From Muricauda sp. SCSIO 65647 (lineage in GTDB: Bacteria; Bacteroidota; Bacteroidia; Flavobacteriales; Flavobacteriaceae), in assembly GCF_021534965.1 (NCBI RefSeq), contig NZ_CP091037.1:3107501-3171500 (forward strand): a stretch of DNA of 64,000 nucleotides. The letters run 5' to 3'. The translations under genes and the position numbers were made by a program. Shown here piece by piece: positions 1 to 64,000 of this stretch (positions are counted from its first letter, which is position 1; every line of letters begins with the position of its first letter). A model generated the notes under the pieces. That model made no database searches. It had not been told where the DNA came from and saw nothing but the letters and a program-made list of their open reading frames with translations.

Positions 1-1
1 A

Positions 2-1366
2 GGGTATGAGGTTTTGCCTTCAAATTTGGGTTTGTCCGATCCAACAATCGCAAATGCTACCGAACAATATAACCAATTGGTTCAACAAAGAAACCGCATG
101 TTGGAAAGCTCAAATGAAAAAAACCCGGTTATTCAAAATCTTGATCAGCAATTGAATGGCTTAAAACGCACTATGCAGGCCAGTTTGAACAGCACTGTCA
201 ACAATTTAGGGCTACAGGTTAATACCTTGAGCGGTCAGCAGGCCATTATACAATCAAAAATATATTCTGCACCAGGTAAAGAACGGGCCCTTAGAGATAT
301 AACACGACAACAACAAACTACTGAATCACTTTATCTCTATTTGTTGCAGAAAAGGGAAGAGGCGCAAATAGCGGTAGCTTCTACTTCACCCAAGTGCAAA
401 ATTATTGATATGGCCCACAACCCTACAGAATTTCCGGTATCGCCTAGAAAGTCATTTGTATATCTAGCATCTTTCATTCTAGGACTTTTGCTGCCTTTTT
501 CTATCATCTACGTCAACAATTTGATAGATAACAAGATTCACAATATGCACGGTCTTGAAAAATTGGTAAAAGGCGTGCCTATTTTGGGCGAGATTCCCAA
601 ATTGAGCAAAAAGGAACAAAAACTCATTGTGAAAGATGACCGTTCAATACTGGCTGAGGCACTCCGTATTCTGAGAACCAACCTTGATTATCTCATTAAA
701 ACGAGGCAGTCAAAGGGCGGGGGCAAAAATAATGTCGTCTTTATTACCTCAAGTGTTTCTGGCGAAGGAAAAACGTTTATTTCGTCAAACATGGCCATGA
801 TTTTGGCAAGTACGCATAAGAAAGTATTGTTGATTGGGGGCGATATCAGGAATCCCAAAATCTATTCTTTTTTTACCGGCGGGCAGGTAGATAAATTATC
901 AGGTCCAAAAAGAGGTAAGGATGTAGGGCTTACTGAATATATCTTAGATCGTGACTTGACGATGCGTGATATCACCAACACCATGTTGGTCTATGAGAAT
1001 GATATCGATGTCATCTACTCTGGTAGAATACCACCGAACCCTGCCGAACTGCTATTGAGTGAGCGCATGAAATCGCTCATACTGCAAGCATCTGAAAAAT
1101 ATGATTATGTACTTGTTGATACAGCTCCTTTGATGGTGGTGACCGACACCCTTCTAATTAGCACTTACGCAGACCATTTGATTTATGTCACACGTGCAGA
1201 TGTGACCGAGAGTAGGGCGGTTGAATACCCTATCAAACTTCAAGAAGAGGGAAAAATCAAAGGGCTATGTTTTGTGGTCAATGATGTGAAGACATCAGAG
1301 TTGGGCTATGGTGGTAAATATGGCTATGGCTATGGGCGAACTACAAAAAAGTGGTGGAAACTTTAA
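2..1366 (+). CDS. wzc: Wzc-type polysaccharide tyrosine autokinase (5' end outside window)
   Basis: The reading frame is open to the left edge, so only the C-terminal part (about 454 codons) is present; whole proteins of this type run to roughly 700-800 aa. Counting from the codon at 14, a coiled-coil/GNVR-like segment lies before residue 125, followed by a membrane segment at about 147-167. The cytoplasmic BY-kinase domain has Walker A SSVSGEGKT (246-254), a Walker A' region VLLIGGDIRNP (271-281) and Walker B YVLVDTAP (365-372). The tail carries a tyrosine cluster (Tyr 432, 436, 438, 440), the usual autophosphorylation site. In this family the kinase regulates capsule or exopolysaccharide polymerisation and export with an outer-membrane Wza-type channel. 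The matching phosphatase (21,899-22,639) lies 20 kb downstream, past two giant genes. A' has Gly-Asp where many members have Asp-x-Asp. Confidence 0.93.
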   Translation, partial: GYEVLPSNLGLSDPTIANATEQYNQLVQQRNRMLESSNEKNPVIQNLDQQLNGLKRTMQASLNSTVNNLGLQVNTLSGQQAIIQSKIYSAPGKERALRDITRQQQTTESLYLYLLQKREEAQIAVASTSPKCKIIDMAHNPTEFPVSPRKSFVYLASFILGLLLPFSIIYVNNLIDNKIHNMHGLEKLVKGVPILGEIPKLSKKEQKLIVKDDRSILAEALRILRTNLDYLIKTRQSKGGGKNNVVFITSSVSGEGKTFISSNMAMILASTHKKVLLIGGDIRNPKIYSFFTGGQVDKLSGPKRGKDVGLTEYILDRDLTMRDITNTMLVYENDIDVIYSGRIPPNPAELLLSERMKSLILQASEKYDYVLVDTAPLMVVTDTLLISTYADHLIYVTRADVTESRAVEYPIKLQEEGKIKGLCFVVNDVKTSELGYGGKYGYGYGRTTKKWWKL

Positions 1367-1672
1367 CCACTGGCCCACTAGTAAATCTATCTATTCTTTT
1401 TCTTTTTGTCCGTGGCTGTAAAGGAGATTCACAGAACTGTGATTTCTAGCCATAATAATCCGATGGGTTGCAAATAAAATTGTAGGTAAACTCTTGTTTT
1501 TTAGGTAAATGACTTCCCCCTTTGAAAAGCCTTAGTCGTTTATCGATAATCTTTCTTAGTTGAACGAATAATAGAGTTGCCTTTCTTTATTTTTTTTGCT
1601 AAGGGGTATCTTTGAGACTGGAAAGATTCCCCCATCTTTACTCCAAAAAAAAATTGCTAACAAGCCCTGATT
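1367..1672. other. Non-coding gap with one promoter-like box
   Basis: The 306 bp between wzc and the first giant gene hold no convincing gene; a short minus-strand frame here runs into the giant gene and lacks coding character. The only regulatory signal is a TAnnTTTG box (separate entry). A 14-bp perfect palindrome, TCACAGAACTGTGA, lies at 1429-1442; its role is unknown. No T-tailed hairpin follows wzc. Confidence 0.5.
1607..1614 (+). promoter_or_regulatory. Candidate Bacteroidota -7 box for first giant gene
   Basis: TATCTTTG matches the Bacteroidota housekeeping consensus TAnnTTTG and sits 58 bp before the ATG at 1673. A TTG that could be part of the upstream element lies at 1577-1579, but the spacer (27 bp) is longer than usual, so the call rests on the -7 box alone. 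Confidence 0.4.
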
Positions 1673-4600
1673 ATGAAAAAAAACTACCCCAATTTGCCAA
1701 AGTATTTTATCGTATGTTTTGTTATCTCCATTTTGGGTTTTTTCCAAATGGAAATGAGCGCTCAGAGCTTTAACTCGTCTAACCTCACAGGTGAAAGTCT
1801 GGTAAACCCAACTTCGTTGGCATTTGGTCCGGATGACAAGTTATACGTGGCTCAACAAGACGGTACCATTCACCAATATACCGTATCAAGAGATGCCGCC
1901 CCTCCAGGAAGCGGGACGTATTCTGTAACCGGTAATTTAGTGATCAATGATATCAAGTTAAAGGTCAAGAATCACAACGACAGCGGTGTATTGGATAACA
2001 TTGACCCAGCCGTCAATCAAAAAAGACAGGTGACAGGTCTAGTAGTTGCCGGTACAACATCCAATCCTATAATATATGTAAGCTCTTCTGACCCGCGTAT
2101 TGGCGGAGCCAGTAGTAGCAATCCGACGGGTGAATTGGACCGTAATTTGGATACCAATTCAGGAGTGCTCTCGAGGCTAACTTGGAATGGAAGTGGGTGG
2201 AATCATGTCGATTTGGTACGAGGCCTGCCTCGATGTGAAGAGAACCATGCCACCAATGGTATGGATATCTTCACTAAAGACGGCAGTACTTATCTACTTT
2301 TACAACAAGGAGGCAATACCAACAAAGGGGCACCAAGTAATAATTTTGGGGGCATAGGGGAAACCTATCTAGCTGGGGCCATCTTGATAGTCAACCTGAC
2401 CCAATTGGAAGGTATGACGGTATACACAGACCCCAGAACAGGATCTGACTATGTGTATGATTTGCCTACACTGAATGACCCAACGAGAACCGATATTGAC
2501 AATACTGATCCTGAATTTCCCTATCCTTCAGGGCATCCCATGTACAATGCAACCATTGATTTAGGTGATCCCTTTGGCGGAAACAATACCCGCAATCAGG
2601 CAATTCCTGAACCGGGGGGGCCAGTACAAATTTTTTCAACAGGCTGGCGAAACGGATATGATGTGGTGGTGACGGAGACCAATTTGGTTTATTCTGTTGA
2701 CAATGGAGGTAACTCTACCTGGGGTGGATTGCCAGTGATTCGTTTGAATGATGGAACATTCAAGGGAGATGAGTCAACTACCACTTATGACCCAGGAGCG
2801 GGTGATTACGTCACCAATGAATTCAATGAATCTGGTAGTGCCACAGTCTGGGATGGCCTGCATTATATTGGAACTATAAATGACCCTAACGGCACCTATT
2901 ATGCGGGTCATCCGGTACCTATTAGAGCTTTTCCCGGTCAAGCTGAAGTGATAAGTTACACCTACAATGGTTCTTCATGGGTCGAAGCATCCAGACATGA
3001 TTTTTCTGCTTTGCTCAGCGGGGTATCAGGATATTTCAACAGTTCGTTTACCATGGCGAATTTTCCTGATGACCCAGATCAAGGTGAGTTCTTGAGTGCC
3101 GATCAAAACAGTGGGAAAGTGAACATCTTTGATGTGGTGACTTCTTCTACTAATGGTATCTGCGAATATACCGCCGGAAATTTCAACGATGCTATGAAGG
3201 GTGATTTGTTGACCGCATCTTTCAATGGAAATATCAACAGATATGAATTGAACGCTTCTGGTACTGGTATTTTGGCTAAAGACAATGGTTTTCTTTCAGG
3301 TTTTGGATCTGTTCCACTTGATGTAATTGCGCAAGGCGATCTCGATGTTTTTCCAGGTACCATTTGGGCGGCCACCTACGGCTCGGGCAATATCACGGTT
3401 TTTGAGCCTGACGATTTTGGTTCATGCCCGCAACCTGGTGAACAGGGGTACGATCCTTTGGCCGATTCTGATGGAGATGGCTATACCAATGGCGATGAGG
3501 TAGATAATGGCACTAACCATTGTTCTGGGGGTAGCAAACCAGAGGACAATGATGGTGATTTTGTGTCAAATCTGAATGATGCTGACGATGATAATGATGG
3601 TATTGCAGACGTCAACGATCCCTTTCAATGGGATGCTGATAACGGCACCACTACCAATTTGCCTATCGAATACCCATTTTGGAACAATGATCCAGGTACT
3701 GGCTTTGCCGGATTGGGTTTTACAGGATGGATGACCAATGGTAGTACTGATTATCTAGATCAATATGACTTCGATAACCTGTCTTTTGGTGGAGCTGGAG
3801 GTAAGGCAACCATAGATTTTGTCTCTGAAGGAAATGCTTTGGGCACTTCGAATAATCAAGACAATGGATTTCAATTCGGAGTCAATGTGGATAGCAACTC
3901 CAATCCATTTACAGTATATGCTGTGATTGAAACACCGTTTGGAGGCAATGATCCAGTGGATACGGAGTCTTACGGAATTCAAATCGGTTTGGGAGATCAA
4001 GACAACTACTTTAAGCTGGCCATATCAACCGGTACTTCAACAAGCGATAACGAATATGGTTTTGATACGGTTCTCGAAAATGGAGGTACCGTGACCAGTA
4101 ATAGTTATGATGCAGCTGGGTTTTCTGCTGCAAACAATATTCATTTATATATAAGTGTAAATCCATCTGCCAACACGGCACAGCCCTTTTATTCGTTTGA
4201 TGGTGGTTCAACTGTGCTTCCATTAGGTAGTACGATTAGCCTACCCACCAGTTTTTTGAATGCTGGCGACAACCAAGGTCTGGCCGTCGGTATTATTTCA
4301 ACTTCGGTGGGCAGTGGTCCAGAATATACTGCTACTTGGGACTATATAAATGTCACTGAAGATTCCAATGGAGAACTTGCCCTGACCCCTGACCCAGTTG
4401 ATTTTGGCACATTACCCGTTACTTCCGGCCCAGTAGAATTGAATACTTTTGCCCAGAATATAGGTGGTCCTTCAAGTGGCACTATTTCAATTACTGATGT
4501 CTCTTTCACTGGAACAGATTCGAATTTGTTCACAAATGGGTCAAGTTTACCATTAACCGTCGGACCTGGAACGAGTATCGCCGTACCCATCACCTTTGCT

Positions 4601-7600
4601 CCTGATGGCAACGCTGGTGCCAAATCGGCGAATGTGGTCATTACCCACTCGGGTACCAATAGTCCCCTTACAGTACCGATAACTACCAATCTTAGTGACA
4701 ACACGTCCATCAGTAGGGTCAATGCTGGGGGTGCCCAAGTGTCCTCCACTGACGGCGGGGTTGATTGGGAAGACAACAGCGCAGGTGGCGCAACAAGTGG
4801 AGCTACCTATTCGGTCAACACGGGGAATGTGTTCAGTACGGGGGGCGCTTTTCAATATAATAACAGAGATGCTTCCATTCCAGCCTACATAGATCAAACG
4901 ACTTTTGATGCAATTTTTGCACAAGAACGCAATGATGAAGCCACAGGTTCAGAAATGGAGTTTACTTTTCCTGTTACCAATGGTAATTATATTGTCAACT
5001 TGTTTTTGGGGAACAGTTTTTCTGGAACCAGTCAAATAGGACAGCGGGTTTTCGACATTGAAATTGAAGGCACCATCGTTAGAAATAATTTAGACCTAAT
5101 AGAAGAATTTGGCCATCAAGTAGCTGGCATGTTATCGTTTTCAGCGCCAATTACTGATGGAGTGCTCAATCTACGATTCTTGCACGAAGTAGAGAATCCC
5201 TTGGTAAATGCCATAGAGATTCTTGATGCAGCCGGTCAGTTACCCTTTGATATCGTACCCATTGCCGATCAAGCAAATTATGCCGGTCAACAAGCAAACT
5301 TGACCGCTGTTGCTTTTGGTGGTGATGAGGGGCAACCCATCATATATAGTATTTCTGGGCAACCTGATGGGGTAAATATCAATACATCTTCAGGGCTTAT
5401 ATCAGGTACCATTACAGAGAATGCCTTAATTGGCGGACCCAATAATGATGGTATTCACCAAGTTACGGTAACTGCCAGTCGTGCAGGGTCATCGAATGTA
5501 CAGACCCAGTTCACCTGGACGATTACCAGTATGACCACCTTCCGAATCAATGCGGGTGGTGTGCAGGTAAATGCCACAGATAGCGAGTCGGACTGGTTGG
5601 AAAATGCCACTGGAGGTATTTATAACGGGCCCGGATATTCAGTTAACACAGGAGGTATATTCAATTCTAATTTAGATTACGCGAATAGACATAGCTCCAT
5701 CCCTTCCTATATCGACCAAGCTACCTTTGATGCATTGTTTGCCCAAGAAAGGTTTGACACAAATGGCGGATCTGACATGGATTTCGCCATCCCCATGCTC
5801 AATGGAAATTATGCGGTCAACCTGTATATGGGTAACGCTTTTAGCGGTACCAGCCAGCCTGGTGAAAGGGTATATGACATTCTGTTGGAAGGAGGTGTGG
5901 TACGACAAAACTTTGACTTGATTGTCGAGTTCGGGCACCAATCGGGCGGTATGCTTTCGTTTCCGGTATCGGTGACCGATGGAGTACTGAACATTGGATT
6001 TAGCAATACCGTGCAAAGTGCATTGGTCAACGCTATAGAGATAATTGCCGATAATTCACAATTCCCACCGATAATAATAGATCCCATTGCTGACCAAAAC
6101 CATCAAGTGGGTGAGAACCCTGATTTGACCATAACGGCCTCGGGTGGCGATCCGCAGGGCAATTTCGAATTCAGTCTATCAGGCCAGCCTGCCGGTATTG
6201 ATATTGAACCCACAAACGGTTTGGTTTTTGGAACCATTCAATCTTCGGCGGTCTCTGGTGGCCCAAATGGAGATGGGGTTCACAATGTTACCGTTTTGGT
6301 CAATAAGCCAGGCTCGGCACCTGCAACGGCAAATTTCACTTGGACGATAGGTCAAGATTGGGTAGAGAAAAATGAGGATGAAAATTACACGGCCCGCCAT
6401 GAGTGTTCTTTTGTGCAAGCAGGGGATAAATTCTATTTGATGGGTGGTCGTGAAAACGCCACCGCTATCGACGTGTACGATTATACCACAGACAGTTGGG
6501 TCGAATTGGCGAACTCTACACCGGTGGTTAACTCCACGCAGTTAGAGTTCAACCATTTTCAAGCTACGGAATATGAGGGCTTGATATGGGTCATAGGGGC
6601 ATTTAAGACCAATGTGTTCCCCAATGAGGTCCCGGCAGATTATATATGGGCCTTTGACCCGACCACCAATGAATGGATTCAGGGTCCAGAGATTCCGTCT
6701 GGAAGAAAAAGAGGTTCAACAGGTCTTGTGATTTATAATGACAAATTCTATATCGTAGGTGGAAATACGGATGGCCATGACGGAGGCTATGTGGCTTGGT
6801 TCGATGAATATGACCCAAGAACTGGTATATGGACTCCATTGGCAGACGCTCCTCGGGCAAGAGATCATTTCCATGCTGCTGTAATTGGAGATAAAATGTA
6901 CGCTGTGGGCGGACGATTATCTGGTGGTCCCGGAGGCGTATTCGCCCCGACTATTGCAGAAGTAGATGTGTATGACTTTACAAATGGTACATGGAGTACT
7001 TTGCCAACAGGACAGAATCTTCCTTCAGAAAGGGCAGCACCTGCCGTGGTCAACTTTGAAGATAAATTGGTTGTAATCGGTGGTGAAGGTAACGGCCAGG
7101 CCTATGATACCACTGAACAATATAACCCTGCAACTCAATCGTGGAGTACCTTGGCCGATATGAACCATGCTAGACATGGTACCCAGGCCATCGTATCAGG
7201 TAATGGAATATATATTTTGGGGGGGTCACCTAATTTGGGTGGTGGTAACCAGAAGAATATGGAATATTTAGGGGCAGACAATGCTACAGGTGTTCCAAGT
7301 ATATCTAGTACACTTTCGGCCCCTTCCATTGTGGACATTCCCGATGGCGGTAGCCGTGACATTTTGATTTCTACAGAAGACGGTAACGTAGGTATTATGG
7401 TGACCTCTATGGAAATTACCGGAGCTGATGCGGCTGACTTTAGCATTACATCGGGAGAACTGAGCCCTGGTCTCATCGGAACTTCTGAAACCCACACGGT
7501 CACAGTGGCCCTGAGTGGAACAGGGGCAGGTAGAAATGCTGTGTTGGCCATCAACTATGGCACTTCTTCGACTACAATTGATTTGACAAACAATAACATA

Positions 7601-10600
7601 CCGCCCGTCGTTGAAAATCCGGGCACACAAAACAATGTGGAAGGTGAAAGCGTGTCATTGCAGATTGTGGCCACCGATGCCAGCACCAATCTCGATTATA
7701 GTGCCACGGGATTACCACCTGATTTGTCCATTGATCCCAACACAGGACTCATTACAGGTACCATAGCACAAGCCCAATCAGGTGATGGCGTCTTTCAAGA
7801 AGAGAATGGTTTGATAATTATTGAAACAGAGTCGGGAACATTGGATCCTACGTGGAGCTTGACCACTCTTGACAACGAAACAGGCATTATTGGAGGATCC
7901 AACTATTTTAGTGGTACAACTGCAGGAAATGGAGGTACCATTCCGTACCAAATCAATATCACGACCCCAGGGGTGTATCGTTTTGATTGGAAAAGCTTTT
8001 ATAGTGGGTCAAACTCAACTGAAGAAAATGATAGTTGGTTACGGTTTCCAAATAATAACGATGTTTGGTTCTTTGGCTTTAGGGGGAATCCTGTGAGTGA
8101 GGCCAATTTAATTGATAAAATTCAAAATGATTTTACCAATGTGGTCTTCCCAGGAGGAACCTCTAGATATTTTTCGAATCCGGGAACCGAAAGCGATCCA
8201 TCAGACGATACGGCACCGGTAGGTCAGACCGGAAATGGTTATTTCAAAATCTTTTTGTCAGGAGCACAATCAGAAGTTTATGAATGGGAATCATTTACCA
8301 GTGACAATGGTACGGCGCACGAGATTTATGTGTGGTTTGTGAACCCAGGCACCTATACGATGGAGATTTCAGAACGCTCTTCAGGCCATGCCATTCATAA
8401 AGTTGCACTTTACTTAGTGGATGGGCCAAATTATACAGATGCCCAATTGGATGCCTTCCCAGAGTCCAATACAGGTGGAGGGTCTCAAGGAGCAGCAGCT
8501 AATAGCCCCTATACAGTTGATGTGACAGTGACCGATGACGGTAACCCTCAAGAATCGACCACTGAGCAATTCATTTGGAATATTGGACCAGCTGGCACCA
8601 CACCTCCAACAGCGTTGGCAGAAGCTACTCCATTGACCGGTGTGGCTCCCTTACAGGTAACCTTTACGGGAAGCAATTCGACTGACGATTCTAGCATAGT
8701 GAGTTATTTCTGGGATTTTAAGAACGGCAATACTTCGACTGAGGCCGACCCCCCAGTCGAGACCTTTGACTCACCCGGCATTTATGAGGTAGAGCTGACC
8801 GTGACCGATGATGATGGACTGACCGATACCGATACGGTGACCATTCAAGTTGACGGTGCGAACAATCCACCTACTGCGGTGGCAGAGGCCAGCCCTGAGT
8901 CAGGCGCTGCACCTTTACAAGTGACCTTTACGGGGAGCAATTCCACAGACGATATTGGAGTAGTCAGCTATGCTTGGGATTTCAAGGATGGGGGCTCATC
9001 GACCGAGGCCGATCCAATTTATACCTTTGATTCAGGTGGTACTTACGAGGTCGAACTGACCGTGACTGATGGTGGTGGACTGACCGATACCGATACGGTG
9101 ACCATTACAGTGAACGAGTCCCCTGTGGCGTTGGCAGAAGCCACTCCTCTAGAAGGTGATGCACCCTTGCAGGTGACCTTTACAGGAAGCAACTCAACAG
9201 ATAGTGATGGTACTATAGAAAGCTATGCTTGGGACTTTGGCGATGGTGGCACCTCTACCGAAGCCGACCCCGTATATACCTTCAACACTGCTGGCACCTA
9301 CGATGTAGAGCTGACCGTGACCGACGATGGCGGACTGACCGATACCGATACGGTTACCATTACGGTCAATGAACCCAACCAGCAACCTACAGCGTTGGCG
9401 GAAGCCACTCCTCTAGAAGGTGATGCACCCTTGCAGGTGACCTTTACAGGGAGCAACTCAACAGATAGTGATGGTACTGTAGAAAGCTATGCTTGGGACT
9501 TTGGCGATGGTGGCACCTCTACCGAAGCTGATCCTGTGTATACATTCAATACAGTGGGTACCTATGATGTAGAGCTGACGGTGACCGATGATGGCGGGCT
9601 GACCAATACCGATTCGGTGACCATTACGGTCAACGAGCCCAACCAACAACCTACAGCGTTGGCGGAAGCCACTCCTCTAGAAGGTGATGCACCCTTGCAG
9701 GTGACCTTTACAGGGAGCAACTCAACAGATAGTGATGGCACCATAGAAAGCTATGCTTGGGACTTTGGCGATGGTGGCACCTCTACCGAAGCTGATCCTG
9801 TATATACCTTCAATACTGCGGGCACCTATAATGTAGAGCTGACCGTGACTGACGATGGCGGACTTACCGATACCGATACGGTGACTATTGTAGTCTCTGA
9901 CCCTGCCAATGAACCACCGGTTGCAGTGGCAACGGCAAACCCAACTGAAGGTGATGCACCGTTGCCGGTTATATTTGATGGAAGCGGGTCAACAGATGAC
10001 GTGGGCATAGTGAGCTATTTCTGGGATTTCAAGGATGGTACAACATCAAACGAAATCAATCCTGTGACTACTTTTGATATCGCAGGCACTTATGAGGTAG
10101 AACTGACCGTGACCGATGGTGGCGGACTTATGAATACCACCACGATAACCATAACGGTAAATGAACCTGCTGGTAATGAAGTTCCCGAGGCTGTGGCTTC
10201 AGCTACGCCTGATTCCGGCAATGCCCCATTGGAGGTGATGTTTACTGGCAGCAATTCCACAGACGATGTGGGCATTGTAAGCTATGCGTGGGATTTTGGA
10301 GATGGCGGCACTTCTGCCGAAGCCGACCCCGTATATACCTTCAACACTGCGGGCACTTATGAAGTTGAGCTGACCGTAACCGATGGTGGCGGACTTACCG
10401 ATACCGATACGGTGACCATTCAGGTAACCGAACCAGGGGGCAACCAAGCTCCTGAGGCGGTGGTATCGGCCACACCGCTTTCTGGACAAGCACCATTGGA
10501 AGTGTCATTCATAGGAAGTAGTTCTACTGATGACGTGGCGGTTGTAAGCTACCTATGGGATTTTGGAGATGGAGAAACTTCTACGGAACCAGACCCGACC

Positions 10601-10987
10601 CATACATTTGAATTTGCAGGTAGTTTTGAGGTAGTTTTGACGGTCGAAGATGCTGAGGGATTGACCGATACAGCCACAGTTACGATAGAAGTGGAGGAAA
10701 ATAACCCTAGTGGAATTACTGATTTTGAAGCCATCATTGCGCCTAATCCAGCAGATGAAACTGCTTATTTAAGCATATTGAATATGCCAGAAGGCAGAAC
10801 GGCTACCATGATTTACTTACATGATTCGACAGGTAGATTATTGGGTGCTTTCGAACCACAGGAAGTATTTAGGGATAATAGATATGAAATTCCTGTTTAT
10901 CTGTTAAGGGATGAACTGTATTACATCAAAATAGAACTGAACAATGGCGATCCAATTGTTGTACCTTTATTAGTGAAAAATCAATAA
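1673..10987 (+). CDS. Giant T9SS-secreted multidomain surface protein (malectin/Kelch/PKD)
   Basis: A 3,104-aa protein with an N-terminal signal peptide (hydrophobic 11-26, ending near MSAQS). Rough order: sugar-dehydrogenase-like beta-propeller (30-585); Asp-rich thrombospondin-3-type calcium repeats (596-650, DSDGDGYTNGDEVDNG style); lectin-like domain (660-895); DUF1573/ASPM-type Ig domain (900-1005); malectin (1012-1188); cadherin-like Ig (1190-1285); second malectin (1287-1462); second Ig (1463-1560); Kelch propeller (1561-1873); DUF1573-like domain (1880-1976); an Ig-like domain split by a carbohydrate-binding-like insert (1977-2306); eight PKD domains (2312-3010, WDFGDG motifs); C-terminal T9SS type A sorting domain (3016-3104, starting near IAPNPADE). 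No catalytic module was recognised. The content suggests a secreted, probably surface-attached glycan-binding adhesin. It is followed by a strong terminator and by a paralogue. The ATG at 1673 is chosen because the signal peptide starts there. Confidence 0.9.
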   Translation: MKKNYPNLPKYFIVCFVISILGFFQMEMSAQSFNSSNLTGESLVNPTSLAFGPDDKLYVAQQDGTIHQYTVSRDAAPPGSGTYSVTGNLVINDIKLKVKNHNDSGVLDNIDPAVNQKRQVTGLVVAGTTSNPIIYVSSSDPRIGGASSSNPTGELDRNLDTNSGVLSRLTWNGSGWNHVDLVRGLPRCEENHATNGMDIFTKDGSTYLLLQQGGNTNKGAPSNNFGGIGETYLAGAILIVNLTQLEGMTVYTDPRTGSDYVYDLPTLNDPTRTDIDNTDPEFPYPSGHPMYNATIDLGDPFGGNNTRNQAIPEPGGPVQIFSTGWRNGYDVVVTETNLVYSVDNGGNSTWGGLPVIRLNDGTFKGDESTTTYDPGAGDYVTNEFNESGSATVWDGLHYIGTINDPNGTYYAGHPVPIRAFPGQAEVISYTYNGSSWVEASRHDFSALLSGVSGYFNSSFTMANFPDDPDQGEFLSADQNSGKVNIFDVVTSSTNGICEYTAGNFNDAMKGDLLTASFNGNINRYELNASGTGILAKDNGFLSGFGSVPLDVIAQGDLDVFPGTIWAATYGSGNITVFEPDDFGSCPQPGEQGYDPLADSDGDGYTNGDEVDNGTNHCSGGSKPEDNDGDFVSNLNDADDDNDGIADVNDPFQWDADNGTTTNLPIEYPFWNNDPGTGFAGLGFTGWMTNGSTDYLDQYDFDNLSFGGAGGKATIDFVSEGNALGTSNNQDNGFQFGVNVDSNSNPFTVYAVIETPFGGNDPVDTESYGIQIGLGDQDNYFKLAISTGTSTSDNEYGFDTVLENGGTVTSNSYDAAGFSAANNIHLYISVNPSANTAQPFYSFDGGSTVLPLGSTISLPTSFLNAGDNQGLAVGIISTSVGSGPEYTATWDYINVTEDSNGELALTPDPVDFGTLPVTSGPVELNTFAQNIGGPSSGTISITDVSFTGTDSNLFTNGSSLPLTVGPGTSIAVPITFAPDGNAGAKSANVVITHSGTNSPLTVPITTNLSDNTSISRVNAGGAQVSSTDGGVDWEDNSAGGATSGATYSVNTGNVFSTGGAFQYNNRDASIPAYIDQTTFDAIFAQERNDEATGSEMEFTFPVTNGNYIVNLFLGNSFSGTSQIGQRVFDIEIEGTIVRNNLDLIEEFGHQVAGMLSFSAPITDGVLNLRFLHEVENPLVNAIEILDAAGQLPFDIVPIADQANYAGQQANLTAVAFGGDEGQPIIYSISGQPDGVNINTSSGLISGTITENALIGGPNNDGIHQVTVTASRAGSSNVQTQFTWTITSMTTFRINAGGVQVNATDSESDWLENATGGIYNGPGYSVNTGGIFNSNLDYANRHSSIPSYIDQATFDALFAQERFDTNGGSDMDFAIPMLNGNYAVNLYMGNAFSGTSQPGERVYDILLEGGVVRQNFDLIVEFGHQSGGMLSFPVSVTDGVLNIGFSNTVQSALVNAIEIIADNSQFPPIIIDPIADQNHQVGENPDLTITASGGDPQGNFEFSLSGQPAGIDIEPTNGLVFGTIQSSAVSGGPNGDGVHNVTVLVNKPGSAPATANFTWTIGQDWVEKNEDENYTARHECSFVQAGDKFYLMGGRENATAIDVYDYTTDSWVELANSTPVVNSTQLEFNHFQATEYEGLIWVIGAFKTNVFPNEVPADYIWAFDPTTNEWIQGPEIPSGRKRGSTGLVIYNDKFYIVGGNTDGHDGGYVAWFDEYDPRTGIWTPLADAPRARDHFHAAVIGDKMYAVGGRLSGGPGGVFAPTIAEVDVYDFTNGTWSTLPTGQNLPSERAAPAVVNFEDKLVVIGGEGNGQAYDTTEQYNPATQSWSTLADMNHARHGTQAIVSGNGIYILGGSPNLGGGNQKNMEYLGADNATGVPSISSTLSAPSIVDIPDGGSRDILISTEDGNVGIMVTSMEITGADAADFSITSGELSPGLIGTSETHTVTVALSGTGAGRNAVLAINYGTSSTTIDLTNNNIPPVVENPGTQNNVEGESVSLQIVATDASTNLDYSATGLPPDLSIDPNTGLITGTIAQAQSGDGVFQEENGLIIIETESGTLDPTWSLTTLDNETGIIGGSNYFSGTTAGNGGTIPYQINITTPGVYRFDWKSFYSGSNSTEENDSWLRFPNNNDVWFFGFRGNPVSEANLIDKIQNDFTNVVFPGGTSRYFSNPGTESDPSDDTAPVGQTGNGYFKIFLSGAQSEVYEWESFTSDNGTAHEIYVWFVNPGTYTMEISERSSGHAIHKVALYLVDGPNYTDAQLDAFPESNTGGGSQGAAANSPYTVDVTVTDDGNPQESTTEQFIWNIGPAGTTPPTALAEATPLTGVAPLQVTFTGSNSTDDSSIVSYFWDFKNGNTSTEADPPVETFDSPGIYEVELTVTDDDGLTDTDTVTIQVDGANNPPTAVAEASPESGAAPLQVTFTGSNSTDDIGVVSYAWDFKDGGSSTEADPIYTFDSGGTYEVELTVTDGGGLTDTDTVTITVNESPVALAEATPLEGDAPLQVTFTGSNSTDSDGTIESYAWDFGDGGTSTEADPVYTFNTAGTYDVELTVTDDGGLTDTDTVTITVNEPNQQPTALAEATPLEGDAPLQVTFTGSNSTDSDGTVESYAWDFGDGGTSTEADPVYTFNTVGTYDVELTVTDDGGLTNTDSVTITVNEPNQQPTALAEATPLEGDAPLQVTFTGSNSTDSDGTIESYAWDFGDGGTSTEADPVYTFNTAGTYNVELTVTDDGGLTDTDTVTIVVSDPANEPPVAVATANPTEGDAPLPVIFDGSGSTDDVGIVSYFWDFKDGTTSNEINPVTTFDIAGTYEVELTVTDGGGLMNTTTITITVNEPAGNEVPEAVASATPDSGNAPLEVMFTGSNSTDDVGIVSYAWDFGDGGTSAEADPVYTFNTAGTYEVELTVTDGGGLTDTDTVTIQVTEPGGNQAPEAVVSATPLSGQAPLEVSFIGSSSTDDVAVVSYLWDFGDGETSTEPDPTHTFEFAGSFEVVLTVEDAEGLTDTATVTIEVEENNPSGITDFEAIIAPNPADETAYLSILNMPEGRTATMIYLHDSTGRLLGAFEPQEVFRDNRYEIPVYLLRDELYYIKIELNNGDPIVVPLLVKNQ
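9128..9919 (+). repeat. Three in-frame 264-bp PKD-encoding direct repeats
   Basis: PKD units 3 to 5 of the first giant protein start at 9128, 9392 and 9656, a strict 264-bp (88-codon) period. They stay nearly identical in DNA, including silent positions (for example the shared CTCCTCTAGAAGGTGATGCA), while the other five PKD units in the protein are clearly diverged. The third unit diverges over its last 30 bp or so. This points to recent tandem duplication or gene conversion. Confidence 0.85.
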
Positions 10988-11019
10988 GCCATAAAAGGAA
11001 TATTCTTACGGTAATTATA

Positions 11020-11049
11020 AAAAGGGGAAGCTTTTTGGCTTCCCCTTTT
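11020..11049 (+). terminator. Rho-independent terminator after first giant gene
   Basis: A perfect 12-bp stem (AAAAGGGGAAGC paired with GCTTCCCCTTTT) with a 6-nt loop TTTTTG lies 32 bp after the stop at 10987. The right arm ends in a T-run, and an A-run opens the left arm, so it could work in both directions. It implies the two giant genes are transcribed separately. Confidence 0.85.
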
Positions 11050-11208
11050 CTTATACCATAATCTTAACAAATCATTGCTTTGTCATTTGTCGAGATAATG
11101 GCCCAATTAGTCGAATATGACATCTCCGTAATATTTCTAATCTTAAAAAAAGATACATTTATATGGTCCCCCATTACTTGTTGATTTCCTAACGCCAACC
11201 GAGACACT

Positions 11209-14200
11209 ATGAAAGGTTTTTACAACATTCACTTTAGAGTGATTATTTTCTTAGCTGCAATTTTTTCAGCTGCTTCATTATATGGACAAAGCTTTAATTC
11301 AACAGGGCTTTCAGGAGAGAGTCTGGATAATCCGACATCACTTGCCTTTGGTCCTGATGAAAAGCTCTATGTGGCCCAGCAAGATGGAACTATTCATCAA
11401 TATACCGTAACTAGGGATGGTGCTCCAGCGGGTAGTGGGTCATATTCCGTCACCAACACCGTCGTCATCAATGATATCAAGTCGAGCGTTCTAAACCACA
11501 ATGATATTGGTGAATTGGACAACAGTGGTAGTGCGGTCAATGGAAAACGTCAGGTTACGGGCATTTTGGCAGCGGGCACGGCCACCAACCCTATTTTATA
11601 TGTGACCTCTTCAGATCCACGCATAGGCGGCGCCAGTAGCAGCAATCCCACTGGTGAACTTGATAGAAACCTTGACACCAATTCTGGAATACTGTCAAGA
11701 TTGACTTGGAACGGTAGCGGTTGGGACCATGTCGATTTGGTCCGCGGCTTGCCTCGTTGTGAAGAGAACCATGCTTCCAATGGTTTGGATATCTTCACAA
11801 AAAGCGGCAGCACCTATTTGCTTTTGCAACAAGGGGGCAACACTAACAAAGGAGCGCCCAGCAATAATTTTGGAGGCATTGCGGAAACCTATTTGGCAGG
11901 GGCTATATTGATAATCAACTTGACCCAATTAGAGGGCATGACAGTCTATACAGACCCCAGAACAGGTTCTGACTATATTTATGACCTGCCCACATTGAAT
12001 GATCCGACAAGAAGCGACATCACCAATACCCATTCTGAGTTTCCGTATCCTTCAGGGCACCCTATGTACAATGCAACCATTGATATTGGCGATCCTTTTG
12101 GGGGAAACAATACCCGAAATCAGGCAATTCCTGAGCCAGGGGGGCCAGTACAGATTTTTTCTTCTGGTTGGCGAAATGGTTATGATGTGGTTATAACCGA
12201 GGGCGGATTAGTGTATTCGGTCGATAATGGCGGCAACTCAACGTGGGGTGGAGTACCGCTCATCTATTTGAGCAATGGTACCTTAAAGGGTCATCATTAT
12301 ACCACCACTTATAATCCTGGAGCAGGTGATTATGTGACCAATGATTTTCATGAGAACGGTAGCAGCACGGTTTGGGACGCCCTTCACTATATTGGCTCGA
12401 TAAATGATGCAAATGGCACTTATTATGCTGGGCATCCAGTACCTATAAGGGCATTTCCCTCTGAGGCAGATGTGATTAGTTACAATTACAATGGCTCTAG
12501 TTGGGTAGAAGTGTCAAGACATGATTTCTCTACCTTGCTCAGTGGTGTGTCAGGCTACTTCAACAGTTCATTCAGTATGGCCAATTTTCCTGATGATTCA
12601 AGGCAGGGTGAATTTTTAAGCGCAGATCAAAGCAGTAGTAAGGTGAATATCTTTGATGTTGTGACTTCTTCCACAAATGGTATCTGCGAATATACCGCTA
12701 GCAATTTCAGCGATGCCATGAAGGGAGATTTGTTAACAGCATCTTTCAATGGTAAGATTAATAGGTATGAATTGAACTCATCGGGCACCATTCTGTTGGC
12801 AAAAGACAACAATTTCTTTTCAGGCTTCGGATCGGTTCCTCTAGACATAATTGCACAGGGTGATTCAGATATCTTTCCGGGTACTGTATGGGTGGCTACC
12901 TATGGATCTGACAATATCACGGTTTTTGAGCCCACTGACTTTGTAAACTGTCCACAGCCTGGCGAAGGTGGCTACGACCCATTGGCAGATTCTGATGGTG
13001 ACGGTTTTACCAACGGTGATGAGGTTGACAATGGTACCAATCACTGTTCTGGGGGTAGCAAACCTGAGGATAACGATGGTGATTTTGTGTCTGATTTAAA
13101 TGATACCGATGATGATAATGATGGTATTTTAGATGTCGACGATGCCTTTCAGTGGGATGCTGATAATGGTACTACGACCAATTTACCTGTTGATCATCCA
13201 TTTTGGAACAATGATCCCGGAACTGGTTTTGCCGGACTGGGTTTCACAGGCTGGATGACCAATGGTACCACCGACTATCTTGACCAATATGATTTTGACA
13301 ATCTTTCTTTTGGAGGTGCTGGTGGTAAGGCCACAATAGATTTTACCGGTAATGGCAATGCTCTGGGATCTTCCAATGACCAAGAAAATGGTTTCCAATT
13401 CGGTGTGAATGTAGATAGCAATTCAAATCCTTTCACAATACATTCTAAAATAGAGACCCCTTTTGGCGGAAACCTACCTGTAGGCACCCAATCTTATGGG
13501 ATTCAGATAGGAACGGGAGACCAAGATAATTACCTCAAAATTGCTGCCAGCACGGGCACCTCAACAAATGATAATGAACATGGGTTCGAAGTGGTATTGG
13601 AGATAGGAGGATCAGAGACGAGCACCTCTTTTGATGCCCCTGGGTTTTCAGCAGCCAATGCGATTGATTTGTACATAAGCGTAGATCCATTGACAAATAC
13701 TGCACAACCCTTTTATTCATTTGACTCTGGCACAACAATAAACACTTTGGGAGGCCCATTGGCTCTGCCAACAAGTTTTCTAGATTCAAATGACAATAAG
13801 GGACTTGCCGTGGGTATCATATCCACTTCGGGGGCATCGGGTCCTGATTATACCGCTACATGGGACTTTCTCAATGTCACTGAGGGTACGGTTGGCGGCC
13901 CATCCTGTTCTTGGAACGACCTGACCGATTCTGGTTTGGCACGTTTCGAGACCCGTAGAGAACATGTAGACGATAAGATATACATCATGGGAGGTTGGGT
14001 GAGTGGATTGATTGCATCGAATGCAGTTGAAATTTATGACATGACCAATGATGCTTGGAGCTTTGGAACAAATATGCCCACGAACTTGACCCACATGGGC
14101 AGTGCAGTGGTTGGTAATGAAATATGGCTTATTGGTGGTTTTGTTGGTGACCATCCAGGGGTGGCCACCGATGCAGTACATATCTATAATAGCATAACGG

Positions 14201-17200
14201 ATAGCTGGAGCACGGGGCCTAGTCTACCTATGCCCATAGGCTCTGGAGCTGCTTCTTATAATAATGGAAAAATTCACTTTTTTGGCGGATTGCTTCCCGA
14301 TAGACAGACCGATGTGGGCAATCATTATGTGCTCGATTTGAACAATATTGGTGCGGGCTGGGCCAATGCTGCCCCAATGCCCAATCCTAGAAATCATCAT
14401 GGGGCGGCAAGTGTCAATGGAATCGTGTATGCCATTGGTGGGCAATTTGGCCATGACTCAAGTCCTCAGTACCAAAATTTGGTGCACGCTTATGACCCGA
14501 ATACCGATACGTGGACGAGTCGTGCAAGCATGAATCAGAACCGCTCACATATTGAGCCTAGCACCACGGTACATGATGGAAAAATAATAATTGTTGGAGG
14601 CAGGGGAGGTCCTACGACCTTTTTTGATGAGGTATCACAGTATGACCCCGCAACCAACACTTGGACAGAGCTCTGTGCACTACCAGAAAAAAATGTTGCG
14701 CCTGTTGCCCACTCGTTCGGGGATCGATTGATAGTTTCGAGCGGAAGCGTCAACAGCACCAATAACCTGATCAAAGCAACCCGTTGGCTACAATTGGAAT
14801 CGGTCAATGCAAACCTCACTTGGACCGATAAAAATGATAATGAGAATTATGTAGGCCGACACGAGTGCGGTTTTATACAGGCTGGTGAGAAATTTTATTT
14901 GATTGGCGGTAGAGAATCTGACTTGGTTCAGTACTACGATTATACGAATGATGTATGGAACACCGTCACGGATCCGGCGCCTGAGTTGTTAAACCATTTT
15001 CAAGGTATCGAGTATAAAGGTTTGATATGGGTCATTGGAGCTCTTAAAGGAGATAACTTCCCCAATGACACACCAGCAGACTACATATGGATGTTTGACC
15101 CAGCAAACGAAGAATGGATACAAGGCCCGGAAATACCAGCGGGCAGAAAAAGAGGCTCTTCCGGTCTAGCTCTTTATAATGACAAATTCTATGTAATAGG
15201 CGGAAGCACTAATGGCCATGATGGGGGCTATGTAGCTTGGGCCGATGAGTACGATCCCATTACTGGAAACTGGACAATACTACCAGATGCACCGCATGCA
15301 CGTGATCATTTTTCAGTTTCCGTGATAGGGAATAAGCTGTATGCCATTGGTGGTAGGTTGTCGGGTGGTCCCGGAGGTTTTTTTTCACCTTACGTGGCAG
15401 AAGTTGATGTTTTCAATTTAACCACCCAAACTTGGCAAACATTGCCGGTAAGCTCGAATATCCCTACCCCAAGAGCTAGTGCCATCAACGCAGTATTTAA
15501 TGAAAATTTGTTGCTGATAGGGGGTTCGGTTCAAAACGAATTGGTTTATGGAACCGTTACCACTGGTGCGTTGCAAATCACAGAAGAGTTCGATCCCGAT
15601 ACTCAAACGTGGACCAGACTTGCAGACACCAATTATCAGCGACGAGCTACTCAGGCTATCGTTAGTGGTGACGGAATATTTATAACGGCCGGTTCTGATC
15701 AATTGGGAGGTGCCCAACAGAAAAATATGGAATTTTATGGGCAAGACAATCCTTCAGGAACGGCAATAATGGCCAGTCAATTCTCGGCGCCTTCTTCAAT
15801 AAATGTTGAATTGGGTTCAAATGCCAACGAATCACTGGTCGTTTCGCAGGGCAACACGGGCATTTTTGTTAAATCAATGGAAATTTCAGGTACTAATGCT
15901 TCAGAGTTCAGTCTTGTGACCGGTGGGTTGACCAATAACCTATTGTTACCCAACAGCACTCACAATTTCGGTATCGGATTTGACGGGACCACTAGTGGGG
16001 CTTCAGCTATTCTAACTATTGAATATGGGGGTAATTCCCAACAACAAATACAGCTGTTTGGTCCATTGGACGTCAATACAGACTGGGTTGATAAGAATGA
16101 AAGTGAGAACTATACAGCGAGGCACGAATGTTCCTTTGTGCAATCTGGTGATAAGTTTTATTTGATGGGTGGGCGAGAGAATGCCACTACCATTGATGTG
16201 TATGACTATGGCACCAATACATGGAGTCAATTGTTGAATTCTGCACCCGAAGAATTCAACCATTTTCAGGCAGTGGAGTATCAGGGTTTGATTTGGGTCA
16301 TTGGGGCTTTTCGAACCAATGTATTTCCGAATGAAATCCCGGCAGATTATGTCTGGGCCTTTGACCCTTCCACCAATGAATGGATACAGGGTCCGGAGAT
16401 TCCATCGGGCAGAAAAAGGGGTTCTGCAGGTTTGGCCTTGCACAACGGTAAGTTTTATATAGTGGGTGGCAATACCGATGGCCATGATGGGGGGTATGTT
16501 GCATGGTTAGATGAATATGACCCAGCGACAGGTATTTGGACCCAGTTGACAGATGCCCCAAGGGCTAGAGACCATTTTCATACTGTGGTAATCAATGGAA
16601 AACTTTATGTTGCTGGAGGTAGGTTGTCAGGTGGCCCGGGCGGGGTATTTGCACCGACCATAGCTGAGGTCGATGTCTATGATTTAGCTAGTGGTACTTG
16701 GAGCACCCTGCCTAGTGCCCAAAATATTCCCACAGAAAGAGGGGCGCCGAGTGCGGTCAACTATAACGACAGGCTCATAGTCATTGGAGGCGAAGAGTCT
16801 ACGGCCGGGGCCTTGACCGTGACAGAAGAATACGATCCAATCGGGCAAAGCTGGAGGTCGTTGTCCGATATGAACCATGCTCGTCATGGAACACAGGCCA
16901 TTGTCTCAGGTGGTGGAATCTTCATATTGGCCGGCTCACCCAACTTAGGGGGGGGCAGTCAAAAAAACATGGAATATTTGGGGACCGATAATCCACAAGG
17001 GACAGCTCTTGTGACCAGTACCTTGGTTGCTCCGACGAACGCAGACATCATTGAAAATTCCTCGGCCAACATAGCCTTGGACGTTTCGGGTGGTAATACG
17101 GGAATCATAGTGACTTCGATGGATATATCGGGTCCTGATGCCAGTGATTTTTCTATTGTTTCAGGAGCGTTGACCAATGGCCTTTTGGCCTCTGGATCGA

Positions 17201-20200
17201 CACACGATGTAACTATAGCCCTTAGCGGCAGCGGCGCCAACAGAAGCGCGGTACTCAACATAAATTATGGGGCTTCCTCTTCGTTGATGGTTAACCTGTC
17301 GTCTGTGCTTCCGCCGAGCGATGGGGTAATCAGTTTCACGATGATGGATGCAGACACTGATGGCGAAATCTTCACCTTGGCTGACGGGCAGGTGATAAAT
17401 GTATCACAGCTTCCTGCCAGTGGCAATGTCAATATACGGGCGAACACTGTACCATCTGTTGTTGGCAGCGTCTTTTTTCAACTGTCGGGCACGACTTCGA
17501 ACACACGCAACGAAAATGGTGCTCCGTATGCGCTTTTTGGTGATAGTGGAGGTGATTATTTTCCAAGTAATCTTCCCGAAGGAAACTATAGTTTGACGGC
17601 CACGGCCTATAATGGTCCAAATCAATCGGGAGGCATGCTGGGCCAGCCACTTACTATAAACTTCTCGATTAGCCAGTCAGGAGGTGGAAATCTGCCACCT
17701 ACAGCGATTGCATCAGCGAATCCAGAATCAGGTAATGCTCCCTTATCTGTTGATTTTGTCGGTAGTGGATCTACCGACGATGTAGGTGTTACCTCCTACT
17801 TCTGGGACTTTAAGGATGGAAATACTTCTACAGATGCAGATCCGACCCATGAATTTGCTTCTAATGGAACATATATTGTGGAATTCACCGTAACAGATGA
17901 TGAGGGGCTTACCGATACCACAACGTTACCAATATCTGTTTTCACACCTGGCCAGGGCACGGAGCTTTGGCTCGAGGCGGAGTGCGCTACGGTGGGCGCC
18001 AATTGGAGCACCGTCGGCGATGTTTCGGCCTCTAACGGGGAGTACCTGTTGCCACCTTCGGGCAACAACTGGAATGCCCCGTCCTCCAATTCGGATGACT
18101 GGGTCACCTTCACCTTTAACGCCTCCCAGGGCACGTACAGCGTATACGGACTGGTGAGTGCTCCCTCGGGCAGTAACGACAGTTTCTGGGTTCGGGCCAA
18201 CGGCGGTACCTGGGTGAAGTGGAACTCCATTCCGGGAAGCGCTGCATTTTCGTGGCACCAGGTATGGGACAACGACAACGGAGACGCCATCGTCACCTTC
18301 GACTTGTTGAACGGGACAAACACGATCGACATCGCCAACCGTGAACAAGGTACAGGTCTTGACAAGCTTTACGTGACCGATACGGCCAACGTGCCCAACG
18401 GTTTTGGCGGCACCGACCCGAACTGTACGGTGACCCCCCAGCCCCCGGTCGCCAATGCGGGCCCCGACCAGACCGTGGTACTGCCCACGAGCAGTGTTAT
18501 GCTGAACGGATCGGGCAGCGATCCCGATGGCGGTGCGATTATCGCCTATCAATGGACCCAAGAGAGCGGCCCCGGCACGGCCACCTTGAGCGGCGATACG
18601 ACCCCCGACCTTACGGCCAGCGATTTGGTTGAGGGCAGCTATGTGTTCCGCCTGACGGTGACCGACGACGAGAACGACACGGGCTTCGACGAGGCCACGG
18701 TGGTGGTCAACGCACCTGGCCAGGGCACGGAGCTTTGGCTCGAGGCGGAGTGCGCTACGGTGGGCGCCAATTGGAGCACCGTCGGCGATGTTTCGGCCTC
18801 TAACGGGGAGTACCTGTTGCCGCCTTCGGGCAACAGCTACAGTGTGCCTTCTTCCGATACCGACAATTGGGTCACCTTCACCTTTAACGCCTCCCAGGGC
18901 ACGTACAGCGTATACGGACTGGTGAGCGCTCCCTCGGGCAGTAACGACAGTTTCTGGGTTCGGGCCAACGGCGGTACCTGGGTGAAGTGGAACTCCATTC
19001 CGGGAAGCGCTGCATTTTCGTGGCACCAGGTATGGGACAACGACAACGGCGACGCCATCGTCACCTTCGACTTGTTGAACGGGACAAACACGATCGACAT
19101 CGCCAACCGTGAACAAGGTACAGGTCTTGACAAGCTTTACGTGACCGATACGGCCAACGTGCCCAACGGTTTTGGCGGCACCGACCCGAACTGTACGGTG
19201 ACCCCCCAGCCCCCGGTCGCCAATGCGGGCCCCGACCAGACCGTGGTACTGCCCACGAGCAGTGTTGTGCTGAACGGATCGGGCAGCGATCCCGATGGCG
19301 GTGCGATTATCGCCTATCAATGGACCCAAGAGAGCGGCCCCGGCACGGCCACCTTGAGCGGCGATACGACCCCCGACCTTACGGCCAGCGGGCTGGTCGA
19401 GGGCAGCTATGTGTTCCGCCTGACGGTGACCGACGACGAGAACGACACGGGCTTCGACGAGGCCACGGTGGTGGTCAACGCACCTGGCCAGGGCACGGAG
19501 CTTTGGCTCGAGGCGGAGTGCGCTACGGTGGGCGCCAATTGGAGCACCGTCGGCGATGTTTCGGCCTCTAACGGGGAGTACCTGTTGCCTCCTTCGGGCA
19601 ACAACTGGAATGCCCCGTCCTCCAATTCAGATGACTGGGTCACCTTCACCTTTAACGCCTCCCAGGGCACGTACAGCGTATACGGACTGGTGAGTGCTCC
19701 CTCGGGCAGTAACGACAGTTTCTGGGTTCGGGCCAACGGCGGTACCTGGGTGAAGTGGAACTCCATTCCGGGAAGCGCTGCATTTTCGTGGCACCAGGTA
19801 TGGGACAACGACAACGGAGACGCCATCGTCACCTTCGACTTGTTGAACGGGACAAACACGATCGACATCGCCAACCGTGAACAAGGTACAGGTCTTGACA
19901 AGCTTTACGTGACCGATACGGCCAACGTGCCCAACGGTTTTGGCGGCACCGACCCGAACTGTACGGTGACCCCCCAGCCCCCGGTCGCCAATGCGGGCCC
20001 CGACCAGACCGTGGTACTGCCCACGAGCAGTGTTATGCTGAACGGATCGGGCAGCGATCCCGATGGCGGTGCGATTATCGCCTATCAATGGACCCAAGAG
20101 AGCGGCCCCGGCACGGCCACCTTGAGCGGCGATACGACCCCCGACCTTACGGCCAGCGATTTGGTTGAGGGCAGCTATGTGTTCCGCCTGACGGTGACCG

Positions 20201-21888
20201 ACGACGAGAACGACACGGGCTTCGACGAGGCCACGGTGGTGGTCAACGCGGCGGGGAGTAATCAGCCACCGAATGTGACCAATCCTGGAGACCAGAATGA
20301 TAATGAAGGAGATGCAATATCATTGCAGATCAATGCTTCTGATGAAAGTACAAACTTGACATATACCGCAAACAATCTGCCACCAAATTTGTCCATTAAT
20401 AGTAGTACAGGATTGATTTCTGGTACTTTGGCCCAAAGCCAGCCTTCGGGGGCCTTTTTGGAGGAGAATGGTTTGGTAATCATTGAGGCTGAATCAGGCG
20501 CATTAGAACCTAATTGGAGTTTGACAAATCTTGATGATGAAACGGGTATCATTGCCGGTTCGAATCATTTCAACGATCAAAATGGAGGTACCATTCAATA
20601 TGAGATTACTGTTAGTACACCAGGAGTTTACAGATTTATTTGGAACAGCTTTTACAGCGGTGTTTCAGCATCTGATGAAAACGATAATTGGTTGCGGTTT
20701 CCCAATAATGATGATGTATGGTTTTTAGGATATAATAATGGTTCCTTTACTGAAAGCGCTATAATTGCAGCTGCACAAAGTGGGGCTTCCAATGTCGTTT
20801 TCCCTAAAGGTAGTTCAAGAGAAGGCCAAGGGGGTACATTGAATGGTTCGGGGGGCAATGGCTATTTTAAGGTGTATAAATCAAGCGGTGGCTCTGAAGA
20901 ATATACGTGGCAGTCATTTACAGGTGATGGCCAAAGTTATGCCATCTTTGTGTGGTTTGTGAATTCAGGCACTTATACCATGGAGATTTCTGAACGTTCG
21001 GCAGGTCATGCCATTGATAGGGTGGCCTTGTATAGAGTTACTAATAGCTATACAGATGCCCAATTGGATGCTGCGCCAGAATCGCCTTCTACTGGAGGCT
21101 CACAAGGGGCCGCAGCCAATAGTCCATACGATGTTCAAGTAACCGTGACCGATGATGGAAATCCACAAGAATCTTCAAGCACACAGTTTGAGTGGGTAGT
21201 TGGGACTGGAGGCGGAAACCCTTCAACCGAAACTGTGGAAAGCTTTACATTGATGAATGCTGATACGGATACCAATTTATTTGAAATTACCGACGGCATG
21301 CTGATACAAGAGTCCACAATTCAAGGATTGGGGCTCAATATTAGGGCTAATACCAATCCAAGTGTTGTCGGTAGCGTCTCTTTGTCACTTACAGGCCCTG
21401 TAAGCAATAGTAGAACAGAAAACGGGGCTCCGTATGCACTTTTTGGAGATAGTGGAGGGGATTACTTACCGGTGACACTTCCAGCAGGAAATTATACCTT
21501 ATCGGCCACTCCTTATCCAAATCCATCTTTGGGAGGTACCCCTGGGCAGGCCTTGACCGTTCAGTTCACGATTGTTGCTGGAGGCAGTGCAAGATTGCCA
21601 GACCCCGGTGACTTAGGCGAAGATGAAGGTTTTGAGGTGTTGTTGTCACCAAATCCGACTTCAAATGAGGTTCAAGTGGTTTCGAACCCTATGGCACAAA
21701 TCGAAAAAGTATACATATTTGATATTTCAGGTCGTTTGGTAAGGTCGGTAGACATAGACTCCCAAAATAGTATTGATGGCCAGTTTAGGTTCGATGTATT
21801 GGGAATCGAGGATGGAATTTATATTGTGCAAATGTGGTCAGCAAAGACACAAAAGGTGTCAGAGCATAAATTGGTCATTCGAAAATAG
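11209..21888 (+). CDS. Giant T9SS-secreted multidomain surface protein (triple Kelch, CBM-PKD repeats)
   Basis: A 3,559-aa paralogue of the preceding giant; the first 890 residues align throughout (signal peptide ending near LYGQS, propeller to about 585, calcium repeats 593-648, lectin-like domain 661-894). It then diverges: Kelch propeller 1 (899-1197), Kelch 2 (1204-1514), DUF1573-like (1523-1621), Kelch 3 (1624-1928), DUF1573-like (1938-2031), an unrecognised module with the core GAPYALFGDSGGDY (2038-2161), PKD (2163-2246), three near-identical CBM-like plus PKD/REJ-type units (2247-3014), an Ig domain split by a carbohydrate-binding-like insert (3017-3334), a second copy of the unrecognised module (3340-3458), and a T9SS sorting domain (3468-3559, starting near LSPNPTS). 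It has no malectin, unlike its neighbour. The role is inferred as glycan binding or adhesion. The gene ends 10 bp from the convergent cpsB-like gene. Confidence 0.9.
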   Translation: MKGFYNIHFRVIIFLAAIFSAASLYGQSFNSTGLSGESLDNPTSLAFGPDEKLYVAQQDGTIHQYTVTRDGAPAGSGSYSVTNTVVINDIKSSVLNHNDIGELDNSGSAVNGKRQVTGILAAGTATNPILYVTSSDPRIGGASSSNPTGELDRNLDTNSGILSRLTWNGSGWDHVDLVRGLPRCEENHASNGLDIFTKSGSTYLLLQQGGNTNKGAPSNNFGGIAETYLAGAILIINLTQLEGMTVYTDPRTGSDYIYDLPTLNDPTRSDITNTHSEFPYPSGHPMYNATIDIGDPFGGNNTRNQAIPEPGGPVQIFSSGWRNGYDVVITEGGLVYSVDNGGNSTWGGVPLIYLSNGTLKGHHYTTTYNPGAGDYVTNDFHENGSSTVWDALHYIGSINDANGTYYAGHPVPIRAFPSEADVISYNYNGSSWVEVSRHDFSTLLSGVSGYFNSSFSMANFPDDSRQGEFLSADQSSSKVNIFDVVTSSTNGICEYTASNFSDAMKGDLLTASFNGKINRYELNSSGTILLAKDNNFFSGFGSVPLDIIAQGDSDIFPGTVWVATYGSDNITVFEPTDFVNCPQPGEGGYDPLADSDGDGFTNGDEVDNGTNHCSGGSKPEDNDGDFVSDLNDTDDDNDGILDVDDAFQWDADNGTTTNLPVDHPFWNNDPGTGFAGLGFTGWMTNGTTDYLDQYDFDNLSFGGAGGKATIDFTGNGNALGSSNDQENGFQFGVNVDSNSNPFTIHSKIETPFGGNLPVGTQSYGIQIGTGDQDNYLKIAASTGTSTNDNEHGFEVVLEIGGSETSTSFDAPGFSAANAIDLYISVDPLTNTAQPFYSFDSGTTINTLGGPLALPTSFLDSNDNKGLAVGIISTSGASGPDYTATWDFLNVTEGTVGGPSCSWNDLTDSGLARFETRREHVDDKIYIMGGWVSGLIASNAVEIYDMTNDAWSFGTNMPTNLTHMGSAVVGNEIWLIGGFVGDHPGVATDAVHIYNSITDSWSTGPSLPMPIGSGAASYNNGKIHFFGGLLPDRQTDVGNHYVLDLNNIGAGWANAAPMPNPRNHHGAASVNGIVYAIGGQFGHDSSPQYQNLVHAYDPNTDTWTSRASMNQNRSHIEPSTTVHDGKIIIVGGRGGPTTFFDEVSQYDPATNTWTELCALPEKNVAPVAHSFGDRLIVSSGSVNSTNNLIKATRWLQLESVNANLTWTDKNDNENYVGRHECGFIQAGEKFYLIGGRESDLVQYYDYTNDVWNTVTDPAPELLNHFQGIEYKGLIWVIGALKGDNFPNDTPADYIWMFDPANEEWIQGPEIPAGRKRGSSGLALYNDKFYVIGGSTNGHDGGYVAWADEYDPITGNWTILPDAPHARDHFSVSVIGNKLYAIGGRLSGGPGGFFSPYVAEVDVFNLTTQTWQTLPVSSNIPTPRASAINAVFNENLLLIGGSVQNELVYGTVTTGALQITEEFDPDTQTWTRLADTNYQRRATQAIVSGDGIFITAGSDQLGGAQQKNMEFYGQDNPSGTAIMASQFSAPSSINVELGSNANESLVVSQGNTGIFVKSMEISGTNASEFSLVTGGLTNNLLLPNSTHNFGIGFDGTTSGASAILTIEYGGNSQQQIQLFGPLDVNTDWVDKNESENYTARHECSFVQSGDKFYLMGGRENATTIDVYDYGTNTWSQLLNSAPEEFNHFQAVEYQGLIWVIGAFRTNVFPNEIPADYVWAFDPSTNEWIQGPEIPSGRKRGSAGLALHNGKFYIVGGNTDGHDGGYVAWLDEYDPATGIWTQLTDAPRARDHFHTVVINGKLYVAGGRLSGGPGGVFAPTIAEVDVYDLASGTWSTLPSAQNIPTERGAPSAVNYNDRLIVIGGEESTAGALTVTEEYDPIGQSWRSLSDMNHARHGTQAIVSGGGIFILAGSPNLGGGSQKNMEYLGTDNPQGTALVTSTLVAPTNADIIENSSANIALDVSGGNTGIIVTSMDISGPDASDFSIVSGALTNGLLASGSTHDVTIALSGSGANRSAVLNINYGASSSLMVNLSSVLPPSDGVISFTMMDADTDGEIFTLADGQVINVSQLPASGNVNIRANTVPSVVGSVFFQLSGTTSNTRNENGAPYALFGDSGGDYFPSNLPEGNYSLTATAYNGPNQSGGMLGQPLTINFSISQSGGGNLPPTAIASANPESGNAPLSVDFVGSGSTDDVGVTSYFWDFKDGNTSTDADPTHEFASNGTYIVEFTVTDDEGLTDTTTLPISVFTPGQGTELWLEAECATVGANWSTVGDVSASNGEYLLPPSGNNWNAPSSNSDDWVTFTFNASQGTYSVYGLVSAPSGSNDSFWVRANGGTWVKWNSIPGSAAFSWHQVWDNDNGDAIVTFDLLNGTNTIDIANREQGTGLDKLYVTDTANVPNGFGGTDPNCTVTPQPPVANAGPDQTVVLPTSSVMLNGSGSDPDGGAIIAYQWTQESGPGTATLSGDTTPDLTASDLVEGSYVFRLTVTDDENDTGFDEATVVVNAPGQGTELWLEAECATVGANWSTVGDVSASNGEYLLPPSGNSYSVPSSDTDNWVTFTFNASQGTYSVYGLVSAPSGSNDSFWVRANGGTWVKWNSIPGSAAFSWHQVWDNDNGDAIVTFDLLNGTNTIDIANREQGTGLDKLYVTDTANVPNGFGGTDPNCTVTPQPPVANAGPDQTVVLPTSSVVLNGSGSDPDGGAIIAYQWTQESGPGTATLSGDTTPDLTASGLVEGSYVFRLTVTDDENDTGFDEATVVVNAPGQGTELWLEAECATVGANWSTVGDVSASNGEYLLPPSGNNWNAPSSNSDDWVTFTFNASQGTYSVYGLVSAPSGSNDSFWVRANGGTWVKWNSIPGSAAFSWHQVWDNDNGDAIVTFDLLNGTNTIDIANREQGTGLDKLYVTDTANVPNGFGGTDPNCTVTPQPPVANAGPDQTVVLPTSSVMLNGSGSDPDGGAIIAYQWTQESGPGTATLSGDTTPDLTASDLVEGSYVFRLTVTDDENDTGFDEATVVVNAAGSNQPPNVTNPGDQNDNEGDAISLQINASDESTNLTYTANNLPPNLSINSSTGLISGTLAQSQPSGAFLEENGLVIIEAESGALEPNWSLTNLDDETGIIAGSNHFNDQNGGTIQYEITVSTPGVYRFIWNSFYSGVSASDENDNWLRFPNNDDVWFLGYNNGSFTESAIIAAAQSGASNVVFPKGSSREGQGGTLNGSGGNGYFKVYKSSGGSEEYTWQSFTGDGQSYAIFVWFVNSGTYTMEISERSAGHAIDRVALYRVTNSYTDAQLDAAPESPSTGGSQGAAANSPYDVQVTVTDDGNPQESSSTQFEWVVGTGGGNPSTETVESFTLMNADTDTNLFEITDGMLIQESTIQGLGLNIRANTNPSVVGSVSLSLTGPVSNSRTENGAPYALFGDSGGDYLPVTLPAGNYTLSATPYPNPSLGGTPGQALTVQFTIVAGGSARLPDPGDLGEDEGFEVLLSPNPTSNEVQVVSNPMAQIEKVYIFDISGRLVRSVDIDSQNSIDGQFRFDVLGIEDGIYIVQMWSAKTQKVSEHKLVIRK
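17947..20250 (+). repeat. Three tandem 768-bp GC-rich repeat units inside giant gene 2
   Basis: Units occupy 17947-18714, 18715-19482 and 19483-20250, exactly 768 bp (256 codons) each and in frame. Each encodes a CBM-like domain (starting ELWLEAECATVGANW) and a PKD/REJ-type domain (VANAGPDQTVVLP). Base composition changes sharply: a hand count gives 70% G+C at 18421-18480 against 37% at 17821-17880 just before. Units 1 and 3 share a variant peptide (NNWNAPSSNSDDW), whereas unit 2 has NSYSVPSSDTDNW. The spurious long minus-strand frames here are a by-product of the GC-rich composition. Confidence 0.95.
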
Positions 21889-21898
21889 TGAAATCGGT

Positions 21899-22639
21899 TT
21901 AAAAGAAATTATCTATAGTATTTGCGATTACGGGCTGGATTTTTTTCAAGATCCTGTGAGATATTGTACTATCTTTTAAAAACTTCAATTGATCTTTATG
22001 GTGCACATCTGACCCCAAGAAATCAATCATACCTTTATCTAAAAGTTTTATGGCCATATTTTTCACATTACCGCCATAATATCCCGCTAATGACAAAAGG
22101 TTGACTTGAAAGAAAATGCTTTCTCTTTTGAAGGCTTCATATTTCTGGAAGTTTCCATACAAAAAAGCATAGCGTTCAGGATGCGCCAATATAGGGTAAT
22201 AACCAGCCGAGGTTATTTTTTTGACGGCCCTGTGAAAATTAATGGGCGCTTGAAGAAATGACATTTCTATCAATAGATGATAATTACGTAGGGGCAGTAC
22301 TTGTTTTTTCTTCAGAATTTCCTCAAAATTATCATCGATCATATGTTCTGCAGCGAAATCGATCGAAACATCGGTGATTCCTTTTTCAGCCATTTCCTTT
22401 TTTAGCGTTATGAACGAATCTTTGATGGTCTCTAGAGTATTCTCGTAATAGTTGTGCATGATATGGGGGGTGCACACAAAATCAGTGATGCCGAATTCAC
22501 CAAAACCTTTGATCAAGGCAAGGGAGTCATCAGTAGTTTTTGCCCCATCATCGATACCAGGAAGAATATGGTTATGGATATCTACAAAACCTTCCAAATA
22601 ATCAACCAAAAAGTGTTTTTTCTGGAAAAAACTGAACAT
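21899..22639 (-). CDS. PHP-type tyrosine-protein phosphatase (CpsB/YwqE-like)
   Basis: A 246-aa protein with the metal-binding pattern of the PHP phosphoesterase superfamily: DIHNHILPGIDDGA (His22, His24), TPH (His59), LAHPERY (His153) and GSDVHH (Asp211, His213). Members of this branch dephosphorylate the tyrosine tail of Wzc-type kinases and thereby tune polysaccharide assembly. In related bacteria the phosphatase usually sits beside wzc; here two giant genes separate them. It has no signal peptide, so it is cytoplasmic. Its 3' end faces the second giant gene with only 10 bp between stops. Length is normal for the family (about 240-255 aa). Confidence 0.9.
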   Translation of the reverse strand: MFSFFQKKHFLVDYLEGFVDIHNHILPGIDDGAKTTDDSLALIKGFGEFGITDFVCTPHIMHNYYENTLETIKDSFITLKKEMAEKGITDVSIDFAAEHMIDDNFEEILKKKQVLPLRNYHLLIEMSFLQAPINFHRAVKKITSAGYYPILAHPERYAFLYGNFQKYEAFKRESIFFQVNLLSLAGYYGGNVKNMAIKLLDKGMIDFLGSDVHHKDQLKFLKDSTISHRILKKIQPVIANTIDNFF

Positions 22640-23148
22640 CGATTATATAGTTTTGGCAAAAGTAGGGTTTCTGGTAATAATGTATAATGAAAACTACTTT
22701 CCCGATACATTATTTTAAAATGCCCATAAATAAGGAGTAAGGGCGTTTGAGATGGAAAATAGATGAAAACCTTTGTTTTCCATAAATCCATTCTTGAAGT
22801 ATACTATCGCGTTCTTTGATCTACTATGATCTTTATGGTCACCAACCCATCGTATACACTCTTTTTATTTTGAACAGAACGATGGCAACTATCCTGTGGT
22901 GATTTATTTTTCCTAATTCCATCCAATATCAAAAAATACCTGTTTCGGAGGGGTACAAATTGGTGCTCGCTTTATTGAATTCATAAAGTGTACACCGCTA
23001 GGCCATCAAATCTTCTGATTATTGATTTTTCTCAAAAGGTGACCAAATTTTAATGCGGGATCAAGGTTCCATAAAACGTTGGTTTCATTGGTTTTCAACA
23101 ATGAAATACTGAAATTAATACCCTGCTTTTGTTTATACGCAACAAGAC
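22640..23148. other. 509-bp non-coding gap between cpsB-like and tnaA genes
   Basis: No supportable gene lies here. Besides the promoter-like box for the phosphatase gene there is one modest inverted repeat, ATGGAAAA (22752-22759) with TTTTCCAT (22776-22783). The sequence is AT-rich and its short open frames lack coding character. Confidence 0.5.
22657..22664 (-). promoter_or_regulatory. Candidate -7 box for the cpsB-like gene
   Basis: Read on the minus strand this is TACTTTTG, a match to TAnnTTTG, 17 bp upstream of the ATG. It would give a leader of about ten bases. No clear upstream element is visible. Confidence 0.35.
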
Positions 23149-24528
23149 TTACGACAACTTTTCGAGTTCTACCGTAAAGTGCCGCATAATAGGGGCTTCC
23201 CATTTAATGTAATAGCCTTTTTTGGCCTCATTACGGGTTTCGTACACTTTCTTGATTGCCACGGCTACATACTCCATATGCGCTTGGGTGTAGGTTCTTC
23301 TAGGAATGGCCAAACGGACCAGTTCCAATTTTGGATAGCGGTCTTCTCTGGTTGCGGGATCTCTGTCGGCCAAAATCGTACCGATTTCCACACCCCTGAT
23401 TCCGGCAACGGTATAAAGTTCAATGGCCAATGCCTGTGCACGATATTCCCCTTTGGGAATGGTGGGCACAAACTTGTCAGCATCCAAATAAATGGCATGT
23501 CCTCCAAAAGGTTGTTGCACGGGTACACCAAACTCGACTAGACGTTGGCCCAAATAATGTACTTGGTTTATTCTACTTTCGAGATAATCGAGGGTGACCG
23601 CTTCGTTTAACCCCTGGGCCAATGCGCCCATATCACGACCCGACATTCCTCCATAGGTTACGAAGCCCTCGTACATGATATTGTAAGTAATACATTCTCT
23701 GTAAATCTCAAGACTTTTCAAGGCAATAAACCCACCCATGTTTACAATACCGTCCTTTTTTGCGCTCATGGTCATTCCGTCACCATAAGAAAACATCTCC
23801 CTTACAATTTCGATAATGGATTTATGTTCGTATCCTTTTTCCCTCAATTTTATAAAATATGCGTTTTCGGCAAACCTGGCCGAATCGAAGTACAGTGGAA
23901 TTTGATATTGTTTGCAAACCGCATGTACATCCCTAATATTTTGCATTGAAACGGGTTGCCCTCCAGAGGAATTACAAGTAACCGTGATCAGGACAAATGG
24001 AATTTTTTTCTTGGTATTGGATCGGATTGTATGTTCCAATTTTTGAATGTCCAGATTTCCCTTAAACGGATGATAGACCGATGTGTCAAACGCTTCATCA
24101 ATTGTGCAGTCGACGGCCGTGGCCTTTCTGAATTCGATATGCCCCTTTGTAGTGTCAAAATGTGAATTGCCCGGTATCAGGTCGCCTTCCTTTACCAAGG
24201 CAGAAAATAGTACGTTTTCAGCGGCACGTCCTTGATGGGTGGGGATAAAATATTCAAATCCGGTAAGTTGTTTAACGGTACTTGCCAGTTTTATAAAAGA
24301 ACTGGATCCCGCATAACTTTCATCACCCAGCATAATCTCGGCCCATTGTTTATCTGACATAGCCCCTGTTCCTGAGTCGGTCAATAAATCAATCATGACC
24401 TGATCGCTTGATAGCTTGAACAGATTATAGCCAGCCTCTTCTATCCATGCCTTTCGTTGTTCTACGGTAGATCTATTGATAGATTCTACCATTTTTGTTT
24501 TATAAGGCTCTATATAAGGTAATTCCAT
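23149..24528 (-). CDS. tnaA: Tryptophanase (tryptophan indole-lyase)
   Basis: A 459-aa PLP-dependent beta-eliminating lyase that splits tryptophan into indole, pyruvate and ammonia. The family core is clear: DLLTDSGTGAMSDKQW (47-62), THQGR (97-101), SARFAENAYFIK (216-227) and the PLP lysine in SAKKD (Lys258). Tyrosine phenol-lyase is the close alternative. The tryptophanase call rests on DSARFAENAYFIK (phenol-lyases read DATRCVENAYFIK, as I recall them) and on the segment VAGIRGVEIG, where phenol-lyase has an arginine that contacts tyrosine. One oddity is THQGRAAEN, where both relatives have Gly before the Ala. No tnaB-type permease is adjacent. The ATG at 24528 is the only sensible start. 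Confidence 0.88.
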   Translation of the reverse strand: MELPYIEPYKTKMVESINRSTVEQRKAWIEEAGYNLFKLSSDQVMIDLLTDSGTGAMSDKQWAEIMLGDESYAGSSSFIKLASTVKQLTGFEYFIPTHQGRAAENVLFSALVKEGDLIPGNSHFDTTKGHIEFRKATAVDCTIDEAFDTSVYHPFKGNLDIQKLEHTIRSNTKKKIPFVLITVTCNSSGGQPVSMQNIRDVHAVCKQYQIPLYFDSARFAENAYFIKLREKGYEHKSIIEIVREMFSYGDGMTMSAKKDGIVNMGGFIALKSLEIYRECITYNIMYEGFVTYGGMSGRDMGALAQGLNEAVTLDYLESRINQVHYLGQRLVEFGVPVQQPFGGHAIYLDADKFVPTIPKGEYRAQALAIELYTVAGIRGVEIGTILADRDPATREDRYPKLELVRLAIPRRTYTQAHMEYVAVAIKKVYETRNEAKKGYYIKWEAPIMRHFTVELEKLS

Positions 24529-24671
24529 ACCAAAGTCTTTAAAATGTTATTGAAATCGTTTTGAACTGTTCTTTCTGAAAAATGAAGAAGCCCTTATAAG
24601 ACTAAGCAACCGTAGACCTATCTAAGATGATTTGAGCCTTAAACACAAATGAGGACTTAGTGCACGCTCTT

Positions 24672-24699
24672 AAGAATAGGGATAGGAATCCCTATTCTT
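24672..24699 (-). terminator. Perfect 12-bp hairpin between ABC-peptidase gene and tnaA
   Basis: AAGAATAGGGAT (24672-24683) pairs perfectly with ATCCCTATTCTT (24688-24699) around a 4-base loop. It lies about 130 bp past the end of the permease-peptidase gene and 144 bp upstream of the tnaA start, on the same transcribed strand. The simplest reading is a terminator for the upstream operon, but the T-tract is weak. If tnaA transcription starts near 24776 the hairpin would lie in its leader and could act as an attenuator. The rest of 24529-24826 shows no gene that can be supported. Confidence 0.5.
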
Positions 24700-24775
24700 T
24701 ACATTTTGGAATGGATTGCAAAATGAATATGGTCTAAATTTCATCTATGAAAAATAGTTGTCTAATTTAGAGTGT

Positions 24776-24783
24776 CAAAGGTA
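24776..24783 (-). promoter_or_regulatory. Possible -7 box for tnaA with long leader
   Basis: The minus strand reads TACCTTTG, a TAnnTTTG match, 248 bp upstream of the tnaA ATG. No upstream element is evident, so the assignment is weak. Confidence 0.25.
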
Positions 24784-24826
24784 TAAAACCGGCCTTGGAG
24801 ACTACATAAAGAATTGCTATAAAATT

Positions 24827-27800
24827 TTAATCTTCAACAGTTTGTATTCTTTTTATGTTGTCATTATAAATTCTGTCAATCAATAACATTCTCGGGTCAA
24901 TGGCTGCTTTTACCGGCAAAGAATCCAATTCAAATTTAAGGCTTGTCTCATTTTTGTTTATTCTGATTCTTTCTTCATGATATAATTGTTCTTCGGCCTC
25001 GTCTAAGAAAAAACCTATATCAATCCAATCGTCCATAGGGACTTTGGTCTCATTCCCGATGCTGTCGGCTTTAATTTTGTAAGATTCAATGTCTACGGAC
25101 ACTCGATATTTGTTTTTGCCCTTTTTTTCATAGGTGGCATTTTTTAGACGATTGTCATATAATGTTATCTCTTTAAACCAATCATCGACCAAATATTTTA
25201 GGGAATCTGGGATTTGAGGTTCTAAATATTCTAGAAAATCCAAGGAAGTAGGGTAAGGTGGTTTTTTGTAGCTATATTCATTTAAGAAATTACGCAGTGC
25301 CAGATTCACTTTGTCCTCACCAATGTAATCCTGAAGGGCATAGAGCACAATGCTTCCCTTACCATAATGTACATATTGTTGGTTCTCTACTTTGTACAAG
25401 GGGAGTTCTTTCTTTTTTTCACCGCTTCGACCTCTTAGATAACGGTCGTGATTGTACTTGATGAACTCTCGCATTTGCATTGGGCTTTTAGATGTATTCC
25501 TCATGGTCATCAAAGATGAATATTCGGCAAAGCTCTCGCTCAAAAATGTGCCTCCTTGCATATTGGCGCCCACTAACTGATGCGCCCACCATTGATGTGA
25601 TATTTCGTGTGCTATGACCGCATCTATGATGTTGTTTTTTGTTTTGTCTTCTAAATCAACTACAAACCCGAAAGATTCTGCATAGGGCATGGTGCCAGGA
25701 TAGGCCTGTGCAAAGGTGCTATAGCGCGGAAATTCAATAATGCGACATTGCCTATGTTGATATGGACCATAGTTTTTGGTATAATAATCCAAGGCGTTCT
25801 CTATGGCATTCAACATCATTTCAATATTCTGATTGTGTTTCTTGTCATGATACACCTCGATATCGATTCCATTCCATTTACGTGTGGCCTTTTCATATCT
25901 TCCTGAAACAAAAGAGTAGAAGTGTTGCGATGGATAATCTAACTTATAGTGAAAGTAGCTTCTGCCGTTTTCATTCCATTTCCTTATCAGAGATCCAGGT
26001 GCTATCGCCGTTTGATCACTGGCAGTGGAGATAACGCTTTCTATAGGGATAAAATCGGAACGCCCTTCACTTAGATAATTCATCATGTGATGTTTGGTGG
26101 AATCCTTTGCCAATTGCGGCATTACTTTCTTTACGGGCAAACCATGTTTTTTGCGTTTATTGGGGTCGCTTAATTCCATATTGGGGCTGTAGCCAATAGA
26201 TGGTGAAAAATTAAAATTGTTAAAGAACGTGCCGTTTTTTATAACTTTTGCGTCGATACCAGCCAAGTTATTTCTAAACCCTTGGGTAACAAAGCTGCCA
26301 GCAATCTCTATTGCAATGGTTTCACCAGGATTAACCGGGGTATTTAATTTATAGATTAAGTACCCATAGGTTTCGTCTTCCAATACCAATTCGGCATCCG
26401 GAATTTTGAATTCGGTATGCCAATCTTCATTGGTAATGAAATGTAACGAATCAATGGTAACCTTTGTTTCATTGGTAAGCTCCCATAGTGTTTTGGTTTT
26501 CACATCCCTTTGATTTGGGAAGATATCGATAAAGTATTTGGCCTTAGTTAGCTTAAGGTGATCCGTATTTTCGTATTTCTTATATTTTTTCTCAAAGGTG
26601 ACAAGTTGTAGGTCGGATTCATCTTGGGTATCGTACGGATTTAGAATCTGGGTATTGTAATACACGAACCCCGCAATAAGTATCCAAACCAAGAGCGCCG
26701 CACCCGCAAAAACGCCATATGGCCTTGAAATTTGTTTTCTGATCACCTTTATTCGCTCCAATAAGGTTTTACCAGTACCCCTATTCCATAGTATTCCTGC
26801 CAAAATAAGACAAAGCAGGGCGAACATTATCCAATACAGGTTGAACCACATAGCCCCTAAAAGTCCAGGACCAAAAGAATTCATATCAGAATACAAAAGT
26901 GCCGGAGCCCCCCCAACGGCCAACATATTGCTTTCGATGTCAAAAATGGTCAGGGCCAATTCCCAAATAAAAATGACCAATAAGGACACAAAGTATCCCA
27001 TATATCTATTGTTCAATACCACTTGTACGAGAACCAAAATACCGCTCCAGGTAAGATATTGAGGGAGTTTTGTGTACAAGAAATCCAAGAAATACACATT
27101 CAATTCTATTCGTGTATACCCTTGAAACAATTGGTACATAACACCATATACAACAAAAATCGCATGTAGCACAGTTAAGGTAGCCACTAAGGATAGAGTC
27201 TTTGCCAAAAGTGAAATAAACGAGGCATGGGGCGTAGCGTCTATGACTTCATTGATCTTATGGGAACGGTCTCGCCAAATGATTTCACCGCTGAAGAAAA
27301 CCAATATGATCATCATAAACAAAGAAGCATTGTTATCTATGGAATCCAATAACTTATACGTCAGCGGATATGATTGAAGCCCATAATAATCGTAGCCTCC
27401 GTATAGACCAACAATGAGCATAATGGCGCTGAAGATGAACAGTATTCTTAGTGTGGTGCTCTTAATTATACTGAGAAAGCTAATCTTGAAGAAACTCTTG
27501 AACTGCCTCCAACCGATGTGGCCGGCATATGCTTGACTCGTTTTTGGTTTGACAATGGCAGCCAAGTCCTTCTGCTGCTTTCCGGCCTTCTCAATTTTCA
27601 CCTTTTTGTTCTTCTCTTTAAACGAAAAGCCTACAAACGATATTGCTAAAATGAGAATGCCCATGGCAATCCAAAAAACTCTATTGACCAAAAGCAATCC
27701 TGAAAATCCTGGATTTAAAGTGTTCTTTTCTGCAGCAGTATAATATTTTGCGGAAAGGCCATATGTTCGTGTCCCAAAAATGTCAGTAAGTGCGCCTATA

Positions 27801-28420
27801 ATCTCATTGTCAATATCCGACATCAGCCTCCCCGAAATAACATACGCCATAATTATGATCAGTGTGCCTACGAATGAAATAATCGAGCTTTTCCACTTAT
27901 TGGCCAAAGCATAAATGATGGCCCCGGCAATGAACATATTCGGTAGAATGAACAAAAAATAATTGTTTATAAAGGTATTTAAATGAAATGCCCCAAAACG
28001 TTCTGGAGGAATCCAACCTACAATCGGAGATATAAAGGCACCCATAATGAAGCCTATGAATACACCCAATAAGGGAATGGTGGCCAGTATCAATGCCCCA
28101 AAAAAGCGTCCAAAAAAGTATCCCGGTTTACTAATGGGAGTTGAAAAAAGAATTTCGTTGAATTCATTGTTATGGTCGCGTAGGGCGGCATTGTTAAAAA
28201 ATGCAGTGGCCACCAATAATCCAAAAATTGTCATTACAGTGGTATATATGGTGATGACATGCGGAGCGTTTCTCAAAACATTGCCCACCGAGCCACCAAT
28301 GGTGATGCTATCACTAGATACGCCCCCAAAAGCAAGTAGGGCAAATAACCCAAAAAAGATATATACCAAAGGCTGTTTTAGCACATATTTTATTTCTGAA
28401 AGAAAGAACGTTTTAAGCAT
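24827..28420 (-). CDS. ABC-2 permease fused to M1 zinc aminopeptidase
   Basis: A protein of about 1,197 aa. The N-terminal half holds two sets of membrane segments typical of ABC-2 permeases, separated by a Lys-rich cytoplasmic linker, then a last membrane helix (ending near VWILIAGFVYY) leading to an M1-type peptidase. The zinc site reads HEISHQWW (His938, Glu939, His942), with a Glu in LSESFAEY (Glu962) as third ligand. There are 19 residues between the second His and that Glu, one more than the HEXXH-x18-E of standard M1 enzymes. The frame could start at a TTG at 28447, overlapping the ATPase gene. The ATG at 28420 (MLKTFF) is preferred because it begins directly at the first permease segment and leaves a 19-bp gap. 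The peptidase is predicted to sit outside the inner membrane; its substrate is unknown. Confidence 0.85.
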   Translation of the reverse strand: MLKTFFLSEIKYVLKQPLVYIFFGLFALLAFGGVSSDSITIGGSVGNVLRNAPHVITIYTTVMTIFGLLVATAFFNNAALRDHNNEFNEILFSTPISKPGYFFGRFFGALILATIPLLGVFIGFIMGAFISPIVGWIPPERFGAFHLNTFINNYFLFILPNMFIAGAIIYALANKWKSSIISFVGTLIIIMAYVISGRLMSDIDNEIIGALTDIFGTRTYGLSAKYYTAAEKNTLNPGFSGLLLVNRVFWIAMGILILAISFVGFSFKEKNKKVKIEKAGKQQKDLAAIVKPKTSQAYAGHIGWRQFKSFFKISFLSIIKSTTLRILFIFSAIMLIVGLYGGYDYYGLQSYPLTYKLLDSIDNNASLFMMIILVFFSGEIIWRDRSHKINEVIDATPHASFISLLAKTLSLVATLTVLHAIFVVYGVMYQLFQGYTRIELNVYFLDFLYTKLPQYLTWSGILVLVQVVLNNRYMGYFVSLLVIFIWELALTIFDIESNMLAVGGAPALLYSDMNSFGPGLLGAMWFNLYWIMFALLCLILAGILWNRGTGKTLLERIKVIRKQISRPYGVFAGAALLVWILIAGFVYYNTQILNPYDTQDESDLQLVTFEKKYKKYENTDHLKLTKAKYFIDIFPNQRDVKTKTLWELTNETKVTIDSLHFITNEDWHTEFKIPDAELVLEDETYGYLIYKLNTPVNPGETIAIEIAGSFVTQGFRNNLAGIDAKVIKNGTFFNNFNFSPSIGYSPNMELSDPNKRKKHGLPVKKVMPQLAKDSTKHHMMNYLSEGRSDFIPIESVISTASDQTAIAPGSLIRKWNENGRSYFHYKLDYPSQHFYSFVSGRYEKATRKWNGIDIEVYHDKKHNQNIEMMLNAIENALDYYTKNYGPYQHRQCRIIEFPRYSTFAQAYPGTMPYAESFGFVVDLEDKTKNNIIDAVIAHEISHQWWAHQLVGANMQGGTFLSESFAEYSSLMTMRNTSKSPMQMREFIKYNHDRYLRGRSGEKKKELPLYKVENQQYVHYGKGSIVLYALQDYIGEDKVNLALRNFLNEYSYKKPPYPTSLDFLEYLEPQIPDSLKYLVDDWFKEITLYDNRLKNATYEKKGKNKYRVSVDIESYKIKADSIGNETKVPMDDWIDIGFFLDEAEEQLYHEERIRINKNETSLKFELDSLPVKAAIDPRMLLIDRIYNDNIKRIQTVED

Positions 28421-28439
28421 AATTGATTGGGATTGGATT

Positions 28440-29324
28440 TTATACAAGGGTGTTGGCCGTATTTATTCTTGAAAAGAAGACATCTTCAAGATTTGGCGCT
28501 ACTTCTTCAAAACCGTTTTCTGGATGACTCTCGCTAAAAACATGAATCAAGGGTTGACCACCGACCATTTTGTTTGAGATGATCGAATATTCATGTTCGT
28601 ATTCCTTCAATTTTTCTCGAGAAACGATTTTTTGGTACACCTTGCCTTGCAATTCGTCGATTGCCTTTTGTGGGGCACCTTGAAACACAATTTCCCCAAC
28701 ATTCATAATTGCCATTTTTGTGCATAGTTCTCGCACGTCATCAACAATGTGTGTTGAAAGGATTACAATTACTTCTCGTCCTACATCAGCCAATAGATTG
28801 TAAAAACGATTTCGCTCCCCTGGATCCAAACCGGCTGTTGGCTCGTCCACAATAATGAGTTTGGGGTCGCCTATCAATGCCTGCGCAATTCCAACACGTT
28901 GTTTCATTCCTCCAGAAAACCGTTTTACACTCTTATTTCTCTTATCGTATAAATTGACTTTGTTGAGCAGGTATTTTACCAGTTCTTTCCGTTCAGAAGA
29001 TTTTGTAATTCCCTTCAATATGGCCATATGATCCAGTAATTGCTCTGCGGTTATTCTAGGGTAAACACCAAACTCTTGGGGTAGGTAGCCCAGTACTTTT
29101 CGCAATTCTTCGGGTTCATTAAAGATGTCAATATTGTCTAAGGCGGCACTCCCAGTATCGGCGTCTTGTAGCGTGGCCAATGTGCGCATCAACGATGATT
29201 TTCCTGCTCCGTTCGGCCCCAATAGGCCAAACATTCCATTTTGCAGTTCCAAATTGATATTGTTCAATGCCTTTACGCCATTGGGGTATGTTTTCGACAG
29301 ATCTGTTATTTTCAATGTACTCAT
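28440..29324 (-). CDS. ABC transporter ATP-binding protein
   Basis: A 294-aa ABC ATPase with Walker A GPNGAGKS (36-43), Q-loop LPQEFG, signature FSGGMKQ (136-142), Walker B LIIVDEP (156-162) and an H-loop STHIV. It is the obvious partner of the ABC-2 permease-peptidase encoded 19 bp downstream, and the two are surely one operon. The ABC-2 exporter class moves drugs, lipids or polysaccharide precursors, but with a peptidase-fused permease the cargo cannot be guessed. The ATG at 29324 gives the normal N-terminus. Confidence 0.92.
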   Translation of the reverse strand: MSTLKITDLSKTYPNGVKALNNINLELQNGMFGLLGPNGAGKSSLMRTLATLQDADTGSAALDNIDIFNEPEELRKVLGYLPQEFGVYPRITAEQLLDHMAILKGITKSSERKELVKYLLNKVNLYDKRNKSVKRFSGGMKQRVGIAQALIGDPKLIIVDEPTAGLDPGERNRFYNLLADVGREVIVILSTHIVDDVRELCTKMAIMNVGEIVFQGAPQKAIDELQGKVYQKIVSREKLKEYEHEYSIISNKMVGGQPLIHVFSESHPENGFEEVAPNLEDVFFSRINTANTLV

Positions 29325-29399
29325 GAAATCTATTTTTTATAGCTCTCTTAGCTGTTATAATTTTCGGTAAAATCTTCTTTTCAAATGCTTTTGTTGAAG

Positions 29400-29468
29400 T
29401 GGTCTGGCATTAGATTAAAGTGTTGTTGTTGGCTACAGCAACCCTTTTCTATGATCTAATGCCGACCA
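29400..29468. repeat. Long inverted repeat between SusD gene and ABC operon
   Basis: TGGTCTGGCATTAGAT (29400-29415) pairs with ATCTAATGCCGACCA (29454-29468), perfect except for one bulged T, around a 38-nt loop. It lies 66 bp past the susD stop and 76 bp before the ABC ATPase start, in the direction of transcription. No T-run follows, so it may be a 3'-end processing or stability hairpin or a protein-binding site rather than a classical terminator. Confidence 0.6.
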
Positions 29469-29533
29469 ATAGCTAATTCAAATACTTCAATTTTAAAAAA
29501 TGGGTTTTTGGGTGTCGGGATTCTTTGATGGCG

Positions 29534-30961
29534 TCAATAGCCTGGATTTTGTTTTACAAGACCGTTGGAAACCTCGACACTTACCCGTGGTATGGGCCAG
29601 ATATATTTGTTGGGGTCTGATGCCACGGATTTTTGATCGACCACCTTGAATGCACCGGTTTCATCAAGGTTTTCATATCGAATCATATCAAAAAATTCTT
29701 CCCCACCCTCAACGGCCAATTCAATAATCTTTTCAATCCGTACAAGCTCCAATAATTGTTCTTTGGTCACCAAAGGAGGATAAGGAATTGCAAGCCCCCT
29801 TAGCCGAATAGTGTTCAAAGACCCGAGTGCTTCTATGATATTTCCCCCTGTTTTACGAGCCTCTGCTTCTGCGTGAATCAAATACACTTCTGCCAATCGC
29901 AAATGAAATTGGGTGTCGACCTGATCTCCAAAATTTAGAAATTTTCCGATCTTGTCACCAAAAGCCCCCAAGGGCAGGCGCATATAATTTGTTCGGGCTA
30001 TGGGCACGGCCAGATTATCATGCGGGAATGGAAATCCGCCAATAACGGTAGCGTTCTCTGCGATCTCAAAAAATGATGGTGATGCCGAAAAGGCAAAGGT
30101 GTACTGAACCCCAGTAAGGATGGCCTGGTCGGGGGTTCTTGAAAAAGGAGCGTACAACACTTCTTTGGAGTTAAAATCCTCGACAAATATATTTTGATAG
30201 ATCTGTTCGAGTTCAAAAATATCGGAGGTGTTATCGATGACTTCTTTGGCCAAATCTGCCGCAGCATCAAAATCACCCATATACAGCAAGACTTTTGCTT
30301 TCATTCCCTTTGCCAGAGAGGTACCCACATAGTAAGGATCGGTAGTAGGGGCGACGTTGGCAATGGCATCATCCAAATCGCTTAAAATAAGGTCGTACGA
30401 TTGCCCTACGGTACTTCGAGGCTCAGCTACGGATTCCAATGATGGCGTTGTTTTTAACACGATGCCATATTCTGAATCCAAATCGTAAAACTGGCCATAT
30501 CTTCTTAATAGGTAAAAATTGAACAAGGCTCTAAAGAACTTGGCTTCAGCAATGATTTCCATTCGGCGGTTTCCAGTAAATCCGTCGCTATCCGATAATT
30601 GGGATACCCTATCTATGACCCAATTACATCGATTGATCACATCATAAGAGATGGTATAGAACTGAGCAACCGTTCCATTGTCTACGGAGGGGTTGTTCAC
30701 ATCAAATTCATCGGGTCCAAAAAGACTGGAAACTGTAATTCCCATTCTTACATTGGCCACAGCCACAGAACTTAATGTAGGTGACCACATCACAGCGTAA
30801 ATTCCTGTCAATGCGCTTTCTGCAGAATTGGCATCTTTTATGGCATTTTCTGCATCCAAAACAAATTCGGGCTCAAAAGAGTCCAGGTCATTGGCAACTT
30901 CACAGGAGAAGGCACAACATAGCATCAAAAGTATCGATATGTGATTATATATATTTTTCAT
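29534..30961 (-). CDS. SusD/RagB-family surface lipoprotein
   Basis: A 475-aa lipoprotein: signal peptide with lipobox ending at Cys20 (LMLCCAFSC), TPR-rich SusD core, and a typical end with PIPRVSVEVSN and QNPGY. SusD proteins cap the SusC pore and bind the ligand at the cell surface. The gene starts 10 bp after the susC stop, so the pair is co-transcribed. No glycoside hydrolase, lyase or sulfatase lies next to it, so the ligand need not be a polysaccharide. The ABC-peptidase operon follows on the same strand. Confidence 0.93.
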   Translation of the reverse strand: MKNIYNHISILLMLCCAFSCEVANDLDSFEPEFVLDAENAIKDANSAESALTGIYAVMWSPTLSSVAVANVRMGITVSSLFGPDEFDVNNPSVDNGTVAQFYTISYDVINRCNWVIDRVSQLSDSDGFTGNRRMEIIAEAKFFRALFNFYLLRRYGQFYDLDSEYGIVLKTTPSLESVAEPRSTVGQSYDLILSDLDDAIANVAPTTDPYYVGTSLAKGMKAKVLLYMGDFDAAADLAKEVIDNTSDIFELEQIYQNIFVEDFNSKEVLYAPFSRTPDQAILTGVQYTFAFSASPSFFEIAENATVIGGFPFPHDNLAVPIARTNYMRLPLGAFGDKIGKFLNFGDQVDTQFHLRLAEVYLIHAEAEARKTGGNIIEALGSLNTIRLRGLAIPYPPLVTKEQLLELVRIEKIIELAVEGGEEFFDMIRYENLDETGAFKVVDQKSVASDPNKYIWPIPRVSVEVSNGLVKQNPGY

Positions 30962-30971
30962 GGGTTATGAT

Positions 30972-33900
30972 TCAAAAATTTAGAATTATGCCGAAAGATG
31001 TTGTCCTAGCGAGAGGATATAGGTCATTGTCCTGATTATTGTTGAACGAATCAACACCGGTTGCGGAAGTGGATTCTGGATCTAAGCCCGGATAACTGGT
31101 TATCGTAAATACATTGTTCATAGCCATAAACACCCTAACACTTTTTAGATGGGCCTTTTCTATAACAGAAGTAGGTAGGTTATAGGCCAATTGCCAGTTT
31201 TTAAAACGTATGAACGATGCATCATAATAAAGGCGGTCCGAATCCCTGAAATTACCCCCTGGATCTTGACTTCCCAATGCCGGGTACTGGGCATCCCTAT
31301 TGTTTGCTGACCATGTCTGATCAAAAACATCGGCAAATGTATTGGTGTTCACATTGGGCAAAATGTAGAACTGTGCCGCGTTCCATCGTTTATAGTTACC
31401 AAAGGAAAATTGAAAAAGAAACGAAAATTCAAAGCTCTTAAAACTCATTCTATTGTTCCATCCACCAAAGACATCAGGTTGTACATTGCCTATTATTTCG
31501 GTGTCATCAGCATTTATGACATTATCACCATTGATATCCTTAAACTTATAGTCACCGACCCCAGTGGTGGTATTCTGATAAAAACCGGTTGGGGATGCCG
31601 CATTCAGGGCATCCAATTCGGCCTGGTTCTGTATAAACCCTTCAACCTTATGTGCCCGTATACTGCCCAACGCTTCTCCTTCGATGACCCTTGAATTTGG
31701 ACCATTGATGGTGGGCGTGCCCTCGTTTAGCTTTTCAACCACATTCTTGTATCCTGAGATATTGAAATTGGTATTCCACTTAAAATCCCTATTATCGAAA
31801 AGGCGTCCACCAATTTCAACTTCCCATCCTTTGTTGCTTACTTCTCCTACATTGGCATATTGACGTGAAAAACCGAGTTCAGGCGATATGGGAGCGAACA
31901 ATAGTAAATCTTTTGTGTACTTGGTATAGTAGCCTAGCGTTCCATACAAACGATCGTTGAACAGGCCAAAATCGAGTCCGATATCGAACTGATCTGTGGT
32001 TTCCCATTTAATATTGGGATTGGGTACATTGGTAGGTTTTAGACCATTGTCATCAACGTAATTTGTCGTTGGGTCTGAAACGAAGAAAGGTTGATACAAG
32101 AACCCTGGAAGATTATCAAGACCAGTTCTTCCTGCACTAATACGTAGCTTGAGTTGATTGATCAACTGGGAATCCTTCAGGAAATTTTCGTTATGAATTT
32201 TCCAGGCCAAGGCGCCGGAGGGGAAAAAACCGCGTTGGTTGTTGGGCCCAAATTTAGATGACCCATCGGATCGTGCGGTCAGGGTCAACAAATATTTATC
32301 GGCAAAACTATAGTTCAATCTGCCAAAGAGAGAATTAAGACCATAATCGTCTTTGGTTTCGTTACCAGAACTAAAGGTACCACTGCCAATATTGGTAAGA
32401 TCATTGTCTGTAAATCCCACAAAGCGGGAATTAAAGGTTTCATTGATGATTCTGTTCCAAGAGATTCCGCCCAATACATTCAACGTATGATTTTCACCTA
32501 ATTTGGCATCATACGTCAAAGTGTTCTCAAAGGTGGTCGTCCTGTTGGAAAAACGACTCAGATCTTTGACTCCACCATTCAAAAAGAGTCCCTCGGTATT
32601 AAAGGTCTGTTTAAAGCTTTCGGTATTGTTCGAGAGATCGCTTATACTCAACGAGCTTTTGGCATGCAGGCCTTTGGCCAGTTTTAGATCAATGTAACCG
32701 TTTGCCAATAGGTTTCTTGAAAAAGCGGTAATGTCGGCCTGGTTATCGGCTACTGGATTGCCAATGGGAAACCCACCGCCCGTAACGCCACTGACGAAGT
32801 TTCCTGTTTCGTCACGTATCGGGATGTCAGGTCTAAATCCAATAACGTCGAACAACTGTATGCCTGCAAGGTCGTTCTCGCTATAATTGTAAGATAGTGT
32901 GGCTCCTATTTTAATGGTTCTGTTGAGCAAATCGTTGTCAATGGTACCACGAATACCGTATCGATCAAGGCCCGACCTTTTGATGATGCCATCTTGCCTT
33001 AGCAGCGAACCGGAAAGTGCATAATTCGAGGTTGTCGTTCCACCCGAAACCCCTACATTCAGGTTATGCATACCTGCATTGGTATTCAAGATTTCATCGA
33101 ACCAATCTGTATCGGCTTCCCCTATGGTTATACCGGTATTTGGGTCGATGGCCCTAACATATTGGGCATAGCCTTCAGTATCCAGAACCTCATAGGTATT
33201 GACCGGCGTTTGTAGGGCGTAATTATAATCTACGTTCAATTTAGCGTCTTGATTCTTCCGCCCTCGTTTAGTGGTAACGATTACCACACCGTTGGCGGCC
33301 CTTGCCCCGTAAATCGCTGCCGAAGAGGCATCCTTGAGGATATCTACACTTTCAATATCACGCGGGGGGATGGCCAGTAGGGGGTTTTCCCGTTCTACGC
33401 TCAGCGATCCGGCATCCCTTGGTGTAATAACTATGGGAACCCCATCAATGACATACAGTGGTTGGTTGTCTCCGTTGATGGAACTCAACCCTCTGATATT
33501 AATTGTTGCGCCAGCACCGGGAGCACCGGAATTCTGGGTGACAAAAACCCCAGAAAGCCTACCGGACAACATTTCGTCTACAGTAGGTGCACTCACGGCA
33601 TTGGCAACCAGCTCGCTCCCCTTTATGTTTGATATGCTTCCAGTGAGGTCTTTCTTTTTAACCGCTCCATAACCAACTATGACCACCTCGTTTAATTTAC
33701 TCAATGATTCCTTTAGTGTAATGGTGTACGTGGTCTGTTCGGTGCTTATTCTTTCTACATGGTTTTCATAACCGATGGCAGTGGCTATTAAGTAGTGGTT
33801 CAATTCTGCCTCTATTTCAAAACTACCATCAAAATCTGTAGCAGTGCCTCTTATTAAAAAGTCCTTGGAAGGCGCAGCATTTTTTGTTGGAGGGTATTTA

Positions 33901-34370
33901 CTGATGATAACTGTTATTCCTGGCAAGGGTTGACCGTCTTTATCAATAATCTTCCCTTGAATTTTAAATGTCTGTTGAGCGGGTTCGGATAATACTTGTT
34001 TCGATTTTCTTTTTACCACTATGGTATTATTGGAGGTGAAACGAAACTCGAATTCACCTTTCGAAAGGCTTTTTTGCAGTAAATCATCAGCCTCAATGAT
34101 ACCCTTCTTTAAGTGAACTTTCGGATAATTTTCAAAAGCATCAACCTGATAGATAAAAGTATAATCGGTCTGCTCCATGATAAGATCAAAGACTTCATCA
34201 ACGGTAAACTCTTTATCTGTATCTATTCTGATTTTGGCATTTTGAGATAGAACATGTTTTGGAACAATACTGAAAACCGCAGTACAACACAGAAAAATCA
34301 AGGTTTTCATAAAGATGGTTGGCAGTTTCTTTCCAAAATTGAAAAGAACAGGGTTTGACTTAATTTCCAT
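30972..34370 (-). CDS. SusC/RagA TonB-dependent transporter with STN signalling domain
   Basis: A 1,132-aa outer-membrane transporter. Order: N-terminal leader and signal peptide (to about 42, ending near HVLSQ), STN secretin-type domain (about 45-122), carboxypeptidase-regulatory-like domain (about 134-215), the SusC plug signature EVVIVGYGAVKKKDLTGSI, then the 22-strand barrel. The STN domain is what touches an inner-membrane FecR protein, so this transporter both imports and signals. Its regulator genes fecR and the ECF sigma gene lie immediately upstream. The N-terminus has about 20 extra residues before the hydrophobic core; MKTLIFLCC at residue 22 is an alternative start. Confidence 0.94.
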   Translation of the reverse strand: MEIKSNPVLFNFGKKLPTIFMKTLIFLCCTAVFSIVPKHVLSQNAKIRIDTDKEFTVDEVFDLIMEQTDYTFIYQVDAFENYPKVHLKKGIIEADDLLQKSLSKGEFEFRFTSNNTIVVKRKSKQVLSEPAQQTFKIQGKIIDKDGQPLPGITVIISKYPPTKNAAPSKDFLIRGTATDFDGSFEIEAELNHYLIATAIGYENHVERISTEQTTYTITLKESLSKLNEVVIVGYGAVKKKDLTGSISNIKGSELVANAVSAPTVDEMLSGRLSGVFVTQNSGAPGAGATINIRGLSSINGDNQPLYVIDGVPIVITPRDAGSLSVERENPLLAIPPRDIESVDILKDASSAAIYGARAANGVVIVTTKRGRKNQDAKLNVDYNYALQTPVNTYEVLDTEGYAQYVRAIDPNTGITIGEADTDWFDEILNTNAGMHNLNVGVSGGTTTSNYALSGSLLRQDGIIKRSGLDRYGIRGTIDNDLLNRTIKIGATLSYNYSENDLAGIQLFDVIGFRPDIPIRDETGNFVSGVTGGGFPIGNPVADNQADITAFSRNLLANGYIDLKLAKGLHAKSSLSISDLSNNTESFKQTFNTEGLFLNGGVKDLSRFSNRTTTFENTLTYDAKLGENHTLNVLGGISWNRIINETFNSRFVGFTDNDLTNIGSGTFSSGNETKDDYGLNSLFGRLNYSFADKYLLTLTARSDGSSKFGPNNQRGFFPSGALAWKIHNENFLKDSQLINQLKLRISAGRTGLDNLPGFLYQPFFVSDPTTNYVDDNGLKPTNVPNPNIKWETTDQFDIGLDFGLFNDRLYGTLGYYTKYTKDLLLFAPISPELGFSRQYANVGEVSNKGWEVEIGGRLFDNRDFKWNTNFNISGYKNVVEKLNEGTPTINGPNSRVIEGEALGSIRAHKVEGFIQNQAELDALNAASPTGFYQNTTTGVGDYKFKDINGDNVINADDTEIIGNVQPDVFGGWNNRMSFKSFEFSFLFQFSFGNYKRWNAAQFYILPNVNTNTFADVFDQTWSANNRDAQYPALGSQDPGGNFRDSDRLYYDASFIRFKNWQLAYNLPTSVIEKAHLKSVRVFMAMNNVFTITSYPGLDPESTSATGVDSFNNNQDNDLYPLARTTSFGIILNF

Positions 34371-34422
34371 AAATTTGGACGTTATTGGTTGGGTTATACA
34401 TTTTAATTGATCAATAGCACTA

Positions 34423-34471
34423 AAAGGGAATGAAGCTTTATACTTTGCAGAGTCTGAACTTTGTTCCCTTT
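34423..34471 (-). promoter_or_regulatory. Inverted repeat between fecR and susC
   Basis: AAAGGGAA (34423-34430) pairs with TTCCCTTT (34464-34471), and adjoining bases pair partly. It occupies the 110-bp gap between fecR and susC. A stronger hairpin lies in the same place in the second FecR-SusC locus (46087-46112), which suggests a shared post-transcriptional or attenuation role. Confidence 0.4.
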
Positions 34472-34480
34472 ACCTTTGCA

Positions 34481-35734
34481 TTATTTTATTAGAATTTTCT
34501 TGTCTTGTATCTCATAGTCTGTTATGAAATTTGTGGTTTTTATTAGCGATAGTATTTCTTCAATGTTTTGATTTTTCCGTAACACTCCCTTGAAAGCAAT
34601 CTTCTCCAGTTCTTTGTTCACGAAAACCACCTCTACATCATACCATCTAGACAACACTTTCATAATTTCTTTCAATGATTTATTCTTGAAATTAAAAAGC
34701 CCTCTTTTCCATGCTATTTCAGAATGAACATCGACCTCGGCGATTTGTATGTCGCGAGTTTCAACATTCAGAACAGACTGTTTTCCAGGATGTAAGATTT
34801 CTTTCTTAATAGTATTGTCAACGGTCACTTTTCCCTCTATCAGCGTAGTGTAGATATAATTTTCGTCTTCATAGGCCTTAATGTTGAATTCCGTACCCAA
34901 AACCTCGATTTCTTGCATGCCCGTATGTACCTTGAACACAGAGCCTTCGTGTTTGGAACTCGGTGAAACATCAAAGTAAGCCTCTCCATAGAGCAGTTCA
35001 ACATTTCGAGCTTGCCCATCAACAAAGCCGGTGGGGTACTTTAATCTTGATTCTGAATTGAGCCAAACTTGGGTGCCGTCCGATAGCTGAACAAAAAACT
35101 GCCCGCCCCTGGGCACGGTCAAAAAGTTGTACTCCATTTCTGAAACCGACTTTTCCCGTTCCTGTTTGGTGTACATCAATTTTTCATTTTCCACAGTTAC
35201 ATTTGAATCGGAATATGCAGCACCTTTTTTCAACTCAATATTCGAACCGTCCGCTAAAGTCAATATGGCTTTATCCGTGCCAATTTCAATGGTATTGGTT
35301 ATCGTACTGGGGGCGTCAATAGGGTCGTTATTATTGGTGGTAAGGAAAAAAGAAATGGAAATCAATGCCAAGATTGACGCTGCAATGGCATATTTGAAAA
35401 TAGCAGGAATTTTTTTGGTTTTCCGGTTATCGATTTCCTCCTTAATTTCTAGTAGTGGCCGTCTGTGATCAAATTTGGTTTTTGAATTTATTAAGTGGTT
35501 AATTTCGATAAACTCGTTAAAATAAGTGGCATTGTCTTCATTTTGAAGCCATTCCTTCAAAATATTGGCTTCCTTTTCAGAAATGCTGTTCTCAATAAGT
35601 TTGACTATTAGTCCGTCTATTTTGCTATTATCCACCTCGGGTAATTTTCCTCTATGACGCAAAAACTTTGAAAACCCCCTGAAATAATTTAGTTTTTTAT
35701 AAAATTTTAACAAAATTTGCGTTAAGTGAAGCAT
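34481..35734 (-). CDS. FecR-family anti-sigma factor
   Basis: A 417-aa (as drawn) inner-membrane regulator: cytoplasmic anti-sigma part, membrane segment at about 112-132 (IFKYAIAASILALIS), periplasmic FecR domain (GEAYFDV, IEVLGTEFNIKAY) and a C-terminal DUF4974/STN-like part that meets the SusC signalling domain. It holds the ECF sigma inactive until SusC binds ligand. The start is uncertain. The ATG at 35734 leaves an unusual basic 35-residue extension, while a GTG at 35635 (VDNSKIDGLIVKL) gives the N-terminus usual for the family. The divergent sigma gene needs upstream space, which favours the shorter form or the later sigma start. Confidence 0.88.
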   Translation of the reverse strand: MLHLTQILLKFYKKLNYFRGFSKFLRHRGKLPEVDNSKIDGLIVKLIENSISEKEANILKEWLQNEDNATYFNEFIEINHLINSKTKFDHRRPLLEIKEEIDNRKTKKIPAIFKYAIAASILALISISFFLTTNNNDPIDAPSTITNTIEIGTDKAILTLADGSNIELKKGAAYSDSNVTVENEKLMYTKQEREKSVSEMEYNFLTVPRGGQFFVQLSDGTQVWLNSESRLKYPTGFVDGQARNVELLYGEAYFDVSPSSKHEGSVFKVHTGMQEIEVLGTEFNIKAYEDENYIYTTLIEGKVTVDNTIKKEILHPGKQSVLNVETRDIQIAEVDVHSEIAWKRGLFNFKNKSLKEIMKVLSRWYDVEVVFVNKELEKIAFKGVLRKNQNIEEILSLIKTTNFITDYEIQDKKILIK

Positions 35735-35775
35735 TGGTCATTTTGATAAAGAAGCATAGGGAAAAGGATTTGAAT

Positions 35776-36312
35776 ATGGTATTGAAGGCCTTAAAAAAAG
35801 GGGATCAAAGGGTCTTTGAAACCATATATTGCGATTATTATGAAAGACTGTGTGTGTACTTGCTCAGTTACACTTCTGATAAGGAAAAAATCGAGGATAT
35901 TGTTCAGGATACATTTATGACCTTATGGTCAAAAAGAAATACGATTCATATTACTTCATCGATCAAGAGTTATTTGTACAGGACGGTTCACAATAAATTG
36001 ATGGATACCTTTAGGAGTTCTAAAAAGCATGACGAAATGTTGTCTTCCTATCTTCACACAGCACTGGTGCGCGCCATAAACCTTGATCAAGGAGAACAGA
36101 ATAGACGCCTAAAGAAATTGGACGAATGCATTGAACAACTGCCCACTAGATGTAAAACTGTTTTTATAGCGAAAAAGATAACCGGAAAAAAATATACCCA
36201 GATTGCCTCTGATCTAAAAATCTCCGAAAAAACAATCGAAGGGCATATTTCAAGAGCTTATAAGCTAATTAGAAGTTGTATGAGCGTTAACAAAGAGGCG
36301 GTTGTACGATAG
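35776..36312 (+). CDS. ECF RNA polymerase sigma factor (Bacteroidota FecI-like)
   Basis: A 178-aa sigma factor with region 2 (YERLCVYLLSY, IEDIVQDTFMTLW) and region 4 (LPTRCKTVFIAKKI, YTQIASDLKISEKTIEGHI). It is transcribed away from the fecR-susC-susD genes and probably drives them. The frame also extends back to a TTG at 35734, which would butt against the fecR ATG. The ATG at 35776 is chosen as the first standard start, although it leaves a short N-terminus (MVLKALKKGD). No T-rich strong terminator follows; a weak 5-bp hairpin with T6 is at 36396-36416. Confidence 0.88.
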   Translation: MVLKALKKGDQRVFETIYCDYYERLCVYLLSYTSDKEKIEDIVQDTFMTLWSKRNTIHITSSIKSYLYRTVHNKLMDTFRSSKKHDEMLSSYLHTALVRAINLDQGEQNRRLKKLDECIEQLPTRCKTVFIAKKITGKKYTQIASDLKISEKTIEGHISRAYKLIRSCMSVNKEAVVR

Positions 36313-36442
36313 AACTTCTCCTCTGCCCAAGCGTTCCATTCTTGGTCTCTTCAGTAGTTTCGTTCATAGGCCTTTTTCAAGACACTTTTGACAATAACTT
36401 AGGCTCAAGTTTTTTCAGGTTTGTCCGATATCCAATTCAGGG

Positions 36443-36470
36443 ATCACATTGGCAATTTCTTTCATTTTCC
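36443..36470 (-). repeat. 28-bp direct repeat, left copy (att-like)
   Basis: Identical over all 28 bases to 60615-60642 and in the same orientation. Read on the minus strand it starts GGAAAATGAAAG and ends GCCAATGTGAT. It lies 28 bp past the ECF sigma stop at 36499. The sequences on each side of the two copies differ at once, which gives sharp boundaries. Confidence 0.9.
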
Positions 36471-36498
36471 TTGCTGTAAGTATAACAAGTTCGCAATA

Positions 36499-37110
36499 TT
36501 ATTCTTTAAGAATGTACTGGTTTAGTTTTCTGTTTAACCCAAACAGAAGAAACAAAAGCATATCAGTTTTATCTCCTACTTTTTTGCGCAAAATTGAAAA
36601 AGCCCTTGTGATGTGACCTTCTACGGTTTTTATGGAAATCTTTAAGTATTCAGATATTTCAATATTGGTGAGGCCTTCCTGTCTGCTCAGTACAAAAACT
36701 TGTTTACATTTTGGAGGCAGGGCCTTAATTTCTTCTTTTACTATGCTCACTAGTTGTTCTATGGTTTCAGAATCCTTCTCTTCATTCGCCAATTGAAGGG
36801 CTTCTATGTACTTTTTTTCCAAAGCTAAAAGAGATTGGTTCTTTCTGTATTGGTCAATGAATTCATTGTACACAGAACTGGAAAGAAAACTTCTGATATT
36901 AAAATCATCAGGTAATCCTTTTCGCTTTCTCCAAAGCCCCAAAAAAACATTTTGTACAATATCCTGTGCCTGATGACTGTCATTGACCAAACTGTTTGCA
37001 AAAGTGCAAAGTCTTTGATGATGGGTATCTACCAAATATGTGTAAGCAGTCTCGTCCCCATTTTTAAGTCGTTCAATCAAAAAAATGTTATTGGAAAAAG
37101 TCTCTGCCAT
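36499..37110 (-). CDS. ECF RNA polymerase sigma factor
   Basis: A 203-aa sigma factor: region 2 with HHQRLCTFANSLVN and AQDIVQNVFLGLW, region 4 with LPPKCKQVFVLSRQ and TNIEISEYLKISIKTVEGHI. It is a FecI-like Bacteroidota type, distinct from the sigma at 35776 (similar plan, different sequence). It stands alone; the FecR-SusC-SusD set it most likely serves begins 7.8 kb away at 44897. A shared promoter-like sequence upstream of that set and upstream of the divergent transporter operon supports this link. The ATG at 37110 gives a standard N-terminus. Confidence 0.9.
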   Translation of the reverse strand: MAETFSNNIFLIERLKNGDETAYTYLVDTHHQRLCTFANSLVNDSHQAQDIVQNVFLGLWRKRKGLPDDFNIRSFLSSSVYNEFIDQYRKNQSLLALEKKYIEALQLANEEKDSETIEQLVSIVKEEIKALPPKCKQVFVLSRQEGLTNIEISEYLKISIKTVEGHITRAFSILRKKVGDKTDMLLFLLFGLNRKLNQYILKE

Positions 37111-37177
37111 TTTTATTGAATTGAGAATATAGAATGCAATAATATGTCAATAATAAAAAAATAATATTAAAAATCGG

Positions 37178-37200
37178 GGGAATCATAAATCAGCTTCGTC
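37178..37200 (+). promoter_or_regulatory. Putative ECF-sigma promoter, copy 1
   Basis: GGGAATC, 12 bases, then CGTC. The 23-nt stretch matches 44850-44872 at 21 positions, with only two A/G differences, and both are preceded by an AT-rich run. The GGAA-type upstream and CGTC-type downstream elements resemble ECF promoters in general. It points right, towards the permease gene at 37523 (322 bp away), and lies 67 bp behind the divergent sigma gene. Confidence 0.65.
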
Positions 37201-37321
37201 CTGTTTATAAATAAGAAACCTAAATAATTGCCGAAAAAAATTGGAAAATCTGATGATTGAATACATGGAAAAATAACTCAATCTGAATGAAATGGAAGAC
37301 GCACGGTAATAATAGGACAGG

Positions 37322-37523
37322 GTGTGGAATGGGGTACCTGTAGATGTATTGAAGCAGCATGGCATTTCGTATGATGGGGAATGGTTGGCCAAGAGCATTG
37401 ACCAAAGCATGCTTAGTACTATTGCCGAATGGGCTGATGAAAAGAACCAGCTTACAGGACATATTTGAACAAATCATTGGACAATTAGGTTTAAACCAAA
37501 AAACAGCTAAACACAATTTGTAG
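37322..37523 (+). pseudogene. Frameshifted tail of an unrecognised gene
   Basis: Frame 1 (37322-37468) reads with good coding character through HGISYDGEWLAKSIDQ and IAEWADEKNQ to a TGA. One base over, the frame continues as DIFEQIIGQLGLNQKTAK and stops at TAG 37521-37523. Joined by one frameshift these make a plausible 65-residue C-terminus, with an in-frame stop just upstream and no start. The family was not recognised. Its final TAG overlaps the GTG start of the permease. It is probably a relic left near the island edge. Confidence 0.45.
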
Positions 37524-38527
37524 TGTATATTATTGAAAATTATTACGTCGCTGTCTTTCTATGTGTAATTACTATGCTTTGTTGGGGGTCTTGGGCGAAC
37601 ACTCAGAAACTTTTAAGTCAAAAATGGCCCTTTCAACTTTTTTACTGGGATTATTCTTTCGGAATTCTAATCATTACACTACTGTTGGCATTTACAATGG
37701 GTTCCATTGGCGATGAGGGAAGAAGCTTTTTGATTGATCTTGGGCAAGCTGAAACAAAATACCTAGGTTATGCACTACTGGGCGGTATCATCTTCAACTT
37801 TGCCAATTTATTGCTTGTCATAGCTATTGACTTGACCGGTATGGCGGTTGCATTTCCAGTAGGTATCGGTATTGCTTTGGTTTTAGGGGTAATCACAAAT
37901 TTTATGTACAGCCCTGAAGGGAATCCGTTCATCTTATTTACCGGCGTATTATTCGTCGTGGGGGCTATAATTTTAGATGCATACGCATATAAAAAAACTC
38001 TTAAGGAACAGGGAAAGACCACTAGAAAGGGAATTCTAATCTCCCTTCTTGCAGGTATTGCCATGGGCTTTTTTTACAAATATGTAGCTCAATCGATGTC
38101 TTTTGATTTTGTGACTCCTGAAATTGGAAAATTAACGCCATATACCGCTTTGGTCATTTTTTCAATAGGTATTTTGATTTCCAATTTTCTATTCAATACC
38201 ATAAATATGTACAAGCCTATTACTGGTACACCGGTTAGTTATAGGGATTATTTGACCAAAGGGAATTTAAAACTGCATTTTATTGGTGTTTTGGGTGGTA
38301 TCATTTGGGGTTTGGGAATGTCTTTCAGTATAATCGCTTCCGAACAAGCGGGACCGGCCATAGCTTATGGCCTAGGTCAGGGGGCGACAATGGTAGCTGC
38401 CCTTTGGGGAGTTTTTATTTGGAAGGAACTTGAAGACCTGCCCAAATCCAAGAGTTGGTTGATTACGGCTATGTTTATTTGCTTTATTGTAGGTCTAGGT
38501 TTAATAATATATGCTAAAGTAGCCTAA
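37523..38527 (+). CDS. DMT-type sugar/nucleoside permease (GRP/ureide-permease-like)
   Basis: A 334-aa inner-membrane protein with about ten hydrophobic segments and an early TMLCWGSWANTQKL motif, a hallmark of the glucose/ribose-porter and ureide-permease branch of the drug/metabolite superfamily. A GVITNFMYSPEG loop and GLGQGATMVAALWGVF near the end also fit. It starts with GTG (no upstream ATG in frame). Ribokinase follows after 1 bp and a surface nucleoside hydrolase after that, so ribose or a nucleoside is the likely cargo. This is inferred from context; rhamnose/H+ symport is the main alternative. Confidence 0.82.
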   Translation: MYIIENYYVAVFLCVITMLCWGSWANTQKLLSQKWPFQLFYWDYSFGILIITLLLAFTMGSIGDEGRSFLIDLGQAETKYLGYALLGGIIFNFANLLLVIAIDLTGMAVAFPVGIGIALVLGVITNFMYSPEGNPFILFTGVLFVVGAIILDAYAYKKTLKEQGKTTRKGILISLLAGIAMGFFYKYVAQSMSFDFVTPEIGKLTPYTALVIFSIGILISNFLFNTINMYKPITGTPVSYRDYLTKGNLKLHFIGVLGGIIWGLGMSFSIIASEQAGPAIAYGLGQGATMVAALWGVFIWKELEDLPKSKSWLITAMFICFIVGLGLIIYAKVA

Positions 38528-38528
38528 T

Positions 38529-39455
38529 ATGAAATTAGTTGTAGTAGGAAGCTCAAATATGGACTTGGTGATTTCCGTGCCAAAGATTCCTGAAATTGGT
38601 GAAACCGTTTTGGGTGGAAAATCAAGTATGGTGTTTGGAGGCAAGGGAGCCAATCAAGCGGTGGCATCAATCCGTTCTGGAGGTGATGTGTCGTACATAG
38701 CCAAAGTGGGCGACGATCTTTTCGGTGAGAATATGAAAACCTACTTTAAAAATGAGGGTTTTCGAACGGAACTTATTTTGACCGATGCTAGCGAACCTAC
38801 AGGAATTGCCCAAATTTTTGTATCCGAAAAAGGTGAAAATTCAATTGCCGTGGCCTCTGGTGCCAACATGAAGCTTATGCCAAAGGATATAGAACCGTTT
38901 ACGCATCTTATTAAGAATTCAAAAGTGGTTCTACTGCAATTGGAAACTCCTCTGGAAACCGTCGGATATATCGCGAGTATTGCCTTTCAAAACAATGTAA
39001 AACTCATATTGAATCCAGCGCCAGCGCGAAGATTGAATAAAGACCTGTTAAAAAGGGTTTGGCTCATTACACCGAATGAGACGGAAGCAAGTATATTGAC
39101 CGGGATAAAGGTGGAAGATTTAATATCGGCAGAAAAAGCAGCCAAAGATCTCTTGAAGAAGGGTGTTTCGAACGTAATCGTCACTTTAGGAGAAAATGGC
39201 AGTCTTCTGTGCAACAAAAAAAGCATTTGTCATTTCCCCGCTTTTAAGACCAAATCCGTAGATACGACGGCGGCAGGAGATGTATTCAATGGTACATTGG
39301 CCGTAGGCATAACCAACGACAAATCGCTACCAGAGTCAATAAGTTTTGCAACTGCGGCCGCAGCACTTTCAGTTACTAAAGAAGGTGCACAACCTTCAAT
39401 TCCCACAAACGCTGAAATAGACAATTTTCTAAAAGAACGTGAATATTCAAAATAA
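38529..39455 (+). CDS. rbsK: Ribokinase (PfkB family)
   Basis: A 308-aa cytoplasmic sugar kinase that phosphorylates D-ribose to ribose 5-phosphate. It has the N-terminal substrate motif GSSNMDLV (7-14), the glycine-rich GGKGANQAVA (37-46) and the second PfkB signature DTTAAGDVFNG with the catalytic base Asp251. The phrase FGGKGANQA with TPNETEA is typical of ribokinases rather than fructo- or adenosine kinases. Its ATG lies 1 bp after the permease stop, so the two are translated together. Confidence 0.9.
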   Translation: MKLVVVGSSNMDLVISVPKIPEIGETVLGGKSSMVFGGKGANQAVASIRSGGDVSYIAKVGDDLFGENMKTYFKNEGFRTELILTDASEPTGIAQIFVSEKGENSIAVASGANMKLMPKDIEPFTHLIKNSKVVLLQLETPLETVGYIASIAFQNNVKLILNPAPARRLNKDLLKRVWLITPNETEASILTGIKVEDLISAEKAAKDLLKKGVSNVIVTLGENGSLLCNKKSICHFPAFKTKSVDTTAAGDVFNGTLAVGITNDKSLPESISFATAAAALSVTKEGAQPSIPTNAEIDNFLKEREYSK

Positions 39456-39481
39456 CGAACCTAAAGTAATACCCTAACAAT

Positions 39482-40483
39482 ATGAGAACATCAATGAGCT
39501 TTTTCCTTATTTCATATGTTTTAATCTCATGTGGTGCTGTTAGCAGTAGGGCCGGGGTTGAACACCAAACTCAAAAGCTGGCAGTTATTTTTGATACCGA
39601 TGCCAACAATGAGCTTGATGACCAACATGCCTTGGCCTATCTTTTTTCCAATCAGGAGTATTTCGACATCAAAGCCATTACGGTGAATGCGACACGTAAT
39701 GGTGGGGCCATTGACGGTCATTATGATGAAGCGGAACGCATCATGAAACTTTTCAATGTAGAACAAAAAATACCCTTGATAAAAGGGGCCAACAAATCCT
39801 TTTCTGAAATAAAGGACGACTTGAAAAAAGGATCCTTTGATGGATACAAGGCTGTAGATTTTATTATTTCCGAGGCGAAAAAACATACACGGGAGAAATT
39901 GGTGGTCTTAGCCGTTGGTAAGTTGACCAACGTTGCTTTGGCTTTAAAGAAAGACCCCTCAATAGTAAATAATATCCGTTTGGTATGGCTTGGTGCAAAC
40001 TATCCAGATTCAGGAGAATACAATCTGGACAATGATATTGAGTCAATGAACTATGTCCTGAATACTGATATACCGTTCGAGATGGTCACCGTTAGATACG
40101 GAAAACCTTCCGGCACAGATGCGGTTCGTGTTACCCAAGAAGAAATAAACACCAAAATGCCGGGACTTGGGCCAAAGGCAAAGACTCCCATTGTAGGTAG
40201 GCATGGGGATAGATTTGACAATTTTGGGGATTATTCCGTAAACCTGTTCACCCATATTGATTATCACAGTGACCCGCCTACCAGATCACTTTTTGATATG
40301 GCTGCGGTTGCCATTGTCAAGAATCCTGAATGGGCACGCGCTACCGAGATTCCATGTCCGGTCATGGTTGATAAAGTATGGATTGAACGACCGGAAAATT
40401 CCAGAAAGATTATAATCTGGGAGGATTTTGACAAAGAAAACATCATTAAGGATTTTTACAACGGGCTAAATAAATTCAATTGA
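39482..40483 (+). CDS. Surface lipoprotein nucleoside hydrolase
   Basis: A 333-aa protein of the inosine-uridine nucleoside hydrolase fold. The calcium-binding motif is DTDANNELDDQHA (Asp38, Asp40, Asp46, Asp47), an expanded version of the canonical DTDPGxDD. A type II signal peptide with lipobox ends at Cys17 (VLISC), so it acts in the periplasm or at the surface, freeing ribose and base from nucleosides. A later FDMAAVAIV takes the place of the usual HDP segment. It follows ribokinase by 26 bp. Together with the permease it forms a compact ribose-salvage set. Substrate range cannot be told. Confidence 0.82.
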   Translation: MRTSMSFFLISYVLISCGAVSSRAGVEHQTQKLAVIFDTDANNELDDQHALAYLFSNQEYFDIKAITVNATRNGGAIDGHYDEAERIMKLFNVEQKIPLIKGANKSFSEIKDDLKKGSFDGYKAVDFIISEAKKHTREKLVVLAVGKLTNVALALKKDPSIVNNIRLVWLGANYPDSGEYNLDNDIESMNYVLNTDIPFEMVTVRYGKPSGTDAVRVTQEEINTKMPGLGPKAKTPIVGRHGDRFDNFGDYSVNLFTHIDYHSDPPTRSLFDMAAVAIVKNPEWARATEIPCPVMVDKVWIERPENSRKIIIWEDFDKENIIKDFYNGLNKFN

Positions 40484-40655
40484 TAAAAACACTTTTGGGA
40501 GCGTGAAAAGAAGCTTCTCGTTAGGCCGGAGATTGACTTTAAACCTATTCCGCCTCGAAACCGACAAAAACGAAAAATCTTCCTTTCTAACCTCTACACT
40601 AAAGTCTTGAAAATTTATTGCAAATAAATACAATGGAAACAATCAAAATATTGAA

Positions 40656-41774
40656 ATGATGAACATGATGAAGAAAATGTCTAACTACTATTTTGCCCCG
40701 GTAATTTTTTTGTTGGCTCTAGCATGTAATACACCTCCTTCTTTTGAATGGGACTTTAAATCGTTTTATAAACCAAAAGAGAATCCTATTGTTCGAGCAG
40801 ATTCCTCCTTTACCTTTACTTGTCCCGTAAAAAAGGAGGTTGTACAGTGGCAAAAAGCGGATGTATTCAATCCGGCTGCCATAGTAAAGGACGATAAAGT
40901 ATACTTGCTTCTACGATGCGAAGACAATCCTAAAGCCCATCTTGGAGGCCGTACTTCCAGAATTGGTTTGGCCTACAGTGATGATGGAATACATTTCACA
41001 AAACATCCAACGCCGGTCCTTTATCCTGATGGTGGTGAATTTATGCAGTATGATTATCCAGGGGGTTGCGAAGACCCGAGGATAGTTGAGACGGACGATG
41101 GTTTGTATGTAATGACCTATACTTCATGGAATCATAAAATTGCAAGATTAAGTGTTGCATTTTCCAGAGACCTGATAAACTGGGAAAAAAAAGGACTCGC
41201 GTTTGCAAAAGCTTATGGTGGGAAATTTATAGATCATTGGTCAAAATCAGGCTCCATTGTCACAAAAATGGAAGGAGGCAAGCAAACTATTGCAAAAATA
41301 AATGGAAAATACTGGATGTACTGGGGTGAACATTTTGTCAATCTTGCATGGTCCGATAACCTGATTGACTGGACACCGCTATTGAATGAAGCCGAAGAAC
41401 TCAAGGTAATTCTCGGTGCCAGGAAAAATAAATTTGACAGCGCACTGGCAGAATGCGGACCGCCCGCATTGGTAAATGATGAAGGTATCGTACTATTCTA
41501 CAATGGTAAAAACTCTGATGATAACACACTTCGCGACAAAAATTTACCCGCAGGGACCTATTCGCTTGGAAAGGCAGTTTTTGATGTGAATACACCTGAA
41601 AAACTACTTTTTCGTTCTGATACCTGTTTGCTAAAACCAACATTGCCCCATGAAATTACGGGTCAATACAAATCGGGGACGGTATTCGCTGAAGGCCTCG
41701 TCCATTTTGGGTCGAAATGGTTTTTATATTATGGAACCGCAGATTCATTTGTTGGTGTGGCAATTTCTGAATGA
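40656..41774 (+). CDS. GH130-family beta-mannoside phosphorylase/mannosidase, lipoprotein
   Basis: A 372-aa five-bladed propeller enzyme. Family marks: FNPAAIVKDD, GRTSRIGLAYSDDG, the GCEDPRIV segment with likely catalytic Asp140, SKSGSIV and the end motif FLYYGTADSFVGVA. GH130 enzymes act on beta-mannosides, either by phosphorolysis (cytoplasmic forms) or hydrolysis. A lipobox (LLALAC, Cys24) puts this one outside the cytoplasm, which favours hydrolysis. Several Met codons open the frame; MKKMSN at 40668 is an alternative start. It precedes the nucleoside-hydrolase-like gene and may work with the GH92 enzyme at 56210. Confidence 0.8.
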   Translation: MMNMMKKMSNYYFAPVIFLLALACNTPPSFEWDFKSFYKPKENPIVRADSSFTFTCPVKKEVVQWQKADVFNPAAIVKDDKVYLLLRCEDNPKAHLGGRTSRIGLAYSDDGIHFTKHPTPVLYPDGGEFMQYDYPGGCEDPRIVETDDGLYVMTYTSWNHKIARLSVAFSRDLINWEKKGLAFAKAYGGKFIDHWSKSGSIVTKMEGGKQTIAKINGKYWMYWGEHFVNLAWSDNLIDWTPLLNEAEELKVILGARKNKFDSALAECGPPALVNDEGIVLFYNGKNSDDNTLRDKNLPAGTYSLGKAVFDVNTPEKLLFRSDTCLLKPTLPHEITGQYKSGTVFAEGLVHFGSKWFLYYGTADSFVGVAISE

Positions 41775-41907
41775 GTTCAATAAGCCAACTAACTATCTAC
41801 ATCCATTGGATGTTTACTAAATCGAATTAAATACTGAGATAATGCAATTAAAAACAAAACATATTATGAGAGACAGGTTCGCAAATCCATATACCATACA
41901 CGAAATC

Positions 41908-42882
41908 ATGAAGGGCTTTAAAGTACTGATGTTCATTCTCTGTTCCACTGGTGTTTTTGCACAAGAGGATGTTTATCATGGAACAAAAGAAACCATCCCC
42001 AAAATTCCGCCCAAAGATGAAAAAATACGGACCGTCATCGTAAGTGATGCCAAAAATGAGATTGACGATGTTTGGGCCATTGCACTAGCCATTCTCTCTC
42101 CCGAAAAATTTCAAATAGAGGGTTTTGTAGGAAGCAATTATGATCATGTTTTTGGCGTTGGCTCAAAAAGCATTAGTGGATCGGTAAGTGTTATCGAGAC
42201 CATTTTGGACAAAGCAGGCCTAAAGGGGAAATATCCCGTTTATAGGGGCTCACATCCCATGCAGTATCAGTTTGAGCCAAGCCATTCAGAGGGGGTGGAT
42301 TTTATCATTGAAAAGGCAATGGAGGGTTCTGGGGAAAATCCTCTATGGGTCATTGGCCTGGGCTCTGCCACTGATTTGGCATCAGCCTACCTCAAAGAAC
42401 CAAAAATTGCAGATCGGGTTATCTTTTTTTGGCATGGTCGTACAGAAAATACATGGCCTTATCGTGCGCACAATTACAATGTGAAAGGAGATATGCATGC
42501 GGCACGTATCTTGTTTCATTCCCCCGTTCCATTGGTGCTATTTGATACGGGAACGAATTTATCGGCAGGGACCATGGAAGAATCAAAAGAGCATGTCGAA
42601 CCCTTTGGAGAGCTTGGTAAATACCTTTATGAGTATCGTTTCAAAAGTGAATATTGGCAAGGCACCAAAAAAGGGTTTTTTGACCTTGGGGACATAGCGG
42701 TTTTGGTCGATCCTGAATTGGGCAAATGGGAAGAGACCATTTGCCCTACCGTAACCACATATATGGATTATAATTTCTATAAAACAAATGGCAAATTTCT
42801 GCGCTGCAGAAAGGTACAACGTGACGGAACTTTTCAAATGTTGTACAGCAAGTTAAGGGAACATCAGGCAGCAAGGGAATAA
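41908..42882 (+). CDS. Secreted nucleoside-hydrolase-like protein with altered metal motif
   Basis: From the ATG at 41908 the protein is 324 aa, with a signal peptide MKGFKVLMFILCSTGVFA; the longer frame from 41842 would bury this peptide behind 22 residues. The fold motif reads VSDAKNEIDDVWAIALA: the first Asp of the canonical DxD is replaced by Val, while Asp47, Asp53 and Asp54 remain. FDLGDIAVLVDP near the end matches the C-terminal metal-site region. It is related to the lipoprotein at 39482, but activity on nucleosides is doubtful and another N- or O-glycoside may be the target. Confidence 0.65.
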   Translation: MKGFKVLMFILCSTGVFAQEDVYHGTKETIPKIPPKDEKIRTVIVSDAKNEIDDVWAIALAILSPEKFQIEGFVGSNYDHVFGVGSKSISGSVSVIETILDKAGLKGKYPVYRGSHPMQYQFEPSHSEGVDFIIEKAMEGSGENPLWVIGLGSATDLASAYLKEPKIADRVIFFWHGRTENTWPYRAHNYNVKGDMHAARILFHSPVPLVLFDTGTNLSAGTMEESKEHVEPFGELGKYLYEYRFKSEYWQGTKKGFFDLGDIAVLVDPELGKWEETICPTVTTYMDYNFYKTNGKFLRCRKVQRDGTFQMLYSKLREHQAARE

Positions 42883-43047
42883 TCGAATCGAATTGGAAAT
42901 CAGTCGGGTATTTGATATTTAAACAGTACGGGAGAAGTCATTGAATTTTCCAGTTTGACCGGAACTGATATGATTGAAATTCCACTTTTAGCGGTTCAAA
43001 ACTACCGGCAATTTGGTATTTTAATTGAGAACCCTTAAGTCACTCCT

Positions 43048-44625
43048 ATGAAGAATTTACTGCTACCTGTTTTACTTGTCCTATTTGCCCAAGCGTTGCC
43101 CATAAATGCCCAAATGAGGATACTGAATTTTCAGGGCGACAACGGTTATGAGCATGATTCAAAAGATGAGGCAAATTTCCTGATCGAGTCCCTTGGCACC
43201 AAAAATGGTTGGGAGGTGGTTTCTACCCATGATCGCAGCGATTTAAATGCAAAGATGCTTTCTACTATGGATGTTGTCGTCTTCAATAATAATTGTGGTA
43301 CTGAAGGGGCCATTTTCTCACGATCGCAACAAAGGGCACTACAAAATTTTATAAGACAGGGAGGAGGCTTTGTCGGAGTACATTGCGCTGGCGCAATTTG
43401 GAATGAGGAGGTCGAATTTCAAAAATGGTATGAACAACTTATCGGCACGCGTCTGGTAGGACATCCAGAGGTTCAAAAGGCTACTTTGACCATCGAAAAT
43501 AAAGACCATATCGGTACAAAGCACCTTCCTAATAAATGGCAGGTAAAGGATGAGTGGCACTACTTCTCAAGTAACCCAAGGGGAAGCGTCAATGTTCTGA
43601 TATCCTTGGAAGAGGATTCCTATCACGCAGAAGCCAACTTAAAAATGGGAGGAGACCATCCCTTTACTTGGTATCAATACTTTGACGGTGGACGTTCATT
43701 TTTTACCTCCTTGGGGCATACGGAGGAAATTTATTCAGACAGTAATTTTCAAAAGCTTATCGAAGGGGGAATCGTATGGGCATCTGGAAACGACTCCAAG
43801 GAAAATTTTAGTGCCCATGGGCTAATTTTGGACTTGGATGCCGACTCATTGGTGATTACGAACAAAAAACAAGAAGTATTACGGTGGACCAATAAAATAT
43901 CCACCTTTCCCGCAAAACATTTTGAGCCCAATGATTATGGTGTAAGACTAACAAAACCAGGCTCTGGAAGGCCTAGGATCAAGAAAAACGTCCCTCAGAT
44001 AAATAATCACAATGTCGTTGTTTTCAGGGAAGATGAATTAATCAATAAAAAAGAAGATGCCTTCGATTACCTGATCAAAGGAAGTGGATATACATGGTTT
44101 GCGGTACTAAGGCCCTACAATACCCAAAACAGCAATATAAAGACCGAGTTTGGACAAGGCCGATTAAAGGATGTCAATTCTTTCTTGGGCAATTTAAAAA
44201 ATGGGGGCAATTATGAAGGTATATGGGGAAGCTTGGAAGATAATCTTACGATTTGGTGTGGTTCAAGAAACGGGATCTCTTTTGGTCGTTTTGACAACAA
44301 CAACCCCAAAGTTCGTGGCATTAGGCTAAATCCCGATAGCTATTATATTGTCGCTGCGAGGATGGGCGCCGGAGTGGATACCGTAGACATCGAGCTATTT
44401 GTCAATGAAGCAGAAGCCATTGCCCAAAAGCCAATTCCAATAAATAGCTATTCCAATTCTTCCAAATTGGCCATTGGAACGGAACGGGATGCCACCAATC
44501 ATCCCGGTGCTGAATCCTTTGATGGTGAAATTGCCCGTTTGTTGATTTATGAGAGACCCTTAAATGATGCAGAATTAAGAAGGACCATAAGCTATTTGTC
44601 GGCTACTTATGATATCAAAGAATAA
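43048..44625 (+). CDS. Secreted ThuA-domain protein with C-terminal LamG-like domain
   Basis: A 525-aa protein with a signal peptide ending near INAQ. Residues 23-245 show a ThuA (trehalose-utilisation, glutamine-amidotransferase-like) fold: NGYEHDSKDEANFL, VVVFNNNCGTEG, FVGVHCAG and SLGHTEE. The rest (about 255-525) is a concanavalin/LamG-type lectin domain ending ARLLIYERPLNDAELR. ThuA domains are frequent in sugar-utilisation loci, but their reaction is not settled. It is the last gene of the run starting at 37523. No terminator was seen before 44850. Confidence 0.82.
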   Translation: MKNLLLPVLLVLFAQALPINAQMRILNFQGDNGYEHDSKDEANFLIESLGTKNGWEVVSTHDRSDLNAKMLSTMDVVVFNNNCGTEGAIFSRSQQRALQNFIRQGGGFVGVHCAGAIWNEEVEFQKWYEQLIGTRLVGHPEVQKATLTIENKDHIGTKHLPNKWQVKDEWHYFSSNPRGSVNVLISLEEDSYHAEANLKMGGDHPFTWYQYFDGGRSFFTSLGHTEEIYSDSNFQKLIEGGIVWASGNDSKENFSAHGLILDLDADSLVITNKKQEVLRWTNKISTFPAKHFEPNDYGVRLTKPGSGRPRIKKNVPQINNHNVVVFREDELINKKEDAFDYLIKGSGYTWFAVLRPYNTQNSNIKTEFGQGRLKDVNSFLGNLKNGGNYEGIWGSLEDNLTIWCGSRNGISFGRFDNNNPKVRGIRLNPDSYYIVAARMGAGVDTVDIELFVNEAEAIAQKPIPINSYSNSSKLAIGTERDATNHPGAESFDGEIARLLIYERPLNDAELRRTISYLSATYDIKE

Positions 44626-44849
44626 GTGCTTGAACGGCCCAATTCATTGATAGGTTTTTCCTTTATGATGTGCCCCTTTTTATTGGTCTAGTATGAGAAT
44701 CAACCCTTGGAGAGATTAAAGGTGACCAACCTTTATTTGAAGATTAATTCTAAAAACAAAAAAATGAGAAAACACTTCATTTTTTGTTAAAAAAAGAAAT
44801 TTGACCCCAGTATTATGCAATTATTAAAAAAATATTACATAAACAAAGA

Positions 44850-44872
44850 GGGAATCGTAAATCGGCTTCGTC
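44850..44872 (+). promoter_or_regulatory. Putative ECF-sigma promoter, copy 2 (fecR-susCD operon)
   Basis: GGGAATC, 12 bases, CGTC; identical to 37178-37200 at 21 of 23 positions. It ends 24 bp before the fecR ATG at 44897, a normal promoter-to-start distance. It would drive fecR-susC-susD-FAD oxidoreductase-cstA up to the terminator at 54296. The adjacent gap 44626-44849 shows no gene. Confidence 0.7.
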
Positions 44873-44896
44873 TTAAGTATATACTAGATTCAGAAA

Positions 44897-46048
44897 ATGT
44901 CTACTCAGAAATTTCAAAAACTGATTGTGAAATACCTCACGAGACAGGCCAGAGCAAAAGAAATGGCACGCTTGCTCGAATGGTTGAACAATCCCCAAAA
45001 CCATTTGTTGTTCAATGAATTTGTAAAGGTTCAATTTGCTATAGATTATGCTATGAAAAAGTACGATGTAGAAAAAACCAAAAAAGAACTATTAAAGGAA
45101 ATCAAGAGGGACAAGAATATATTTCACAGGCGACCTACAAGGTCATTTTTGAAATATGCGGCCATTGCCTTGATTTTTCTTGGCTTGGGATACTTCTTTA
45201 GAAACGATTTGTTTCATGAAGAGGACCATGAACTTCTTGTGCCTGAGGAGCAGTCCATTACATTGGAACTGGAAAATGGTAGTATCCAAATTATTAACCC
45301 CTCAGATACAAAAGAAGTCCGTGATCCCAACGGTAACTTAATAGGAAACCAGAACAGGAATACGATTGTTTATGACACAAATTCTGAAATTGATGAACTG
45401 GCATACAATACCTTGAAAGTACCTTATGCCAAAAGGTTTGACCTGCAACTGTCTGATGGCACGATAGTCAGTCTCAATGCAGGGTCATCATTAAGATATC
45501 CGGTAAAGTTTTTAAGAAACGGTAATAGGCAGGTGTTTTTGACAGGAGAGGCCTATTTTGAGGTAGAAGAAGATGCAGAGCGCCCCTTTATCGTAAATGC
45601 TTCCACTCTTAATGTGGAGGTGCTGGGCACGGAATTTAATATAACCGCATACCCTGAAGATAATGCTTCTGATGTCGTACTTGTTGAAGGATCGGTCGCG
45701 ATGCATTCGGGTACGGTCAATTCCGATAACCCGATCGAGTTAGTTCCAGGAGATAAAGGTTCAATGGATAAAATATCGGCAAATATCATGGTAGAAAAGG
45801 TAAATACCAATATCTATACCTCATGGAGAGATGGGGAATTGGTCTTTCGTAAAATGCCTTTGGACAACATTTTGAAAAAACTTGAACGGCATTATAATCT
45901 CACCATAGTCAATCAAAACACGGCTTTGGGTAAAGAGGTATTCAACGCAAGTTTTAAAAATCAACCGATAGAAAAAGTACTGGGCTATCTCAATACCCTT
46001 TATGGCATTGAGTATCAGATAAAAGAAAACATAATTATAATAAACTAA
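44897..46048 (+). CDS. FecR-family anti-sigma factor
   Basis: A 383-aa inner-membrane regulator: cytoplasmic anti-sigma region (1-80), membrane segment about 84-101 (FLKYAAIALIFLGLGYF), periplasmic FecR domain with GEAYFEVEEDAERPF and VEVLGTEFNITAY, and a C-terminal DUF4974/STN-like part (MPLDNILKKLERHYNL). It links the STN-bearing SusC downstream to an ECF sigma factor, most likely the one at 36499-37110. The start is fixed by the promoter-like site 24 bp upstream and a normal N-terminus. Confidence 0.92.
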   Translation: MSTQKFQKLIVKYLTRQARAKEMARLLEWLNNPQNHLLFNEFVKVQFAIDYAMKKYDVEKTKKELLKEIKRDKNIFHRRPTRSFLKYAAIALIFLGLGYFFRNDLFHEEDHELLVPEEQSITLELENGSIQIINPSDTKEVRDPNGNLIGNQNRNTIVYDTNSEIDELAYNTLKVPYAKRFDLQLSDGTIVSLNAGSSLRYPVKFLRNGNRQVFLTGEAYFEVEEDAERPFIVNASTLNVEVLGTEFNITAYPEDNASDVVLVEGSVAMHSGTVNSDNPIELVPGDKGSMDKISANIMVEKVNTNIYTSWRDGELVFRKMPLDNILKKLERHYNLTIVNQNTALGKEVFNASFKNQPIEKVLGYLNTLYGIEYQIKENIIIIN

Positions 46049-46086
46049 ACGATTTGCCTATGATTAAAAGGAACTATTGAGCAAAA

Positions 46087-46112
46087 CCGGGAAATGTTGG
46101 CGCATTTCCCGG
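46087..46112 (+). promoter_or_regulatory. Strong hairpin between fecR and susC
   Basis: CCGGGAAATG (46087-46096) pairs perfectly with CATTTCCCGG (46103-46112) around loop TTGGCG. No T-run follows, so full termination is unlikely. A partial terminator, RNase stop or mRNA-stability element that raises susC above fecR expression is the natural reading. Confidence 0.6.
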
Positions 46113-46165
46113 AATATAAAGCGATTAATTAGACTAAAATAACCACTTTCTAAGTATATAAAAAT

Positions 46166-49100
46166 ATGAAAAAACAACGGAACACGGGGTCGTGGTGTCC
46201 ACCACTGCCAAAATTCGACCTAAAAATGAAATTGACCGCTCTGTTAGTATTAACTGCTTTATTCGGACTACAGGCCAATAACAGCTATTCACAGAAAACC
46301 AAAATCTCGTTGGATGTTAAAAATATGTCGGTTGCCTCAGTTATCGATGAAATTGAAAGCACCACAGATTATCGATTTGTTTATATCACCAAATACGTTG
46401 ATATAGACCGCAAAGTATCCCTAAAAGTAAGACGTGAACGAATCAAAAAAGTACTGGGCATTTTATTTGACATGACAGATACGGACTATACAGTAGAGGA
46501 TACCCAAATCCTTCTTACATATAAGGACAAAAGCGAAGAAATTACGACAGAAAAAAAAGAGACAACTATCTTAGGGGCACAACAAGCCGAGATTTCTGGA
46601 AAAGTGACGGACAAAGATGGCGTTCCACTACCAGGAGCCAGTATAGTTGAAAAGGGCACCTCTAATGGTACACAAACTGATTTTGATGGAAACTTTTCGT
46701 TGGAATTGGTTGGGGAAGACCCTGTTCTAGTTATTTCCTATATAGGTTTTGCCGCAAAGGAGGTTCAAGTGAACGGACAAAACACCATTAACGTTACTTT
46801 GCTTGCAGATACCGCTAATTTAGACGAAGTAGTGGTCATAGGATATGGTACCGTCAAAAAGAGCGATCTAACTGGAGCTGTTGCTTCGGTTTCCCAAAAA
46901 GAGATTCAAGATGTACCCGTAGCATCCATAGATCAGTCAATACAAGGTAGGGCCGCGGGGGTGACCGTTACGCAGACATCCGGTGCTCCAGGAGCGGGAA
47001 TAAGTATCCGAATCAGGGGTGGAAACTCGATAAGCGGTGGCAATGAACCATTGTACGTCATAGACGGTATTCCTGTTTACAGTAACAACAACCTATTTCA
47101 ACCAGGTGATGGATCGTTCAATGTAGGTGAAGGGCAAAATGCATTGGCCACACTCAATCCAGGTGATATCGAGTCCATTGAAATCCTAAAAGATGCCTCT
47201 GCAACGGCAATTTATGGATCTAGGGGATCCAATGGTGTGGTCATCATCACCACAAAAAAAGGCGAAGCAGGTAAACCGAAATTTAGCTTCAATACCTATA
47301 CTGGTTTTCAAGAAGTGTCCAGAACATTGGATTTGTTGGTGGGCTCAGAACATTTGGCATTTAAAAATGAGCAATTGGTAAATCTTGGAATACCTGTTAG
47401 ATATGGTGTGCCAGATGGAAGATTTCCAATGCCGTTGGATGAATATGGAGCTACCGATTGGCAAGATGAAATTTTTAGAACGGCAGTAATAACCAACCAT
47501 CAACTTTCGGTTTCTGGAGGAAGCGAGAATTCAAAATATTTCATCAGCGGAAGTTACTTTGACCAAGAGGGTACAATCATCAATTCTGGGTTCAAAAGAT
47601 ATAGTCTCAGAATAAATATGGATAATAAGCTCTCAGATAGAATGACGCTTACCAACAGCCTGTCTTTAAGTAGAAGCCAAAATAACCCTACGATAGATGC
47701 AGGAGGAGAGGGAGTGCTCACAAATGCCTTGCGTTTTACACCTGCTCTACCTGTTTTTGACGAAGACGGCAATTATTCGATTAATGTTGGTCCAGGATCT
47801 GGACTTTCACAAATGGTCAATCCGGTGCAACTGGCCAGGGAAACCATCAATGAGATTGAAACCGACCGGGTTTTGGCCAATTTTGCTTTGGACTATGAAT
47901 TGGTGAATAACCTAAAACTAAGAGTAAGTGTTGGAGGTGATATTGTGAGTAGCCAGCGCCGACTCTTCTTCCCGAACAATTTTGAATATGCAACTTTAGC
48001 GGTCAATGAAAACGGGTCTGCTGTCTCATCCTTTACGCGTTCCACAAATCTGTTGAACGAAAATACCCTTAGCTACAAGTATGAGATCAACCCTGATAAT
48101 GTATTTGATTTTCTTGCCGGTATAACGTTCCAGTCGCAAGAAATAGAGATTTCTACCGCACAGACCAATGATTTTGTCACCAATGTGAACGGACCCGACA
48201 ATCTTTCCGTTGGTGCCTCGCCCCAACCCACAATTACCCAAAGGGAAAAATGGGGTTTAAATTCATATTTGGCACGTGTCAACTATAACCATAAAAACAA
48301 GTATTTGCTAACATTGAGCGGAAGGCTTGACGGTTCATCCCGCTTTGGCGAAAACAATAAATATGGTTTCTTTCCATCTGCTGCTTTCGCTTGGAGAGTT
48401 TCAGAAGAAAGTTTCTTCGGCGAAAGCGAAACCTTTAGCAGTTTAAAGTTCAGGGCAAGCTACGGTATTACGGGTAACCAAGAAATAGGACTTTATCAGT
48501 CATTGGCGCGACTAGGAACGTTGCGCACGGTATTTGATAATGGTGCGAACACCCCTATAGGGGTTTTCCCCCAAAATGTTGCCAATCCCGACTTAAGATG
48601 GGAAAAAACGGCACAATTCAATGTAGGGCTGGATATGAGTTTTTTCAAAAATAGAGTTCAGCTTTCAGCCGATTATTATAATAAGAAGACCGAAGATTTA
48701 TTAGTAGCAATCGAACTTCCGGCAACATCTGGAGCAAGCAGTGCCCTAAGCAATATTGGAAGTCTTAGGAACGAAGGTCTGGAGTTTACTTTGAATACTA
48801 GGATATTGGATGGTGAATTTAGTTGGCAAGCCAGTGGCAACCTTGCCTGGAATCGAAACGAAGTTTTGGATATTGGAGTTAACGATGATATCATTTTGAG
48901 TGCCGACGGCATAGGTAGTAGCAATATAATTACCAGAGGGGAATCTGTAGCTTCTTTCTATGGATTGGTTTGGGATGGCGTTTGGCAAGACCAAGCTGAG
49001 ATAGATGCATCGGGTATAGCCCCCAATGCAAACCCAGGTGATTGGAAATTCAAGGATGTAAATGGTGACGGGGTCTTCAATGAAGCTGATGACCGTACAA

Positions 49101-49612
49101 TAATAGGTGATGGTTTACCTGATTTGGTATATGGATTCACTAATGACTTTAGTTGGAAAGGGTTGGATCTATCCATTTTCTTTCAAGGAGTTTCCGGAAA
49201 CGAAATTCTTAATCTGAACCGCAGAAGTTTGGAAGACGGACAACCAAACTTCAATATGTTGACAACTGTCAGAAATCGCTGGACCGTTGATAATCCAAGT
49301 AACACCAACGTTCGAATGGCCGCACGGCATCCTAACACGGCAAGTACCTTCTTGATCGAAGACGGTTCTTTCCTAAGGTTGCGAAATGTCACGCTGGGGT
49401 ATAACATTCCCATGAAATCAGAAAGATTGAAATCTTTTATAAGTAGTGCTAGAATATATGTCACTGGTCAAAACCTATGGACGATAACCGATTATAGGGG
49501 TTTTGATCCAGAGGTTAATTCAGAAGGTCAAGACAACGTATTGTCTGGCATCGACTACGGAACGTATCCGAAAGCCGTATCATACATTCTAGGTATTGAT
49601 GTTAGTTTTTAA
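46166..49612 (+). CDS. SusC/RagA TonB-dependent transporter with STN signalling domain
   Basis: A 1,148-aa outer-membrane transporter: leader and signal peptide (to about 42, NNSYSQ), STN domain (44-120), a Lys/Glu-rich linker, carboxypeptidase-regulatory-like domain (about 140-215), plug with the signature LDEVVVIGYGTVKKSDLTGA and LYVIDGIPV, then the barrel ending GIDVSF. It imports a ligand too large for porins using TonB energy and signals through its STN domain to FecR. It is about as long as the first SusC (30972-34370) but clearly diverged, so its ligand probably differs. Confidence 0.95.
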   Translation: MKKQRNTGSWCPPLPKFDLKMKLTALLVLTALFGLQANNSYSQKTKISLDVKNMSVASVIDEIESTTDYRFVYITKYVDIDRKVSLKVRRERIKKVLGILFDMTDTDYTVEDTQILLTYKDKSEEITTEKKETTILGAQQAEISGKVTDKDGVPLPGASIVEKGTSNGTQTDFDGNFSLELVGEDPVLVISYIGFAAKEVQVNGQNTINVTLLADTANLDEVVVIGYGTVKKSDLTGAVASVSQKEIQDVPVASIDQSIQGRAAGVTVTQTSGAPGAGISIRIRGGNSISGGNEPLYVIDGIPVYSNNNLFQPGDGSFNVGEGQNALATLNPGDIESIEILKDASATAIYGSRGSNGVVIITTKKGEAGKPKFSFNTYTGFQEVSRTLDLLVGSEHLAFKNEQLVNLGIPVRYGVPDGRFPMPLDEYGATDWQDEIFRTAVITNHQLSVSGGSENSKYFISGSYFDQEGTIINSGFKRYSLRINMDNKLSDRMTLTNSLSLSRSQNNPTIDAGGEGVLTNALRFTPALPVFDEDGNYSINVGPGSGLSQMVNPVQLARETINEIETDRVLANFALDYELVNNLKLRVSVGGDIVSSQRRLFFPNNFEYATLAVNENGSAVSSFTRSTNLLNENTLSYKYEINPDNVFDFLAGITFQSQEIEISTAQTNDFVTNVNGPDNLSVGASPQPTITQREKWGLNSYLARVNYNHKNKYLLTLSGRLDGSSRFGENNKYGFFPSAAFAWRVSEESFFGESETFSSLKFRASYGITGNQEIGLYQSLARLGTLRTVFDNGANTPIGVFPQNVANPDLRWEKTAQFNVGLDMSFFKNRVQLSADYYNKKTEDLLVAIELPATSGASSALSNIGSLRNEGLEFTLNTRILDGEFSWQASGNLAWNRNEVLDIGVNDDIILSADGIGSSNIITRGESVASFYGLVWDGVWQDQAEIDASGIAPNANPGDWKFKDVNGDGVFNEADDRTIIGDGLPDLVYGFTNDFSWKGLDLSIFFQGVSGNEILNLNRRSLEDGQPNFNMLTTVRNRWTVDNPSNTNVRMAARHPNTASTFLIEDGSFLRLRNVTLGYNIPMKSERLKSFISSARIYVTGQNLWTITDYRGFDPEVNSEGQDNVLSGIDYGTYPKAVSYILGIDVSF

Positions 49613-49628
49613 CTTAAATAGTAAAATC

Positions 49629-51029
49629 ATGAAAAATATACTTATTCCAATAGTCGCGATTACCCTAATGGTCTCATGTGAAAGTAATCTAGAGGAAGAA
49701 CCTTTTTCGTTTATTACAAATGATAATTTTTTCAATACCGAAGAAGATGCCATATCGGGGGTCAACGCAGTCTATCAAAACTTAAGGGAAGGTGGTTTTT
49801 ACGGAAGTACGTACGTCACGTTGTCAGAAGTTGGGGCAGATATTATAGAATATCGAAGTGATGGTGATGCAGAATTCATAGGTTTTGACAAAAATCAATT
49901 TGGTTCGGCATTCGGACCTCTGAACAATTTTTGGACCCAGGCTTACAGTACTATTAATCGTGCGAATACAGTAATCGTAAATACAACCTTGGATAGTGAG
50001 ATAGGAGATAGGGTGGTGGCAGAAGCGACATTCCTAAGGGCACTTACGTATTTTAATCTGGTTCGGGCCTTTGGTGATGTTCCGCTGGTTCTGATACCTC
50101 CAGAAGGGATAGACAATCTGGCCATCCCAAGAGTGGAATCTTCTCAAGTTTATGATCAAATAATCACCGATTTGAATCAAATAATTGGTGATGGAGACCT
50201 TCCCGAAACATATGGAAATTCTTCTGACATAGGTCGGGCAACATTGGGTGCGGCCCAAGCCTTACTGGCCGAAATTCATCTTACCTTGGGTAATTATTCA
50301 GAAGCAAGAGATCTTGCGCAGCAGATAATATCATCGGGCACCTATCAACTCTTTGATACCTATAATGATGTTTTTGACCTTGCCAATGAAAATGGTATAG
50401 AGCATATATTTTCCATTCAGTACAGCTGTGTAGAGCCGCAGTTTGGTAGTGGTTATGCACAGTCATTTGCCGTGGATTTTCTATATCCTGGATTCGGTGG
50501 ATTAATGGTGAACGAAGCTTTTGTAGCATCCTTTGATGCCAACGATGTTCGTTCCGAGCTTATCTATACCGAAAAGATAACGGAATCGGGCGAGATACTG
50601 GAGGTGAAACAACTGCCAAGACACGACAAGTTTTTTGACCCCTCACCCTGTGGCAATAGTAGGGCGAAAAACAACTGGATTGTATACAGGTTTGCTGATA
50701 TTTTATTGTTTTTCGCGGAGGCAGAGAATGAACTGTCCGGACCTAGCGGTGCCGCGTATGATGCAGTGAACCAAATCAGGGAACGGGCAGGAATAGCACC
50801 CTTGGAAGCTGGTCTGTCAAAAGAAGCTTTTCAAGAAGCTGTTTTTCAAGAGCGTGCTTGGGAGCTTTATTCAGAAGGGCATCGAAGATGGGATTTGCTT
50901 AGAACGGGCCGTTATATACAACAAATGGAAAGTGTTGGCATTCCAACAGAGAGTAGATATGTATTGTTTCCGATTCCTTTGGCAGAGTTGGATGCCAATA
51001 AAGAGTTGACCCAAAACGACGGATATTGA
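49629..51029 (+). CDS. SusD/RagB-family surface lipoprotein
   Basis: A 466-aa lipoprotein with lipobox at Cys17 (ITLMVSC), SusD core with TPR features (AEATFLRALTYFNLVRAFGDVPL), and an end PIPLAELDANKELTQNDGY. The frame can be read from 49596, inside susC, but the ATG at 49629 starts exactly at the signal peptide and lies 16 bp past the susC stop. It is the ligand-binding lid of the SusC pore. The gene follows susC in the operon that starts at the ECF-type site 44850. Confidence 0.94.
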   Translation: MKNILIPIVAITLMVSCESNLEEEPFSFITNDNFFNTEEDAISGVNAVYQNLREGGFYGSTYVTLSEVGADIIEYRSDGDAEFIGFDKNQFGSAFGPLNNFWTQAYSTINRANTVIVNTTLDSEIGDRVVAEATFLRALTYFNLVRAFGDVPLVLIPPEGIDNLAIPRVESSQVYDQIITDLNQIIGDGDLPETYGNSSDIGRATLGAAQALLAEIHLTLGNYSEARDLAQQIISSGTYQLFDTYNDVFDLANENGIEHIFSIQYSCVEPQFGSGYAQSFAVDFLYPGFGGLMVNEAFVASFDANDVRSELIYTEKITESGEILEVKQLPRHDKFFDPSPCGNSRAKNNWIVYRFADILLFFAEAENELSGPSGAAYDAVNQIRERAGIAPLEAGLSKEAFQEAVFQERAWELYSEGHRRWDLLRTGRYIQQMESVGIPTESRYVLFPIPLAELDANKELTQNDGY

Positions 51030-51139
51030 GGTTCGGAGAGATTGTGTTCCCTTCAAGATCACGCCCATTTAGGGTTTCGTGTGCATTGGGCCAATGTAAC
51101 CTTTTTAACGAATTATTTACTTGCTAAAACGTTTCATCT

Positions 51140-52768
51140 ATGCAAAAACGGATAATTTTTTGTTCACTCCTGTCATGTATCCTTTTATCATGTTTATCCC
51201 AAGAAAAGGAGTCTTTTGATGTAGTGGTCTATGGAGGTACCCCTGGAGGGGTTATCTCCGCGGTGGCGGCATCAAGGAACGGTGCTAAAGTATTGCTCAT
51301 AGAACAAACAAACCATGTTGGTGGGCTAAGTACGAGCGGTATCAATACGGCGGAATCTGAACATATGATCAACAAGGCGATTACGGGAATCGCATTGGAA
51401 TTTTATGTTAGGATGGGAGAGAAATTTCCAGATGGATATTTTGAGACCTTTTTTAATGGAAGAACACTGAATTTTAAGAAGGGCGACCCTGCGTTCTTTT
51501 TTGAATCCCACGTTGCGGAAGAGATGTATAATGAGATGCTCGAAGAAGCAGGGGTCAACGTGACCTTTGGCAAATATGTCGACTCCGTTAGTAAAAAGGC
51601 AGGAACGATCGATCAAATTATTCTTACCGACGGTACAACTGTTAATGGGGAAATATTCATAGATGCGTCTTATGAAGGTGATTTAATGGCACGTTCCGGT
51701 GTCACTTACACCTACGGACGAGAAGGCCGAAGTAAGTACAATGAATCTTACGCAGGAATCCGTTTTATGGATGATACGATTAGTGCGCGCACCGTTGATC
51801 ACAGCGGTAAAATACTACCATATTTCTCAAAAGATTCTGGCTTAAAGGCAGGTGAAGGCGATGACAGGGTAATGAACTATAATTTTCGCTTATCAACTAC
51901 AAAGGTTGACAGCAACAAAGTTGAGATTCAAAGACCCGTTGATTACAATCCATCTCAGTTCAGCCTATTGCGGGACTTTCTAAAAAGCTACCCTGAGACT
52001 AAGCTCAATAAACTGATTGGCATCTATGATAGAGGTAGTGGCAAGTTTGAGTTCAATAATAAACAAGACGCCATAATATCCTTGGGTCTTTTTGGAGGTA
52101 ATCGGGAGTATCCGGATGCAGACTATGACAAACGCCAGGAAATATACGATAACCATAAGTCCTATACGCTTGGGTTTCTATATTTCCTCGGTCATGATGG
52201 TTCGGTACCGGAGAATTTACGGCAAGAGATGCGTTCTTTTGGGTTTAGCAAGGATGAATTTGTTGACAACGATCATTTTCCGTACTACTTGTATATCAGG
52301 GAAGCGCGGAGGATGGTAGGTGATTTTGTTTTAACCCAACACGATATTCTGGATGATAGAAGCAAAGAAGATGCTGTAATGTTGGGTTCCCATTGGATCG
52401 ACTCACACCATGTGCAAAGGGTACAGGTTTCCGATTCTACTTTTACCAATGAGGGAAGAATTTGGCATAAGGTGACCGAGCCTTATGAAATTCCCTATGG
52501 GGTGTTGCTTCCTAAAAAAGACGAAGTCACCAATCTTTTGGTACCTGTTTGTAGCTCGTTGTCCCATGTGGCATTCTGCTCATATCGGCTTGAATCTACG
52601 TGGATGCAGATGGGCCATGTGGCAGGTACTGCGGCGGCCCTTTCCTTAAAGAAAAAGACGACCCCCGCCGAATTGGAAATTGATATACTCAGAGAACAAC
52701 TAGCGAAAGAAGGGGTAATCTATAAAATTGGGAATCTCGGAGACTATGATGATTACGACAACGAATAG
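51140..52768 (+). CDS. FAD-dependent oxidoreductase, lipoprotein
   Basis: A 542-aa protein with a lipobox at Cys18 (CILLSC), then a Rossmann FAD-binding start: VVVYGGTPGGVISAVAASRN followed by the acidic LLIEQ. GGLSTSG and FIDASYEGDLMARSG fit the FAD-dependent oxidoreductase family common in Bacteroidota polysaccharide loci (PF12831 type). Its substrate is not known; sugar or sugar-acid oxidation outside the cytoplasm is an inference from context. It follows susD after 110 bp and precedes cstA by 14 bp. Confidence 0.82.
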   Translation: MQKRIIFCSLLSCILLSCLSQEKESFDVVVYGGTPGGVISAVAASRNGAKVLLIEQTNHVGGLSTSGINTAESEHMINKAITGIALEFYVRMGEKFPDGYFETFFNGRTLNFKKGDPAFFFESHVAEEMYNEMLEEAGVNVTFGKYVDSVSKKAGTIDQIILTDGTTVNGEIFIDASYEGDLMARSGVTYTYGREGRSKYNESYAGIRFMDDTISARTVDHSGKILPYFSKDSGLKAGEGDDRVMNYNFRLSTTKVDSNKVEIQRPVDYNPSQFSLLRDFLKSYPETKLNKLIGIYDRGSGKFEFNNKQDAIISLGLFGGNREYPDADYDKRQEIYDNHKSYTLGFLYFLGHDGSVPENLRQEMRSFGFSKDEFVDNDHFPYYLYIREARRMVGDFVLTQHDILDDRSKEDAVMLGSHWIDSHHVQRVQVSDSTFTNEGRIWHKVTEPYEIPYGVLLPKKDEVTNLLVPVCSSLSHVAFCSYRLESTWMQMGHVAGTAAALSLKKKTTPAELEIDILREQLAKEGVIYKIGNLGDYDDYDNE

Positions 52769-52782
52769 AGAATAGCGTTTCA

Positions 52783-54222
52783 ATGATTTCATTTCTTATT
52801 TCCATAGGCATCTTGGTCATAGGCTACTTCACTTATGGCAAATTCATGGAAAGGGTTTTCGGTGTTGACAAAAATCGAGATACTCCCGCCATACGGCTTC
52901 ATGATGATGTTGATTTCGTACCCCTACCTACATGGCGTATTTTTCTGATACAGTTTCTCAACATAGCAGGTTTAGGACCAATTTTTGGAGCTATTGCAGG
53001 AGCCATGTTCGGGCCTTCGGCCTTTTTGTGGATAGTGCTGGGAAGCATTTTTGCGGGGGCGGTACATGATTATTTTTCTGGAATGCTGTCTCTTCGAAAC
53101 GACGGTCTAAGTATAAGTGAGGTTGTGGGCATTTACCTGGGCCCAAAGGTAAAGACCATGATGCGGTTCTTTACTGTAACACTTCTGATTTTTGTAGGTA
53201 CGGTCTTTTTGGTCGGCCCGGCGAAAATAATTGATGGTATGATGGGCAACCTCTGGGGAGTATGGGCATGGGTAGGCATAATTTTGGTGTATTATGTTTT
53301 ATCTACGTTACTGCCAATCGATAAACTTATTGGCAAACTCTATCCAATTTTCGGAATCGCTATGTTATTGATGGCCGTGGGTCTTCTTGTTCCGTTGTTC
53401 TTTGGAGACTATCAAATTCCTGAGCTCGTCCCGGCAAACATTGGTAATATGACTACCAATACAGAAGAAACCCCTTTGTTCCCAATTTTGTTCGTCACCA
53501 TTGCCTGTGGGGCCATATCAGGTTTTCATGCCACACAATCCCCTCTAATGGCGCGTTGCATTAAAAATGAAAAATCTGGAAGAAGAATTTTTTATGGCTC
53601 CATGATAACCGAAGGTATAGTCGCACTTATATGGGCGGCCGCGGCCATGACATTTTTTGGTGATGTTACCGAGTTGAACAATGCAATGAATGCCAATAAT
53701 AATAATGCAGCATGGGCCGCCAACGAGATATCACTGAACATGTTGGGTGGTGCCGGGGGTATTTTGGCCTTGTTGGGTATTGTTGCGGCTCCGATTACTT
53801 CCGGTGATACTGCATTTCGATCTGCTCGGCTCATTCTATCGGATGTTTTTAAATCGGATCAAAATAAATTACGAAACAGGTTATATGTTGCATTGCCTCT
53901 ATTCGCAATTGCCTTCGTGCTCACCCAAATCGACTTCGGAGTTATTTGGAGGTACTTTGCATGGAGCAATCAAACTTTAGCGACGGTGGTATTATGGGCC
54001 ATTACAGCCTATTTAATATTCGAAAATAAACTGTACTGGGTAACCCTTGTACCGGCCTTGTTCATGACCATGGTTTGTAGCACCTATATTTTGATTGCCA
54101 AAGAGGGCTTTCAGCTAGAAAACAACACAGCCTATTTAGTCGGGGCTGTAATAACTATTATTATAGCCACCCTCTTTTGGGGATATGTTACAAAAAGAAG
54201 GAATTTTAGTATGGTAAGTTAA
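52783..54222 (+). CDS. cstA: CstA-family carbon-starvation/peptide transporter
   Basis: A 479-aa inner-membrane protein with 12 or more hydrophobic segments and CstA hallmarks: FLNIAGLGPIFGAIAGAMFG, AGAVHDYFSGMLSLRNDG, SGFHATQSPLMARC and TSGDTAFRSARLIL. CstA-type carriers take up peptides or pyruvate during carbon starvation. This version is shorter than the 701-aa E. coli protein, as I recall is common in this phylum. It closes the operon begun at 44850. A strong terminator follows at 54296. Confidence 0.9.
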   Translation: MISFLISIGILVIGYFTYGKFMERVFGVDKNRDTPAIRLHDDVDFVPLPTWRIFLIQFLNIAGLGPIFGAIAGAMFGPSAFLWIVLGSIFAGAVHDYFSGMLSLRNDGLSISEVVGIYLGPKVKTMMRFFTVTLLIFVGTVFLVGPAKIIDGMMGNLWGVWAWVGIILVYYVLSTLLPIDKLIGKLYPIFGIAMLLMAVGLLVPLFFGDYQIPELVPANIGNMTTNTEETPLFPILFVTIACGAISGFHATQSPLMARCIKNEKSGRRIFYGSMITEGIVALIWAAAAMTFFGDVTELNNAMNANNNNAAWAANEISLNMLGGAGGILALLGIVAAPITSGDTAFRSARLILSDVFKSDQNKLRNRLYVALPLFAIAFVLTQIDFGVIWRYFAWSNQTLATVVLWAITAYLIFENKLYWVTLVPALFMTMVCSTYILIAKEGFQLENNTAYLVGAVITIIIATLFWGYVTKRRNFSMVS

Positions 54223-54295
54223 AAATAGATTCAGTGATTGGTATCTACAAGTATAGAACTGTTTGAGTTAGTTTAGTTGAGTTTTTTTCGAGATT

Positions 54296-54321
54296 AGGGA
54301 CGAAAAATCTTCGTCCCTTTT
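54296..54321 (+). terminator. Rho-independent terminator after cstA
   Basis: AGGGACGAA (54296-54304) pairs with TTCGTCCCT (54310-54318) around loop AAATC and runs into TTTTCTATTT. It ends the operon from 44850. The rest of the 307-bp gap to 54529 shows no gene and no clear promoter box. Confidence 0.85.
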
Positions 54322-54529
54322 CTATTTGACAATACTACTGATGATTTACAATTATAAAATTGTTGTGATTTCGAAGGAAGAACCTTTCGAAACTGTTCGG
54401 AAAAACTGGGTAATCAATAACAGGAATGATTTTGGGAACTAACGTCAAATTGACCAACATAAAGGAAACTTTAAGAACATTGATTTATTTCTAGAACAAA
54501 GTAGCTAACCTTAATTAGTACGTTAAGAT

Positions 54530-55918
54530 TTGAAAAACAACATCACTGTCCTTGCCGTAATTGCCGCACTTGGCGGATTTCTATTTGGATATGATACAGC
54601 TATAATATCAGGTACTATTGGTTTTGTCAAAGTACAATTTGACTTGAATACGGTGACCGAAGGTTGGTATGTAAGTTCAGCCCTTCTAGGTACTATTTTG
54701 GGAGTGGCTTTTGCAGGAGTATTAAGTGATAAATATGGTCGAAAAAATATCTTGATTGCTTCAGGAGCTTTCTTTGCGATATCTGCTATCGGCTGTGCCA
54801 TATCGGGTACTTTTGACCAATTGGTAATGTATCGAATGTTGGGTGGGATCGGAGTGGGTATCGCTTCAATGTTATCTCCTCTTTATATTTCAGAAATCGC
54901 CCCAGCCAAGAATCGTGGCATTTTAGTGGCACTTTATCAACTAGCGATCACTTTGGGCATTTTAGTGGCTTATTTTGCCAACGCCTATTTTCTTTCGGTA
55001 TCTACATCGGTTGATTTTAGCCAAAGCTCTAAGATGGTTCAAAAGATTTATGTAACTGAATTGTGGAGAGTCATGTTAGGAAGTGAAGCTGTGCCGGCCT
55101 TGATCTTTTTGTTTTTGTTGTTCATTTTACCAAGAAGCCCGCGCTGGTTGATAATGAAAGGGAAAACGAAAAAGGCAAAAACAATATTGCTTCGGTTCAT
55201 GGATGATGATGGGGCGAACTTAGAAATCCATAACGTAAAGCAAGTACTTTCTGAAAAATCAATAAGTATCAAAAAACTCTTTTCAGGGCCATTTAAACAA
55301 GCTGTTCTCATTGGTGTATTGTTGGCGGTTTTGAGTCAATTAAGCGGAATAAATGCCATCATATACTATGGGCCAAAGATTTTGGAAGAAGGAGGTTTAC
55401 TGATAGGGGAGGCACTTGGGGGACAAGTAATTATTGGTGTCATAAACGTACTTTTCACTTTCGTAGCACTATGGAAAATTGATAATCTAGGTAGAAGGCC
55501 CCTATTGAAATTTGGTGTACTGGGTATAATGATTTCATTGATTACCGTTGGTCTTTTATTCTATTTTGAGGTAGGGAACACTACTGTTTTAATGATTTTC
55601 ATCCTAATCTTTATCGCATGCTTTGCTTTTTCATTTGGTCCCGTACTCTGGGTGCTACTCTCTGAAATCTATCCCTTGAAGATGAGGGGTTCTGCAATGT
55701 CAATAGGCACAATGGCTGTTTGGATCGGAACTGCTTTTGTAGGGCAAATGACCCCTTGGTTTTTAGAAAACCTCAAAGCACATGGTACGTTCTGGTTCTT
55801 TGCGGCGTGTATGGTTCCAGCCTTGTATTTGATAGTTTACGTATTGCCCGAAACTAAAGGTAAGACCTTGGAAGAAATCGAGAACTATTGGCTATCCAAA
55901 AAGAATAAGGTAAAATAA
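54530..55918 (+). CDS. MFS sugar porter (XylE/GLUT type)
   Basis: A 462-aa carrier with 12 membrane segments and sugar-porter signatures: GGFLFGYDTAIISG, DKYGRKN, LPRSPRWLI, QLSGINAIIYYGPKIL, NLGRRPLL and the end PETKGKTLEEIE. It imports a hexose or pentose with a proton or by facilitated flow. The start is a TTG (54530), as no ATG precedes the first helix in frame. It lies after the cstA terminator, so it begins a new unit that probably includes the GH92 gene. Mannose or ribose are possible cargos from context. Confidence 0.9.
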   Translation: MKNNITVLAVIAALGGFLFGYDTAIISGTIGFVKVQFDLNTVTEGWYVSSALLGTILGVAFAGVLSDKYGRKNILIASGAFFAISAIGCAISGTFDQLVMYRMLGGIGVGIASMLSPLYISEIAPAKNRGILVALYQLAITLGILVAYFANAYFLSVSTSVDFSQSSKMVQKIYVTELWRVMLGSEAVPALIFLFLLFILPRSPRWLIMKGKTKKAKTILLRFMDDDGANLEIHNVKQVLSEKSISIKKLFSGPFKQAVLIGVLLAVLSQLSGINAIIYYGPKILEEGGLLIGEALGGQVIIGVINVLFTFVALWKIDNLGRRPLLKFGVLGIMISLITVGLLFYFEVGNTTVLMIFILIFIACFAFSFGPVLWVLLSEIYPLKMRGSAMSIGTMAVWIGTAFVGQMTPWFLENLKAHGTFWFFAACMVPALYLIVYVLPETKGKTLEEIENYWLSKKNKVK

Positions 55919-55919
55919 T

Positions 55920-56117
55920 ATGTTCAGTATGAATCCTTTAGAAAAAAAAATAATAGTGAATTTAAGACAGAAAGCACACATTTTGATGCCTAAGGTATTC
56001 GTGTTTTTTCTGGGCATTACATCGAATAATTGTTTTGCATGGGTAGACTTTATGTTGCACCGGGTTGGGGATTTGACCAAAGCAGAGGGTTCCATAAAAA
56101 TCGTCATTGCACATTGA
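55920..56117 (+). CDS. Doubtful small ORF after the MFS gene
   Basis: A 65-codon frame whose ATG begins 1 bp after the MFS stop. The product (MFSMNPLEKKIIVNLRQK at the N-terminus) resembles nothing I recognise and has no clear signal peptide or domain. The opposite strand is also open over most of it. It is listed because of the tight spacing only. The remaining gap to 56209 is AT-rich and empty. Confidence 0.18.
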   Translation: MFSMNPLEKKIIVNLRQKAHILMPKVFVFFLGITSNNCFAWVDFMLHRVGDLTKAEGSIKIVIAH

Positions 56118-56209
56118 GAGCGGGGAAAATCAATAATGCTATTGTCAATCATTGAAAACCATGAAACACGGTTTACTTGTTTAAAACGTAACTGAAATGA
56201 TTAATTAAA

Positions 56210-58480
56210 ATGAATAGTTTATTACATATATTAAAACGAAATTATGTCTCAATTTTCACTTTGGCAATTGGGATACTTAGTATTTCTTGTAAGGAAGAGG
56301 TTCAAGAAACAACTTCAAAAAGACTAATCGACTATGTTGACCCATTTATAGGTACTGGAGGTCATGGCCATACGTTTCCTGGAGCCACCGCACCTTTTGG
56401 CATGGTACAACCTAGCCCTGATAATGGCACAGAGGGATGGGATTGGTGTTCAGGATACCATATTTCTGATTCCATTATATCAGGTTTTGGTCAACTTCAT
56501 CTAAGCGGTACTGGAATTGGTGATTTGACGGATATTCTGCTCATGCCGACCAACTCAGAATTGGATGTTGCCTTATTTGGAATGGAGAGGGACAGCTTGC
56601 CATATACTTCCCTTTTTTCACATGTGAGCGAAGTTGCATCACCTGGGTACTACAAAGTCGATTTGAAAAAACCTGCCGTTATGGTAGAATTGACCTCAAA
56701 TGACTATATAGCCTTTCATAGATATACCTTTAAAAAAAGTGAGTTGCCATCTTTCATAGTCGATTTGGGATATGCAGTGAACTGGGATTCCACGACAGAT
56801 AGTGGATTGGTTTTAGAAAATGAAAATCTTCTGGTAGGCTATCGCCATAGTACAGGTTGGGCTAAGAACCAAAAGGTGTTCTTTGCAGTCGAAACAACCG
56901 CGCCAATCACAAATGCCACATTTGTAACGGATAGGAAGGTATTGAGAGATGTCTCAAAAGCCAAAGGTATAAAGACTGGCGGGCAGTTTTTCTTTGATAG
57001 GGATACGGTCAGTACTGTTGAACTGAAAGTAGCTGTCTCTTCAGTAAATATTGCCAATGCCAAGGAAAATCTCTTGCTATTTGGAACATCCAACACATTT
57101 GATGATGTGCAGAAAGCAACAGCCAAACGATGGGATGCGACACTGTCCAAAATATGGGTTGAAACCCCCATAGATTCTCTTAAGACCATTTTTTATACAG
57201 CTTTATATCATTCACAAATCGCCCCAACTTTATTCAGTGATGTAAACGGTGAATTCAGACTTCAGAATGATAGTGTTGCCAAGGCCAAAGGTTGGGAAGT
57301 ATATTCAACACTTTCCCTATGGGATACTTTTAGAGCTGAAAACCCATTGCTAAATATCCTACAGCCTGAAAGGGTAAATGACATTATAAAATCTATGCTT
57401 ATGTATTATGACGAACAAGGTAGGCTACCTGTATGGACATTATATGGCAATGAAACCGATACAATGACAGGTAATCACGGGGTTTCGGTTATTGTTGAGG
57501 CATTTTTGAAGGGAGCACGGGGATATGATGTCGAAAAGGCATATGAAGCGGTCAAGAATACCATGATGGGTGATATTCGTGGACTAAAGTTCTATAAAGA
57601 ATATGGTTACCTACCATATACAAAATTGGATGAATCCGTTACCATAAGCCTTGAATTTGCATACAACGATTGGTGCGTAGCGCAAATGGCCAAAGCTTTG
57701 GGGAAAAATGATGACTATGATTATTTTATAAATAGATCGGAGGCCTACAAGTACCTATTTGACGCTGAAACGGGTTTTATGCGAGGCAAATCGGAAGACG
57801 GCAAAAGTTGGAACGAACCTTTTGACCCCAAATATTCCAATCACCAAGAACATACCGATTATACAGAGGGGAACGCTTGGCAGCATAGCTGGTTTGTACC
57901 ACATGACGTACAAGGCTTTGTGGAGCTTCATGGAGGAAGAGATAGCTTCACAAAAAAACTGGAACAACTTTTTACGGAAAGTTCAGAAATTTCAGGGGAT
58001 AATGTTTCTGCTGATATTTCGGGGTTGATAGGACAATATGCCCATGGCAATGAACCCAGCCACCATATTGCCTATATGTTCAATAAGGCAGGATTGCCAT
58101 GGAAGACGCAATATTGGGTCAGAGAGATTTTGGAAAGCCAATATAGTACCGGATTTGACGGCCTTAGTGGTAATGAAGACTGTGGGCAAATGTCAGCATG
58201 GTATGTTTTTAGTGCATTGGGTTTTTACCCAATGAACCCCGCTTCCGGGCAGTACGAAATAGGAAGCCCTATTTTTTCAAAAGCAACAATAGTATTGCCA
58301 AATTCTCGAACTTTTAAAATAAGTGCAAAAGAGACATCGTCAACAAATAGATATGTTCAGTCCCTTAAATTGAATGGTAAAATGTCAAATCGCACTTACA
58401 TCACCCATGAAGAGCTGATGGAGGGCGGAACGTTGGAATTTGAAATGGGTCCATATCCCAATAGGGAGTGGGGAAAATAA
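56210..58480 (+). CDS. GH92-family alpha-mannosidase lipoprotein
   Basis: A 756-aa exo-alpha-mannosidase of family GH92, calcium-dependent and inverting. Marks: N-terminal DYVDPFIGTGGHGHTFPGAT and PFGMVQPSPDN, GFGQLHLSGTG, and in the catalytic domain GNEPSHH (Glu615) and GNEDCGQMSAWY (Glu656, Asp657), with ALGFYPMNP after. A lipobox (ILSISC, Cys27) places it at the surface or in the periplasm. Family members trim alpha-1,2/1,3/1,4/1,6-mannose from N-glycans or mannans. With GH130 and the sulfatase it suggests a mannose-rich, possibly sulfated glycan. Its length is typical. Confidence 0.93.
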   Translation: MNSLLHILKRNYVSIFTLAIGILSISCKEEVQETTSKRLIDYVDPFIGTGGHGHTFPGATAPFGMVQPSPDNGTEGWDWCSGYHISDSIISGFGQLHLSGTGIGDLTDILLMPTNSELDVALFGMERDSLPYTSLFSHVSEVASPGYYKVDLKKPAVMVELTSNDYIAFHRYTFKKSELPSFIVDLGYAVNWDSTTDSGLVLENENLLVGYRHSTGWAKNQKVFFAVETTAPITNATFVTDRKVLRDVSKAKGIKTGGQFFFDRDTVSTVELKVAVSSVNIANAKENLLLFGTSNTFDDVQKATAKRWDATLSKIWVETPIDSLKTIFYTALYHSQIAPTLFSDVNGEFRLQNDSVAKAKGWEVYSTLSLWDTFRAENPLLNILQPERVNDIIKSMLMYYDEQGRLPVWTLYGNETDTMTGNHGVSVIVEAFLKGARGYDVEKAYEAVKNTMMGDIRGLKFYKEYGYLPYTKLDESVTISLEFAYNDWCVAQMAKALGKNDDYDYFINRSEAYKYLFDAETGFMRGKSEDGKSWNEPFDPKYSNHQEHTDYTEGNAWQHSWFVPHDVQGFVELHGGRDSFTKKLEQLFTESSEISGDNVSADISGLIGQYAHGNEPSHHIAYMFNKAGLPWKTQYWVREILESQYSTGFDGLSGNEDCGQMSAWYVFSALGFYPMNPASGQYEIGSPIFSKATIVLPNSRTFKISAKETSSTNRYVQSLKLNGKMSNRTYITHEELMEGGTLEFEMGPYPNREWGK

Positions 58481-58525
58481 CTACACATTTCTTCAACAAA
58501 AATCACGCACAAAAAAAATCTTTAG

Positions 58526-58556
58526 TTGAAGCTAAATTATCCTACGAATATCTTTC
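58526..58556 (+). promoter_or_regulatory. Candidate promoter for the sulfatase gene
   Basis: TTG at 58526-58528, a 20-bp spacer, then TATCTTTC at 58549-58556, one mismatch from TAnnTTTG. The spacing is right for Bacteroidota promoters, and the sulfatase ATG lies 84 bp on. Confidence 0.35.
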
Positions 58557-58640
58557 ACAACAAATCGTAAAACGACGTGGTCGCCAATTTCAGCCCCCTA
58601 ACAAATACAAAACAGAAATTACTATAAACATGTTAATTCA

Positions 58641-60479
58641 ATGAAAATGAAAAAACTCAAAACTATAATCCATGTTGTTGCGATTGTATTTTTATCATGT
58701 AATTCGAATCCACCGGAAAAAAACGTGCCTCCCAATGTTATCATTATAATGACCGATGACCAAGGTTATGGTGAGTTTTCATTTAATGGAAACCCGATAA
58801 CAAATACTCCCAATATAGATAGGTTGGCTAAAGAAGGAATTCAATTTACAGATTTCCATGTGGCTCCCATGTGTACTCCCACAAGAGGACAACTGTTGAC
58901 CGGAATGGATGCCTTTAGAAATGGCGCCATCAATGTTAGTAGCGGAAGGACTTTACTGCGTCCTGAATTAAAAACAATGGCCAATATATTCCAGGATAAC
59001 AATTACGCCACCGGTCTTTTCGGAAAATGGCACTTAGGCGACAATTATCCTTTTAGGCCGGAAGACCGTGGTTTTGAAAAAGCCATATGGTTCCCATCTT
59101 CCCATATTAACAGTTTGCCCGATTATTGGGATAACGACTATTTTGATGACACGTATATTCACAAAGGGCAAAAGGAATCGTTTAAAGGATATTGTACCGA
59201 TGTGTTTTTTGATGAAAGTATAAAATGGATGAAGGCCAGGGCCAATTCAGAAAAACCCTTCTTCACCTACATAGCACTCAATGCTGCACACTGGCCCCAT
59301 TTCGTTCCCAACCGCTATCGGGATCCTATCCGAAAAGCAATGGAAAAGAAACCTGAATTATTTGAAAATCTTGACGAAAAAAAACGAAGAGAGTTGGTTA
59401 GTTTTTTAGCTATGGGTGCCAATATTGATGAGAATATGGGTAAGCTTTTAGACTTTTTGGATGAATCGGGTCTTGATGAAAATACTATAGTCGTTTTTCT
59501 TACCGACAACGGAAGCACATTCGGGAAAGACTATTTTAACGCTGGTATGAAAGGAGGGAAAACGACTCTCTGGGAAGGTGGACATCGTGTTCCCCTCTTA
59601 ATGAAAACACCCGAACGCTCGTCGAACCGACCGGAAAAAATTGACGAATTATGTCATGTTCAGGATTTACTACCAACATTGGCGTCAATGTCGGGTATTA
59701 CTGATATTCCCCAAAAGTTAGATGGCGTGGACCTTTCCCCATTGCTTACAGGTGAAAAAGAAAAGCTAGACGATAGAATGCTAGTAATAAACTATAGTCG
59801 AATGCCTATGTTCGAGGTAAACTATACAACTAAAAACCCGGCCATTCCCATGAAAAATGGTGCAGGGGTGTTATGGAAAAACTGGCGATTGCTCGAAAAT
59901 AGAGAGTTATATGATATTTCAACTGATCCGTATCAAGATGATGATGTAGCAGCAGAAAATCCTGAAGTCGTAGCAAAAATGAGGGCGCATCTCGATAATT
60001 GGTGGGATGAAGTAAAAGATGAAGTATATGAACCTCAACGTGTTGTTATCGGAAGTGAACATGAAAACCCTATGCTGATTTCCGCATGCGAGTGGCTCGA
60101 TGTCTTTGTAGACCAACAAATACAAACCCGTTACGGACCCAAAAAAAATGGAATTTGGCATTTATTCGTTGCTAAAGCTGGAGAATATGAGTTTGAACTA
60201 CGTCGTTGGCCAAGAGAATCTGGGTTTCGTCTTAGACAAGGAATTCCTGAGAAAAAGGTAACGGACGGCACCTTTATAGAAGGTACCAGCTTTCCAATAT
60301 TTTCAGCACGAATGAAAGCTGGAAATGAAGAAAAATCCATTAAAACCTCAGGGGGTGATGTTGCCGTCAATTTCACCTTTGAACTGGAAAAAGGAAATAT
60401 TGAAATTCAAAGTTGGTTTAATGATGAAAATGGAGAATCAATTTTAGGTGCCTATTACATGTATGTAACCAGGAAGTAG
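58641..60479 (+). CDS. S1-family sulfatase lipoprotein with C-terminal add-on
   Basis: A 612-aa sulfatase. The metal site starts at MTDDQGYGE. The formylglycine signature is CTPTRGQLLTG with Cys78 (Thr replaces the more usual Ser at the fourth place), and GKWHLGD and LTDNGSTFG complete the active site. A lipobox at Cys20 (IVFLSC) places it outside the cytoplasm. Residues after about 460 form an extra beta-rich domain not needed for the fold. It removes sulfate esters from a glycan; the maturase that converts Cys78 is not in the window. An ATG at 58647 is an alternative start. It is the last gene of the island-like block. Confidence 0.9.
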   Translation: MKMKKLKTIIHVVAIVFLSCNSNPPEKNVPPNVIIIMTDDQGYGEFSFNGNPITNTPNIDRLAKEGIQFTDFHVAPMCTPTRGQLLTGMDAFRNGAINVSSGRTLLRPELKTMANIFQDNNYATGLFGKWHLGDNYPFRPEDRGFEKAIWFPSSHINSLPDYWDNDYFDDTYIHKGQKESFKGYCTDVFFDESIKWMKARANSEKPFFTYIALNAAHWPHFVPNRYRDPIRKAMEKKPELFENLDEKKRRELVSFLAMGANIDENMGKLLDFLDESGLDENTIVVFLTDNGSTFGKDYFNAGMKGGKTTLWEGGHRVPLLMKTPERSSNRPEKIDELCHVQDLLPTLASMSGITDIPQKLDGVDLSPLLTGEKEKLDDRMLVINYSRMPMFEVNYTTKNPAIPMKNGAGVLWKNWRLLENRELYDISTDPYQDDDVAAENPEVVAKMRAHLDNWWDEVKDEVYEPQRVVIGSEHENPMLISACEWLDVFVDQQIQTRYGPKKNGIWHLFVAKAGEYEFELRRWPRESGFRLRQGIPEKKVTDGTFIEGTSFPIFSARMKAGNEEKSIKTSGGDVAVNFTFELEKGNIEIQSWFNDENGESILGAYYMYVTRK

Positions 60480-60637
60480 TTAGGGTATTGGAACAGGTGA
60501 GACAAGAAAGATAATCCCCAAACATACTCGTGAAATGTACTTCCATCCCATTTTTTCCAATAAACCGCCCAATGGAGCATGAGCAGGGATATAGAAATGA
60601 TACCAAAAAAACCAATCACATTGGCAATTTCTTTCAT
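60455..60637 (-). CDS. Possible small membrane protein overlapping the mnmE stop
   Basis: A 60-codon frame whose ATG overlaps the mnmE stop (ATGA), the usual arrangement of a coupled gene. It encodes MKEIANVIGFFGIISISLL at its start, one hydrophobic segment and then a Trp/Tyr-rich tail (WKKWDGSTFHEYVWG). Its 3' end runs 25 bp into the convergent sulfatase gene. The first eight codons lie within the 28-bp repeat, and the left repeat copy encodes the same MKEIANVI before diverging. It is either a real gene reconstituted at the island edge or chance. Confidence 0.35.
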   Translation of the reverse strand: MKEIANVIGFFGIISISLLMLHWAVYWKKWDGSTFHEYVWGLSFLSHLFQYPNYFLVTYM

Positions 60638-60642
60638 TTTCC
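60615..60642 (-). repeat. 28-bp direct repeat, right copy (att-like, at mnmE 3' end)
   Basis: Identical to 36443-36470. On the minus strand its first nine bases GGAAAATGA are the last two codons and stop of mnmE; the other 19 lie beyond the gene. A site that keeps the target gene intact is what integrases of island-type elements use. Confidence 0.9.
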
Positions 60643-62031
60643 GATGCAGAAATTCGAGAATATATTGCCCAAAAGATCATCGGTGGTGACTTCTCCCGTG
60701 ATTTCTCCCAAATGAAAGAGCGCTTGGCGAATATCGATGGCCAAAAGGTCGCTGCTCAATTCGTTGGAAATACCCTCTTTGACTTTTTGAATCTCTTCCA
60801 GGGCCTTCAAAAGTGCATTATAATGCCTATTATTGGTTACTATGGTGTCGTTGCCACTCAATGAACCTATGTTTACAAATTCGAGCAATGTGTTTTTGAA
60901 AGCTTCAAGACCTTCACCTTTTTGAGCGGAGAGTAGCAGTATTTTTGCATCCTTTATGCCTTCAAGGATGGCCACAAGTGCAGATTTTTCTTTTTCTGAT
61001 AGTTCGTCAACCTTATTGGCGGCCACGACCAAGGCTTTGTCTGGATGTTTTTTTTGAATAGCGGCTATTTCACTCAATGAATGGGGTCCCTTTACATTTT
61101 TGGCATCCAAAAGGTAAACGACCACTTTGGCCTGTTCGATTTTTTCGAGTGTACGCCTGATACCGATTTCTTCTACAACATCTACGGTTTTTCTGATACC
61201 TGCCGTATCGATGAACCTGAAATTGATTCCACCAATCGATAGTTGGTCTTCAATGGTGTCTCGGGTAGTGCCCGGTATATCGCTTACAATGGCCCTTTCT
61301 TCATTCAAAAGGGCGTTCAATAGGGTAGATTTGCCCACATTGGGTTCACCCACAATGGCCACGGGAATGCCATTTTTGATGACATTGCCCAAAGCGAAAG
61401 AATCGATCAAGTTTTTGAGTACTTCTGAAATCTCGACCAAGAGATGCTCAAACTTCTCCCTATCGGCGAACTCTACATCCTCGCCAGAAAAATCGAGCTC
61501 GAGTTCAATAAGGGAGGCAAAGTTCAAAAGTTCTTCACGCAATCTGTTGATGTCATTGCTAAATCCGCCACGCATTTGTTGCACGGCAATTTGATGTGCG
61601 GCTTCACTATCGCTGGCTATCAAATCGGCAACCGCTTCTGCTTGGCTCAGGTCCATTTTACCGTTCAAGAAAGCTCGGAGGGTAAATTCGCCCGCAGTCG
61701 CCGTTCGGCAACCGTTTCTCAAAAAAAGTTGTACGATTTGCTGCTGAATGTACGGTGACCCGTGGCATGACACTTCAATGACATCTTCGCCCGTATAAGA
61801 ATTCGGTGATTTGAAGATAGAAACCAGTACCTTGTCCAAGACCTTGTCACCATCAACAATATGGCCAAGGTGAATGGTATGCGTTTTCTGTTGTGCCAAA
61901 TCCTTTCCTGAAACCGATTGAAACAATGATGCGGCGATGGCCATGGTATCAGGGCCTGAGATACGGATCAGGGCCACGGCACCGATGCCCGATGGGCTGG
62001 CCAAGGCAATAATGTTGTCAGTGTATGGCAT
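60634..62031 (-). CDS. mnmE: tRNA modification GTPase MnmE
   Basis: A 465-aa protein that with MnmG modifies the wobble uridine of certain tRNAs. N-terminal folate-binding domain (DNIIALASPSGIGAVALIR), a helical domain, and an inserted G domain with G1 GEPNVGKS (228-235), the switch GTTRD, G3 DTAG and G4 NKVD. The end is the invariant FCIGK, whose Cys takes part in the chemistry. Length is normal and the gene is intact. The 3' end forms one copy of the 28-bp repeat, so it looks like the target site of the adjoining island. Confidence 0.97.
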   Translation of the reverse strand: MPYTDNIIALASPSGIGAVALIRISGPDTMAIAASLFQSVSGKDLAQQKTHTIHLGHIVDGDKVLDKVLVSIFKSPNSYTGEDVIEVSCHGSPYIQQQIVQLFLRNGCRTATAGEFTLRAFLNGKMDLSQAEAVADLIASDSEAAHQIAVQQMRGGFSNDINRLREELLNFASLIELELDFSGEDVEFADREKFEHLLVEISEVLKNLIDSFALGNVIKNGIPVAIVGEPNVGKSTLLNALLNEERAIVSDIPGTTRDTIEDQLSIGGINFRFIDTAGIRKTVDVVEEIGIRRTLEKIEQAKVVVYLLDAKNVKGPHSLSEIAAIQKKHPDKALVVAANKVDELSEKEKSALVAILEGIKDAKILLLSAQKGEGLEAFKNTLLEFVNIGSLSGNDTIVTNNRHYNALLKALEEIQKVKEGISNELSSDLLAIDIRQALFHLGEITGEVTTDDLLGNIFSNFCIGK

Positions 62032-62036
62032 ACCGA

Positions 62037-62044
62037 CAAAAATA
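62037..62044 (-). promoter_or_regulatory. Possible -7 box very close to the mnmE start
   Basis: The minus strand reads TATTTTTG, a TAnnTTTG match, 5 bp before the ATG. If used, mnmE would be nearly leaderless. Its closeness to the start lowers confidence. Confidence 0.25.
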
Positions 62045-62114
62045 CAAAGAAGACATTTGCTGTAACATTTTATGAAAGATTGCTACCAATAAGTGAATCA
62101 TCAATCAAAATATC

Positions 62115-62474
62115 ATGGAAATAGTTAATCAAAGCGTTTTACGAAAAGACAACACATTGCTGTCGGTCACACACCTGACCCAATTGTTGCATTACATAAC
62201 CGGTTTTGGCGGTTTCATCGTACCGCTGATCATTTGGTTGACCTCACGAAAAAATGTAGAGGGCATGGATGAGCATGGCAAGGCCATTATCAATTTACAA
62301 TTGAGCTTGTTGCTCTATATCATTTTGAGCATACCCGCCATTTTATTATTTGGATTGGGCATTTTGACCTTGATCGGGGTCGGAATTGTAGGATTTGTAC
62401 TGCCCATCATAAATGCAGTCAAGGCAGCCAATGGAGAGCCACCATCTTATGTGTTGACCATACGGTTTTTCTAA
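62115..62474 (+). CDS. DUF4870-family membrane protein
   Basis: A 119-aa small membrane protein of the DUF4870 type: LTQLLHYITGFGGFIVPLII, then a DEHGKAIINLQLS loop (members usually read HGKxxxNFQ), two more hydrophobic segments and a C-terminal AANGEPPSYVLTIRFF. Its function is unknown; it is widespread in Bacteroidota and Firmicutes. It is divergent from mnmE and convergent with dnaN. Confidence 0.85.
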   Translation: MEIVNQSVLRKDNTLLSVTHLTQLLHYITGFGGFIVPLIIWLTSRKNVEGMDEHGKAIINLQLSLLLYIILSIPAILLFGLGILTLIGVGIVGFVLPIINAVKAANGEPPSYVLTIRFF

Positions 62475-62512
62475 AGTGTTGGGCAATGACCGACTTTCTT
62501 TTAGACCAAGGA

Positions 62513-63631
62513 TCAGTTGTTCAACATGACCGGCATCACCAGCATAGTGATGTGCTCGCCCTCATCGAGGCCATCGGCGGGCGTCAATATGCCTGCGCGA
62601 TTGGGAAGGCTCATCTCTAAGCTAACCTCATCAGAAGAAAGGTTGTTCAACATCTCTACCAAAAAGCGGGAGTTAAACCCAATCTGCATGTCATCACCTT
62701 GGTAAGAGCACGATAGCCGCTCTTCTGCCTTGTTGCTGTAATCGATATCTTCTGCCGAGATATTGAGTTCTGCCCCAGCAATCTTCAAACGAATTTGATG
62801 CGTGGTCTTGTTTGAAAAGATGGATACCCGTTTTACAGAACTCAAAAACTGCCCTCTTGAAATGGATAATTTATTCGGATTCTCTTTCGGAATGACCGCT
62901 TCGTAATTTGGATACTTGCCATCTATCAAGCGACAGATAAGCTCAGTATTGTCAAATGTGAACTTGGCATTGCTTTCATTGTAATCTATCGTAACATCTG
63001 ACTCTGAGCCTGCCAGAATTCCCTTCAAAAGGTTCAAGGGTTTCTTGGGCATGATGAATTCGGCCACCTCAGAGGCACTGACATCGGTTCGTTGGTATTT
63101 AACCAATTTGTGGGCATCTGTTGATACGAAAGTCAGATTTTCAGGTGAAAACTGAAAGAATACCCCGCTCATCACAGGCCGTAGGTCATCATTGCCTGCT
63201 GCAAAAATGGTCTTATCAATGGCCGTTGCCAAGATATCGCCCAAGATGGTCGTAGAACTCGGATTTGACAATTCAATAGCCTTGGGAAACTCGGCACCAT
63301 CTGCATAGGCCAGCGCGTATTTCCCGTGGTTGGAACTGATCTCTACCGTATTATTATCCTCGACCACAAAGGTCAAGGGTTGCTCAGGGAAGGTTTTCAA
63401 CGTTTCCAGCAGTAACCGGGCAGGTACTGCAATGACGCCTTCAGAATCTGACTCCACTTCAAGAACCGAGCTCATGGTGGTCTCAAGGTCAGAGGCCGAA
63501 ACGCTCAGTTTTTTCTTTTTCAGGTCAAATAGAAAGTTATCCAGAATGGGCAAGGTGTTACTGGTGTTGATAACCCCTCCCAATACCTGCAATTGCTTCA
63601 ATAAATAGGTGCTCGATACAATGAATTTCAT
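62513..63631 (-). CDS. dnaN: DNA polymerase III sliding clamp (beta subunit)
   Basis: A 372-aa clamp that tethers the replicative polymerase to DNA. It starts MKFIVSSTYLLKQLQVLGGVI and contains the three repeated clamp domains; VPARLLLETLKTFP, RPVMSGVFFQF and the end LVMPVMLNN are typical. The frame can be extended by one codon to a TTG at 63634, but the ATG at 63631 is the normal start. It is a single-copy core gene unrelated to the accessory regions. The order gldG-dnaN-DUF4870-mnmE looks like an undisturbed housekeeping block. Confidence 0.96.
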   Translation of the reverse strand: MKFIVSSTYLLKQLQVLGGVINTSNTLPILDNFLFDLKKKKLSVSASDLETTMSSVLEVESDSEGVIAVPARLLLETLKTFPEQPLTFVVEDNNTVEISSNHGKYALAYADGAEFPKAIELSNPSSTTILGDILATAIDKTIFAAGNDDLRPVMSGVFFQFSPENLTFVSTDAHKLVKYQRTDVSASEVAEFIMPKKPLNLLKGILAGSESDVTIDYNESNAKFTFDNTELICRLIDGKYPNYEAVIPKENPNKLSISRGQFLSSVKRVSIFSNKTTHQIRLKIAGAELNISAEDIDYSNKAEERLSCSYQGDDMQIGFNSRFLVEMLNNLSSDEVSLEMSLPNRAGILTPADGLDEGEHITMLVMPVMLNN

Positions 63632-63691
63632 CAAACAGATTTTTGTTGGGTCTCACTTTTCAAAATTGTCGTTTCGCGAAACCGATAAAAA

Positions 63692-63699
63692 CAAAGATA
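63692..63699 (-). promoter_or_regulatory. Candidate -7 box for dnaN
   Basis: The minus strand reads TATCTTTG, the same TAnnTTTG match seen before the first giant gene, 60 bp upstream of the dnaN ATG. It suggests a leader of about 50 bases. No clear upstream element. Confidence 0.45.
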
Positions 63700-63738
63700 T
63701 TTTAAAACTACTTTTGAACGAAACTAATTTATTAACAC

Positions 63739-64000
63739 TTATCCTGCATATTTGCGCTTTCTAAAATAGTTGAACAAGAATCCAAAAACAAGGATCAAAA
63801 CCAACGGAAGCCCAATGGCAATCAACCGCCATTTGTTCTTTTGCGCCATAATTTTCTGTGGGTCGAGCAGCGGAATCGAAACTTCTTTGTTCCGAATGTT
63901 TATAAGTCCGGCATCATCCAATAGGTAGTTTATGCAATTTAGCAGAAACTCTTTGTTGCCGTAGGTATTGCTCGTCCATTTGTCATAACCTAGCTCCAAA
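63739..64000 (-). CDS. gldG: Gliding-motility ABC transporter component GldG (3' end only)
   Basis: Only the last 86 codons or so are present; the frame runs off the right edge. The segment CINYLLDDAGLINIRNKEV, then PLLDPQKI and one C-terminal membrane helix (WRLIAIGLPLVLILVFGFLFNYF) followed by a basic tail, is the typical end of GldG. GldG works with GldA and GldF in gliding of Flavobacteriia. Its presence agrees with the T9SS sorting domains on the giant proteins, since gliding adhesins use that route. Confidence 0.88.
   Translation of the reverse strand, partial: LELGYDKWTSNTYGNKEFLLNCINYLLDDAGLINIRNKEVSIPLLDPQKIMAQKNKWRLIAIGLPLVLILVFGFLFNYFRKRKYAG

Follow-up and report, generated by a model that had tools for sequence, protein, structure and literature searches.

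Two nearly identical copies of one putative ECF-type promoter precede two separate gene runs of Muricauda sp. SCSIO 65647. It is quite probable that both copies are read by the same sigma factor, arose by duplication followed by gene loss, and drive both runs. The window is the whole analysed stretch of 64,000 nucleotides (contig NZ_CP091037.1, positions 3,107,501 to 3,171,500), and coordinates below refer to it unless otherwise stated. The candidate promoter element named site A (GGGAATCATAAATCAGCTTCGTC, 37178–37200) lies 5' of the permease-PfkB-NH-GH130-NH-ThuA run (NH, nucleoside hydrolase-like protein), and the candidate named site B (GGGAATCGTAAATCGGCTTCGTC, 44850–44872) lies 5' of fecR-susC-susD. 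As originally predicted, the two sites are identical at 21 of 23 positions, both are on the plus strand and both stand behind A/T-rich runs, with A-tract regions at 37157–37177 and 44828–44849 on the same strand. The predicted 24 bp between the end of site B and the fecR start at 44897 was also correct. The ECF sigma factor assigned to both sites (36499–37110, minus strand) contains regions 2 and 4 only (PF04542 and PF08281, above cut-offs). The FecR-type anti-sigma factor (44897–46048, plus strand; PF04773 and PF16344, both above cut-offs) is followed on the same strand by a SusC-type TonB-dependent receptor (46166–49612; PF07660, PF07715), a SusD-type lipoprotein (49596–51029; PF07980, PF14322) and an FAD-dependent oxidoreductase (51140–52768; PF12831), which is the next operon gene both here and in an Ulvibacterium relative. 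The STN signalling domain of SusC (PF07660) occupies residues 78–120 with an E-value of 8.5e-9, above the cut-off. Using Pfam, we thus confirmed the identities of the sigma factor, FecR and the STN domain of SusC, which had been proposed as parts of one circuit.

A search of the own genome (3,811,654 bases, one contig) with up to three mismatches matched sites A and B only, and the skeleton GGGAATC-N12-CGTC with no mismatches gave exactly two matches in the same 3.81 Mb, again at sites A and B; the control gave 0 in each case. Since both genome-wide searches led to these two places only, a chance resemblance of the sites was rejected. Within the window, 4 matches were obtained with one mismatch allowed versus 0.81 expected, and 1 of 100 shuffles reached that number. 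A window match at 38736 was discarded; it has the first half of the motif only, without the CGT. Homology between the surroundings of sites A and B runs on through the gap, and therefore an independent origin of the two sites is disfavoured. The motif itself has kept 21 of 23 bases, versus 61 of 120 in the spacer and the fecR remnant (p = 0.0002).

In the Ulvibacterium relative, the arrangement is undivided. One copy of the motif lies there between orthologous divergent sigma and fecR genes. The distance from the sigma start to the motif is 67 bp at site A versus 68 bp in Ulvibacterium, and the 24 bp from the motif to fecR at site B is equal in both. The sigma factor flanking the Ulvibacterium motif is 85% identical to that at 36499–37110, and the FecR proteins are 80% identical. 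The single Ulvibacterium operon, fecR-susC-susD-oxidoreductase-NH-GH130-NH, holds genes of both window runs. Sites A and B are probably copies of one sigma-fecR gap produced by duplication. In the window, the sigma gene and fecR are about 7.8 kb apart, and this separation, judged by sequence comparison, is derived. Adjacency of sigma and fecR is the usual trait of such systems and not a strict requirement. The remnants of the duplication are short; a possible start of the lost sigma copy (ATG AAG, 44775–44780, minus strand) is a weak trace of two codons only. A search for related loci gave one locus. The proposed search of the genome and its relatives for the motif gave the two own-genome sites and an orthologous copy in 1 of 298 other genomes; neither the two other genomes of the Ulvibacterium relative's genus nor the remaining genomes in the genus of the window strain have a close orthologue. 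A match in genome G168 is antisense inside a 694-codon ORF and was taken as chance.

A related element was found in the sigma-fecR gaps of other Flavobacteriaceae. The sample read at the DNA level consisted of 29 sigma homologues, one from each of 29 further genomes and always the best match there; in all, over 100 sigma matches had been obtained in genomes other than the own. A divergent fecR faces 28 of the 29, and each of these 28 gaps contains an element of AGGG or GTGG, 16–17 nt and CGT or TGT directed towards fecR. The exact form GGG-N16-CGT is present in 23 of the 28 gaps and variants in 5; on the opposite strand, it was found at 0 of 29 loci. A recount of the gaps with 260-nt regions omits L055, whose site is more distant. 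The sole locus without fecR (L054) lacks the element. When the consensus was searched in the 29 genomes, 22 matches were obtained (2 in the control), 21 of them adjoining an ECF sigma start. A-tracts like that at site A are present in most of the homologous gaps. As expected for an ECF-type promoter, the element has a definite polarity, and its -10-like CGT box and its conserved -35-like box are separated by a constant spacing. The -35-like box is GGGAATC at the window sites and AGGG(T/A) in most other gaps. In the classical ECF promoter, about 16 nt separate a GGAAC-type -35 box from the -10 box, and the spacing of the present element is about 3–4 nt below that value. Titles and displayed abstracts covered by our literature search, with the main ECF classification paper outside this scope, held no statement of this promoter element. 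Conservation alone cannot separate a promoter from an operator for a DNA-binding regulator. Nothing specific speaks for an operator, however, and we consider it very improbable, given the two conserved boxes, their fixed spacing, the polarity towards fecR and the CGT near the expected start. The element is also tied to the joint presence of sigma and fecR, and as far as the loci were read, they share no other DNA-binding gene. Read as a promoter element, site B is very likely the promoter on the fecR side.

The original prediction called the sigma gene at 36499–37110 a lone one, which is incorrect. A second ECF sigma gene identified by Pfam (35776–36312, plus strand; ORF 35734–36312 with a probable ATG at 35776) is convergent with it, and a second fecR (34481–35734, minus strand) is divergent from this second sigma gene. 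The second sigma/FecR pair had been overlooked, as had the probable duplication origin of sites A and B and the derived separation of sigma and fecR. A similar element 5' of the neighbouring fecR, site C (35654–35679, minus strand), is the second-best window position for a matrix built from other genomes (27 rows, 3 of them misplaced: L044, L057 and L060). It is probably read by the second sigma factor. Could this second sigma factor also read sites A and B, alone or together with the first? Its gene is close by, its presumed own site C is built alike, and elements resembling AGGGTTTT...CGTC occur in its relatives. Nevertheless, this seems improbable: the motif in Ulvibacterium is flanked by the orthologue of the first sigma factor, the two window sigma factors are 29% identical to each other, and the spacer of site C differs.

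Site A, assigned like site B to the first sigma factor, is likely to be a promoter for the permease side. The predicted order, with site A before the permease run, held, but the gap of 322 bp to the permease ORF (37523) and the two gene remnants within it had not been noticed. The first (37227–37320, plus strand) is probably the 5' end of a fecR with in-frame stops, with 48 of 94 bases as in the fecR at site B. The second (37322–37465, plus strand) is what is left of the 3' end of a gene that has been truncated; its homologues comprise about 240 codons when complete. A Pfam search with this piece gave no match. By eye, it is gluconate-dehydrogenase-subunit-3-like. The run itself, on the plus strand, encodes a ureide/sugar permease (37523–38527; PF07168, PF06800), a PfkB-family sugar kinase (38529–39455; PF00294), an NH (39482–40483; PF01156), a GH130 phosphorylase-like protein (40656–41774; PF04041), a second NH (41842–42882; PF01156) and a ThuA-domain protein (43048–44625; PF06283). 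The two NH genes and the GH130 gene are members of the fecR operon in Ulvibacterium. The permease runs of relatives reached the site A score in 0 of 27 evaluable cases, and the permease-kinase pair is therefore, on this comparison, a newcomer behind site A. Thus, the conservation of the motif 5' of orthologous operons, proposed as a test, was found for fecR and not for the permease.

The absence of the element from these 27 runs, the 322 bp with gene remnants and a matrix score of site A below that of site B would fit a different situation: site B alone works, site A is merely left over from the sigma-fecR gap of the ancestor, and another promoter serves the permease run. The site A score is modest, with about 40 chance matches per Mb of one strand. 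In a whole-genome model search of the own genome (R1; alignment of 25 rows, without L032, L057 and L060 and with L044 and L049 at corrected places), site B itself was 13th of 18 (E-value 2.1) and a presumably false match ranked first; this match, at genome position 2912079, is antisense within an ORF and was taken as chance. We regard inactivity of site A as unlikely. The motif of site A has been kept while identity in the flank downstream of it has fallen to about 50%, and NH-GH130-NH are old members of the operon of this sigma factor. There is no exact TAnnTTTG box in 37200–37560 and no terminator-like site on the plus strand in 37200–37523; promoter and terminator scans with E. coli-type models were at chance level. 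Control of the permease-PfkB-NH-GH130-NH-ThuA run by the sigma factor remains the better reading, because the Ulvibacterium fecR operon includes NH-GH130-NH.

From the motif, its conservation, the gene order and the domains we infer a duplication-loss history, recognition by the sigma factor at 36499–37110, signalling and activity of site A. In the ancestor, a promoter between divergent sigma and fecR genes would have driven fecR-susC-susD-oxidoreductase-NH-GH130-NH, as in Ulvibacterium today. The sigma-fecR region may then have been duplicated, with different losses from each copy. The sigma-side copy would have lost fecR and now stands 5' of the permease run; the fecR-side copy would have lost the sigma gene and drive fecR-susC-susD-oxidoreductase. 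A substrate at SusC/SusD would cause the STN domain of SusC to signal to FecR, which would release or activate the sigma factor for transcription of both runs. As sites A and B appear to be copies of one signal read by the neighbouring sigma factor, the two parts of the split operon are probably still activated through a single nutrient sensor. The predicted circuit is thus supported in its promoter-like motif, the tie of the motif to the sigma factor and its place before fecR-susC-susD, and lacks conservation of the permease site.

Many ECF sigma factors are encoded in nutrient loci of Bacteroidetes, and cell-surface signalling through a sigma factor, FecR and a TonB-dependent receptor is already known. 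In the parts of the sources consulted, the window resembles FecI-FecR-FecA and the SusC/SusD form of Bacteroidetes in its ECF sigma factor, FecR-type anti-sigma factor, STN receptor and nutrient locus (PMC3878776, PMC10766802). Unlike in these systems, a gene run separates its sigma gene from fecR, and there are two copies of the promoter, 5' of two runs. In Flavobacterium psychrophilum, of the same family, a CGT at -10 marks ECF-type promoters such as SM6, whose transcript starts have been mapped; SM6 stands 5' of type IX secretion genes and others and not of SusCD loci, and the likeness rests on the CGT box, as the -35 of SM6 may equal or differ from the -35-like box of the window (PMC9723704). 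In Bacteroides thetaiotaomicron, SigW-1 likewise governs genes of a utilization locus, PUL59, beyond its own sigma/anti-sigma unit; as far as the consulted part goes, that locus is distant, TGTT lies near -10 (a motif not significant there) and no promoter duplication is described (PMC12596196). According to the part seen of a comparative study, promoter prediction for ECF sigma factors of Bacteroidetes is challenging and needs mapped transcript starts (PMC3878776).

It is an evenly balanced question whether Flavobacteriaceae have a shared promoter code for the ECF sigma factors of SusCD loci, together with target gain by gap duplication and a -35 box that changes in step with the recognition helix of the sigma factor. 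If so, each divergent sigma-fecR gap has one element, close to one site per sigma factor, usually built of A-tracts, AGGG, 16–17 nt and CGT. Because the -35 box would co-vary with the recognition helix, sequence alone would suffice to predict the target of a sigma factor. With the element present in 28 of 28 gaps read and, by the consensus search, almost nowhere else in the 29 genomes, these ECF regulons would be predictable and directly testable. A one-target switch would gain a second target through duplication of the gap and its promoter. The operon would then be divided by reciprocal loss, and newcomers such as the permease and kinase genes would enter behind the spare promoter copy. The window provides a concrete case of one sensor perhaps coming to control a second operon.

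Two closely similar sequences lie on the plus strand, at 37178-37200 (site A) and 44850-44872 (site B). Reading the sequence bore out the original prediction that 21 of their 23 bases are shared. In the single 3,811,654-base contig of this Muricauda genome, the skeleton GGGAATC-N12-CGTC has two occurrences and no more. A search with the fuller motif that tolerated three or fewer mismatches likewise gave only two matches there, and its reversed control gave none. The neighbouring genes named in the prediction were all confirmed at their coordinates: an ECF sigma factor (first sigma, 36499-37110, minus strand), FecR (44897-46048), SusC with an STN domain (46166-49612) and SusD (49596-51029). The sigma gene had been called lone; it is where it was said to be, but a second ECF sigma gene lies close by (35776-36312).

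We searched 299 Flavobacteriaceae genomes for the motif, allowing two mismatches, and found it in three: the own genome (both sites), G168 and an Ulvibacterium relative (G217). The G168 match is antisense inside an ORF and looks like chance. In Ulvibacterium, the motif sits between divergent orthologues of the first sigma (85% identical) and of fecR (80%), at distances of 68 bp to the start of the sigma gene and 24 bp to that of fecR. In the window, site A is 67 bp from the first sigma and site B is 24 bp from fecR. These matching distances suggest that the ancestral arrangement survives on its sigma side at site A and on its fecR side at site B. The three other genomes of the own genus examined gave no close orthologue of the first sigma, and two further genomes from the relative's genus gave none of the window FecR, the best match there reaching 53% along part of the protein.

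When 397 family genomes were searched with the sigma, 97 had homologues with E of 1e-27 or lower. We read 29 loci outside the own genome, each the best match in its genome among the matches listed. It turned out that fecR is divergent from the sigma gene in 28 of them, and that all 28 sigma-fecR gaps carry an element oriented to fecR. Its exact form, GGG-N16-CGT, is present in 23 gaps (L055 counted among them). The variants are L044 and L049 with GTGG (L044 also with TGT), L053 with TGT, and L057 and L060, one base longer. Two A-tracts precede the element in most gaps, though not in L057. None of the 29 loci has the exact form on the other strand (260 nt searched in each). At L054, both forms of the element are absent, and no fecR was found within 1.5 kb; the sigma homologue there (57% identical) adjoins an ORF whose product, by eye, resembles a glycerol kinase. 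A consensus search of the 29 whole genomes gave 22 matches in 19 genomes versus 2 control matches. An ECF sigma start adjoins 21 of the 22, and the remaining one is antisense in an ORF. With a search this strict, most of these sigmas show a single site, so the twin sites of the window would be unusual.

The -35-like box and the sigma recognition helix may vary together. In the sigma alignment, both sigmas with GTGG for AGGG (L044 and L049) share the unusual helix residues KNTIERHIN. The window and Ulvibacterium have GGGAAT where most have AGGGT, and their sigmas share an arginine where others mostly have lysine. This agreement fits direct reading of the box by the sigma, but may instead reflect two inherited events.

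From 27 loci in other genomes (own genome and Ulvibacterium left out, three rows misplaced) we built a core matrix and scored 127,950 window positions with it. Site B came top, followed by the site upstream of the neighbouring fecR, and site A took fourth place. A model from 25 corrected gap rows placed site A first (E 0.0007) and site B third (E 0.016) in the window; its second-best match is a half-match. Genome-wide, where this model is weak, it gave 18 matches, with site A second (E 0.049) and site B thirteenth (E 2.1). The top match is antisense in an ORF, and the third is another divergent sigma-fecR gap of the own genome (E 0.13) with CAT replacing CGT. This gap, which belongs to a pair outside the window (G000:C1:1116947-1118600; L029, L064), also has an A-tract and an AGGGG box. 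In a first-order simulation, 40 matches per Mb of one strand reached the site A score and 1 the site B score. The case for predicted promoters is carried by position, orthology and near-uniqueness; the matrix alone proves little.

A separate second circuit spans 29534-36312. Its sigma gene (probable start 35776, to 36312, plus strand) converges on the first sigma. On its other side it diverges from a second fecR on the minus strand (34481-35635, the start being a probable GTG), which heads a susC-susD pair (29534-34370, minus strand). Its candidate promoter is site C (35654-35679, minus strand). An STN domain search of this SusC, with E allowed up to 0.001, found nothing. Identity between the two sigmas is 29%. 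Homologues of the second sigma have fecR opposite in 15 of 15 other loci among the matches listed, and many of these loci have, as judged by eye, AGGGTTTT...CGTC-like elements. Of the 15 loci, 10 have a relaxed pattern in the forward direction and 1 in reverse; for the exact form the counts are 4 and 1. Site C fits this kind of element. Sites A and B are assigned to the first sigma because its orthologue flanks the motif in Ulvibacterium.

Past the motif, Ulvibacterium has the order fecR-susC-susD-oxidoreductase-NH-GH130-NH-sulfatase (NH, nucleoside hydrolase-like protein), and its operon proteins are about 78-90% identical to their window counterparts. In the window, NH-GH130-NH is placed between sigma and fecR, with a permease and a PfkB kinase ahead and a ThuA protein after; the sulfatase gene has its orthologue at 58641. 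Three blocks of the window are homologous to Ulvibacterium at the DNA level: 36524-37209 (the sigma with the gap upstream of it), 39463-42401 (NH-GH130-NH, ending where the first Ulvibacterium DNA piece ends) and 44775-52787. About 94 bp past site A align to the fecR start, with in-frame stops, and homology upstream of site B stops at what may be the former sigma ATG AAG. In the simplest history, the region would have been duplicated, followed by reciprocal loss in the two copies. Between sites A and B, 21 of the 23 motif bases are identical, compared with 61 of 120 in the spacer and fecR remnant (Fisher p 0.0002), which suggests that both copies retained the motif as this flank decayed. Duplication of one ancestral promoter is the most likely origin of the twin sites.

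The permease ORF begins 322 bp past site A. Between them, at 37322-37465, lies the 3' end of a truncated gene, gluconate-dehydrogenase-subunit-3-like by eye, whose full-length homologues have about 240 codons; matches occur in 76 of 299 family genomes, and another own-genome copy is at 2325414. Conservation of the element upstream of relatives' permease runs was not borne out: among 28 other permease loci, none of the 27 with usable upstream DNA reaches the site A score (best 7.7 versus 9.5). The permease pair is thus probably not an old target. In several of these runs a different gene comes first, and the true promoter there may be further upstream. A search for an exact TAnnTTTG box in 37200-37560 found none, and the plus strand of 37200-37523 gave no terminator-like site, so transcription from site A into the run would be possible. 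Of the proposed sigma circuit, the fecR-susC-susD arm is probably right, and the arm into the permease run is, on balance, the likelier reading.

Control of SusCD loci by ECF sigma and anti-sigma factors is described in passages of PMC3878776 and PMC10766802, the former calling ECF promoter prediction a "challenging task". For Flavobacterium psychrophilum, PMC9723704 reports mapped promoters that carry CGT as their -10 box and are ascribed to ECF sigmas. The kind of circuit is thus already known. Our literature search, which did not cover the 2021 ECF classification, found no published statement of the sigma-fecR gap element; that classification reportedly contains group motifs. As far as the search reached, two things are new: the prediction, open to testing, of an element shared across the family, and an operon split in two, each part with its own predicted promoter.
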